Part shown: positions 1 to 39,712 of the stretch, piece after piece
Layout of the letters: each line of letters begins with the position of its first letter
How positions within the stretch are numbered: the stretch's first letter is position 1
DNA from: Acidobacteriaceae bacterium
GTDB taxonomy: Bacteria; Acidobacteriota; Terriglobia; Terriglobales; Acidobacteriaceae
NCBI GenBank assembly: GCA_003165795.1
Contig: PMWW01000180.1
Span: 5,966 to 45,677 of the forward strand
Length of the DNA: 39,712 bases
Direction of reading: 5' to 3'
The notes under the pieces: model-generated
Databases searched by the model: none
The model's input: the letters and a program-made list of their open reading frames with translations, nothing else
Told to the model about the DNA's origin: nothing
Program-made: the position numbers and the translations under genes

Positions 1-98
1 CACCGCTTTTGTGCGAGTTGGGGGTGGTTGAGCGCCGGGTAAAGTGAGAAATAATCCCGAGCCGCGCTATCGCAGTATCGACGGTTATCAAGTTGCGA

Positions 99-229
99 CT
101 AGAGCCATCTCATAAATCGGGTTTGAAAGGGCACGGCTTTAGCCGTGCCGCCAGGGCCGTGTAATGTTGGGCTTTAGCCCCGGAGGTTACTCGGTTGGAA
201 GCGTTACGGATTTATGAGATGGCTTCTAG
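99..229. repeat. Two-hairpin dispersed repeat element with terminal inverted repeats
   Basis: A 15-bp perfect inverted repeat (104-118 against 209-223) extends imperfectly to CTAG at both ends. It encloses two hairpins: a perfect stem GGCACGGC/GCCGTGCC at 130-149 and GGGCTTTAGCCC at 169-180. The same plan of two hairpins with CTTTAG or CTTCAG loops inside terminal repeats recurs elsewhere in the window with other terminal sequences. It holds no coding capacity and looks like a MITE or REP-like element upstream of lemA. Confidence 0.7.
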
Positions 230-370
230 TATGTTGATGCTGTCTGCTAAAGCTAGGAGCTAACGGCTAGCAGCCTCTTAGCAGCGGCGGCAGGGGTCGC
301 GACACAGTCTGTTCGGCCGGCGGCATCGATTTGCAGCTGCGGAAACGTCATTACTGAAAGCGAGACTTCC

Positions 371-982
371 ATGAAAAAGGGACTGATCGTCATTGTTGTG
401 ATCGTGCTGCTGGTGATCTGGCTGGGCGGCATGTTTGTCGGCCATCGCAACGACATGGTGCGCAAACGGGAAGCGGTGAACGCCGCCTGGTCGCAAGTTG
501 ACGTCGTCTTGCAACGCCGCGCCGACCTGATCCCCAACCTGGTGGAAACCGTGAAAGGCTACGCCGCCCAAGAGGTGAAAGTTTTTGGCGACATCGCTGC
601 GGCGCGCGCTGCCTTGATTGGAGCCAAAACTCCGCAGGACAAGATTGCCGCCAACGGACAACTGGATTCCGCGCTGGGCCGCTTGCTGGTCGTGGTGGAG
701 AACTATCCTCAGCTCAGGTCGAATGAAAATTTCCTGCGCCTGCAAGACGAGCTGGCCGGCACCGAGAATCGCATCGCGGTCGAGCGCCGCCGCTACAACG
801 AGACGGTGCAGGACTACAACACCTACATCAGCCTCTTCCCCAACAACATTGTCGCCAGCCTGTCGGGCTTCACCCGCAACGATGCCTACTTCAAGACCGA
901 CGAAGGCGCGCGGCAAGCTCCCAAGGTGAATTTTGGAGCGCCTGCCGCACCCCAACAACCCGCCCCCGCGCCGGCCCAGTAG
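371..982 (+). CDS. lemA: LemA family membrane protein
   Basis: This 203-residue protein has one N-terminal membrane helix (about residues 4-24, rich in V, I and L). A helical LemA domain follows, with the family-typical stretch AWSQVDVVLQRRADLIPNLVETV at about residues 40-62. The tail is Pro/Ala/Gln-rich and probably disordered. LemA proteins are membrane-anchored four-helix bundles of poorly known role, often next to TPM-domain (YgcG) genes. No such partner follows here, so lemA stands alone between two repeat elements. The ATG is preceded only by a weak purine-rich stretch (GAAAGCGAG). Assignment to the family is firm; the cellular role is unknown. Confidence 0.93.
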   Translation: MKKGLIVIVVIVLLVIWLGGMFVGHRNDMVRKREAVNAAWSQVDVVLQRRADLIPNLVETVKGYAAQEVKVFGDIAAARAALIGAKTPQDKIAANGQLDSALGRLLVVVENYPQLRSNENFLRLQDELAGTENRIAVERRRYNETVQDYNTYISLFPNNIVASLSGFTRNDAYFKTDEGARQAPKVNFGAPAAPQQPAPAPAQ

Positions 983-1134
983 ATTGGCGCTCGGTCAGTT
1001 ACGCGCAACTCTGACGATCCGGCAGCGCTGCACCGCCGCCGTTGCCGGATGGGCTTTCATTCCCGGCCATGGCTAAACCATGGCCAAACTCTGGACAACC
1101 CTAATTTTCCGTGCCACAATCGGCCTATCGTTTT

Positions 1135-1252
1135 AGGGAAGCTCCGATTAAGTCTGGGCCCTCGAAGGGGACGGCCTTCAGACCGTCCGTAAGTGCCCGT
1201 TATAAAGGCTGGGCTTTAGCCCCTGAGGCACTAGCTTAATCAGACCTTCCCT
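1135..1252. repeat. Two-hairpin dispersed repeat element
   Basis: Imperfect terminal inverted repeats (AGGGAAGCTCCGATTA at 1135-1150 against its near complement ending at 1252) enclose two hairpins. These are GGACGG...CCGTCC at 1169-1188 and GGGCTTTAGCCC at 1211-1222. The termini match those of the element at 4869-4992, so the two are copies of one subfamily. It lies about 200 bp upstream of the kinase gene and could influence transcript ends or promoters there. The rest of 983-1447 shows nothing else recognisable. Confidence 0.7.
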
Positions 1253-1447
1253 AGCTCCTGAAAGCCCGCTCCAGATTTAGATTCGCTCCTTGAGGAGTTG
1301 GCACTCAATGCGGACCCTCTTCGTCTCGTTCAACCTTTTGGCTCACCAAAGGACTGGCTGCTTGTCTAAGTTGCCTATACGGGGACCTGGAATTCTGGCC
1401 GATCCGTGGGCCCACTACAACCAGCCTGGAAGAAGGATGTCATCCTG

Positions 1448-4081
1448 ATGTCTGGCCCCGCCGTCCATTCCGTAGCCGCCGGTGGAGCTGACGGCCCTGT
1501 CTTCCTGGCCGGCGATACCATCTGCGACCGCTACACGGTCATTCGATTTATCGCCAAGGGCGGCATGGGAGAAGTGTATGAGGTGGAAGACCAGGAGCTG
1601 AAAACCAGGATTGCGCTGAAGACCATCGCTTCCTCCCGCATGTCTTCCGTCCGGACCAGCAGCCGCTTCAAGCAGGAGATCCAGCTGGCCAGAAGGGTGA
1701 CTCATCCCAATGTCTGCCGGGTCTTTGATCTGGGCCACCATATTCATCCGTCCCATGGCGATGTCCTTTTCCTGACCATGGAGCTGCTGGAGGGCGAAAC
1801 TCTGGCCGCCTATCTCCAATGCCATGGTCCCATGACATGCGATCAGGCCCAACCAATCGTTCGTCAGATGGTTTCTGCCTTATCGGCCGCGCACCATCTG
1901 GGCATCGTGCATCGCGACCTCAAGCCGGGAAACGTAATGTTGTTGCCGGCGCCCGGCGGGCCGGTCGTCAAGGTCACCGACTTCGGTTTGGCCACCAGTC
2001 CCGAGCACGATGAAACCGTATCGCAATCGGTTGAGGTCATGGGTACTCCCGAGTACATGGCGCCCGAGCAGCTGCAAGGCCAGTGCAGCACTCGTACCGA
2101 TGTCTACGCGCTGGGCATAACGGTGTTTCAGATGCTTACCGCGAAGCTGCCGCGTTCGCACGATGCGCCCTTTGGCTCCCCTGACGCCAATACCGCCAAA
2201 CAAATTGGCTCGCGGTGGCGCGGCGCCATCACCCAGTCTCTGGCCCGCGATCCCGCCGCACGTTTCGCCACCGTCGAGGACTTCTGGCGTGCCTTGTCCG
2301 GCGAGGCGCATTTCGGCTGGCCGGCTCTGGTTGCCGGCCTGAAGCGTCATCGCATCCTGTCGGCTGCCGTTGCCCTGCTGGCGCTCGCGGCGGTCACGCT
2401 GTTCGCGCTGGGCGTCATCCGAAATCCTTTCCAGCGGCTGCCGGAACAGAAACACATTGCCGTGCTCCCCTTTGAGAACATCGGCAACGACGCCGCCAAC
2501 CAGGCTTTCGCCGAAGGCGTAGCCGATAGCTTGACCAGCAAGCTATCGCAACTGGAGCGCTATCAGAAGTCCTTCTGGGTTGTGCCCTCCAGTGATACGC
2601 GGACCGTCAAGAGTCTGGACGAAGCCTATCGCAACTTAGGCGTTACTCTTGCGGTCACCGGAAGCATTGAACATACTTCGCAAGGTCTTAATCTTACCGC
2701 CAACATAGTCGATCCTAAGAACCATCGACAGCTGGCGTCGCGCTCCATCCACGTGGATTCTGCCAACCTGGATGAAATGCAGCAGCATGTCTGGGAGTCG
2801 GTGGCCGACATGCTCGATTTGCAGATTAGCTCACAAATGAAAGAAGAACTGGCCGCCGGCGAAACCACACGCCCAGGCGCTTACGAACTCTATGAGCAGG
2901 GCGTGGGATATCTCAATCGTTTAGATTTGGACAATGTAAATATGGCAATCGAATTGTTCAATAAAGCTCTTAAGGAGGATCCCGGGTATGCCCTGGCTTA
3001 TGCCGGTCTTGGTAGCGCTTATGCGGCGAAATACGAGCGAACCAGAGATCCCCGATGGATCGAGCAGGCCACACAGGATGCAAGACACGCACTGGAATTA
3101 AACGGTCAGTTAGTTCCAAGTCTGGCTGCGTTGGCCAGAGTGTACCAGCAAACCGGAAACCTGGACAAAGCGCTACTGGAATATCAGCAGGTACTCCAAG
3201 AAGATCCAGCGGTCATTGAGGCCGAGTATCGTATCGGCGAAATCTACGATACCCAAGGTAAGTACCTTGAAGCTGAGGAAGCTTATAGAAATGTGATCAG
3301 CCGCCGTCCTGGCTATTGGCTCGGCTACAGCGGGCTCGGCAACTCTTTTTATCATCACGGCGAGTTTTCGAAGGCCGCCGAGCAGTTTCAGATCGTAATT
3401 GCATTGGCTCCTGATAAATCTCTTGGATACTATAACTTGGGCGCAGCCTATCTTGGATCGGGCCGCTATGAAGATGCCATTGCGGTTCTAAAGAAAGGCC
3501 TTAGTATTCAACCGCACTGTGACGCCTGGACAAACTTGGGATCAGCCTATATGTATCTGGGCCGTTACGAACAAGCCGCAGATGCCATGAAAAAAGCCAC
3601 TGAGCTAAGCCCCCACGATCATATTATGTGGCGGAATCTTGCCGATAGTTATCATCAGATTCCGTCCCGCCAAGCGGAGGCAAGGCAGGCATATCAAAAA
3701 GCATTGGAGACCGCCGCCGCTCAGCTCAAGGTCAATCCTAATGATACAGAAGTGTTGAGCGGCATCGCGCTATATGATGCCCATCTTGGGCAAACCAAGG
3801 ATGCTGAGACCTACATCTCCCGGGCCTTGCAATTGTCCCCCAGAAATAGCGATACCCTGTTTACATCCGCCATAGTCTATGAGATCATCAACGACCGCGA
3901 AAAGGCATTGCAAGCGGTCGACGAAGCGGTGAAGGCTGGCTACTCGCTGGACGAGATCGAGAAAGAGCCGGAACTTCGGCTCCTACAGGCTGACCCTCGA
4001 TACCAGCGATGGCTGCATCAACAAAAGACGGGATCAAGTAGCACCGCACATACCATCGAGATGGAGGGAATATATGCATGA
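1448..4081 (+). CDS. Transmembrane Ser/Thr protein kinase with FlgO/TolB-like and TPR sensor region
   Basis: This is a membrane-anchored Hanks-type kinase. The start is taken at ATG 1448, which has AGAAGGA 10 nt upstream; the frame is open from a GTG at 1406. With the ATG start the protein has 877 residues. The kinase domain spans about 27-285 and has the Gly loop AKGGMGEVY, the ALKTI lysine, HRDLKPGN (about 155), DFGLA (about 178) and APEQ, so it should be active. A membrane helix lies at about 302-325. After it comes a segment starting IAVLPFENIG, like the domain seen in many acidobacterial kinases and CadC-like regulators, then many TPR units from about 475 to 850. The TPR side should be periplasmic. 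The gene overlaps the next one by 8 bp, so the small exported Cys-rich protein is translationally coupled and may be a ligand or partner (inference). Confidence 0.93.
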   Translation: MSGPAVHSVAAGGADGPVFLAGDTICDRYTVIRFIAKGGMGEVYEVEDQELKTRIALKTIASSRMSSVRTSSRFKQEIQLARRVTHPNVCRVFDLGHHIHPSHGDVLFLTMELLEGETLAAYLQCHGPMTCDQAQPIVRQMVSALSAAHHLGIVHRDLKPGNVMLLPAPGGPVVKVTDFGLATSPEHDETVSQSVEVMGTPEYMAPEQLQGQCSTRTDVYALGITVFQMLTAKLPRSHDAPFGSPDANTAKQIGSRWRGAITQSLARDPAARFATVEDFWRALSGEAHFGWPALVAGLKRHRILSAAVALLALAAVTLFALGVIRNPFQRLPEQKHIAVLPFENIGNDAANQAFAEGVADSLTSKLSQLERYQKSFWVVPSSDTRTVKSLDEAYRNLGVTLAVTGSIEHTSQGLNLTANIVDPKNHRQLASRSIHVDSANLDEMQQHVWESVADMLDLQISSQMKEELAAGETTRPGAYELYEQGVGYLNRLDLDNVNMAIELFNKALKEDPGYALAYAGLGSAYAAKYERTRDPRWIEQATQDARHALELNGQLVPSLAALARVYQQTGNLDKALLEYQQVLQEDPAVIEAEYRIGEIYDTQGKYLEAEEAYRNVISRRPGYWLGYSGLGNSFYHHGEFSKAAEQFQIVIALAPDKSLGYYNLGAAYLGSGRYEDAIAVLKKGLSIQPHCDAWTNLGSAYMYLGRYEQAADAMKKATELSPHDHIMWRNLADSYHQIPSRQAEARQAYQKALETAAAQLKVNPNDTEVLSGIALYDAHLGQTKDAETYISRALQLSPRNSDTLFTSAIVYEIINDREKALQAVDEAVKAGYSLDEIEKEPELRLLQADPRYQRWLHQQKTGSSSTAHTIEMEGIYA

Positions 4082-4592
4082 CAAATGCTCAGTCCGATTT
4101 GGGCTCATTGTGGCATTGATGACCACACTACCCTGGCTCGCCGCTCTTGCCAACACGCCGGGGACTTGCGCCAACGCCTGTACGAATACTTGCGGAGCGG
4201 GTGGGACTTGTCGGATCCAGATTAGCCGCTCGGTATTAGCCAACGGCATGGTGACTGCGACTATTAATGGTACACCGACGGCTGTAACAACTTTTTGCGT
4301 TCCAGCGGGAACGGTCGTTACCTGGATAATGGCGGATGCGGATGCCACTTCATTTGCAGACGTAAGGTTTGACAAGGACGAGTATCCATTCTCAGGTAGT
4401 TCATTTGGAATTGATTCTCAGAACAGCATAGGTGAAACAGCTTCGACCTCAGGGTGTTATGTTTTTTCCGTCTCCGACTGTAACTACCTGGGCAGCCAGT
4501 GCCAGAGCTCCGATCCCAAGGTGGTGGTCACGGGTACGGGCATAGAAACGATGGGCGCCAAGAATAAGAAGGCACGCCAAGATAGTCACTGA
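4074..4592 (+). CDS. Small exported Cys-rich protein coupled to the kinase gene
   Basis: This 172-residue protein has a clear signal peptide (positive start, hydrophobic IVALMTTLPWLAALA, likely cleavage near residue 26). The mature part has eight cysteines, four of them clustered within about 14 residues near its N-terminus. That pattern suggests disulfides and an extracytoplasmic location. The middle contains VPAGTVVTW, a beta-strand pattern that could fit a cupredoxin-like sandwich, but I do not recognise a family. The start is supported by GGAGGGA 4-6 nt upstream, and the gene begins inside the last codons of the kinase gene in another frame. Co-translation with the kinase suggests a shared pathway. 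Function unknown. Confidence 0.8.
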   Translation: MHDKCSVRFGLIVALMTTLPWLAALANTPGTCANACTNTCGAGGTCRIQISRSVLANGMVTATINGTPTAVTTFCVPAGTVVTWIMADADATSFADVRFDKDEYPFSGSSFGIDSQNSIGETASTSGCYVFSVSDCNYLGSQCQSSDPKVVVTGTGIETMGAKNKKARQDSH

Positions 4593-4704
4593 TGCACGGT
4601 TTTGATGGAAGCTAGTTGCGAGGATGGGAAACGAACGGGGCGCGACTAGAACGGCATGTTGGCCGACCTAGTATTCGCACCCAAACGGAACCCGCTAGAG
4701 TGGC

Positions 4705-4861
4705 GTCCCGCAATTTCATGTCATAACTCCGAAGTTAAAATATTGCCGGAACGTCCTCACCGCAGCGGCTAAAGCCGCCCTATACATGCACTTTTACGGC
4801 ACGGCTGAAGCCGTGCCCTTTCAAACACAACGGCTGAGTTTTGCCACGAACTTGCGGGACA
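4705..4861. repeat. Two-hairpin repeat element, reverse orientation
   Basis: Degenerate terminal inverted repeats (GTCCCGCAA...at 4705-4729 against 4836-4860) enclose GCGGCTAAAGCCGC at 4765-4778 and the perfect stem GGCACGGC/GCCGTGCC at 4798-4817. The loops read TAAAG and TGAAG, so the element lies reversed relative to the copy at 99-229. Its right terminus recurs as a 29-bp inverted copy with one mismatch at 5098-5126. Confidence 0.6.
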
Positions 4862-4868
4862 CGACGCT

Positions 4869-4992
4869 AGGGAAACTCTGATTAAGTCTGATTTCTTGAA
4901 GGGGACGGCCTTGAGGCCGTCCGTAAATGCCGCAGAATCACTTCGGCTTCAGCCGCTGAGGGAATTGCTGTGACTTAATCAGAGTCTCCTTA
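4869..4992. repeat. Two-hairpin repeat element, same subfamily as 1135-1252
   Basis: The termini AGGGAAACTCTGATTAAG and the facing CTTAATCAGAGT form an inverted repeat. Inside are a perfect 8-bp stem GGACGGCC/GGCCGTCC (4903-4922) and CGGCTTCAGCCG (4944-4955). The element sits between the 29-bp inverted repeats at 4833-4861 and 5098-5126, so it may have inserted into or beside an older element. With its neighbours it fills most of the gap 4593-5291, in which I see no gene. Confidence 0.65.
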
Positions 4993-5097
4993 GCAATCAT
5001 TCCCGTCCCCGACTTGGTGCTTGGAGTTCGGCTGTCTTACTCGACTGGGTCGTGATGCGCTTCGGCAGGGAAATCCCGATGTGATCGATGATCGGCT

Positions 5098-5126
5098 GTC
5101 CCGCAAGTTCGTGGCAAAATTCAGCG
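5098..5126. repeat. Solitary repeat terminus, inverted copy of 4833-4861
   Basis: This 29-bp stretch is the reverse complement of 4833-4861 with one mismatch, the last 23 bp toward the centre being perfect. The two arms are about 236 bp apart and flank the element at 4869-4992. It is probably one end of a further, truncated element, cut short by the repeat at 5156-5287. Confidence 0.65.
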
Positions 5127-5155
5127 TAGTGTTTGCCAGGGCACGACTTCACAGT

Positions 5156-5287
5156 TTGCTGAAAAACTCGGTCTGAGGTGATTTTGAAGGGGCGTAGCTT
5201 TAGCTACGCCGTAGTAAGCCCTTTATTTTTGTTATCCCTCGGCGGCTTCGGTCGCCGAGGGATTTGCCCCTCCGACTTTTTCAGCAA
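5156..5287. repeat. Two-hairpin repeat element ending just after the HEAT gene
   Basis: The terminal inverted repeats TTGCTGAAAAACTCGG (5156-5171) and its complement (5272-5287) match at 15 of 16 positions. Hairpin one is a perfect GGCGTAGC-TTTA-GCTACGCC (5191-5210). Hairpin two is CCCTCGGCG/CGCCGAGGG (5236-5261). The spacer between the hairpins resembles those at about 37757-37785 and 39218-39238. The element lies 4 bp past the HEAT-protein stop codon and could act as its transcript terminator or 3' stabiliser. Confidence 0.7.
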
Positions 5288-5291
5288 CCGG

Positions 5292-6278
5292 CTAGATTTC
5301 AAAGTGGCGCTCAAACATCTCGCTCAGCAGCTTATTGCCGCGTCCCCGCACTACCGCAGCTACCGGCTGCTTTATACTTTCATTTCCCTTGTAAATCGCC
5401 AGCGCCGCCACTACGTCAGAGGCAGTCTGTGGGCTTTCCGTTTCCAGCAACCAGCGCAGAAACTCGATGGCCTCCTCCAATCGCGAGGCGGCCATGGCTG
5501 CCAGCAACACTTTGCGGCACGAGCGGCCCGCCGTCCGCTGCCATTTTTCCTTGAGCACCTCGAATGCCGGTCGCAAGCGCGATTCTCCAAGCGCCCAGAT
5601 GGCTGCTTCCGAGATCGCCTCGTCATCGTCATCGATGTACCTGGCAACGAAGCGCAGCGATTGTTCCGGGGCGGCCGCGAGCAATCCAGTAAAGCATTCG
5701 CCTAAAACCTCGATTTCGGCATCTCCGGTCAGGGCTTTCAGTCGAAGCAACAGCACGCCAGCGTCGCCACCATTCGAGGCCAGGGCACGAACCGCACCCA
5801 GCCTCGCGTGAGCCTCCGGATCGACCAGGATCTGGACGACTTCCGCCAGCGCGTTGGCGTGACCGGTTCGGACCAAGCCCTGCGCGCTCATGCCTCGCAG
5901 GACCGCGGCAGTGTCCACGGATGGCCCAAAGGAAGCCTCTTTCTGGATGTGTCTCAGCCCGCTTAGGTACACTTCAGCCTCGCGACAGTCCATCTCGTAC
6001 AAGGCGGCGGTGATTTCAGTGAGGGCCGCGCAACGTTTGTCGAGCTGCTGCGGATTCTTCATGAACCGATTGAAAGCCGCGACCAGATCAGGCACAAGTT
6101 CCGACACTCGCAACTCGCCGCTGAGTTTGGCTGCCTTGGCAACAACTAGGTTCGACCGATTGCCCAGATAGCTGCGGAGTTCCCCGGTTACCAGCTCTGG
6201 GGTCGCCGTGCGCAGCTCACCCAGCCGGTTCAACGCGGTTTCAATGGGATCGGATTTCCGCATATGCTGTGCGGCCAC
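5292..6278 (-). CDS. HEAT-repeat protein
   Basis: A 328-residue soluble protein made of successive antiparallel helix pairs. Several units read like HEAT/PBS-lyase repeats: AHARLGAVRALASNGGDAGVL (mid-protein) and DEAISEAAIWALGESRLRPA (C-terminal third). There is no signal peptide and no catalytic motif, so it is most likely a protein-interaction scaffold. Translation may begin at GTG 6278 or ATG 6263; neither has a convincing Shine-Dalgarno sequence. It stands alone on the minus strand about 130 bp from the M56/BlaI pair, which reads the same way, so they could share a transcript. Function unknown. Confidence 0.8.
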   Translation of the reverse strand: MAAQHMRKSDPIETALNRLGELRTATPELVTGELRSYLGNRSNLVVAKAAKLSGELRVSELVPDLVAAFNRFMKNPQQLDKRCAALTEITAALYEMDCREAEVYLSGLRHIQKEASFGPSVDTAAVLRGMSAQGLVRTGHANALAEVVQILVDPEAHARLGAVRALASNGGDAGVLLLRLKALTGDAEIEVLGECFTGLLAAAPEQSLRFVARYIDDDDEAISEAAIWALGESRLRPAFEVLKEKWQRTAGRSCRKVLLAAMAASRLEEAIEFLRWLLETESPQTASDVVAALAIYKGNESIKQPVAAVVRGRGNKLLSEMFERHFEI

Positions 6279-6409
6279 AGACCGCAGCCGGCACCTCAGG
6301 ACAGGTTCCGAAGGTGCGCCCTTTCAAAACCCAAAATGAAAGCGCGTTGTCCGGCAACCGCTGTTCGGTAGTGGCTCAGTGGGCACGGTTGTGAAAGATA
6401 TCGGGCGTT

Positions 6410-7390
6410 CTAATGGACCAGTTGTTCGAGGGCTTGGTGGACTGCGGCGAGGCTGCCGGGCCAGAGCGCCACCGTGACTGCGGCGGTGAGAATCAATGCG
6501 CCCGCGCTGGTCAACAACGGAATGAGCACCTTTACCGGCTTCTCCGGTTTGGGTTGCGGACGGAGCAAGCGATCGACTCGCCGGAGCAGCTCATGGTCAC
6601 CCTCCATCAACGAGCTGGACAGGTAGGTGAGCTCGGGTTGGGTCCCCATCTTGGCGACCCGTACCAGGGCTGCGGCAAGCGAGAGAGCACGCCGCACGTC
6701 TCCCGAGGTCGCCTGGTCGTCGGCCGCCCACTCCGTGAACCTCGCCCAACCACGTTCCAGAGATCCAAATGTGCGAACGAAAGGCAGCACGTCAGGAGCA
6801 AGCAAAATCAGAAACCGCTTAAGATTGTCGCCCGCGGTGCAATGCGCCCGTTCGTGACGCAAAGCGGCTTCTCTTTGCTCAGCGGAAAGGCCGCGCAGCA
6901 CCCGACGGGAGATCACCAGCTGCGGATGGAGCACTCCGGCAACCGCCAAAACGGGGGCCCTGTCGGCCAGCAGCAATGCTGGAGAAGCCTCACCCGGCAC
7001 CATGATTTTGCGGCCATGCTGCTCGCAGCGATGCAGGTAACGAGTCGTGCCACGCACCGCGCCCACCGCACGGACGATGGCGAGCGAGCAAATTGAAGCT
7101 CCCAACACCGCCGTCAGGAAACACACCAAACCGACCTTTTCCCCGGTCGCCTCAGGCTCGAACCACAAGTAGCTGGGAATGCAGAAGGCGATCACCGCAA
7201 ATAAGGTGAGCACCAGCGGAGCCATGCGTAGACCGAAAAGAAACCGGGCCGCGGAACTCGGCTTCATGTGCTCGGCCATTCGGACCGCCGTGCCGGCGCC
7301 CAGGCGCGCTGCCATCGCCAGCGCCAGATGGATCATGAAAAACGAGGCGCAGCACAAGCAAAGCAGCCGCATGGTGTAAGTCAGATTCAT
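6410..7390 (-). CDS. M56-family (BlaR1-like) membrane metalloprotease without sensor domain
   Basis: This 326-residue protein has hydrophobic segments at about residues 7-27, 53-77 and 84-108 and a final one at about 288-310. The zinc-protease motif HERAH lies at 179-183, just after SRRVLRGLSAEQREAALR, as in BlaR1/MecR1 peptidases. The C-terminal penicillin-binding sensor of BlaR1 is absent; the protein ends after the last helix. The start codon overlaps the stop of the upstream BlaI-type gene by 4 bp (ATGA), a conserved pairing. By analogy, its activation would lead to cleavage of that repressor and derepression. The signal sensed is unknown. Confidence 0.88.
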   Translation of the reverse strand: MNLTYTMRLLCLCCASFFMIHLALAMAARLGAGTAVRMAEHMKPSSAARFLFGLRMAPLVLTLFAVIAFCIPSYLWFEPEATGEKVGLVCFLTAVLGASICSLAIVRAVGAVRGTTRYLHRCEQHGRKIMVPGEASPALLLADRAPVLAVAGVLHPQLVISRRVLRGLSAEQREAALRHERAHCTAGDNLKRFLILLAPDVLPFVRTFGSLERGWARFTEWAADDQATSGDVRRALSLAAALVRVAKMGTQPELTYLSSSLMEGDHELLRRVDRLLRPQPKPEKPVKVLIPLLTSAGALILTAAVTVALWPGSLAAVHQALEQLVH

Positions 7391-7815
7391 GGTTTGCCCA
7401 GTTGCAAAAGCTCCCGGCGCTTCCTGCGGATCTTCTCTTCCAGTTCGTCCAGCAGCAAGGCATCGTGCTGGCCAACCGCGTCAACCAGAGATGAGAGCAA
7501 CAGCTCGCGAGAAGGCTGCGGTCCCGCCAGAAATCCGGCTACCAAGTCGCCCGCCCGCCTACGTTCCCATTCCTGGCTGGACAAATGAGCGGAATAGAGA
7601 AAAGCGCGCTCCGACTTCTGGCGATCCAACAATCCCTTCTTGAACAGCCGGTCGAGCGTGGTCATTACCGTGGTGTAGGCCAGCTTGCTTTCCAGCTTCT
7701 CCACCACGTCGCGCACGCTGCACTCGCCGACGGCCCAAACCACCTCCATAACATGGATCTCTAGCGGGCCCAGCATAAGTTGCCGGCTCGCACTTGCGGA
7801 TGAATTCCTAATCAA
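7387..7815 (-). CDS. BlaI/MecI/CopY-family transcriptional repressor
   Basis: This is a winged-helix repressor of 142 residues if it starts at the TTG at 7815. That start has GAGGA about 6 nt upstream and gives the usual family length. The frame stays open upstream to 8067, but that extension (Pro/Gly/Arg-rich) is unlike BlaI and is not accepted. The hallmark segments are LGPLEIHVMEVVW, CSVRDVVEKLESKLAYTTVMTTLDRLFKKGLL (recognition helix and wing) and a C-terminal helical dimer region. It overlaps the M56 gene by 4 bp and should be its proteolytic target. It probably represses its own operon and perhaps others. Confidence 0.87.
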   Translation of the reverse strand: MIRNSSASASRQLMLGPLEIHVMEVVWAVGECSVRDVVEKLESKLAYTTVMTTLDRLFKKGLLDRQKSERAFLYSAHLSSQEWERRRAGDLVAGFLAGPQPSRELLLSSLVDAVGQHDALLLDELEEKIRRKRRELLQLGKP

Positions 7816-8146
7816 GGTAAGTCCTCGTGCCAGAAGCTTAAAGCGGGCTCCTTCGTTTGTCAATTTAAAGGTGCTGGTTGCGGGTCGGCCGCCGTCCCGT
7901 AGTTCCCGTTGCGGAGAATACTCCGCTCCCCGAAAACTGACGAGGCCCGGTTCACCTAGAGCAGGTCCGGGGCCCCGCTCTGTATCGACTATTGCTGTTA
8001 GTGGATTACCGACTTTAGGGATTTTCGACCCGGCTCCCTGCGGGGCGTCGGCCGTCGCTTCGATCATCGAATTGAAGGCGTTTTTGTTGCCATGATGAGA
8101 CTTTTGTGCCGCCCATAATGGCGACGATTCATTATCGTTTCCGGAA

Positions 8147-8177
8147 ATCAGTAGTAACTACGTCATTAATAGTTGCT
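8147..8177. promoter_or_regulatory. Possible repressor operator in the divergent blaI / secreted-protein gap
   Basis: GTAGTAACTAC (8151-8161) is an 11-bp perfect interrupted palindrome. AGTAACTA is repeated inverted with one mismatch 9 bp further on (TAGTTGCT). BlaI-family operators often contain TAGTA/GTAGT half-sites, and this lies in the 7816-8370 gap between divergent genes. That is suggestive only. Nothing else was recognised in the gap. Confidence 0.25.
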
Positions 8178-8370
8178 TCTCCCTGTGGGCTGTGATACAA
8201 GTGCAGCACCCCCTAGGATGCTGGTTTTATTTTGGCAAGCAAAAGGCAAATTGCGGTCGGTTCCTCAGATCACGCCGTTTAACTACCACCCCTGATGTTT
8301 GGGAAATCGCTCCACGCGAGGCCATTCGCGCGCTGTGGAGATCACGTGGAGAAGAAGGAGAATGGGAAGA

Positions 8371-10074
8371 ATGACCAGAAGTAAAGTTATGATTGTGGGC
8401 TCGTCCATGCTAGCCGTGGGCGTGCTCCTACTTTGTGCCCTGCCAATGTCTGCGCAGGACAACAATACGTACATCAACCATGCGACGAGGTTTGGGATTT
8501 CGCCTCCGCTTCGGGACTTGGCCAAGCTGCCTCAGTCCCCGCACTACGGCTTTCACGAAGCTAACCCAGTTCGCCGTGTTCCGAAACGCGCCATCGGAGC
8601 GGTAGTGGATCCGGTGGAACAGAGCAGCCGTCCCGCTTCGGGAGTGGCTTATGGCATCGGCGCCAATTTACTCGGAGTGGGTCACGGCTTCCCGGGCTAC
8701 AGCGTTCCTGACGCTCCACCCGATACCACCATGGCAGTCGGCGATACCCAGATCGTACAGTGGGTCAACGTCTCCTACACGGTCTGCTCGAAGACTTCGC
8801 CCTACACCTGCGGGCCATCCATCGAGGGCAACACGCTTTGGAGCAGCCTCGGCGGGATTTGTGCCAGCAATAACGATGGTGACATCATCGCGCAGTGGGA
8901 CGTACAGGCCCATCGTTGGCTGCTGTCGCAGAACATCTTCACTGGGAGCTACGGAGTTTGCGTCGCTATTTCCACCAGTCCCGATGCCACTGGCACCTAC
9001 TACCTCTATGAGTTTCCCGTGGTAAACAGCGGTTTCCCCGACTATCCCAAGTGGGGCGTCTGGACCGCCAATTACGGCGAGACCTGGAACAACTTCGGTC
9101 CTGGCGGCAGCGGCTTCCGGGGACCGGTATTGTGCGCCTACAACCGCACCAAGATGTTGGTAGGCGACCAGACGGCAGAACAGATTTGCCACCAGTACAC
9201 GGCTAGCGAGGACAGCCTGCTGCCCGCCGACCGCGATTCGCCAATCGCTCCTCCCGCCGGCGAGGACCAGTTCGCTATCGGCAGCGTCGGCGACGTAGAC
9301 AACTCCCATCTGTCGCTGTACTCAGTACACGTCAACGACCTGAACGACTGGACGCAGGGCGCCACCTTCACTGGCGATAACAACTCGCAACTGTTGACCG
9401 TTGCTACCTACGATCCTTCCTGCAACGGCGCTTACGGCGGCGATTGCGTTCCGCAAAAAGGTATCAGCGACTTAGACGACTCCCTAGGCGATCGCCTGAT
9501 GTACCGTTTTGCTTATTGGGAGGACCAACCGCTTCCCAACGTCAACGCCACTCCGCCCTTGCCGCTGCCCGCGCAGCACTGGCTGGTGAACTTCGACGTG
9601 ACCGCTTCGGGTGGCAACATCGGCCCGCGGTGGATGGAAATCACCGCCCCGATCCGGGCCGTACCGCCTACCTCTCTCACTGTGTTCCAGCAGGGTACCT
9701 ACGCTCCCGACGGGAACTGGCGCTGGATGGGTTCGCTGGCTAGGGACAAGATGGGCGACATCCTGCTCGGTTACAGCGTGTCTTGCGGAAGCACCTGTCC
9801 CGGCGGCACCAACGGCGGAGTTTATCCGTCGGTGTACATCGCTGGACGCCAAGTCAACGACCCGGTGGGCCTTGGCAATTTGGAAGCAGAGACCCTGGTT
9901 GTTGCCGGCAGCGGTTCGCAGCCTGACACCGCCAATCGTTGGGGCGACTACAGCTCCATGCGCATTGATCAGGACGGTTGCACCTTCTGGTACACCCAGG
10001 AGTTCTACATGGTCACCGAGACCTTCGACTGGAGCACGCAGATCAATTCAGCGAAGTTCTCAAACTGCCAGTAA
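8371..10074 (+). CDS. Large secreted protein, possibly beta-propeller
   Basis: A 567-residue protein with a signal peptide (SKVMIVGSSMLAVGVLLLCALPMSAQ, cleavage after AQ or nearby). The mature part is rich in Trp, Tyr, Gly and Asp and has several Cys pairs. Repeated strand-turn patterns (NGDIIAQWDVQAHRWLLSQN-like and NWRWMGSLARDKMGDILLGYS) suggest a beta-propeller, though no named family or catalytic motif is recognised. ATG 8371 is chosen because AAGGAG lies 10 nt upstream and the signal peptide then starts correctly; ATG 8362 and the open frame from 8299 are alternatives. It is monocistronic and ends at a strong terminator. Function unknown; exported or surface role inferred. Confidence 0.8.
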   Translation: MTRSKVMIVGSSMLAVGVLLLCALPMSAQDNNTYINHATRFGISPPLRDLAKLPQSPHYGFHEANPVRRVPKRAIGAVVDPVEQSSRPASGVAYGIGANLLGVGHGFPGYSVPDAPPDTTMAVGDTQIVQWVNVSYTVCSKTSPYTCGPSIEGNTLWSSLGGICASNNDGDIIAQWDVQAHRWLLSQNIFTGSYGVCVAISTSPDATGTYYLYEFPVVNSGFPDYPKWGVWTANYGETWNNFGPGGSGFRGPVLCAYNRTKMLVGDQTAEQICHQYTASEDSLLPADRDSPIAPPAGEDQFAIGSVGDVDNSHLSLYSVHVNDLNDWTQGATFTGDNNSQLLTVATYDPSCNGAYGGDCVPQKGISDLDDSLGDRLMYRFAYWEDQPLPNVNATPPLPLPAQHWLVNFDVTASGGNIGPRWMEITAPIRAVPPTSLTVFQQGTYAPDGNWRWMGSLARDKMGDILLGYSVSCGSTCPGGTNGGVYPSVYIAGRQVNDPVGLGNLEAETLVVAGSGSQPDTANRWGDYSSMRIDQDGCTFWYTQEFYMVTETFDWSTQINSAKFSNCQ

Positions 10075-10130
10075 CTCTGGCGCTTCCGGGTCACACGGCC
10101 CGCGGGAAGTAGCAACCTGAAAAGCTGAAT

Positions 10131-10164
10131 GGGGCATCCTGGTAACGGGATGCCCCATTTTTTT
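10131..10164 (+). terminator. Rho-independent terminator
   Basis: A 9-bp GC-rich perfect stem GGGGCATCC/GGATGCCCC (10131-10139 and 10148-10156) with an 8-nt loop is followed by a run of seven T. It is the clearest intrinsic terminator in the window and closes the secreted-protein gene. Confidence 0.9.
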
Positions 10165-10180
10165 CACGGTTAGAACCTAA

Positions 10181-10200
10181 AGGGAAAACTCTGATCAAGT
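10181..10200. repeat. Solitary terminus of the 1135/4869 repeat subfamily
   Basis: This stretch matches the left terminus of the element at 4869 (AGGGAAACTCTGATTAAG) with small differences. No partner terminus or hairpins follow, so it looks like a decayed half element. Confidence 0.4.
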
Positions 10201-10245
10201 TGCTGTTCAGGTAGGGCCGGCCTAAGAAGAACTCTTCCCCGAACT

Positions 10246-10476
10246 CTATTTACTGCTGTTTAAGCTACCGGCTGGATCAAAAACGCGGTGCACAACTCGC
10301 GTGCTTCGACGCCTTTCCATCGGCTGACAAATGTGCCTTACCTCTAACTGGGCCAGGTCCATTGCACGATAAGCACGGGCAACCGTCAAATAGCAAAGCT
10401 TGCAAATCGAATCTAGTGTCCCATCTTGGTTCGGACGGTGTGCGTATTGACGGTCAGCTGGCGATTCTGTTCCCAT
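10246..10476 (-). CDS. Small CxxC protein, probably zinc-binding
   Basis: A short protein of 76 residues if it starts at ATG 10476, which has AGGGA a few bases upstream; ATG 10494 would add six residues. It contains HRPNQDGTLDSICKLC followed by a helix and HIC. I recall short acidobacterial hypothetical proteins with a similar Cys pattern, but this could not be checked. The two clustered Cys plus a later His/Cys could bind zinc. No partner gene is evident. The 10165-10786 gap otherwise shows only the NikR upstream region. Confidence 0.5.
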   Translation of the reverse strand: MGTESPADRQYAHRPNQDGTLDSICKLCYLTVARAYRAMDLAQLEVRHICQPMERRRSTRVVHRVFDPAGSLNSSK

Positions 10477-10786
10477 TCTCTTCCCTCGGCTCATTCTTGA
10501 CGGGCTTGTTGCTGGCGCATCGACTGCGGGCTAGGCAACGCTACTCTATTATCCGGCTGCAGCGCAATCAATAATATAGTGACCTGTTCGCCGGCAATGC
10601 CCGTCTGATCGACCGCGAAGCTTTCAACTCGCTTGGACGTCTAATGGGAAGCTACAAAGTCAACTCGCTAGGGTGATGTACCACGCCCTGCCGAGCAAGC
10701 CCGTGGGCGCCCGCCGCGCGTAGCCTGATCGTACTACATGCTACTATTTGCCTTTTGGATGTAATTCTTGTCTGGGAGTTTTCCCT

Positions 10787-11257
10787 ATGAGTACCCTCAG
10801 CCGTATCGGCGTCGCACTCGATTCCAGCCTGCTGGAGCGGTTTGACCACTACATCGCCGCGCAAGGCCACAACAACCGCTCCGAGGCGTTTCGCGACCTC
10901 ATTCGCGATCGGCTGAACGCGTCGCGTCTGCTATCGCCCAAGGCGTTGGTCGTGGGCACCGTGACTCTCATTTACGATCATCACTCCCGGCTTCTGCCGG
11001 AGAAGCTGATGGAGTTGCAGCACCAGTATCACGAAGTCATCATCTCCACCGTACATTCCCACCTTGACCATGATATGTGCCTGGAAGTCGTGGTGGTCAA
11101 GGGCCGGCTCGGAGAGGTACAGGAATTGTCCGATCGCCTGATCGGCATCAAAGGTGTGCAGCACGGCAAGCTGGTCATGAGTTCTCCAGACGCCTATCTG
11201 CCACCGCCCGACCAGCACCCAAACCCACATCCACCCAAGCATCGGCACTCACACTAG
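10787..11257 (+). CDS. nikR: NikR-type nickel-responsive transcriptional regulator
   Basis: A 156-residue regulator starting at ATG 10787, with GGGAG 8 nt upstream. Residues 1-48 form the ribbon-helix-helix DNA-binding domain (LSRIGVALDSSLLERFD, NRSEAFRDLIRDRL). Residues from about 55 form the ACT-like nickel domain. The high-affinity Ni ligands of E. coli NikR (His76, His87, His89, Cys95) align with His79, His90, His92 and Cys98 here, so nickel sensing should be intact. An unusual His/Pro-rich tail (PNPHPPKHRHSH) ends the protein and could bind extra metal. No nickel transporter lies beside it. The nearest nickel enzyme is the hydrogenase on the minus strand, whose operon starts about 18 kb away; a regulatory link is plausible but not shown. 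Confidence 0.93.
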   Translation: MSTLSRIGVALDSSLLERFDHYIAAQGHNNRSEAFRDLIRDRLNASRLLSPKALVVGTVTLIYDHHSRLLPEKLMELQHQYHEVIISTVHSHLDHDMCLEVVVVKGRLGEVQELSDRLIGIKGVQHGKLVMSSPDAYLPPPDQHPNPHPPKHRHSH

Positions 11258-11539
11258 CAACCTATATTTCCCCGCGATTCGGCGGCCCACCAATTTGGTC
11301 ATTGCGGGACGGCCGGTCGAGAGAGAGAATAATCCTTCTTCCAAACCCATGGCTGCAGTCGAAATGCGCCCAGCCCACTTCGCCGACTGCTGCCTATCGG
11401 AGGAATCATGTTCTTGACTGGCCGGCCGAACTGGAGCAGTGACGGACGCCGTGCCTGCCCGGCGGGTTGAAAGGGCTTATCCCAGCGCGGGTGTCAGATG
11501 CAGTTTCTGTTCCACTGCGCACGCTTCCCACGCGAACGA

Positions 11540-12124
11540 CTAAGGCGAGCTGTGGGACTGGCTGTTCCTCTCTTCCAGCGACTCCAGCTTGTCCGACAAC
11601 ACCGCCAGCTCCTGGGCCATCAAATAAATCTGTCGCTGCACCACGTCGACCGCAGCAGCCGTCTCGGCCACCGCGTTGAGTGCAGACTTGTCGAAGCTAA
11701 TCGACGGCCCTATAAACCAATTAAGCACCCGGCGAGTACATTGCTGGAATACATTCAACATCCGTCCGAGAAATCCTTCCCGACTGGGGCCGGCTGCAAA
11801 ATGGGCGAGTATTGTCTCGCACTCGGCAAGGCTTCGCCGCAACTCTGAAAGCGAGTGGCGTTCCGCCAGCAGTGAGGGAGGATCAATTCGTGTGGCAACA
11901 AATACTTTGCGTTCCGGGCCCATCGTTCGGTACATGTTTCCGGCGGAATTCTGCTCGCCTGCTGCAGTCTGCGGGGCGGCCTTGGCAAATCCAGGGTCCT
12001 CGGCTAACTGCAGCGTAACCGCTGATTCCGGATGAATCCGCAAGGCACTTCGCAGCCTGGCCATCACCTGTTCTAACGGCTCGCGGTCCGAAATTTGAAA
12101 ATTGCGCGGTAATTCAAATGGCAT
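11540..12124 (-). CDS. Hypothetical protein, possibly linked to polysaccharide synthesis
   Basis: A protein of 194 residues from ATG 12124 (the open frame reaches 12286, but the extra N-terminus lacks a good start). The N-terminal half has EPLEQVMARLRSALRIHP. The C-terminal half is helical, with a WFIGPSISFDKSALNAVAETAAAVDVV segment and a coiled coil ending in DKLESLEER. Similar helical tails occur in acidobacterial proteins encoded with glycosyl- or methyltransferases, and a glycosyltransferase gene starts divergently 265 bp away. That is context only; no domain is recognised. The preceding gap 11258-11539 shows no gene. Confidence 0.6.
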   Translation of the reverse strand: MPFELPRNFQISDREPLEQVMARLRSALRIHPESAVTLQLAEDPGFAKAAPQTAAGEQNSAGNMYRTMGPERKVFVATRIDPPSLLAERHSLSELRRSLAECETILAHFAAGPSREGFLGRMLNVFQQCTRRVLNWFIGPSISFDKSALNAVAETAAAVDVVQRQIYLMAQELAVLSDKLESLEERNSQSHSSP

Positions 12125-12388
12125 CCGCTTGACTCTTTTAGCTGAATACGCGCCATTTGCGGCTAAGATCGTTAGAGTAGCACACTCATTGTCCACCGGC
12201 GCGGCGGCCCGTACACTGGTGTCGAGGGAGACACCGCACGGCGGCTTGCACACCAGGTAAGGAAGCTCAAGAGCGGGATAGCGCAAACTGGAAGTTTACC
12301 CAGCTCGCCGTCGCGTTGTGGGCCATGCGATAAACGAGCGGCGGTTGTCGGGAAACCGCCCGCGAGACATCCGGAGGACCACCGATTT

Positions 12389-14497
12389 GTGAAGACTATC
12401 AGGCAAAGCTGGATCGGAAAGCAGCTTAATCTTCTCAACATTACGCGACTAATTGCGAACTCCGGAATCTTCGATCGAGAATGGTATCGGGCTCTATATC
12501 CCGACGTGAAAGGGACTGGAGCTTTATGGCACTACGTTACACGTGGAGGAATTCAGGGCCGCAAACCCCATCCATTATTCGAAGGTGGATGGTATCTAAG
12601 TCAAAATCCCGACGTGGCCCGGAGTCGCGTAAATCCCCTCGCTCATTATCTGCTGCGGGGCGCTGCTGAAGGCCGCGATCCCAATCCTTTTTTCGACAGT
12701 GATTGGTATTTGCAGCAATATGCCGACGTAGCGACGGCCAATCTAAACCCACTGTCGCATTACATTTTGCATGGTGCCGCGGAAGGCCGTAACCCCTCGC
12801 TTCAATTTGATGCTCAAGCGTATGCCCGGGAACAACTGGGTGGGGACCCCGTGGGCACCAATCCGCTTATTCACTTCATTCAGCATGGTTGGGGTCTCGC
12901 AAAACGAAAGGCCCCCGGCAGCCCGGGTCATCCTAGGCGCCGGCAAATCGCCCCCTCGGAACTAGCAAAGGACGATACCCGAGCACCGACTGTTCTAGAG
13001 GCGACGGACACTCCGCACATGACGGTGGGACCGGAAGAGTTTATCGCTGCCGGAAAATCGGCCTGGGATGCCTACGGTTCCAGTCGGTTGCGGCAGCTAC
13101 TTGCATCCACCGCCCGCCTTGGAGTTACTCAAGTACCAAATCCTGAGGTATCTATTCTCCTGGTACTTTTCAACCGGGCCCATCTTAGTCTGATGTGTCT
13201 CGAGTCGATTATCAAGAACGCAGATGTTCCTTATGAGTTGATTGTCGTTGACAACAACTCGACCGACGATACCTCGTACCTTCTCGACCACTTAGACGGA
13301 GCACGGGTTGTTAGCAACCAGACAAATCTGGGGTTCGGGACTGCGTGCATGCAGGCGGCCCACCTCGCTCGAAGCGAATATCTCTGCTTCCTTAACAATG
13401 ATGCATTGCTAATGCCAGGTAGCCTTAGCGCCGCGGTCCGCAATTTTCATCGCGACCCCATGGTTGGTGCGGTTGGCGGCAAGCTCTTGTTTTCCGATGG
13501 AAGGCTACAGGAAGCAGGATGCATTTTATGGAGCGATGCGACCGCGTGGGGCCTAGGCCGCAACCATGATCCGGACCTACCGGAGTTCAACTTTAGACGG
13601 TTGGTTGATTACTGCTCGGGAGCATTTCTAGTAACGCGCGGTAAGTTATTCAGCGAAAGTGGCGGCTTTGATTCGATTTATCAGCCGGCTTACTATGAAG
13701 ACACGGATTACTGTATTTCCCTGTGGTCCGCAGGCTATAGGGTAGTCTACGAACCAAGGGCTGTCATCGCACATTACGAATCGGCATCATCTGAAGGTCC
13801 TGATAAAGCTAAGAGTCTCATTGCGCACAATCAAGAAGGGTTTGCAGCAAAGTGGAAAGACTTTCTTCGTGGCCAGTACTTCCGGGTGGGCGATAACATA
13901 CTCTCGGCCCGCGTGTCGGTTAGAGCAGAGGGCAAGCGCGTCCTGTATATCACAGACGGGGTTGCCGATTCGAAGGTGGGCAGCGGCGACCCGCGGGCCG
14001 GCAACGTGCTTAACGGGTTGGTGATGCTCGGCCATCAGGTGACTTGCCTTACGGAAGAACGATGTGCAAGATTGCCCCACCTTCTTCCTTCAGAAATTGA
14101 GTTTCGCGACGGAGACTTGTGCGACCGCCTGCTGATTGAAGATTGGCGCCATTTCGACGTGGTGTGGTGTACTCGGCCCGCGGCAATCAGCCACCTTATT
14201 CAGTGGGGTTTCCATTGGTGCGATTCTCGTCCGCGAATTGTCTACGAAATCGCGGCTGGGTATGCGAATCGCGACCTGCGGGACGAGTCGGCGAGCAGCC
14301 TGTGGGATGCGGTCGATCCTCTTCTTGCCGATGCCTGCGATATCGTCTTAGTCAGTTCACAAGCGGAAGCTGATGCCCTGCGTCGTTCCGGATTATCGAA
14401 GGTTGGCATTTTGTCATCCAGCATTAGTGCGGCGTCGCCCCATGCGACCACCGATCAAGAGAGATTTCTGCAGGCGCTTGCCGGAGTAATTGGTTAG
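12389..14497 (+). CDS. Modular family-2 glycosyltransferase with N-terminal WYL/NPLxHY repeats
   Basis: A 702-residue protein starting at GTG 12389, with GGAGGA 10 nt upstream. Residues about 28-165 hold four copies of a unit reading FDxxWYLxxxxDV...NPLxHYxxxGxxEGRxP, common at the front of bacterial polysaccharide glycosyltransferases. Residues about 252-500 form a GT-A (GT2) domain with VSILLVLFNR, VVDNNSTDD (about 287), LNNDAL (about 334, DxD-like) and EDTDYC (about 435). The C-terminal 190 residues resemble the N-terminal Rossmann half of a GT-B enzyme and lack the usual second half. It likely acts in O-antigen or exopolysaccharide assembly. The acceptor and sugar are unknown. Confidence 0.88.
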   Translation: MKTIRQSWIGKQLNLLNITRLIANSGIFDREWYRALYPDVKGTGALWHYVTRGGIQGRKPHPLFEGGWYLSQNPDVARSRVNPLAHYLLRGAAEGRDPNPFFDSDWYLQQYADVATANLNPLSHYILHGAAEGRNPSLQFDAQAYAREQLGGDPVGTNPLIHFIQHGWGLAKRKAPGSPGHPRRRQIAPSELAKDDTRAPTVLEATDTPHMTVGPEEFIAAGKSAWDAYGSSRLRQLLASTARLGVTQVPNPEVSILLVLFNRAHLSLMCLESIIKNADVPYELIVVDNNSTDDTSYLLDHLDGARVVSNQTNLGFGTACMQAAHLARSEYLCFLNNDALLMPGSLSAAVRNFHRDPMVGAVGGKLLFSDGRLQEAGCILWSDATAWGLGRNHDPDLPEFNFRRLVDYCSGAFLVTRGKLFSESGGFDSIYQPAYYEDTDYCISLWSAGYRVVYEPRAVIAHYESASSEGPDKAKSLIAHNQEGFAAKWKDFLRGQYFRVGDNILSARVSVRAEGKRVLYITDGVADSKVGSGDPRAGNVLNGLVMLGHQVTCLTEERCARLPHLLPSEIEFRDGDLCDRLLIEDWRHFDVVWCTRPAAISHLIQWGFHWCDSRPRIVYEIAAGYANRDLRDESASSLWDAVDPLLADACDIVLVSSQAEADALRRSGLSKVGILSSSISAASPHATTDQERFLQALAGVIG

Positions 14498-14638
14498 AGT
14501 TTCCCGCCGATGCCGTCATTTCTCCCATGATTATTTCAATCGCGGCGCATGGATCGCCCTTTAATGCCCAGGTAGTTGATTGTATGGCGGAGAGACAGGG
14601 ATTCGAATTGTGAATAGCTCAACATTCATAACAATCGG

Positions 14639-14674
14639 CTGAAGCTGGTGGCACCGTCTGAAGCTGATCGCACC
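14639..14674. repeat. Short tandem repeats, possible IS21-family end remnant
   Basis: CTGAAGCTGGTGGCACC (14639-14655) is followed 19 bp on by CTGAAGCTGATCGCACC (14658-14674). Multiple short direct repeats of this kind occur at the ends of IS21-family elements. No istA or istB fragment was recognised nearby. The rest of the gap 14498-15113 shows only short, unconvincing frames. Confidence 0.3.
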
Positions 14675-15113
14675 CCATCGCAGAGTTACTTTGACCGCGG
14701 CGTGACCGCATGACCGCGGAAGTTCGATGGCAATATGTGAGGGCATCAGGCTTATCAAGCAATTTCAAAATCATCTTGAACTCCCTACAAGGGGTAATAC
14801 CCATGCTGGATGAACGGCGTTCGTTCAAGGCCCGAACCGCCGAGGCCCTGGAGCAGGCGGTCACCCCAGGCTCTTCCTTGCATCACCCCAGACAATGCGC
14901 GTTCCTGGTTCCGTCACTGCGGAATATACTATACACCTTGATTGAAAATGCTCTAGAGCCCGAGAATCGAAGGTTGCGTTGAGATACCGTGGGCCTTGCG
15001 TATCTCCGAGATCAAGATTGGCTAAAGCCTTAAGTCTCCTTGTAGTCCAACGCACACAGCACAATCATTTTGAGCACTACTACTGCCCAGGCTATTCTGA
15101 TGCACACCACCAC

Positions 15114-16535
15114 TTAGAACGGACCTCCCAATGCAAGATAAAGGTCGATGCGATTGGCGATGAGTTCGTACCGCAAATACGTCTCCGCCGTCTGAGTTGC
15201 CAACACTACGCTTTCCAGTTGCAACACTGGCGAGAGATCGGTCTGACCTACGTCATACTTCACTTTTCCCAAGTTGAGCGCATCCTCGGTACTTTTCAAA
15301 GCCTCAGCCGCATCCTTCTCCTGATCCTTAAGGTAGCGCTCGTTGGTGAGAGTTACCTCCACATCATCGAAGGCCTGCAATAGAGTCTGACCGTAGAGCG
15401 CCAGCGCCGCCTTCTGGTTTTGGTTGGCAATTTTCACCTGCGCTTGGAGATAGCCGCCGGTATAAAGCGGTGCCAGCAGGTCGGCCCCAGCCGTCCAAAC
15501 CCAGGGACGAAACTTGAGGTCTTGGTAAATCTCATTGGTGAGGTAACCGCCGGCGCCGTTCAGAGCGAACGACGGCAGCCGCGCCGCCTGCGCCGCCTGC
15601 ACAAGGTGAAAGGCGGCGTTGAAGGTATGCTGCGCCGCCAGAATGTCGGGACGGCGCTCCAGCAATTGCGACGGCAGACCGGCAGGAACCGGCGGCGGCA
15701 GGGCGGTGAGGGCGCTGGCGGTCTTGATTTCGCCCGCCGGATAACGGCCCACCAGCACTTCCAATCCGCGTATGACTTGCAGGTAGGCATTGCTGACCTG
15801 CGCCAGTTGGGCTTGCGATTGCGCAAGCTGCGCCTGCGCGAAGTCTACTTGCTGTTGCTCGGCGTTGCCTACCTGGAATTGGGCAATGGTAACGTCAAGC
15901 AGTTGCTGGTCAACTAGAACATCTTCCTGCGCGTACCTCTGCAGCACTAGGGTACAAGTCGCCAGATACCACAACTTCGCCGTGGCCGCAGCCAGCGACA
16001 TGCGCGCCCACTGGTAATCAGACTCGGTTGCCGCCATACCTTGTTTGGCAGCCGCCGTCTGGGAGCGGATCTTCGCCCAAACGTCCAATTCCCACGACAC
16101 ACTGCCCAGCAGGCTCGAAGCATTGAAGTTTCCTCTAGTCTGCCCTTGGGCATTCTTTTGGTGGAAGCGGCCCAGGTACTTGGCTTCCCCCGCGACGGCG
16201 ATGAGAGGCATCATCTGAGCGTGTACTTCGGTCACCACGCTGGCTGCCACCTGGATGCGGGTCGCCGCGGCCTTCAGGTCAAGATTGTTCTGGATGGCTT
16301 CGGCGACGACGGCCTCCATTTGCGGATCGTTGAAACTTTTCAGCCATCCTGTTTCCACCGGAGCGGGACTCGTGCCCTGGCTGGTCCATTGGTCCGGGAC
16401 CTTAGTAGCGGGCGGTAGCGAGTTCTTCACCGTCTCCGTGGTCGATGGCGGCTTCTTCACCGCACAAGCGCAGAGCAGCAGCGTCGCGCAAATCCCTAGC
16501 GCCAGTGTTGTTCGGAAGCTCATGCTTGCGTTCAC
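15114..16535 (-). CDS. TolC/NodT-type outer-membrane efflux lipoprotein
   Basis: A 473-residue outer-membrane factor. GTG 16535 is preceded by GGAGG, and the signal peptide ends in a lipobox with the likely lipidated Cys24. The body has the two-fold OEP repeat: long helices such as DLKAAATRIQVAASVV and QAQLAQSQAQLAQVSNAY, the LLERRPDILAAQHTFNAA segment typical of NodT proteins, and YLRYELIANRIDLYLALGG at the end. It would form the trimeric channel of a tripartite export system. It lies 15 bp downstream of the adaptor gene in a probable four-gene operon that contains no recognisable pump. Confidence 0.93.
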   Translation of the reverse strand: MNASMSFRTTLALGICATLLLCACAVKKPPSTTETVKNSLPPATKVPDQWTSQGTSPAPVETGWLKSFNDPQMEAVVAEAIQNNLDLKAAATRIQVAASVVTEVHAQMMPLIAVAGEAKYLGRFHQKNAQGQTRGNFNASSLLGSVSWELDVWAKIRSQTAAAKQGMAATESDYQWARMSLAAATAKLWYLATCTLVLQRYAQEDVLVDQQLLDVTIAQFQVGNAEQQQVDFAQAQLAQSQAQLAQVSNAYLQVIRGLEVLVGRYPAGEIKTASALTALPPPVPAGLPSQLLERRPDILAAQHTFNAAFHLVQAAQAARLPSFALNGAGGYLTNEIYQDLKFRPWVWTAGADLLAPLYTGGYLQAQVKIANQNQKAALALYGQTLLQAFDDVEVTLTNERYLKDQEKDAAEALKSTEDALNLGKVKYDVGQTDLSPVLQLESVVLATQTAETYLRYELIANRIDLYLALGGPF

Positions 16536-16550
16536 CCTATCCTCCGGGTC

Positions 16551-17774
16551 TCAATAGCCAGTGAAGACAAAATTGGTCCAGGTGTACCAGCGCATGATGA
16601 CCCGCCGGATGATAAAAAGCTCTTTCCAGTCTTCACCCTGAATCGATATCCAGCCGTTGGTGCCGATGGGCAGGATGGTGTCCTTGAATTTGTCTTCGAG
16701 GTTAAGGATCACGTACATGCGATCAGGAAAGGCCGGCTCGTAAGCTCGCTTCAGACGGCCTTCGGCGTAAAGTGCCCCGGAACCGGTGGCTCGCTCGACC
16801 GCCAGCACGCGGGCGTGCAGGATCTTGCCGGGAAGAGCAGGGGTCGCCACCTCGGCTTCGGCGCCGGGCTTCACGACGTTGACGTAGTTCTGCATGACGG
16901 TCACAACCAGCAAGGGCTTGGTCCGTTGGCCGATAAAGGCCATCACCGGCCCTATCGAGACCATGGTTCCGGGCTGCAGCGTGACCTGAGTTACATAACC
17001 ATCGTCGGGGGCGATGATCGTAGTCTGGTCCACGCTCCATTGCGCGCCCGTGACTTCGGCATTCAGACCACTCAGTATGTCCGGCTGAATCTTGATGGCT
17101 TCCTGCTGCGCGGTTTGCGCCTGTACCAGTTGGGCCTGGGCGGCGGCCAGTTGTTGCTTCTGCGCTGCCATTTGCTGATTTTGGGCTGCCACCTGATCGG
17201 TCAGAGACTTTACGTCAGTCTCATAACGCTCGACTTCGAACAGGCTGCCGGCGTTCTTGCTTTTCAGCTCTGTGTATTCCTTTAAGCGGGTCCTGGCCAG
17301 GTTGAGTTGCGATTCGGTGGCGCCGATGGCGGCTTGCGTAGCCTTTATCTGCGCTTCCACAGCTTGCACTTGTGCGCTGGCTGAATTCACCGTTTGCGTG
17401 GTTTGGAGAATAGCGGTCGAAGTTCTGATCTCGGCCTCGGCATAGGCGGATTGAGCATGGTGCAGTTGGTCCACATAAGGTTGCGGATCCATTCTGAACA
17501 GGACCTCACCTTTTTTCACGAAGCTGTCATCTTTAACATCCACCTCGGTGACTTTGCCTGGCACACGAGCTTCAATCTGGGTGGTCAGACCGGAAACGGT
17601 CGTACCGATGGAAAAAGGCTGGGTATAGTTCATTCCGAACAAAACAACCAGTAGGCCGATGAAGCCCACCGCTCCGACTAGAATCTGCGCCAGAAGATTG
17701 AACGGCAGCACGCGAAACTTGATAAACACAAGGTAGAGGCCGACGCAGTACACTACCGCCAGAAAGGCAATCAT
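16551..17774 (-). CDS. HlyD/EmrA-type membrane fusion protein (YibH-like)
   Basis: A 407-residue adaptor with two N-terminal hydrophobic segments (about residues 2-19 and 26-48), then a biotinyl-lipoyl-like half motif (VSGLTTQIEARVPGKVTEVDVKDDSFVKKGEVLFRMDPQPY). A long Ala/Gln-rich coiled-coil hairpin follows (about 100-225), then the second lipoyl half (IIAPDDGYVTQVTLQPGTMVSIG) and a beta-barrel domain. The two-helix start and a DUF3302 neighbour match the E. coli yibH/yibI arrangement. It would bridge the inner membrane to the OMF encoded downstream. The start codon overlaps the previous stop by 4 bp. Confidence 0.92.
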   Translation of the reverse strand: MIAFLAVVYCVGLYLVFIKFRVLPFNLLAQILVGAVGFIGLLVVLFGMNYTQPFSIGTTVSGLTTQIEARVPGKVTEVDVKDDSFVKKGEVLFRMDPQPYVDQLHHAQSAYAEAEIRTSTAILQTTQTVNSASAQVQAVEAQIKATQAAIGATESQLNLARTRLKEYTELKSKNAGSLFEVERYETDVKSLTDQVAAQNQQMAAQKQQLAAAQAQLVQAQTAQQEAIKIQPDILSGLNAEVTGAQWSVDQTTIIAPDDGYVTQVTLQPGTMVSIGPVMAFIGQRTKPLLVVTVMQNYVNVVKPGAEAEVATPALPGKILHARVLAVERATGSGALYAEGRLKRAYEPAFPDRMYVILNLEDKFKDTILPIGTNGWISIQGEDWKELFIIRRVIMRWYTWTNFVFTGY

Positions 17775-17989
17775 TGAGCCACCCCCAGGCGCTGCGCCAG
17801 TTCGCGGTATTGGCCTTCCACTACAGTGAGGCGCTGTGAGGTTTCCGCCAGGGCCTTCTTAATCGTCGCGTAGTCGGCCGGTCCCGTGGGAGCGGCGTTT
17901 CCGGCCTTTAGTCGGTCTTTCTCACGATTCTTCTGATCGAGGTATCGCAAGACCAGCACATAGCAGATAACCAGTATTGCGACTAGCAT
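17771..17989 (-). CDS. Small membrane-anchored coiled-coil protein
   Basis: A 72-residue protein with one N-terminal helix (LVAILVICYVLVLRYL). A charged linker and a predicted coiled coil follow (TIKKALAETSQRLTVVEGQYRELAQRLG). It overlaps the DUF3302 gene upstream by 7 bp and the HlyD gene downstream by 4 bp, so its synthesis is tightly coupled to both. The layout resembles phage-shock PspB-like or small accessory subunits of export complexes. I do not assign a family. Confidence 0.75.
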   Translation of the reverse strand: MLVAILVICYVLVLRYLDQKNREKDRLKAGNAAPTGPADYATIKKALAETSQRLTVVEGQYRELAQRLGVAQ

Positions 17990-18357
17990 GGCTGGGGTCC
18001 TCCTGGGCCCGAGGATCCGGCCTTAGGAAGTACAGCGCGCAGCCCGTTTTCCAGGTTTTTGAGGCGTTCGGAAATCAAGGAGATCGTAGCCGCCAATTCG
18101 GCGCTTTCGGATTCGCTGATCGCGATCGCCGCACCTTCACCGGTGCGAGGACGGATGAACGCAGCAGCCAACGCCACGATCCAGATTGGAAACACCAAAA
18201 TTCCTACCCAGCCTGCGATATTGATGGCCTCGGCCCAAGGACTGTGGCGTGACCTTGCAACTGCTCCCGGGGTATATGCGAGCAGCAGAACCAACCCTAC
18301 CCCTAGAAGAATCAGAAACAGGAGTATCAGCAGCGAGAAAACATCAAGAAAGGTCAT
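17983..18357 (-). CDS. DUF3302 (YibI-like) inner-membrane protein
   Basis: A 124-residue protein with two membrane helices (about 5-27 and 45-68). The loop between them carries ARSRHSPWAEAINIAGWVG, matching the H-P-x-A-x-A-I-x-x-A-G-W-V signature I associate with DUF3302/YibI. A C-terminal soluble tail contains a short coiled coil (AELAATISLISERLKNLENGLRAVL), similar in design to the tail of the next protein. GGAG lies 7 nt before the ATG. As the first gene of the operon with the adaptor and OMF, it probably belongs to the same complex. Molecular role unknown. Confidence 0.8.
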   Translation of the reverse strand: MTFLDVFSLLILLFLILLGVGLVLLLAYTPGAVARSRHSPWAEAINIAGWVGILVFPIWIVALAAAFIRPRTGEGAAIAISESESAELAATISLISERLKNLENGLRAVLPKAGSSGPGGPQPC

Positions 18358-18376
18358 GTCAAGCTCCGTGGACGCC

Positions 18377-18398
18377 GTGCGGGCCCGAAGGCCCGCAC
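18377..18398. terminator. Strong GC hairpin between sulfatase and DUF3302 genes
   Basis: A perfect 9-bp stem GTGCGGGCC/GGCCCGCAC with a CGAA tetraloop lies in the 61-bp gap after the sulfatase stop codon. No T-run follows on either strand, so it may be a factor-assisted terminator, an mRNA 3' end stabiliser or another repeat-derived hairpin. Confidence 0.5.
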
Positions 18399-18418
18399 TA
18401 CTCTCTCGAGAAACCGAC

Positions 18419-20047
18419 TTAGTCCTGTGGAAGTTTGTATCCCTTTGGAGGTACGGAGAGGTCCTTAGGCAACTCCGGCAGCGCCTCCCAAAAAACTTCC
18501 CCGTCCAGGCCGAGGAAGCGATTCGGATATTCCTTCATTTCCGCAAATGTCTGTTTCAACACCATGCCAAGTGGCGGCATAATCCAGCCGTGGTCATGTT
18601 CAGGGCTTCGGCCGGGAGAAGTCTTCATGGCATCGCCCATGGGTGCTGAGCCCATAAAGACGATATCGTGTAGTTCGAAGGGATCCATTACCAGGTCGTA
18701 CAAAGATGCGGCTGTCTGGTTGCGGTTCACGCCCAGCCAGGAATCATGAGAGTTGTACGTCAGCTTCCAGCGTCCATTGCGCACAGCAATGCCACCACCG
18801 GCGCTGAAGAACAAAACGGTGTCACGCTTTCCAGGCCCCTTGCCCAGGATGAGATCGGATTGATCGATGCCGTCGAAGACAATCGGTGTGCCGCTGTTGT
18901 CCACCCAATGACGCGGAGGCGCAGGCAGGCCCGCTTGTGCTGCCAGCGTAGGATACCAATCCATGCAGGAGAACATGTCGTGGCTCACCACGCCAGCGGG
19001 AACGTGGCCGGGCCAACGAACCATAGCCGGAACCCGGAAGCCGCCTTCGAAGGTACTGCTCTTCTCGCCGCGGAAGGGAGTTTCGCCAGCATCGGGCCAA
19101 GTATCAATCCAGGCACCGTTATCGGTAGTCCAGACGACTATGGTGTTGTCGTCAATCCCGGCTTCTTTGAGGGCGGCCATGATCTGACCGGCCTGCCGGT
19201 CGAGAATTACCAGGCCATCAGTGTAGGGATACTGACCGGGAGACTTACGTACGTCTTCGTCGGGAACAACCGTCGGATTATGCATGCGCATGAAATTCAG
19301 ATCGATAAAGAAGGGCTCGCTGTCTTTGGCATGCTGTTTGATCCACTTGATGACATACTCCGTTTGCCATTGGTCGATCAGCTTTAACTCCGCGGTGCGG
19401 AATTCGCGGCCGTCGAGCATGGCGGTGGCTTGCTTCTCCCCAGGATTTTGCTCCCACATCTTCAGATTCATCTTGGCCCAATACGCCATAAACTGCGGGT
19501 CGTTGGTTGGAAAGTCGGGGTAGAAGCTTAGGTCGTCGTAGGTGTACACGTTTCCGTAGTAAGGCAACATGTAGTGCATCTCGTCAAAGCCATGTTGGGT
19601 AGGGTAGTACTCGGGCTTGTCGCCGAGGTGCCATTTTCCCGTCTGCATGGTGTGATAGCCGGCCTTCTTCAGATACTGTGGAAGGGTAATTTCCGCCTTG
19701 CTGATGCCGTTTGGGTCGCCCGGTATGAATACATTGAGAATGCCGGAACGAACCGGCTCGCGGCCGGTCATTACAGCCAGACGCCCGAGGGTGCACGTGG
19801 GCTGGGCGTAGTAGTCGGTGAAACGCATGCCTTCATTGGCGAGGCGGTCCAGGTTGGGCGTGGGTGCACCGCGGTCCGCGCCGCCACCGTAGACGCCTAA
19901 GTCCATCCAGCCTACGTCGTCGGTCATCAGAATAATGATGTTCGGTTTTTTCGTCTGGGCGGATCCCAGCTTAGTATTCAGTACGACGACGATAAGCAGG
20001 GCTAATGTCCACCAGTCAGATAATTTCGTCAAACGAACTGCTTTCAT
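18419..20047 (-). CDS. Arylsulfatase-family exported hydrolase
   Basis: A 542-residue type I sulfatase. It has a signal peptide (LALLIVVVLNTKLGSA, cleavage near residue 30) and a strong AAAGGAG before the ATG. The metal-binding aspartates lie in MTDDVGW (43-44). The formylglycine site is CTLGR with Cys85, then TGR, GKWHLG (138-143), and a C-terminal WTTDNGAW metal motif. The canonical site is C-x-P/A-x-R. Leu at the third position is unusual, so modification efficiency or the maturase needed is uncertain. The substrate is not predictable. It lies just upstream of the DUF3302/HlyD/OMF operon in the same direction, but a strong hairpin separates them. Confidence 0.9.
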   Translation of the reverse strand: MKAVRLTKLSDWWTLALLIVVVLNTKLGSAQTKKPNIIILMTDDVGWMDLGVYGGGADRGAPTPNLDRLANEGMRFTDYYAQPTCTLGRLAVMTGREPVRSGILNVFIPGDPNGISKAEITLPQYLKKAGYHTMQTGKWHLGDKPEYYPTQHGFDEMHYMLPYYGNVYTYDDLSFYPDFPTNDPQFMAYWAKMNLKMWEQNPGEKQATAMLDGREFRTAELKLIDQWQTEYVIKWIKQHAKDSEPFFIDLNFMRMHNPTVVPDEDVRKSPGQYPYTDGLVILDRQAGQIMAALKEAGIDDNTIVVWTTDNGAWIDTWPDAGETPFRGEKSSTFEGGFRVPAMVRWPGHVPAGVVSHDMFSCMDWYPTLAAQAGLPAPPRHWVDNSGTPIVFDGIDQSDLILGKGPGKRDTVLFFSAGGGIAVRNGRWKLTYNSHDSWLGVNRNQTAASLYDLVMDPFELHDIVFMGSAPMGDAMKTSPGRSPEHDHGWIMPPLGMVLKQTFAEMKEYPNRFLGLDGEVFWEALPELPKDLSVPPKGYKLPQD

Positions 20048-20225
20048 CTTTTCTCCTTTGTCACCAGGTAGTTTCGCAGCCGTACTCCGCGGTGTCAGTT
20101 ATGTATTCCGCTTCGAGCGGTATAGTGGCCGACAAGTCGAATAGGTCACGTTCGAGCACCTTTACCCAACGGCCGAATCCGGGCACGATATCGGCCACTC
20201 TCCGCAAAATGAGGGCCAATACCGA

Positions 20226-20429
20226 TTAGCCTTGCGATTGTCGAAACATCTCGGCGTAAACCTCCTGAGGTGTAAACCCTAAACGAACCACCTGAGCTCT
20301 AACCAGATCGGCAATGGCGCCTGGTTGACCCATCCGCTTGGAGATTTCCCTCTTCAATTGCGCGTGGCGGGCGTGTTCAATGACCTTCTCGCCGTCTTCT
20401 TCGACTTTGACCTTATGCCGGTGCTTCAT
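20226..20429 (-). CDS. Small basic hypothetical protein
   Basis: A 67-residue protein. ATG 20429 is chosen because a GGGGGAG-type ribosome-binding site lies about 9 nt upstream; the open frame reaches 20465. It is rich in Lys, Arg, His and Glu (KHRHKVKVEEDGEK), with a helical second half (GAIADLVRAQVVRLGFTPQEVYAEM). No family is recognised. It lies about 180 bp upstream of the sulfatase in the same direction. In the following gap, 20466-20845, I see no convincing gene; 20510-20620 is AT-rich. Confidence 0.55.
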   Translation of the reverse strand: MKHRHKVKVEEDGEKVIEHARHAQLKREISKRMGQPGAIADLVRAQVVRLGFTPQEVYAEMFRQSQG

Positions 20430-20845
20430 ACACTGTCTCTCCCCCTCAATGGTGTTAAACAGCAAGCATGGTTAAGTTAGAATTGGCTACTTCGACCGTG
20501 GGGAATTCCTGTCCCAGCGCAGTTAATTGAAATAAGAAAACAAGGGGAAAAACACAAAGCCACCTAGTGTTTTTCACAAGTTAATCTCCGTTAGAAAGTT
20601 TGTTAGTGAAACGATAAACAGCTTGGGCGATTGGCTGCCAAGGTCGCCGATGGTTGTTATGGAGCAGCCGTGAAGATGGCAACCGCCCGCGCCTCCATGT
20701 TGGTAAACTGTGGGGGATCTGCTGGCAATTGCCTTCATCGGTCTCTCCTTAGCAGTAGGCAGCGCCGCAACCGTGTCTCGTGCCGTCAGTGACGTCGCTA
20801 CGCTCCTCGTTGCTCAACTGGAACGCTCACAGTGCGGCTCAGTAT

Positions 20846-21031
20846 TTAGACCGGCGGGCTCTGCTGTAACTCTGCTTCGGCAGCCAGCCAATCCTCCACG
20901 TCCAGACCGTCAGCACATCCGCGATGCTCGTAGAGATCATAGGCCCGCTTGCGGATGACCTCCTCAGTCGCGTAGCCGGCCCCATTCCCCGAAATCAGAA
21001 CTTCCACCGCTGCTTTCTTGGCGGTTTTCAT
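20846..21031 (-). CDS. DUF2934-type small protein
   Basis: A 61-residue protein with the DUF2934 signature EEVIRKRAYDLYEHRG...DVEDWLAAEAEL, which I recall as frequent in Acidobacteria and some Proteobacteria. ATG 21031 has AAAGGAG about 12 nt upstream, in a leader (AAAGGAGAAAAG) identical to that of the sulfatase. A long open frame joins it to the HAD remnant upstream, but only because that gene has lost its stop through a frameshift. The original HAD stop is at 21087-21089, just ahead of this gene. Function of the family is unknown. Confidence 0.8.
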   Translation of the reverse strand: MKTAKKAAVEVLISGNGAGYATEEVIRKRAYDLYEHRGCADGLDVEDWLAAEAELQQSPPV

Positions 21032-21086
21032 AGCGATGCTTTTCTCCTTTTGATTGAAATAATGATCACCTTTCCCACGCAAGAAT

Positions 21087-21712
21087 CTACTTCCAGTCGT
21101 TCTTGATACTGATGACAACCCAGCCCTTTGACTTGCTTCGTCATATAGCGCTTGGGTGAAAGTTCCTACCTTGGTATCAGGTAATCCCATGGCCGGGCCG
21201 TACGCATATTCGCGCCAAGTGTCGTCGTGCAGCACGGTCATCATTAACGTTGCTCCACCGTCCGCCTGGGTATATTCCAGCATTTGTTGGTCGCCGGTTG
21301 AGTTGCCGAACGCGGCCTTGGGATGGCGTCCGATGAACAGACAAATGTCTTCCGGCTTTCCTGAGAAATCGTCGTTCAACAGTAGCTTCGGGGGCCTTAC
21401 AAGAATGCCCTGGCCTTGTTTGTTATAGGTATATTGCGTTTCCAAGGCCGAGCCGATGACCTGCTCCGGAGGAATGCCGTACACCTGTTCGCCGTATACA
21501 CGAACGAAATCCTGGCCGCCGCCGGTCACGATGTAGGTCTTGTAACCATTGGCGCGGAGGTACTGCATCACCTCCAGCATCGGCTGGTAAACAAGGTCGG
21601 TGTAGGGCCGATTCCAGCGCTGGTCCGATGCGGAGGCCAGCGCCCAAACGGCGGTACGCGTCGCGACAGCTTGCTTCTGAATGACGGGCTCGACGGTAGC
21701 AGTCGCGCTCAT
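21087..21712 (-). pseudogene. HAD-superfamily phosphatase, N-truncated and frameshifted
   Basis: From about residue 30 of the frame starting at ATG 21712, the sequence matches the C-terminal two thirds of a periplasmic-type HAD hydrolase. It has YQPMLEVMQYLRANGYKTYIVTGGGQDFVR, PKLLLNDD, AAFGNSTGDQQMLEY and GLPDTKVGTFTQALYDEA. The N-terminal part with the nucleophile motif (DxDGT) is absent. Near 21125-21135 a one-base shift moves the frame. Correcting it gives GWVVISIKNDWK and a stop at 21087, the usual family ending. IS remnants begin about 200 bp upstream and probably caused the truncation. GGAG before ATG 21712 means a truncated product might still be made, without catalysis. Confidence 0.8.
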
Positions 21713-21942
21713 GCAGGCTCCAAGAATTGGCCGTGCGGAACGAGTGATGGGCAGCGGGGAGGGACGTCGGATGCGCGGCCAGATGATCCGGGTCGTACTG
21801 GATTGTCGCCCACGACGACTTAAGTCGGAAAGGTCTTCTGTCACCTCAGTGTGTGATTATCTAGCACGATAGATCACAAGAGTTGCGCCATTGACAGCCA
21901 TTTAAGTGATGGCCATGACCATACCTTATGTGACGGGGGTGA

Positions 21943-22325
21943 CTGAACAAATTGATGCAGCTGGAATGGGTGCCGGGGAGTTTCCAGGTCATTCGTCATG
22001 TTCGCCCCAAGCTGTGCTGCACGGGGTGTGATGCGATTGTGCAGGCAGCGGCGCCAAGCCGTCCCATCGATCGCGGCCTGGCGGGTCCGGGACTGCTGGC
22101 GCATGTGGTCACTGCCAAGTTCTGTGATCACTTGCCGTTGTATCGCCAATCGGAGATCTATGGGCGCGAGGGCGTCGAGTTGGATCGCTCGGCGCTGGCC
22201 AAGTGGGTGGGAGACGCCAACCAGTTGCTGCAGCCACTGGTCGAAGTTCTGCGCCGCTATGTCATGGCGGCTGACAAGTTGCACGGTGACGACACGCCGG
22301 TTCCGGTGCTGGCTCCCGAGTTGTA
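21943..22325 (+). pseudogene. IS66-family transposase (TnpC) internal fragment
   Basis: The frame encodes VIRHVRPKLCCTGCD, LAHVVTAKFCDHLPLYRQSEIYGREGVELDRSALAKWVG and LHGDDTPVPVLAP, the central part of IS66 TnpC including the Cys pair and one of the DDE-region aspartates. Both the N-terminal third and everything after LAP are missing. The 3' break lies exactly where an opposing IS91 transposase fragment begins (about 22316-22325). Confidence 0.85.
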
Positions 22326-22514
22326 GGAGATGACGGTCGTCTGTCCGCAGCCGGTACAGCGATCACGGTGTCCGCCGAGCGCAGCGCTACGGCATCGGGT
22401 GATGGCCAGCAACACCTTCTGATGTTGCCAGGTGATCCAGTTGCGACTGCGCTCCACGAATGTCTGCCCCGCACAGCGAACGATGTCGGCCATCTCCAGG
22501 AGAGGGCGACTCAT
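22320..22514 (-). pseudogene. IS91-family transposase N-terminal fragment
   Basis: The frame reads MSRPLLEMADIVRCAGQTF, WITWQHQKVLLAITRCRSAALGGH and DRCTGCGQTTVISYNS. This is the N-terminal zinc-binding region of IS91-type transposases. It stops just before the expected second Cys cluster (CRNRHCPKC in relatives) at the IS66 junction. The start codon directly follows the stop of the recombinase fragment upstream, a pairing typical of these elements. Confidence 0.8.
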
Positions 22515-22739
22515 TTAGGGCTTTGGCCACGGCTCTCGTTTCTGCTTCTCAGCGGACAAGACCAAGGAGTCCAGCGGGCTCGCGGTGGCGCTGAGATGGC
22601 GTTTGGACAGATGCAGGTAGATGGTGGTTTCTTCCAAATCGTGATGCCCTAGCAGCAACTGAATGGTTCGCAGATCAGCGCCGTCTTCCAACAGGTGGCC
22701 GCAATGCGACGGTACTGCGTCTCGTTGATCTGCACCCAT
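22515..22739 (-). pseudogene. Tyrosine recombinase C-terminal fragment
   Basis: [36 protein letters not shown] is the C-terminal catalytic part of a phage-integrase-type recombinase. It includes the LLGH box and the region of the catalytic tyrosine (TTIYLHLS). The Arg-containing box before it (usually LRHSFATHLL) is degenerate, and nothing upstream of 22745 continues the gene. It stays coupled to the IS91 fragment (stop adjoining start). The gap 22746-22976 shows no gene. Confidence 0.8.
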
Positions 22740-22976
22740 CAGAGAATATCATGCAATTCCAATTAGTGTTAACACGCCCTAGCGGGTGGTCAGCTTTTCG
22801 AAGGTAAAGTATCTCCGTACACATCGCGCCGTCTCCAAGCCACCTTTGCTTGAGTGGGTGCTTTGGTTGGGGTCATCGACAGCTTTCGCTTAGCGAGCCG
22901 AGTCTGTCCAATTTTGCGTCTATGGCGACTCCATGTAATTGTATGTTCTGCCACTCATTCGCGCTCGTGAGAAGTC

Positions 22977-24539
22977 CTACTGGATACACTTCAGGATATG
23001 ACCGTCAGAATTGCGTGTGAGTGATGCGAGCAACTGTCCTTGACGATTTCGTACGGTCAGAACCAGGGGCATGCTTCCGGGAAGAGCGTGAGTCGCGCAC
23101 GCATTGCACGGATCGTAAGCCCGAAAGGCCATCTCAATCTTGTTCAGAACTCCCGCGGGAACTTCTCCGCGATGGATCAAGCCCTTGGCGGCTTTGTCCA
23201 CGCTCATGGCGATGCGGGCTGCGTTGTTCTGGGTGGCCACAATGAGATTGGCGCGTTGCACAAGGCCATGTTCATCGGTCTGATAGTGGTGGATCAGGGT
23301 ACCGCGTGGCGCCTCGACCACGCCTACTCCTTCGGTTGGGGTCGCGGTTGGCAAGGTGCGGTATTCCGGTTCCAGCAGCTGGCTGTCGGCGGCAAGCTCG
23401 CGCATCCGTTCCGCCGCATAGAGCAATTCGATGAGTCGTGCCCAGTGATTGGCAAGCGTATGGTGCACAGGTTTGCCGCCTAGCTTGGCAAAGAATCGTT
23501 CGTACTCTTTCTGCGCCAGCGGTGTGGCCATGCCGTCGGCCGCATTCAAACGCGCCAGCGGAGCCACGCTGTATATGCTGGTATCGTCGCCATCGGTGAA
23601 TCCCTTCCAGCCCAGCGGCTTCAGATAGCAGAACTTGGCATAACTCCACGGCTCGACGTGTTCGGCAATGACGCTGGCATAATCATTAGCCTTAAACTTC
23701 TTCCACTCCTTACCCTCTGGAGTGACGACACGGATCTGCCCGTCGTAGAAGTTGACCCGGTTAGCATCGTCAACCATCCCCATACAGAAGGTGCGATGGC
23801 TGTAGTCGTCCCCGGTAATCAGATCCAGGTACGCACGGTTGTTCAGAACGATATCGTCAAACAGGTCAAGGGTAAAGGTGGCGAAGGCCACGGCGTCTTC
23901 CGCCACAGCCTGGAACTGGCTCTGCATCTCAACGGTAAAGCGCTTGGCGACTCCACCCGGCAGTCCAAAAACCGGGTGTACGGGCTTGCCGCCCACTAAC
24001 GTAATCAAATTGCGCAGGCGCCGGCGCATGCTGATGACTTTCTTCGCGTTCTCGATCCCTACGGCTTCGATTACCCCCAGGATGTTGCGTTGCGCGGCGG
24101 GAGCGTCAGGCCCCAGCACGAAATCGGGCCCTCCCAGGTAATAGAAATGCAGGCTGTGGTCCTCGACCATGAAGGCGCTGTACACGATTTCGCGGATTTT
24201 CTTCGCCGTCTCAGGAGGAGTAACGTGATACACGGCGTCGAGTGCTTTCGTGGCGGCCATGTGATGGGCCGTAGGACACACGCCACAAATACGCGAGGTG
24301 ATCTGCGGCATCTCCTCCACTGGTCGTCCCTGCACAAACTTCTCGAAGCCTCGCAACTCAGGTACCTGGAAGTAGGCCCGATCCACTTCGCCGGCGTCGT
24401 CCAGAAACACTTCGATTTTTCCGTGGCCTTCCAGGCGCGTAACCGGGTCGATAGTGACGCGCCGTCCAGGATACGGATCGTTCGCCTTCCCGGCGGACTG
24501 GCGAGAGATTTTCTGGACTGGCATGGTTCCATCTGGCAT
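22977..24539 (-). CDS. mvhA: Group-3c [NiFe]-hydrogenase large subunit (MvhA-like)
   Basis: A 520-residue catalytic subunit that oxidises H2 at the NiFe(CN)2CO site. The L1 motif RICGVC (Cys85, Cys88) and L2 motif DPCNACATH (Cys478, Cys481, His484) supply all four nickel-site cysteines. The 36 residues after His484 would be the tail removed by a maturation protease if processing follows the usual rule. The pattern matches the MvhA/F420-non-reducing type rather than uptake hydrogenases. ATG 24539 is preceded by GAGG about 7 nt upstream. It is the last gene of the hdrCBA-mvhDGA operon, 33 bp after mvhG. No hyp maturation genes lie in this window. Confidence 0.95.
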   Translation of the reverse strand: MPDGTMPVQKISRQSAGKANDPYPGRRVTIDPVTRLEGHGKIEVFLDDAGEVDRAYFQVPELRGFEKFVQGRPVEEMPQITSRICGVCPTAHHMAATKALDAVYHVTPPETAKKIREIVYSAFMVEDHSLHFYYLGGPDFVLGPDAPAAQRNILGVIEAVGIENAKKVISMRRRLRNLITLVGGKPVHPVFGLPGGVAKRFTVEMQSQFQAVAEDAVAFATFTLDLFDDIVLNNRAYLDLITGDDYSHRTFCMGMVDDANRVNFYDGQIRVVTPEGKEWKKFKANDYASVIAEHVEPWSYAKFCYLKPLGWKGFTDGDDTSIYSVAPLARLNAADGMATPLAQKEYERFFAKLGGKPVHHTLANHWARLIELLYAAERMRELAADSQLLEPEYRTLPTATPTEGVGVVEAPRGTLIHHYQTDEHGLVQRANLIVATQNNAARIAMSVDKAAKGLIHRGEVPAGVLNKIEMAFRAYDPCNACATHALPGSMPLVLTVRNRQGQLLASLTRNSDGHILKCIQ

Positions 24540-24572
24540 AAGAGCACCTCGAACAAAACTCCCGAATCAGGT

Positions 24573-25544
24573 CTAAACCCCGCGTTTGTTATGGATCAGT
24601 GAAGCCGGCAAGCTGTAACGATAAAACGTGCCGGCGGGATCGGGGATGGTGGCCAGGATCTGGTCGATTTCGCTTTCGTCTTGACTGTCGATCAAGGAAG
24701 CAATCGCGGAAAGCGCTTTCGCGCCCTGCTCCCGCACTCGCCCAGGCGCGCCACAGCAGCCAGTACAAGGCATGTTCCCTTCAACGCACCGCGCCTCGCA
24801 ACCCGCGCGCGTCGCCGGTCCCAGACAGAGCAGACCCTGGGCGAGCAGGCATTGGGTTTCATCGATCTGGATCTCCTGCGGCCGGCGGAATGCTTTCAGT
24901 GCAATCTTGTCCGGCTTGGAGTCCTTACGCGGGCATTCGGTGCACAGCGCCTCGTCGGGCGCCAGAACGCTTCCTTTCGTGGGAGGATGTTCGCCCAGAA
25001 GCGTAAGCACGGCTCGCGTGACGATCTTCGGCTGCGGCGGACATCCGGGGACGTAGTAGTCAACCTCAACCACTTGATCGAGGCTGCGAACCCGGTCGGA
25101 GAAATAAGGCAGCGTCAGCTCACCGTGCCTATCGTTGAGGGGCAAGCCCGGCATCACCCGATCGGGGTTCTCCGTCGTGGGAGCATCAAAATACACCGCT
25201 TGCAGGATGCTCTCACGCGTGAAGAAATTGGCCAGTCCAGGAATGCCTCCCAGGTGCGAGCATGAGCCAAACGCAACCAGGTACTTCGACTTGCGGCGCA
25301 GCAGTCCGGCCATCTCTTCCTGCTCCGAGGTGCGGATTGCGCCGTTCAAGAAGGTCGCCAGGATGGAGCCATCCGGCATTTGCTCGACATCGCTACGTTT
25401 GAAATCGAGAGCCACTGGCCAGAACACGATGTCGGCGGCCGCGACCACATCGAGTATCTGCTCCGCCACGTCGACCACCGCCTCTTCGCAACCGCCGCAG
25501 GAGGCACACCAGTAGAACGCAATCTTAGGTTTCTCCCGGGTCAT
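24573..25544 (-). CDS. mvhG: [NiFe]-hydrogenase small subunit (MvhG-like)
   Basis: A 323-residue Fe-S subunit that passes electrons from MvhA to MvhD. The N-terminal FYWCASCGGCEE (Cys13, Cys16, Cys19), GSCSHLGG and PGCPPQP segments bind the proximal [4Fe-4S] cluster. Further cysteines in the second half (LCTECPRKD, CLGPATRAGCEARC, CTGCCG) fit the medial and distal clusters. No twin-arginine signal is present, so the enzyme is cytoplasmic, as expected for group 3. The start codon overlaps the mvhD stop by 4 bp. Confidence 0.94.
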   Translation of the reverse strand: MTREKPKIAFYWCASCGGCEEAVVDVAEQILDVVAAADIVFWPVALDFKRSDVEQMPDGSILATFLNGAIRTSEQEEMAGLLRRKSKYLVAFGSCSHLGGIPGLANFFTRESILQAVYFDAPTTENPDRVMPGLPLNDRHGELTLPYFSDRVRSLDQVVEVDYYVPGCPPQPKIVTRAVLTLLGEHPPTKGSVLAPDEALCTECPRKDSKPDKIALKAFRRPQEIQIDETQCLLAQGLLCLGPATRAGCEARCVEGNMPCTGCCGAPGRVREQGAKALSAIASLIDSQDESEIDQILATIPDPAGTFYRYSLPASLIHNKRGV

Positions 25545-26053
25545 ACGCCCACCTCCTGCGGTACCTGCTCGCCAGAACCGCCGCGGACGAGGGCCGGCCC
25601 GCGTTTCAGTTGTAGCGGTCCGAGCTTTCGCAGCTTCTCCACCATGTCGTCAATGACCACGCGCACCCGATCACCTTCCGCGGCAGAGATCCATTCCAGG
25701 CGAAAGCGCTCTTCTTCGATGCCGAACTGCTCCAGCACCCGCTTCAGCAGCCGGGCCCGGCGCAGACAGTTGTAGTTGCCCTGCTGATAGTGGCAATCAC
25801 CGGGATGACATCCGCCGATAAGCACGCCGTCGGCTCCGTGGGCGAAGGCGTCCAGCACAAACTGGGGATCAATGCGCCCCGAACACATGACCCGGATGAC
25901 GCGCACGTTGGGGGCGTACTTGATACGGGAAGTTCCCGCCAGGTCCGCCGCCAGATACGTGCACCAGGTGCAGAAGAAGCCCACGATGCGCGGCTCCGCG
26001 ACTTCGGTGGACACCTGACCGTTTCCTGAAACCGACTCGATGGCGTTAGGCAT
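25541..26053 (-). CDS. mvhD: MvhD-type [2Fe-2S] linker subunit
   Basis: A 170-residue protein (ATG 26053 overlaps the end of hdrA by 8 bp; the open frame further upstream is hdrA antiphase sequence). It has the MvhD Cys pattern FFCTWC (28, 31), MCSGRIDP (57), GGCHPGDCHY (82, 87) and NYNC (96). In methanogens MvhD carries a [2Fe-2S] cluster and links the hydrogenase to HdrA. Its place between hdrA and mvhG fits that role. The C-terminal 25 residues are basic and variable. Confidence 0.93.
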   Translation of the reverse strand: MPNAIESVSGNGQVSTEVAEPRIVGFFCTWCTYLAADLAGTSRIKYAPNVRVIRVMCSGRIDPQFVLDAFAHGADGVLIGGCHPGDCHYQQGNYNCLRRARLLKRVLEQFGIEEERFRLEWISAAEGDRVRVVIDDMVEKLRKLGPLQLKRGPALVRGGSGEQVPQEVGV

Positions 26054-28049
26054 AGGCCAATAAGCCCTCGACTTCCTCGAAAATTTCCTGATCTTCGAAC
26101 AGGTTTTGCTCAATAGAACCCGAAGGACAGGTGGCGGCACAGGTGCCGCAGCCTTTGCACAGCACCTCATTCACCCGGGCTTTCTTGGTTTCTTCGACAA
26201 ACGCGATGGCCGTGTAGGGGCAAATGGTCAGACAGGTCTTGCATCCCGAGCAGGCATCTTCAATGACATGGGCGGTATAAGGTTCGAGTTCGACATACTT
26301 AGCGTCGGCCAGGGCCATCGCCTCCGCTGCCGCTGCGCCGGCCTGGGCCACGCTGTCAGGGATGTCCTTCGGTCCCTGACATGCGCCCGCGATGAACACG
26401 CCATCCGTGAACGTACTGACCGGGGCAAGCTTGGGATGGCGCTCCAGAAACCAGCCTTCTTCCGAGCAACTGATATTAAATAGGCGGCGAACGTCGCGCG
26501 CGTCCGATTGCGGTTCCAGGCCCACGGAGAGTACGACCATGTCAACCGGAATGCGGCGCACAAAGCCCGCTAGCGTGTCTTCCGCGCGGATAACCAGCTT
26601 TCCTTCCTCCGAGGGATGGATGGGCCAGTCGGCCACCTCGGCTACCCGTCCGCGAATAAAGTGAACGCCTTCGTCGAGCAGCCGGTCGTAAAACTCTTCG
26701 TAACCTTTACCCGGCGTGCGCATATCGATGTAGAAGTTGTAAACTTCGGCGCCGGTGCGCTCGCGAATCAGGTGGGCCAGCTTCAGCGAGTACATGCAGC
26801 AAACTTTGGAGCACCAGCGGTTGGTGTTGTGATCGCGCGAACCAACGCAGTGGATGATTCCGACCATCTTCGGTGTGGTGCCGTCGCGCAGCACGATCTC
26901 ACCGCTGGTTGGGCCGGAGGCATTGACCAGCCGCTCGACTTCGAGCGAGGTGTAGACATTGGGATACACCCCGTAACCGTAGCAAGCGTTGCGGTGCGCA
27001 GCAAACGTCTTGAACCCCGTACTGACGATGATGCTGCCGACGTCGATCTCTTCGGTCGACGCTTCCTGCTTGAAATCGATGGCCTTGCGCTCTCCGCAGG
27101 CCTCAACACAGGTTTTCTTACACTTGTGCGACTTGAACTCAATGCACGCTTCGGGATCGATCAGAACCTTCTGGGGTACGGCTTGGGGGAACGGCAAGTA
27201 AATTGGCTTGCGCTTGCTTAGTCCGAGGTTGAACTCGTCAGCCCACCGACCTTCTTTGTACACACAAGCCTCCACGCATTCCTGGCAGCCGATGCAGAGG
27301 TCTTCGACGATGTAGCGTGGCTTATGCCGGACCTTCACCTTGTAATTGCCCACGTAGCCTTCGACAGCGGCTACTTCGGCGTACGTCCAGAGCGTGATGT
27401 TGGGATGTGAGCCTACCGCCGTCATCTTCGGCGTAAGGATGCAGGCGGCGCAGTCCAATGTGGGGAAAGTTTTATCGAAGAGCGCCATGTGCCCGCCGAT
27501 GGTTGGCTGGCGTTCTACCAGGTACACGTGCTTGCCGGAGTTGGCAATCGTCAGGGCCGCATGAATACCAGCGATTCCTCCGCCCACCACCAGCACCTCG
27601 GGCTTGATCTCGACCCTTCTCTTTTCCAGTGGTTTGTGCAGCCGCACCCGGCGTACGGCGGCGCGGACCAGGTCCTTCGCCTTGGCAGTGGCTTCCTCTT
27701 TGTTCGTGTGCACCCACGACACGTGCTCGCGAATGTTGACCATCTGCAGGAAGAACGCGTTGATGCCTGCCCGTACCAGGGCGCCGCGGAATGTGGGTTC
27801 ATGCATCAGCGGCGAGCATGACGCCACCACAATCCGGGTTAGGTTGTGCTCCCTTATGTCTTGACGGATCAACTCCTGGCCGGGGTCCGAGCACATATAC
27901 TTGTACTCGCGGGCAACCACCACGTCGGGTAATCCGGCCGCATATTCCGCCAGCGCCGGAACATCAATCGTGGCAGCGATGTTGGTTCCGCAGTGACAAA
28001 CGTACACACCGATTCTTGGCGGCGTATCTGGATTGTGGGCATCAGGCAT
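26046..28049 (-). CDS. hdrA: HdrA-like FAD/iron-sulfur electron-bifurcating subunit
   Basis: A 667-residue protein, close to the length of methanogen HdrA. It has an N-terminal Cys-containing domain (CHC at 18-20, Cys53, Cys78). The FAD-binding Rossmann motif VVGGGIAG (156-161) follows, with ERQPTIGGHMALFDKTFPTLDCAAC (Cys200, Cys203) after it. A ferredoxin-like insert (CIGCQECVEAC) comes mid-protein. Two C-terminal [4Fe-4S] ferredoxin motifs complete it (Cys600/603/606/610 and 631/634/637/641). In the Hdr-Mvh complex this flavin splits electron pairs between ferredoxin and HdrB. No fused MvhD or extra reductase domain is seen. It overlaps hdrB by 8 bp and mvhD by 8 bp. Confidence 0.95.
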   Translation of the reverse strand: MPDAHNPDTPPRIGVYVCHCGTNIAATIDVPALAEYAAGLPDVVVAREYKYMCSDPGQELIRQDIREHNLTRIVVASCSPLMHEPTFRGALVRAGINAFFLQMVNIREHVSWVHTNKEEATAKAKDLVRAAVRRVRLHKPLEKRRVEIKPEVLVVGGGIAGIHAALTIANSGKHVYLVERQPTIGGHMALFDKTFPTLDCAACILTPKMTAVGSHPNITLWTYAEVAAVEGYVGNYKVKVRHKPRYIVEDLCIGCQECVEACVYKEGRWADEFNLGLSKRKPIYLPFPQAVPQKVLIDPEACIEFKSHKCKKTCVEACGERKAIDFKQEASTEEIDVGSIIVSTGFKTFAAHRNACYGYGVYPNVYTSLEVERLVNASGPTSGEIVLRDGTTPKMVGIIHCVGSRDHNTNRWCSKVCCMYSLKLAHLIRERTGAEVYNFYIDMRTPGKGYEEFYDRLLDEGVHFIRGRVAEVADWPIHPSEEGKLVIRAEDTLAGFVRRIPVDMVVLSVGLEPQSDARDVRRLFNISCSEEGWFLERHPKLAPVSTFTDGVFIAGACQGPKDIPDSVAQAGAAAAEAMALADAKYVELEPYTAHVIEDACSGCKTCLTICPYTAIAFVEETKKARVNEVLCKGCGTCAATCPSGSIEQNLFEDQEIFEEVEGLLAYA

Positions 28050-28914
28050 ACGCGATCTCCTTCTCCGCCAGGAGCGGCTTGATGTTGATGAACGAGCGCT
28101 GGAATCCCGCTTCGTTCAGCCGTACGCCAAGAGCTAGCGCCAGCAACTGCGTGAAGTAGAGCACGGGGATGTGAAACTTGCTGGTAGTACTTGCCTCGTC
28201 CTGGAACGCCTCCAGGTTGAACTGGCAAAGGGGACAAACGGTGGCGATCGCCTCAGCTCCATTGCGTTGCGCTTCCGTCAACAGGCGGCGGATGAGATTC
28301 AGGCCTATTTCCGGGAGCGTGCCTTTCTGGCTTCCTCCGCAACAATGCGTCTTGACGGGGTAATACACGATGGTGGCGCCACAGGCTTCCAGAACTCGGT
28401 CCATGGAAGTGGGGTTTCTCTGGTTGTCGAACGAGGCATAAGGCCTGACCATCTGGCAGCCGTAGTATGTAGCGACCTTCAGGCCGGTCAAAGGATGTAC
28501 GACCTTGGCTTTCAGCGCCTCTAGACCGACATCATTGAGTAGGATGTCGAGAGGGTGCCGAACCTTGACACCAATGTCCTTCGGAAGGTGGATAGCGTCG
28601 AGCGCATGATCGACAATTTGGCCGATCCAAGGATATTCGCGCACGTAATGCTGCGTCTTGTTCAGAACCAGATAACAGGCGGCGCAGGGTGCCATCAGGT
28701 CGCGGCCCATCTGCTTGGCAAGAGAAAGGTTGCGGGCAGCCAGCGCGTAGGATTGCAGCTCACCGTACGATATGTAGGTCGTGGCTCCGCAGCAGTTCCA
28801 ATCTTCAAGTTCTTCCAGCTCCACTCCCAGCGCACGGAATACAGCCAGCAACGATTCCTCATAAGCCCGGCCTGTGCCCTTCAAGGAGCATCCTGGATAG
28901 TAGGCATATTTCAT
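28042..28914 (-). CDS. hdrB: HdrB-like catalytic subunit with two CCG domains
   Basis: A 290-residue protein with two complete CCG motifs. The first uses Cys9, Cys41-Cys42, Cys77 and Cys80; the second uses Cys153, Cys191-Cys192, Cys227 and Cys230. In methanogen HdrB these bind two noncubane [4Fe-4S] clusters that reduce the CoM-S-S-CoB heterodisulfide, so the active site should be intact. The organism is probably not a methanogen, so the natural disulfide or other acceptor is unknown. The start overlaps the hdrC stop by 4 bp. Confidence 0.94.
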   Translation of the reverse strand: MKYAYYPGCSLKGTGRAYEESLLAVFRALGVELEELEDWNCCGATTYISYGELQSYALAARNLSLAKQMGRDLMAPCAACYLVLNKTQHYVREYPWIGQIVDHALDAIHLPKDIGVKVRHPLDILLNDVGLEALKAKVVHPLTGLKVATYYGCQMVRPYASFDNQRNPTSMDRVLEACGATIVYYPVKTHCCGGSQKGTLPEIGLNLIRRLLTEAQRNGAEAIATVCPLCQFNLEAFQDEASTTSKFHIPVLYFTQLLALALGVRLNEAGFQRSFINIKPLLAEKEIAYA

Positions 28915-29501
28915 CGCGCCAGCTCCTTCCTCGTCGTATCAACCGCATTCAACAGCGTGACGATGTCGCTGCGCTTCTCCACCTTCTCGCGCGCCAACCG
29001 CATACGTCCGGTGCGAAAAAGCCTGAGTCCCAATTTCGAGAAACCCAGCAGCCGCCAGATGGCGGTTTTGACGAACACACGCATCACCAAGCGGCTTTCG
29101 GTAATGCGTCCCGAACCGCGGATCATCCTGGAGAATTCGCGCGCCAGCACCGGGATGGCGAACCGCTTGGGATAGAAATGTTCCTGCATGGCGCGGGTCT
29201 TCAGGGCATACATCAATTGCGTGATGTTGATCTTCTTGGGACATTCGACCATGCAGGCATAGCAAGAGGTGCACAGCCAAATCGTGTAGCTGCTAAGCAC
29301 TTCTTCCTTGAAACCCTCCCGGGAAAGATGCATCAGCCGACGCGGAGTGTAATCCATGTAGAGCGAAAGTGGACAACTCCCACTGCATAGGCCACACTGC
29401 AGGCAATGGCGAATCCGCTCCCCGCCGACGGTCTGGCTGATCCAGAGCGCGAAAGCAGGATCTCGTTCGGCTTCGACTTTCACAACCCGCTTCAGCTTCA
29501 T
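28911..29501 (-). CDS. hdrC: HdrC-like ferredoxin subunit
   Basis: A 196-residue electron-transfer subunit with two [4Fe-4S] motifs, CLQCGLCSGSC (Cys33/36/39/43) and CTSCYACMVEC (Cys77/80/83/87). It relays electrons from HdrA to HdrB. No membrane helix is seen, so this is the soluble HdrC type, not HdrE-linked. GGAGGG 5 nt before ATG 29501 is the strongest ribosome-binding site of the operon, which begins here and runs hdrC-hdrB-hdrA-mvhD-mvhG-mvhA with four overlaps and one 33-bp gap. Confidence 0.94.
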   Translation of the reverse strand: MKLKRVVKVEAERDPAFALWISQTVGGERIRHCLQCGLCSGSCPLSLYMDYTPRRLMHLSREGFKEEVLSSYTIWLCTSCYACMVECPKKINITQLMYALKTRAMQEHFYPKRFAIPVLAREFSRMIRGSGRITESRLVMRVFVKTAIWRLLGFSKLGLRLFRTGRMRLAREKVEKRSDIVTLLNAVDTTRKELAR

Positions 29502-29725
29502 CTTTACCCTCCATGACTAACGGTTAGCGGCCAATTAGTCGCTCAACGGAACTTTCCACACGGGTGGCACGATACCGACTGGTTCCCGATTAATTTTCTT
29601 AAGTGGGGAAGTTATCGAATTCGCTTGCAGTACCTGGCAGTTCAAGTCGAGATCTCCTCGCAACACGAGAAATTCTCTAAAGTGAACATATGATATTCTC
29701 AAAGATGGATGCCGCCGAGCCCTGG

Positions 29726-29745
29726 TATCACACAAGAGTGTGATA
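29726..29745. promoter_or_regulatory. 20-bp perfect palindrome upstream of hdrC, possible operator
   Basis: TATCACAC and GTGTGATA face each other across AAGA, giving 8 of 8 matching pairs. It lies about 225 bp upstream of the hdrC start and 34 bp after the stop of a small ORF. The stem is AT-rich and has no T-run, so a protein-binding site is likelier than a terminator. The half-site TCACA/TGTGA resembles CRP/FNR-superfamily and Rex half-sites but is inverted in order, so the regulator is not identified. Confidence 0.45.
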
Positions 29746-29778
29746 ACTAAGGGGCCCCGTGCAGCGCTCGATTTGCCT

Positions 29779-29952
29779 TTACTGACCCTCCGCTTCATCG
29801 GCCGGAAGTATGTTTTCGCGCTTGGTGCCGGCAAACTCTATCTCTGGCACGGTATAATCGAAGGTTGTTCTTCCAATCGGCGTCGTACTTTGGCTTGCAG
29901 CCGTTCCTCTATGGTCTCTCACTTCACAATCATCTTCTGGTGCAGAGGACAT
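29779..29952 (-). CDS. Small acidic hypothetical ORF upstream of hdrC
   Basis: A 57-codon frame from ATG 29952 to TAA 29779. It encodes an acidic, polar peptide (MSSAPEDDCEVRDHRG at the start, FDYTVPEIEFAGTKRENILP in the middle). It starts 3 nt after the stop of another short frame ending VEAGAVPA. The composition looks more like protein than chance, but there is no clear Shine-Dalgarno sequence and no family. It may be a small gene ahead of the hdr operon or a fragment of a decayed one. Confidence 0.35.
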   Translation of the reverse strand: MSSAPEDDCEVRDHRGTAASQSTTPIGRTTFDYTVPEIEFAGTKRENILPADEAEGQ

Positions 29953-29955
29953 TTG

Positions 29956-30060
29956 TCACGCCGGTACCGCGCCAGCTTCGACCGTCTTAATTGAAGGGCG
30001 CAAGGTCCACACCTTGGCGCTCTTTTGCATCTCGTCTATGTAGTCATCCAGGCTGAAGTT
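29956..30060 (-). pseudogene. Possible C-terminal remnant of an unidentified gene
   Basis: The frame reads NFSLDDYIDEMQKSAKVWTL and RPSIKTVEAGAVPA before a stop. It opens only after an in-frame TAG, and upstream codons (ERSGYPR) suggest the coding sequence once continued. This protein-like stretch has no plausible start of full length. I do not recognise the family. The rest of 29953-30175 shows no gene. Confidence 0.3.
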
Positions 30061-30175
30061 CTATCGCGGATACCCCGAGCGCTCTCATTCGTCCAGCCGA
30101 GCAGCACGTTGCTGTATATCTGGACATTCTTGCCGGGTTATTGCGGCACATACGTGATCTGTTGCGGATTAAAAG

Positions 30176-30466
30176 TCAGGTTACTCCTGACACATCTTGA
30201 CTCTTTGCCTTGGCTCCTTGCTCGGAAGCGGCTGTCGCACAGCGGTGGCAGTAATCGACATGCAAGAAGTGTTCGGCATGTAGTTTCGCCGCTTCAACAT
30301 CGTAATAAATCGCGTGTTGACTGAATCCGTGAGCGAGGTAGGCGTGGTGGGTGGCCTTCTCGTGATCCTCGGCCTCCTCGTATTTCGCCGCCTCTTCGTA
30401 ATGGTAGGCCGCACGCTCATGATGACGAGCCGCACAACGGTAAGCCAGTTCCCAAGGATTGGACAT
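30176..30466 (-). CDS. Small His-rich helical protein
   Basis: A 96-residue protein with about a dozen histidines arranged in a helical pattern: RCAARHHERAAYHYEEAAKY, HEKATHHAYLAHGFSQHAIYY and KLHAEHFLHVD. Similar small proteins with repeated HHxxAAxHHxEAA patterns occur in many bacteria and are of unknown role; metal or heme binding or stress response is possible. AAAGGAG lies 6 nt before the ATG. The gene starts within the tail of a truncated universal-stress frame, reading the same way. Confidence 0.7.
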   Translation of the reverse strand: MSNPWELAYRCAARHHERAAYHYEEAAKYEEAEDHEKATHHAYLAHGFSQHAIYYDVEAAKLHAEHFLHVDYCHRCATAASEQGAKAKSQDVSGVT

Positions 30467-30632
30467 GCGATTCTCCTTTGTTAGATTCTGTCAAATTTTC
30501 GGGCGCGACCATGCCCTCCCGCTTGGCGAGAGAAACCGCACATTGCATTGCGTGGTGCGCCCCCGGAGAGGAATCGGTTGCCAGCAGGATTTGGTTGATG
30601 GCTAGGTGGGAAAGTTCCGCTTGAGATGCCAT
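30467..30632 (-). pseudogene. Universal stress protein, N-terminal fragment
   Basis: ATG 30632 follows GGAGG. The frame reads INQILLATDSSPGAHHAMQCAVSLAKREG, the first strand and helix of a UspA domain with the ATP-site aspartate. After about 40 residues homology stops. The frame continues into unrelated sequence over the next gene, whereas the family is about 140-150 residues long. It is a deletion remnant. Confidence 0.7.
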
Positions 30633-30816
30633 AGCATGCCTCCAAGAAGCTGCGTAAAGAAACACGTCCCCACTTTTTCTATTTACATCGAGCACTTGAA
30701 TAAGTCGGTGATGGCAATCACCAGATAGAGTGATAGTGTCGACGGCGCAATTTCCAGGACCGCTTAACTGGTGGAGACACAATTGTTGCCCGATTCATGC
30801 GGTGCGATTTCCAAGA

Positions 30817-31110
30817 TTAATTGACAATTGCCGGGCTTGCCAACCCAGGTTGCTCACCCTCCAAGCTCGCCAAGCGTCGTCGCTCAGAATTCTCCTCACG
30901 CTCTTTAGCTTTCTTCATCCAGTAACGGTCAACCGCCTCCGACATGGGATCGTGAATCCCACACTGCTCACGGATCCAAGGTGTCATATAGACCCGCATC
31001 GACCGAAGCTTTGCGACTTTAGCGAGAGTATCTTCCTGCTTCCTAGCGAGGTTCGTGATCTTCTCGGGCAGCTCCAGCTCCAACTTCTTCAGTCGATTCT
31101 CAAATTGCAT
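30817..31110 (-). CDS. Small charged coiled-coil hypothetical protein
   Basis: A 97-residue protein with GGAGGAG directly ahead of ATG 31110. The first 35 residues look like a coiled coil (NRLKKLELELPEKITNLARKQEDTLAKV). A middle segment, MTPWIREQCGIHDPMSEAVDRYW, and a Lys/Glu/Arg-rich helix follow. No family is recognised. Gap 30633-30816 shows nothing. Confidence 0.5.
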   Translation of the reverse strand: MQFENRLKKLELELPEKITNLARKQEDTLAKVAKLRSMRVYMTPWIREQCGIHDPMSEAVDRYWMKKAKEREENSERRRLASLEGEQPGLASPAIVN

Positions 31111-31149
31111 TTCTCCTCCACTAAACCGAGTTTTCGATTGGTCCCAATC

Positions 31150-31269
31150 TCAGCCGTTGGACGTGCGGCCAAGATCAGCTTCAACTATCCGGTCCAGTTC
31201 TTCAGCAGTGGGTTCGGGCGGTAGCTGAAGCGGAGATTTCGAGATATCGTCAACTGCATATTCGTCCAC
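31150..31269 (-). CDS. Very short acidic ORF, possibly truncated
   Basis: A 39-codon frame from GTG 31269 (GGAG upstream). It encodes VDEYAVDDISKSPLQLPPEP and then TAEELDRIVEADLGRTSNG, 40 bp ahead of the coiled-coil gene in the same direction. The amino-acid pattern looks like real coding sequence. Its upstream side runs into a transposase fragment on the other strand, so it may be the surviving 3' end of an interrupted gene. Confidence 0.3.
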   Translation of the reverse strand: MDEYAVDDISKSPLQLPPEPTAEELDRIVEADLGRTSNG

Positions 31270-31280
31270 GAACCAAACTC

Positions 31281-31500
31281 CGCCGAGAATGTCTGGATCA
31301 TGTGATCGTCTTGCACGAGCCGGGTCTTAGGCGGGTGCTGAGGTCATACTTTGACTATTACGCTCATTCCCGAACTCATCTGTCACTCGACAAAGACACG
31401 CCCATTCCTCGCCCGGTCCAGCCTCCAGAGTTAGGAAGAGTGGTGGAACTGCCAAAAGTGGGCGGGCTGCACCATCGCTACGAACGCCGCGCAGCCGGAC
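31281..31500 (+). pseudogene. DDE integrase-type transposase C-terminal fragment (IS481/IS3-like)
   Basis: The frame reads RRECLDHVIVLHE, LRRVLRSYFDYYAHSRTHLSLDKDTPIPRPVQPP and LPKVGGLHHRYERRAA. This is the end of an rve-type transposase, including the region around the third catalytic acid. The N-terminal HTH and most of the catalytic core are absent. Confidence 0.75.
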
Positions 31501-31655
31501 AGACCCGGCTCGAATTGTGGTCTGCTGTCACGTCGCCGCACGCGAGCCGTGAGTGCTGTGCGCGGTCCCCCGCAGATTTGCAATCGACAATTCGAAGGTA
31601 CACGGGTCTCCAGATCCGGTGCGAGGGATGATCTTAAGACCAGATGGCCTTTTCG

Positions 31656-31736
31656 CTAAGGGGCTGGCGTTATGGCAAAAACCAAAAGGATACTCAGCAG
31701 ATAGGACAGTATCCTGTGATTCAGTGTGGCAGTCAT
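31656..31736 (-). pseudogene. Signal-peptide-like 26-codon ORF, probable gene remnant
   Basis: AAGGAG lies 4 nt before ATG 31736. The peptide MTATLNHRILSYLLSILLVF plus AITPAP looks like a complete signal peptide that meets a stop codon at the point where a mature domain would begin. It directly follows the C-terminal end of the IS630 remnant. It may be the cut-off start of an exported protein, or a chance frame. Confidence 0.3.
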
Positions 31737-31750
31737 TTTCTCTCCTTCTA

Positions 31751-32162
31751 CTAGTGTTTCGACCGCTTGATTATGTAACGAAGCTTGTGTCGGGCCTGCT
31801 TGCGTGTGAACTTCCACTGGACGGTAACCCGGTCGCGATTCATACGACGATTCCAGGTCCGGGTTTGCTGGCGCCGTCCAGCGTGCCCGTCCTGACGGCG
31901 GCTGGCTGCAGGCCACCGCAATGATGCGCTGTCGCTGCTCCCCATCTAGCGCCGGAGCTGCCCCCGGCCGGGAGGCGTCATATAACGCGCGCTCCAGCCC
32001 GCCCTGCTGATAGCGCTTGCCGATCTGCCACACCGCTTTGGCCGAAAGGCCCAGACTGACAGCCGCCGCTGGCGTTGACTGCCCGGTATCCAACTGCCGC
32101 AGGGCCAAGGCTCGCAGCACCGTCCGCACCGGCTGCAACCCGCCGCTCAATAACCGATCCAA
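31751..32162 (-). pseudogene. IS630-family transposase with internal deletion
   Basis: From 32162 the frame encodes an IS630-type homeodomain-like HTH (TPAAAVSLGLSAKAVWQIGKRYQQGGLERAL, then EQRQRIIAVACSQPPSGRARWT). At about 31845-31880 homology jumps, with a frame change, to NRDRVTVQWKFTRKQARHKLRY and a stop at 31751, the usual C-terminus. The catalytic DDE core is missing, so the element is dead. It abuts the SDR gene upstream region. Confidence 0.75.
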
Positions 32163-32197
32163 GTGCTGCCGATCCCGGCTAACGAGGAAAATGATTG

Positions 32198-32929
32198 ATG
32201 CAGTCTGTCGAGTTGGTTTCGCTATCGGGAGCAGTTGCGGTGGTGACCGGAGGGGGCCGGGGTATCGGCCAGTCTATTTCTACCAAGTTGGCGGCGATGG
32301 GCGCCACTGTGGTGCTCACCGGTCGGGACGAGGGGCGTGTCCAGCAGGCCGCGGCCGATCTGACGGCGCGCGGGTGCAAGGCGGAGGGCATTAGCTGCGA
32401 CGTCACTGACCTGGCAAGTGTTGACGCCCTTGGTGAGCGTCTTCGCGCCACCCATGGCCGGGTGGATGTCCTGGTAAACAACGCAGGGTTCGGAGGCCCT
32501 CCGGGTTTGCTGCATGAACTTTCGCCGGAGGATTGGGAAGCCATCTTCAACACCAATCTGCGCGGTGTGTATTACATGCTGCGGGCCGTCGTTCCGCTCA
32601 TGATTGTTGCCGGTGCGGGCCACATCATCAACATCTCGTCACTTGCGGGCAAGAATCCGTTGCCGCGCGGCGCCGCCTACTCGGCATCCAAGTGGGGCCT
32701 GAACGGCCTTACCTATGGCGTTGCCGAAGAACTGCGCGCCCACAACATCCGCGTCAGCGTCATCTGTCCAGGATCTGTAGACACCGATTTCAGTCCCCGG
32801 CGCGGCGGCAAAGACACGCAGAAGATGCTGAGGCCCGCCGACGTCGCCTACGCGGTCGCCATGCTGGTGACTCAAGAGCCCCAGTCCTTCATCAGCGAAG
32901 TGCTGATTCGCCCGACGCAGAAACCGTAG
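32198..32929 (+). CDS. Short-chain dehydrogenase/reductase
   Basis: A classical SDR of 243 residues. The Rossmann cofactor motif TGGGRGIG lies near residues 17-24, NNAG near 92, the catalytic Ser in NISS and the YSASK Tyr/Lys pair about 13 residues on. A PGSVDTDF segment follows. FabG-like length suggests a 3-oxoacyl or other alcohol/ketone substrate, which cannot be specified. ATG 32198 has GAGG 10 nt upstream; a TTG at 32195 is the alternative. It is separated from tpiA by 126 bp in the same direction. Confidence 0.9.
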   Translation: MQSVELVSLSGAVAVVTGGGRGIGQSISTKLAAMGATVVLTGRDEGRVQQAAADLTARGCKAEGISCDVTDLASVDALGERLRATHGRVDVLVNNAGFGGPPGLLHELSPEDWEAIFNTNLRGVYYMLRAVVPLMIVAGAGHIINISSLAGKNPLPRGAAYSASKWGLNGLTYGVAEELRAHNIRVSVICPGSVDTDFSPRRGGKDTQKMLRPADVAYAVAMLVTQEPQSFISEVLIRPTQKP

Positions 32930-33055
32930 TGCAACTGGCGGCGGGGACAGCAAGTTCGGGCAGCGAAGGCCGCTGCGGCTACTCCTCTTGGCCAGCAACA
33001 GCCTATAATCGAGGATCACCTTCTTGCATTTCGCTCCGTGACGGGACTCCTATCG

Positions 33056-33805
33056 ATGAGAAAGAAACTGCTTGCCGCTAACTGGAAGATGTATAAGACG
33101 CAGGAACAGACCGCCAATTTTTTTCGTGAGTTTATTCCCATGGCCGCCGCCCACACTCGCGACGAGATCGTGATATGCCCGCCGTTTGTCGATCTGCAGA
33201 CGGCAGTCAACGCGGCCAGCGGTTCCCATGTTGCGGTCGGCGCGCAGAACCTGCACTGGGAAAAAGAAGGCGCGTTCACGGGCGAGATTTCGGCCGGAAT
33301 GCTGACTTCCATTCACGTCACCCACGTGATCATCGGCCACTCGGAGCGGCGCCAATATTTCAACGAGACCGACGACACCGTCAATCGCAAGCTGGAGGTC
33401 GCGCTGGAGAACGGGCTCACACCTATCTTGTGTGTGGGCGAAGTCCTGGAAGAACGCGAGGCGGGACTGACTGAGGACGTGCTGCGCCGGCAGTGTGTGC
33501 GGGCGTTTAATGGCATCTCCGCCAAGAAAGCGGCAAAGCTCACGGTCGCCTATGAACCGGTGTGGGCGATCGGTACCGGGAAGACAGCCACGCCGCAGAT
33601 GGCCGTGGACGCGCATCTGGTGATTCGCCACGAGGCCGAGGAAGCCTTTGGTGAAGATTTCGCGCAGAGCCTTCGGATTCTCTACGGTGGGAGTGTGAAG
33701 CCTGACAATGCTTCGGCGTTGATGTCGGAAAGGGAAATTGATGGGGCGTTGGTCGGAGGCGCCAGTCTTGATCCAATATCGTTTACTAAGATCATGAACT
33801 ACTAG
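33056..33805 (+). CDS. tpiA: Triosephosphate isomerase
   Basis: A 249-residue glycolytic enzyme interconverting dihydroxyacetone phosphate and glyceraldehyde-3-phosphate. The N-terminal ANWKMYK carries Asn9 and Lys11. IIGHSERR holds the electrophilic His, YEPVWAIGTGKTATPQ the catalytic Glu and the flexible loop 6, and LYGGSVKPDNA the phosphate-binding region. ATG 33056 gives the normal N-terminus; the frame is open from a GTG at 33038. In many bacteria secG follows tpiA. Here the 165 bp after tpiA contain no such gene. Confidence 0.97.
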   Translation: MRKKLLAANWKMYKTQEQTANFFREFIPMAAAHTRDEIVICPPFVDLQTAVNAASGSHVAVGAQNLHWEKEGAFTGEISAGMLTSIHVTHVIIGHSERRQYFNETDDTVNRKLEVALENGLTPILCVGEVLEEREAGLTEDVLRRQCVRAFNGISAKKAAKLTVAYEPVWAIGTGKTATPQMAVDAHLVIRHEAEEAFGEDFAQSLRILYGGSVKPDNASALMSEREIDGALVGGASLDPISFTKIMNY

Positions 33806-33970
33806 GCGAGCAGTCCCGGCTCCGCTTCTGGTCGCTGACGTGGCAGTAGTAATCCTTACCATTTCCTCCTACCTGCAAATCCAGTAGAATCGGGAATTGA
33901 ACCTGAGTCGTCTGAATCTGTTCAGGCCCGCGCTGCGCTCCCCAGCGTTTTGCCACCATCCGCGGAAAAT

Positions 33971-35806
33971 ATGCGTCGACTGAACCGGCTGCTCCGTTAC
34001 GTCCGGCCTTATTGGTTTTACCTGCTGGCGTCCGTGATTTCCATGGCGCTGGTGGGGCTCTTCGACGCCTTCCGGCTGCTGCTGATCGGGCCCATCTTCG
34101 ATCGCGTGTTGAATCCGGCGGCGCAAGGCAATAACCTGCCGCTGATTCGTGTCCCGCTCAGTCACCGCACTATCGAATTGGGATGGTTTGTTCCCGAACA
34201 CTTCCACAACGTGTGGACCATCGTGGCCTTCGCACTGGTCGCATCGACAGTGCTAAAGGGCATCTTCGATTACGTCGGGACCTACCTGGTGAATTATGCC
34301 GGCTTCGGCATGATCACCGACCTGCGCAACGAGCTTTATACCGCGACTCTGCGGCGCTCGGTTGCCTTCTTCCAGAAACACTCTACCGGCACGCTGCTCT
34401 CGGCCATTATCAATGATGTCGAGCGGGTGCAGTTTGCCATGTCGAGTGTGCTGGCCGAGTTCCTGCAGCAGTTTTTTACTTTCATCTTCACCGGGCTGGT
34501 CGTGATCGGGCTGGGCGGGCGCCTGACCTGGGTGTTGGTGATCTTCGTACCGTTCGTGGTGATGGCGGCGAGGCGCGTCGGACAGCGCGTTCGCACTACC
34601 ACTCGCCGGGGGCAGGACAAGCTGGCCGAGATCCAGAACATTCTGCACGAAACCATCACCGGCGTTCGCATCGTGAAAGCTTTCTGTATGGAAGCGTGGG
34701 AGACGCTGCGCTTTCGCGAGGCCGCGCGGCGATTGTTCAAAGCCAACCTGCGCTCGGCAGCGGCATTTGCTGTCAGCTCGCCCATGATGGACATTTTCGG
34801 CGCAGTTGCAGTGGCCATGCTGATCCTGCTGGGCCGCGAATACATTAAGCGCGGCTTCTTCACCGAAGGCGTTTTCTTCGCGTTCGTTGTTGCCGTGTTC
34901 AAGCTTTACGAACCGGTGCGCAAGTTTGGACAGTTCAACAACAACTTCCAGCAGGCGCTGGGCGCCTCCGAGCAGATCTTCGATTTTCTCGATGCGCGGG
35001 ACGATGTTCGCGAAAAACCCGGCGCTGCCAAGTTGCCGCCGTTTCATCAAGGGGTGCGGTTCGAGCATGTCGACTTCGGCTATGCCCAGGCCGATGACGA
35101 GCGTGAGGTACTGCACGACATCAATCTAGAAGTCAGCCCCGGCGAAGTGGTGGCAATCGTCGGTTCCAGCGGCTCGGGCAAGACCACTCTGGTCCACCTG
35201 CTGCCGCGATTCTTCGACGTCACGCGCGGCCAGCTATTGATTGACAACCATGACGTGCGCGACCTCACCGTCGCTTCGTTGCGCTCGCAGATCGCCATCG
35301 TCACCCAGGACACCATTCTGTTTAACGACACCGTGCGCAACAACATCGCTTACGGTCATCCCGAGGTCCCCCATCACAAGGTGGAAGAGGCAGCGCACAC
35401 AGCCCTGGCGCACGACTTCATCATGGCGCTGCCCGAGGGGTACGATTCCATCGTCGGCGAGAGGGGTTTGCGGCTCAGCGGCGGGGAGCGGCAACGGCTC
35501 TCGATTGCCCGCGCCATTCTGAAGAATGCGCCCATTCTCATCCTTGATGAAGCGACCTCGGCGCTTGACACGGAGAGCGAGTCGCTGGTGCAGGCGGCCC
35601 TGCAGAACCTGATGACGGGACGGACGGTGTTCGTCATTGCCCATCGGCTGTCCACGGTGCGGCGCGCCGACCGCATCCTGGTCCTAGAAAACGGGATGAT
35701 TATCGACGAGGGTTCGCACGAAGGTCTGATCGGCCATACTGGCACTTACCGCCGGCTGTATGATTTGCAGTTCGAAGATGTCGAGACCGCTTCCGGAACT
35801 GAGTAA
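33971..35806 (+). CDS. msbA: MsbA-type ABC exporter (lipid flippase family)
   Basis: A 611-residue half-transporter from ATG 33971 (a TTG at 33950 is in frame). The N-terminal membrane domain has about six helices (YWFYLLASVISMALVGLF, FFTFIFTGLVVIGLGGRL and others). The nucleotide-binding domain has Walker A GSSGSGKTT, signature LSGGERQRLS, Walker B ILILDEATSALD and the switch His in AHRLSTV, all intact. As MsbA it would flip lipid A-core across the inner membrane, but other lipid or peptide substrates are possible. It lies 6 bp before yicC. Confidence 0.92.
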   Translation: MRRLNRLLRYVRPYWFYLLASVISMALVGLFDAFRLLLIGPIFDRVLNPAAQGNNLPLIRVPLSHRTIELGWFVPEHFHNVWTIVAFALVASTVLKGIFDYVGTYLVNYAGFGMITDLRNELYTATLRRSVAFFQKHSTGTLLSAIINDVERVQFAMSSVLAEFLQQFFTFIFTGLVVIGLGGRLTWVLVIFVPFVVMAARRVGQRVRTTTRRGQDKLAEIQNILHETITGVRIVKAFCMEAWETLRFREAARRLFKANLRSAAAFAVSSPMMDIFGAVAVAMLILLGREYIKRGFFTEGVFFAFVVAVFKLYEPVRKFGQFNNNFQQALGASEQIFDFLDARDDVREKPGAAKLPPFHQGVRFEHVDFGYAQADDEREVLHDINLEVSPGEVVAIVGSSGSGKTTLVHLLPRFFDVTRGQLLIDNHDVRDLTVASLRSQIAIVTQDTILFNDTVRNNIAYGHPEVPHHKVEEAAHTALAHDFIMALPEGYDSIVGERGLRLSGGERQRLSIARAILKNAPILILDEATSALDTESESLVQAALQNLMTGRTVFVIAHRLSTVRRADRILVLENGMIIDEGSHEGLIGHTGTYRRLYDLQFEDVETASGTE

Positions 35807-35812
35807 CGACGC

Positions 35813-36703
35813 ATGAACATTCGCTCCATGACCGGGTACGCACAAGTTAAGACTAACGTCGATGACGAGCTCACCTTGACGCTGAGCTTAAAGTCGGTGA
35901 ACCATCGGTTTCTGGACCTGCATCTGCGGCTGCCGGTGGAGCTCGATCCGGTGGAGATGAAAGTTCGGCGCGTGCTGAAGGAGCGCCTGCACCGCGGACA
36001 TATCGAGGTCACGTTAGGCCTGGAGCGCAGCGGCGGGACAGCGTTTTCGGTGAACCGCGAGCTCGTGGGCGGTTACCTGCGGACCTTCCGCGAAGTGGCC
36101 GAGGAGTTCGGGGTGAGTGCCGAGCCTGACCTGAATGCGGTACTCAAGCTGCCCGGTGCCTTGAACGCCGCCGAAAACGGCGATGCCATGGCCGCTCTGG
36201 AAAAGCAGGTCACTACGGCCTTGGAAGAGTGCATCGAGCGGTTGAATTCCATGCGCGACGAAGAGGGTTGCGGCGCAGTTTTCGAGTTGCGTGACCGCAT
36301 GACGCACCTTTCGTCGGCCACGCACGAGGTGGAGCAACTTCGCGGCCGAGTGTTGAAGGCTTACCACGAGAAGCTGTATGGCCGTATGCAGGAGCTGTTG
36401 GGCTCGCATGTCGATCACGACCGCATTCTGCAGGAGGCCGCCATGCTGGCCGAGCGCAGCGACATTCAGGAAGAAGTGGTGCGAATGAAAAATCACATCC
36501 AACATTTTATTTCGCTGCTCGACGGCGGCGGCGAAGTCGGCAAGAAGCTCGATTTCCTGCTCCAGGAAATGAACCGCGAAGCCAATACCCTGATGTCCAA
36601 GACCACCGGAGTAGCCGGCGAAGCGCTGCGCATTACCTCGCTGGGCCTGTCGATGAAGTCGGAGATCGAAAAGGCGCGCGAGCAGGTACAGAACCTGGAA
36701 TGA
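35813..36703 (+). CDS. yicC: YicC family endoribonuclease-like protein
   Basis: A 296-residue YicC/YloC protein. It starts with the conserved IRSMTGYAQ and has KSVNHRFLDLHLRLP and the C-terminal DUF1732-like part (RSDIQEEVVRMKNHIQHF, GKKLDFLLQEMNREANTLMSK). E. coli YicC has been linked to RNA turnover. The gene lies between msbA and gmk and overlaps gmk by 4 bp (ATGA), a neighbourhood conserved in many phyla. Confidence 0.95.
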   Translation: MNIRSMTGYAQVKTNVDDELTLTLSLKSVNHRFLDLHLRLPVELDPVEMKVRRVLKERLHRGHIEVTLGLERSGGTAFSVNRELVGGYLRTFREVAEEFGVSAEPDLNAVLKLPGALNAAENGDAMAALEKQVTTALEECIERLNSMRDEEGCGAVFELRDRMTHLSSATHEVEQLRGRVLKAYHEKLYGRMQELLGSHVDHDRILQEAAMLAERSDIQEEVVRMKNHIQHFISLLDGGGEVGKKLDFLLQEMNREANTLMSKTTGVAGEALRITSLGLSMKSEIEKAREQVQNLE

Positions 36704-37449
36704 GCGGAACCATCTTCATCATTTCGGCGCCGTCGGGTTCGGGGAAGTCCACCCTCACCAACGAACTGCGCCGTATCGTCTCTAACCTGGAATTTTCCAT
36801 CAGCTACACTACGCGTCCGCCGCGCGGCAGCGAGCAGTCGGGACGGGAATATTTCTTCATCAGCCGCGAAGAGTTCGAGCGCATGGTCTGCGAAAATGAG
36901 TTTCTGGAGCACGCCGAGGTCTTCGGCAACTACTACGGAACGGCGAAGTGTTGCTTGCGCGAAGCGAGCGCGCGCGGCCACGATCTACTGCTCGATATTG
37001 ACGTGCAGGGTGCGTCCCAGGTGAAGCACCAGGCGCCCGAGGCGGTCAGCATCTTCGTTCTGCCGCCCTCGCGGGAAGAGTTGGAACGCCGCCTGCGCCG
37101 CCGCGCCGAGGCTGACGACGATCTGCAGCGTAAACTGCTGGGAGATGGCGCGCGGCTTTTCAATACCGAAGCCATCATCCAGCGGCGTTTGCAGACCGCA
37201 TCGCACGAGATTGAGAATTTCCGCCAGTACGACTATATTTTGGTGAACGATCGGCTGGAGGAGTCTATCGACACCCTGAAGTCGGTCGTCGAAGCCGAGC
37301 GCCTGAAGCGGTCTTGCGCGGCTTTGAGTGCAAAGGATCAATCGGTGCTGGCAGCCGCCGAGCGGGCCTTGCGCGCGCCCATGATGCGGCAGGTAGAAAC
37401 CATTCTGGCAACGTTCGATGTTTCCCATTTTCCCGCCGTTACGGAGTGA
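36700..37449 (+). CDS. gmk: Guanylate kinase with C-terminal extension
   Basis: This enzyme phosphorylates GMP to GDP. The P-loop APSGSGKST starts near residue 9. SYTTRPPRGSEQSGREYFFIS binds GMP, and EHAEVFGNYYGT and LLDIDVQGA follow. The 249 residues exceed the usual 200-210. After the normal core end (YDYILVNDRLEESIDTLKSVVEAE) a tail of about 45 Ala-rich residues continues to HFPAVTE. The tail is in frame and looks genuine. The gene overlaps yicC by 4 bp and lies 3 bp before rpoZ. Confidence 0.96.
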   Translation: MSGTIFIISAPSGSGKSTLTNELRRIVSNLEFSISYTTRPPRGSEQSGREYFFISREEFERMVCENEFLEHAEVFGNYYGTAKCCLREASARGHDLLLDIDVQGASQVKHQAPEAVSIFVLPPSREELERRLRRRAEADDDLQRKLLGDGARLFNTEAIIQRRLQTASHEIENFRQYDYILVNDRLEESIDTLKSVVEAERLKRSCAALSAKDQSVLAAAERALRAPMMRQVETILATFDVSHFPAVTE

Positions 37450-37452
37450 ACG

Positions 37453-37698
37453 ATGAAACTGGTTGAAGGGTTCGACAGCAATTATCGCTATGTCCTGGTG
37501 GCCGCGCGCCGCGCCCGCCAGATCCAGAACGGCGCCCGCCCGGTATTAGAGCCGCACTCGCGCAAACCCTGCCGCATCGCGGAAGAAGAGATCCAGGCCG
37601 GGCGAGTGAAATGGGAGATCCCTCCGGCCGCAGCAGTTTCCCTGGAGGCGGCTGCCGAAACGCCCGCGCCATTAGTGGGCGGCGACGCCGACGACTAG
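37453..37698 (+). CDS. rpoZ: RNA polymerase omega subunit
   Basis: An 81-residue omega subunit with SNYRYVLVAARRARQIQNGARP (the conserved helix that clamps the beta' subunit), KPCRIAEEEI and an Ala/Pro/Asp-rich tail. It directly follows gmk, the classic gmk-rpoZ order, and ends at a repeat element before coaBC. Confidence 0.93.
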   Translation: MKLVEGFDSNYRYVLVAARRARQIQNGARPVLEPHSRKPCRIAEEEIQAGRVKWEIPPAAAVSLEAAAETPAPLVGGDADD

Positions 37699-37735
37699 AA
37701 GAAATCAGCAGCAGGCCAGATAACGGAGTTCGGGT

Positions 37736-37835
37736 AGTGCAGCACTTCAGCGCTGCGTCTAAGGCCCTTATTCTGGTTGTTCCAAGGCGGCTTTAGGCGC
37801 CGAGGGACCTGGTGTTCGGCCTTTTTCAGCAGCCT
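37736..37835. repeat. Two-hairpin repeat element between rpoZ and coaBC
   Basis: GCAGC...GCTGC with a CTTCAG centre (37739-37756), a spacer close to that at 5211-5235, and GGCG...CGCC with a CTTTAG centre (about 37786-37802). CTTTTTCAGCAGCC follows, matching the terminus at 5277. The left terminus is degenerate. It lies within the core operon region, so msbA-yicC-gmk-rpoZ transcripts may end here. Confidence 0.55.
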
Positions 37836-37917
37836 GTTCAGCCCGAGTTTCATCGCAGAGTCATCTGAGTCGCGAATCACCTGGACGCTGCGCCACATCT
37901 GGTCATAAGAGACTCGC

Positions 37918-39168
37918 ATGAAAATCGTACTGGGCGTCAGCGGTGGCATCGCCGCTTACAAAGCCGCCGAAATCGTTCGCCACTTCCAGGAGCGCGGAGT
38001 GCAGGTGCAGGTCATTATGACCGCCGCCGCACAGGAGTTTGTCCGCCCGCTCACCTTCGCCGCGCTTTCCGGCGAGAAAGTCATTACGGGTATGTTCGGC
38101 TCGGCAGCTGAACAGCCCAATCTCGATTCGGCCGTCGAACATATATCAGTTGCGCTATCGATGGACTGTCTTTTGGTTGCGCCCGCCACGGCCGACACCA
38201 TCGCAAAATTCGCGCAGGGCATCGCCAACGATTTCCTCAGCACGCTGTATCTTGCCGCCACCGCCCCGGTCGTGGTCGCCCCCGCCATGAACGTAAACAT
38301 GTGGCAGCATCCCGCCACCCAGGCGAACCTGGAGATTCTGCGCGGTCGCGGCGTGCGCATCGTTGAGCCGGGCAGGGGCTATCTCGCGTGTGGGATGGTC
38401 GGCGCGGGACGGCTTGCCGAGCCGGAGCAGATTGTTGCCGCCACGCTCGAGCGCCTTGGGGTCACCCAGGATCTCGCTGGCGAGACCGTACTCATTACCG
38501 CCGGTCCTACCCATGAGCCCATCGATCCCGTGCGCTATCTCGGCAACCGCTCCAGCGGCAAAATGGGATATGCGCTGGCCGAAGCGGCACTGCGTCGTGG
38601 CGCGAAAGTTATTCTGGTAAGCGGACCGACAGCCTTGCAGCCGCCCAGCGCTGCCGAAATTATCTTCGTCGAAACAACGCAGCAGATGCGTACCGCCGTG
38701 CTCGACCGTTGGGAGCGAGCCAGTTTCATCATCATGTCGGCCGCCGTAGGCGACTACCACGTGAAGACGGTTTCCCCGGGAAAAATCAAGCGCAGAGGCG
38801 CGTTGGAGTTGCAACTGGAGCCTAACCCTGACATCCTCGCCGACCTAGGAAGCCTGCGCCACGCCACGGGTAAGCCGTCGCCCATTTTGATTGGCTTCGC
38901 CGCCGAAACCGAAAACCTGCTGGAGAACGCCCACGCCAAGCTCGCGACCAAGCGAGTCGACGCCATCGTGCTGAACGACGTGGCGCGCGCCGGCATCGGC
39001 TTCAACTCCGATCGCAACGAAGTGAGCATCCTCACCGCGAGCGATGTGATCCACGTGCCCGAAGCCAGCAAACAAGAGGTGGCGCAGAAAATCCTAGAAG
39101 CCGCGCTACGGCTCCGACAAGAACACTCCGCAACTGTGCTGGCGCCATCTAGCAAAGTGGACCTATAG
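37918..39168 (+). CDS. coaBC: Bifunctional phosphopantothenoylcysteine decarboxylase/synthetase
   Basis: This enzyme makes 4'-phosphopantetheine from phosphopantothenate and cysteine in CoA synthesis. It has 416 residues. The N-terminal flavin-dependent CoaC domain has LGVSGGIAAYKAAE, VAPATADTIAKFAQGIANDFL and the PAMNVNMW catalytic segment. GYLACGMVGAGRLAEPE provides the active-site Cys. The CoaB domain starts near residue 190 with ITAGPTHEPIDPVRYLGNRSSGKMGYALAE and ends with ILIGFAAETENL. Both halves are complete. Confidence 0.97.
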   Translation: MKIVLGVSGGIAAYKAAEIVRHFQERGVQVQVIMTAAAQEFVRPLTFAALSGEKVITGMFGSAAEQPNLDSAVEHISVALSMDCLLVAPATADTIAKFAQGIANDFLSTLYLAATAPVVVAPAMNVNMWQHPATQANLEILRGRGVRIVEPGRGYLACGMVGAGRLAEPEQIVAATLERLGVTQDLAGETVLITAGPTHEPIDPVRYLGNRSSGKMGYALAEAALRRGAKVILVSGPTALQPPSAAEIIFVETTQQMRTAVLDRWERASFIIMSAAVGDYHVKTVSPGKIKRRGALELQLEPNPDILADLGSLRHATGKPSPILIGFAAETENLLENAHAKLATKRVDAIVLNDVARAGIGFNSDRNEVSILTASDVIHVPEASKQEVAQKILEAALRLRQEHSATVLAPSSKVDL

Positions 39169-39189
39169 GCTCATCCCTGCGGTTTCAAG

Positions 39190-39285
39190 GGACGCACCTT
39201 TAGCTGCTCCGCTAACACTTTCTTATTTGTTGTCACGAGCGGGCTTTGAGCCCGCGAAGGACCTGCTTTCCTTCCCTTTTCGGTG
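39190..39285. repeat. Degenerate repeat hairpin between coaBC and the glycosylase gene
   Basis: GCGGGC-TTTGA-GCCCGC (39239-39255) is preceded by a spacer (CTTATTTGTTGTCAC) like those of the 5156 and 37736 elements. The first hairpin is decayed to TAGCTGCTCCGCTA. It may serve as the coaBC transcript end. Confidence 0.4.
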
Positions 39286-39317
39286 TGATAAGGGGTAACG
39301 TAAAATCGCACCTATAG

Positions 39318-39712
39318 ATGACTCTCGATCCCAACACCAAGTCCGCACTCCGCGAACGCCTGCAGTTCTACCGCGAACTGGGCATCGGCCCGCTCTATCG
39401 CCAAGACGTAACTGGAAGTCCAATCGCTTCGGCCTCTGAACGATCTATGGAGATCGAAACTCCACTCGACGCGGTCGTGAAGGGTTCCATCTCCGCCTCA
39501 ACTCTCGATCGCGACGCTCAACTGCGCGTCATACTCCACGACATCGGCCCCAACTGTCAGCGTTGCAAGCTGGCGAAATTGGGACGCAAGCAGATCGTCT
39601 TCGGAACCGGCGATCCTCACGCCGAGCTGATGTTCATCGGCGAAGGGCCGGGCGCGGACGAAGACGCGCAAGGCTTGCCCTTTGTGGGGCGCGCCGGACA
39701 ACTGCTCAACAA
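39318..39712 (+). CDS. Family-4 uracil-DNA glycosylase, N-terminal part
   Basis: The gene runs off the window end after 131 codons. The N-terminal 75 residues are variable. [11 protein letters not shown] supplies the first two cysteines of the [4Fe-4S] cluster. [23 protein letters not shown] then [14 protein letters not shown] form the uracil-recognition and catalytic motif of family-4 UDGs. It repairs deaminated cytosine. The ATG at 39318 gives the expected start; no strong ribosome-binding site precedes it. Confidence 0.93.

Follow-up and report, generated by a model that had tools for sequence, protein, structure and literature searches.

What could an operon do that encodes an HlyD-type adaptor and a NodT-type outer-membrane channel without an adjoining pump? 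The question is raised by an acidobacterial locus in the window, the 39,712-nucleotide stretch of DNA analyzed here, in which genes for a DUF3302 protein, a 72-aa protein, the adaptor and the channel follow one another tightly packed on the minus strand, joined in that order by a 7-bp overlap, a 4-bp overlap and a 15-bp gap. These coordinates agree with a preliminary description of four genes that overlap or lie 15 bp apart, and its statement that the operon encodes no RND, MFS, ABC or FUSC pump also holds, with no pump match adjoining. Only one gene in the window matches a pump, an ABC exporter type at 33950-35806 that lies 15.6 kb from the operon, and no Rfam family reaches its gathering threshold in the window. 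The energized inner-membrane pump that a tripartite efflux system encodes with its adaptor is therefore absent from this operon. The relevant features are as follows.

17983..18357, minus strand: DUF3302 protein, 124 aa (PF11742, E 2.6e-13)
17771..17989, minus strand: 72-aa protein (open reading frame, homologues in the same slot, codon pattern)
16551..17774, minus strand: YibH/YiaV-class HlyD-type adaptor, 407 aa (HlyD_D23, E 8.3e-14; tree)
17622..17771, minus strand: adaptor residues 2-51, two predicted N-terminal membrane helices (2-22, 27-51; model and hydrophobic peaks)
17028..17483, minus strand: adaptor residues 98-249, predicted long alpha-helical hairpin (98-172, 178-249; model)
16554..16619, minus strand: adaptor residues 386-407, conserved C-terminal tail, R-x-[VI]-x-x-R (22/22 DUF3302-linked adaptors, 0/8 others)
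15114..16535, minus strand: NodT-type outer-membrane channel, 473 aa (TIGR01845, 255.6 bits; OEP, E 9.2e-35)
18419..20047, minus strand: sulfatase with N-terminal signal-like segment, 61 bp upstream of DUF3302 (PF00884, E 1.8e-47)
20846..21844, minus strand: HAD-like hydrolase with DUF2934, a weakly linked neighbor (relative downstream of the operon in L010)

The channel passes the outer_NodT model TIGR01845 (cut-off 210.05 bits), and the DUF3302 protein scores 50.3 bits against a curated PF11742 cut-off of 32. The adaptor was placed using a tree of 22 DUF3302-linked adaptors, a class collected partly by its DUF3302 neighbor, and 8 comparison adaptors. All DUF3302-linked members fall into one group apart from the other 8 (branch support 100/99), and the window adaptor, which follows its DUF3302 gene on the same strand, groups with YibH, YiaV and the rest of this class, away from pump-linked adaptors. 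Two marks, found here and not taken from a published definition, set the class apart: two N-terminal hydrophobic peaks are present in all 22 members, compared with one or none in the other 8, and the C-terminal tail motif is confined to the same 22. The window adaptor carries both. Its own two N-terminal helices were missed in the preliminary description, and the operon thus holds more inner-membrane protein than had been counted. The hydrophobic moments of the tail do not exceed those of the comparison adaptors, so an amphipathic tail was rejected and we claim it as a sequence motif alone. In the structural model, the hairpin helices span 75 and 72 residues (pLDDT 77-96 over most of their length, lower at the C-terminal end), whereas the adaptor body and membrane helices are modeled at low confidence (adaptor model pLDDT 56).

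By sequence, the nearest solved structure to the adaptor is EmrA (8zar, E 2e-14), which in EmrA-EmrB-TolC likewise has a long hairpin but differs in having one N-terminal helix and no C-terminal tail; the window operon has no EmrB, and its adaptor scores 88 against the EmrA/EmrK model TIGR00998, below the cut-off of 390.8. With RND tripartite pumps of the AcrAB/Mex type the operon shares a NodT-family channel, yet the adaptor narrowly misses the RND adaptor model TIGR01730 (92.5 bits, cut-off 94.9) and no RND pump is encoded in the operon. AaeX-AaeA-AaeB and YdhI-YdhJ-YdhK of E. coli (DUF1656, adaptor, FUSC pump) also have a small membrane-protein gene directly before the adaptor gene; however, they include a pump, and their adaptors have one membrane helix and lie outside the DUF3302 group. 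The closest likeness is to yiaW-yiaV and yibI-yibH of E. coli K-12, in which a DUF3302 gene precedes a two-helix HlyD-type adaptor with no pump beside it. These adaptors belong to the window adaptor's tree group (25-26% identity), but neither pair adjoins a NodT gene, a 72-aa gene or a sulfatase. Both pairs are annotated, without function, and the suggestion of an undescribed kind of transporter or envelope bridge is not supported. Judged by gene content, what is new here is the four-gene form with the 72-aa protein, the DUF3302-adaptor pair without a pump being already present in E. coli.

We surveyed 25 sites of the pair in Acidobacteriota, Pseudomonadota and Bacteroidota by tblastn (E 1e-3) with AcrB, AaeB, EmrB (partial), YdhK (partial), MacB and the window's MsbA-like gene, six references that do not cover SulP, MATE, SMR or wholly new pumps. 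The survey set aside L011 and L012, whose DUF3302 matches fall below the cut-off, together with L005, L006, L030 and L031. At none of the 25 sites did a contiguous RND, MFS, FUSC or ABC exporter accompany the pair, and at 22 of them the sequence stretch examined held no match to any reference. The same search detected pumps at three of four other adaptor loci of the window's genome (L037, ABC; L039, MFS; L040, RND) and at five pump loci in E. coli. A pump standing consistently beside the operon in relatives, the finding that the preliminary description named as counting against it, is thus ruled out for contiguous exporters at these sites. Transporters of other kinds do occur nearby and weigh against a pumpless reading: by annotation, L015 and L050 each have a same-strand SulP transporter 100-120 bp downstream of the adaptor, and L051 has, from 275 bp downstream, a transporter that we take by eye to be an ECF-type importer. 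At L010 the contig ends within a divergent AcrA-type adaptor, and an RND pump may therefore be close to that site. From these sequences we judge that lacking a pump is a lasting feature of this separate group of adaptors and not a local loss.

The other two operon members are less constant. In all five four-gene genomes the adaptor has an adjoining NodT channel, as it does in L008, L009, L013, L014 and L018, but this gene and the 72-aa gene are lacking at many sites. The survey of gene order proposed earlier showed that five acidobacterial genomes conserve the 72-aa protein in its position, reading frame and sequence, its homologues occupying the matching slot at L020/L021, L032, L033 and L010, and that it is absent from the other 19 of the 25 sites. 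Across the window, L020, L032 and L033, differences in this gene are 1.6 to 2.6 times as frequent at codon position 3 as at positions 1 and 2. Given the same-slot homologues and this pattern, which marks selection on DUF3302, the 72-aa protein and the adaptor alike, we take the 72-aa reading frame to be a real gene, not a chance one. The protein is predicted to comprise a single N-terminal membrane helix, a basic stretch and a coil; it matches no Pfam or NCBIfam family at E 0.01 and, among solved structures, gives just chance-level coil matches (best E 0.06). For DUF3302, the model, mean pLDDT 64 and thus of low confidence, together with the hydropathy profile suggests membrane helices at about residues 3-36 and 42-68; the model adds a C-terminal helix at 82-115. 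No solved structure resembles it by sequence at E 1. The design that the two small proteins were said to share comes down to a 22-column coil match (hhalign probability 6.2%), leaving common descent unsupported. The same comparison lent no support to kinship of the 72-aa protein with PspB (3.1% over 22 coil columns, no Pfam match at E 0.01) or of DUF3302 with DUF1656/AaeX (0.3%, with two DUF1656 sequences, AaeX and YdhI).

Upstream of the operon, the sulfatase exceeds the PF00884 cut-off (162.6 against 25 bits). A same-strand upstream sulfatase is present in three of the five four-gene genomes, two of which also have a radical-SAM enzyme; besides the window, such genes occur at L020/L021, L032 and L008. 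The last weighs little, because its genome (G104) alone contains 55 sulfatases. Crude post hoc estimates of chance, made after the pattern had been seen, for genomes with counted sulfatases and with the L020 genome left out, give P 3e-5 for at least three of five genomes within a 2.5-kb reach and P 1e-3 for at least three of six within 5 kb, L010 being counted as a miss. Beyond Acidobacteriota, a sulfatase match was found at 1 of 17 sites (L052). The sulfatase is, on this gene-neighborhood evidence, a probable functional neighbor of the operon. Sulfatases carry the formylglycine motif [CS]-x-P-x-R or [CS]-x-A-x-R; L020/L021 (SSPTR), L032 and L042 (both CSPTR) fit it, and the window enzyme, reading CTLGR, does not. 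Between the sulfatase and DUF3302 lies a strong G+C hairpin (z -1.84, equaled by 7 of 200 shuffles), with no run of T and no call by the terminator scanner. Lipid-related genes also occur as neighbors, patatin in L013 and L016 and pqiB in L056, L057 and L016.

Our tentative reading, to which we assign a probability of about 45%, is that the operon belongs to a widespread, uncharacterized class of DUF3302 plus two-helix adaptor that acts as a pumpless trans-envelope bridge, the window form being extended by its own NodT channel and the 72-aa subunit. An adaptor oligomer would span from the inner membrane to the channel through its long hairpin, and its inner-membrane end would be closed and anchored by the adaptor's two helices, DUF3302 and the 72-aa protein, without a dedicated pump. 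Such a bridge might serve as a conduit for something entering from the periplasm or the outer face of the inner membrane, and the neighboring sulfatase may, in several acidobacteria, have a connection with the cargo. Direction, energy source or its lack, and docking on NodT are likewise inferred. The earlier idea that small membrane proteins form the missing inner-membrane unit survives in part: replacement of a pump becomes more plausible in that every adaptor of the group, unlike the 8 used for comparison, has two helices and the tail, whereas the 72-aa protein, by its absence from 19 of 25 sites, cannot be essential to a general mechanism. A fully self-contained conduit, in which the adaptor oligomer and DUF3302 (with the 72-aa protein in acidobacteria) form a gated inner-membrane base, dock on NodT and move cargo, possibly a sulfatase product, without an ATP- or proton-driven pump, and of which E. 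coli would have two simpler copies, seems to us on the doubtful side. A group working without pumps would break with the usual three-part scheme for export in Gram-negative bacteria. Even E. coli K-12 carries the pair, in two functionally unexplained copies; the survey gives the group two tell-tale marks, the second membrane helix and the C-terminal tail, and the acidobacterial form adds what E. coli lacks, namely its own channel, one more small subunit and an enzyme gene that recurs next to it and hints at cargo.

The adaptor and channel might instead be recruited by an RND, MFS or ABC pump encoded elsewhere, with DUF3302 and the 72-aa protein as accessories, as AaeX is to AaeA-AaeB; we regard this as a serious possibility, if not a favored one. 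An unlinked pump could serve the operon, since the genome has 22 RND matches, ten of them near full length, and it also holds a 204-aa FUSC-domain reading frame with no adaptor detected around it. The same genome has, at L038, a further adaptor and channel beside which no pump was detected, the adaptor being of another class, so a missing neighbor pump need not mean a pumpless machine. AaeX and YdhI offer a precedent for small membrane proteins in pump-containing systems, although no kinship of DUF3302 with the two DUF1656 sequences compared was detected. What argues against recruitment is that contiguous exporters are lacking across three phyla, unlike at the pump-linked controls, and that these adaptors cluster by themselves and carry additional membrane parts.

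An envelope-maintenance role is improbable but not without indications: the complex would be a structural tether in barrier, lipid or LPS homeostasis, its channel merely anchoring the outer end. According to a study cited in PMC12844161, yiaW deletion raises the transformation efficiency of E. coli, and passages of PMC9068703 describe YiaU, whose gene adjoins yiaV, as controlling the waa LPS operon and yiaT; those same passages, however, contain no regulation of yiaV by YiaU. The patatin and pqiB neighbors at the sites named above would fit a lipid role, but neighbors vary from site to site and may be there by chance, and a dedicated NodT channel within the four-gene operon points to substrate passage. 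Far less probable, and already disfavored, is the reading that the operon once encoded a tripartite system, lost the pump gene and is now decaying. The pair occurs patchily, and its copies are broken in L022 and interrupted in L018, which would suit such decay; against it, the codon-position pattern indicates selection on three of the genes, the same gene order recurs in five genomes, and the adaptors form a single pump-free group.

The four tightly packed genes lie together without a pump, as the preliminary description had proposed, and gene order, family assignment and a pump search of the window all confirm this. In gene order, the first two junctions overlap by 7 bp and 4 bp, and 15 bp separate the last two genes. 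The features concerned are:

18357 to 15114, minus strand: operon, in the order DUF3302, 72-aa protein, HlyD-type adaptor, NodT-type outer-membrane channel
18419-20047, minus strand: sulfatase (PF00884), upstream, 61 bp from the operon
20846-21844, same strand as the operon: HAD-like hydrolase, upstream, beyond the sulfatase

The first gene product matches PF11742 (E 2.6e-13), the adaptor matches HlyD_D23 (E 8.3e-14), and the channel exceeds the cut-off of TIGR01845 (255.6 bits; cut-off 210.05). The adaptor falls just below the RND adaptor cut-off (92.5 vs 94.9) and far below that of EmrA/EmrK (88 vs 390.8), EmrA being its best solved relative by sequence (8zar, E 2e-14). Its structural model (mean pLDDT 56) places helices at residues 2-22 and 27-51 and a hairpin at 98-172/178-249, the hairpin alone being confident; the DUF3302 model (mean pLDDT 64) has helices at 3-36, 42-68 and 82-115. 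The 72-aa protein, for which neither Pfam nor NCBIfam gave a match at E 0.01, has a single membrane helix and, after it, a basic segment (six K/R, three D/E in residues 15-30), and it probably contributes a coil in the cytoplasm.

The same order with a homologue of the 72-aa protein (37 to 66% identity) recurs in L020 and its near copy L021 (Terriglobia MAGs), in L032 (genome G415), in L033 (G526) and in L010 (G136, where L010 and L023 are one contig). A search of 396 genomes from the phylum with the alignment of 72-aa proteins gave two clear matches, in the window's genome (E 2.9e-40) and in G136 (E 4e-34), and the alignment matched none of the remaining 19 of the 25 DUF3302-adaptor sites compared. 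Two more matches (E 1.6e-4 and 3.4e-4) fall within reading frames of 1177 and 445 codons and resemble coils matched by chance.

These 25 sites (the window, two in L007, L008, L009, L010, L013 to L021, L032, L033 and L050 to L057) come from the window, E. coli, plasmid records, three further acidobacterial genomes and near copies; L020/L021, L016/L057 and L015/L050 are close, non-independent pairs, and 15 of the 77 records in the plasmid collection that match the adaptor were examined. Pumps were sought by tblastn with AcrB, AaeB, part of EmrB, part of YdhK, MacB and the window's MsbA-like gene as references. At 22 sites none of these six transporters found a match over the stretches compared, which vary in length (short in L008, at 7.0 kb, and in L010, at 5.4 kb). 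The window holds no other pump-like gene for this set besides an ABC exporter-type gene 15.6 kb away; the matches in L053 are sugar ABC importer genes by annotation, and those in L051, 0.85 kb downstream, are ABC ATPases that on reading by eye belong to an ECF-type importer. No RND, MFS, FUSC or ABC exporter is contiguous with the pair at any of the 25 sites, and no pump of these classes consistently accompanies the operon in relatives. As controls, the window's genome offered four further adaptor loci: three showed a pump (ABC in L037, MFS in L039, RND in L040), and the fourth, L038, combines adaptor and channel with no pump detected; five E. coli pump loci were all detected, trivially, since they supplied the references. 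In this L038 pair of adaptor and outer-membrane channel (6832-9972, contig C182), the adaptor belongs to the EmrA-like group.

A NodT-type channel gene follows the adaptor in all five four-gene genomes and in L008, L009, L013, L014 and L018. In L018 (Persicobacter, 4920-9500), a 512-aa ORF separates DUF3302 from an adaptor split in two frames. The adaptors of the class form a group of their own: in a tree of 22 of the 25 (omitting the interrupted L018 and the near copies L021 and L057) with eight others (EmrA, AaeA, YdhJ, AcrA, MacA and three from the window's genome), all 22 fall on one side of a branch with support 100/99, and the five four-gene adaptors form a subgroup (100/100). The root is a midpoint only, with long branches for AcrA, MacA and the L037 adaptor. 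Each of the 22 shows a pair of hydrophobic peaks, near residues 3-17 and 31-48, with a third, weaker one in the YiaV, YibH and L056 adaptors, and carries R-x-[VI]-x-x-R within its last 30 residues; the eight others have one or no peak within the first 90 residues and lack the motif (0/8).

We propose, at a probability of roughly 45%, that the operon is a trans-envelope bridge without a dedicated pump. Across the class, adaptor and DUF3302 stay side by side with no exporter contiguous, and the adaptors have an extra membrane helix and a conserved tail. In the simplest reading, these parts would form the inner-membrane base, joined in the four-gene form by the 72-aa protein, and there the adaptor hairpin would dock on the co-encoded NodT channel. 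Passage, which we infer along with its direction and cargo, might be passive or gated.

Several observations count against a clean pumpless picture. On two rhizobial plasmids (L015 8279-9979; L050 9259-10959), a SulP anion transporter, of a class outside our references, lies directly downstream of the pair; a divergent AcrA-type adaptor stands upstream of the L010 operon at the contig end; and the window's genome contains 22 RND matches, ten near full length, and one 204-aa FUSC-domain ORF with no adaptor detected nearby. That adaptor and channel use a pump borrowed from elsewhere is the main rival to the pump-free bridge, possible if somewhat doubtful in our estimate. A structural or barrier role seems unlikely. 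Decay we regard as very improbable; substitutions per codon among the window, L020, L032 and L033 amount to 0.39-0.59 at position 3 vs 0.13-0.34 at positions 1 and 2. In L015 and L050, a polyphosphate kinase gene also directly follows the pair.

E. coli K-12 carries the pair twice (yiaW-yiaV and yibI-yibH), both times without a pump. The preliminary description had suggested an undescribed minimal transporter or envelope bridge, and this interpretation finds partial support: none of the 25 sites has an RND, MFS, FUSC or ABC exporter contiguous with the pair, but the E. coli pairs make the arrangement a member of a known, functionally unexplained kind. What is new is the four-gene variant, with its 72-aa subunit and its link to a sulfatase. 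In the literature, the E. coli genes appear as a mutation near yibI (PMC7858067), an uncharacterised membrane fusion protein (yiaV, table in PMC10971958), a predicted efflux component (yiaV, PMC3646849), an insertion site (yibH, PMC5852967), a yiaW insertion with no phagosome effect (PMC5495878) and, in a study cited by PMC12844161, a yiaW deletion raising transformation efficiency; yiaV is linked by association to clinical Vibrio vulnificus isolates (PMC10485832), and YiaU regulates yiaT and the waa operon (PMC9068703). The available parts of two reviews (PMC8277102, PMC13328181) yielded nothing on the class for the terms searched, and the literature searched, with subscription papers outside its scope, yielded no function assignment for DUF3302 and no description of the 72-aa protein.

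Among Acidobacteriota, DUF3302 is rare: four of the 396 genomes in the phylum sample score above the cut-off, and three of the 399 in the class sample, with the window's genome (4.95 Mb in 208 contigs) counted in both. The single genus-mate in the class sample lacks it. The operon block is therefore accessory, since window 14956 to 22316 has no DNA match in that genus-mate (G683), whereas the adjacent hydrogenase region (23079-28013) matches there at 74% DNA identity. Immediately downstream of the operon, 138 bp (14818-14955) match a site on a different G683 contig at 89% identity, possibly a mobile or repeated element. An Acidobacteriaceae MAG (L022) holds a fragment with 91% identity to the window adaptor (residues 11-241), which at 433-1645 continues directly into channel sequence; either the copy is broken or the assembly is wrong there.

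A same-strand sulfatase lies upstream in three of the five four-gene genomes: in the window, in L020/L021 with a radical-SAM protein in between, and in L032 with a radical-SAM protein and a 194-aa ORF in between and more sulfatases downstream. These radical-SAM proteins (Radical_SAM in Pfam; SPASM in L032 only) we take to be sulfatase maturases. Upstream of the L033 operon is a divergent Cache-domain protein. Of two three-gene acidobacteria, L008, whose genome holds 55 sulfatases, has one at this site and L009 has none; the window's genome has 8, and outside Acidobacteriota one of 17 sites has one (L052, a divergent arylsulfatase, one gene between). Chance estimates for the link, made after the pattern was noticed, range from 3e-5 to 1e-3. 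With the SulP genes of L015 and L050, the sulfatases elsewhere possibly form a sulfate theme. The usual sulfatase motif is CxPxR, CxAxR or SxPxR, which the L020 and L032 sulfatases fit; the window's reads CTLGR. Between it and DUF3302, 18376-18398 forms a strong G+C hairpin (z -1.84) with no T run.

Other neighbours recur as well: DUF1254 in L017, L019 and L052, and DUF3300 with DUF2950 in L009, L015 and L050, two genes described in PMC4653623 as universally co-localised. The HAD-like hydrolases near the operon in L010 (4500-5333) and in the window (20846-21844), from two distant acidobacteria, share 49% identity over 144 aa, with no relative at any other site compared. At 22977-29501, the window has a run of genes for NiFe-hydrogenase, MvhD-like (FlpD), FAD/Fer4, cysteine-rich CCG and Fer4 proteins, resembling an Mvh/Hdr-type set.
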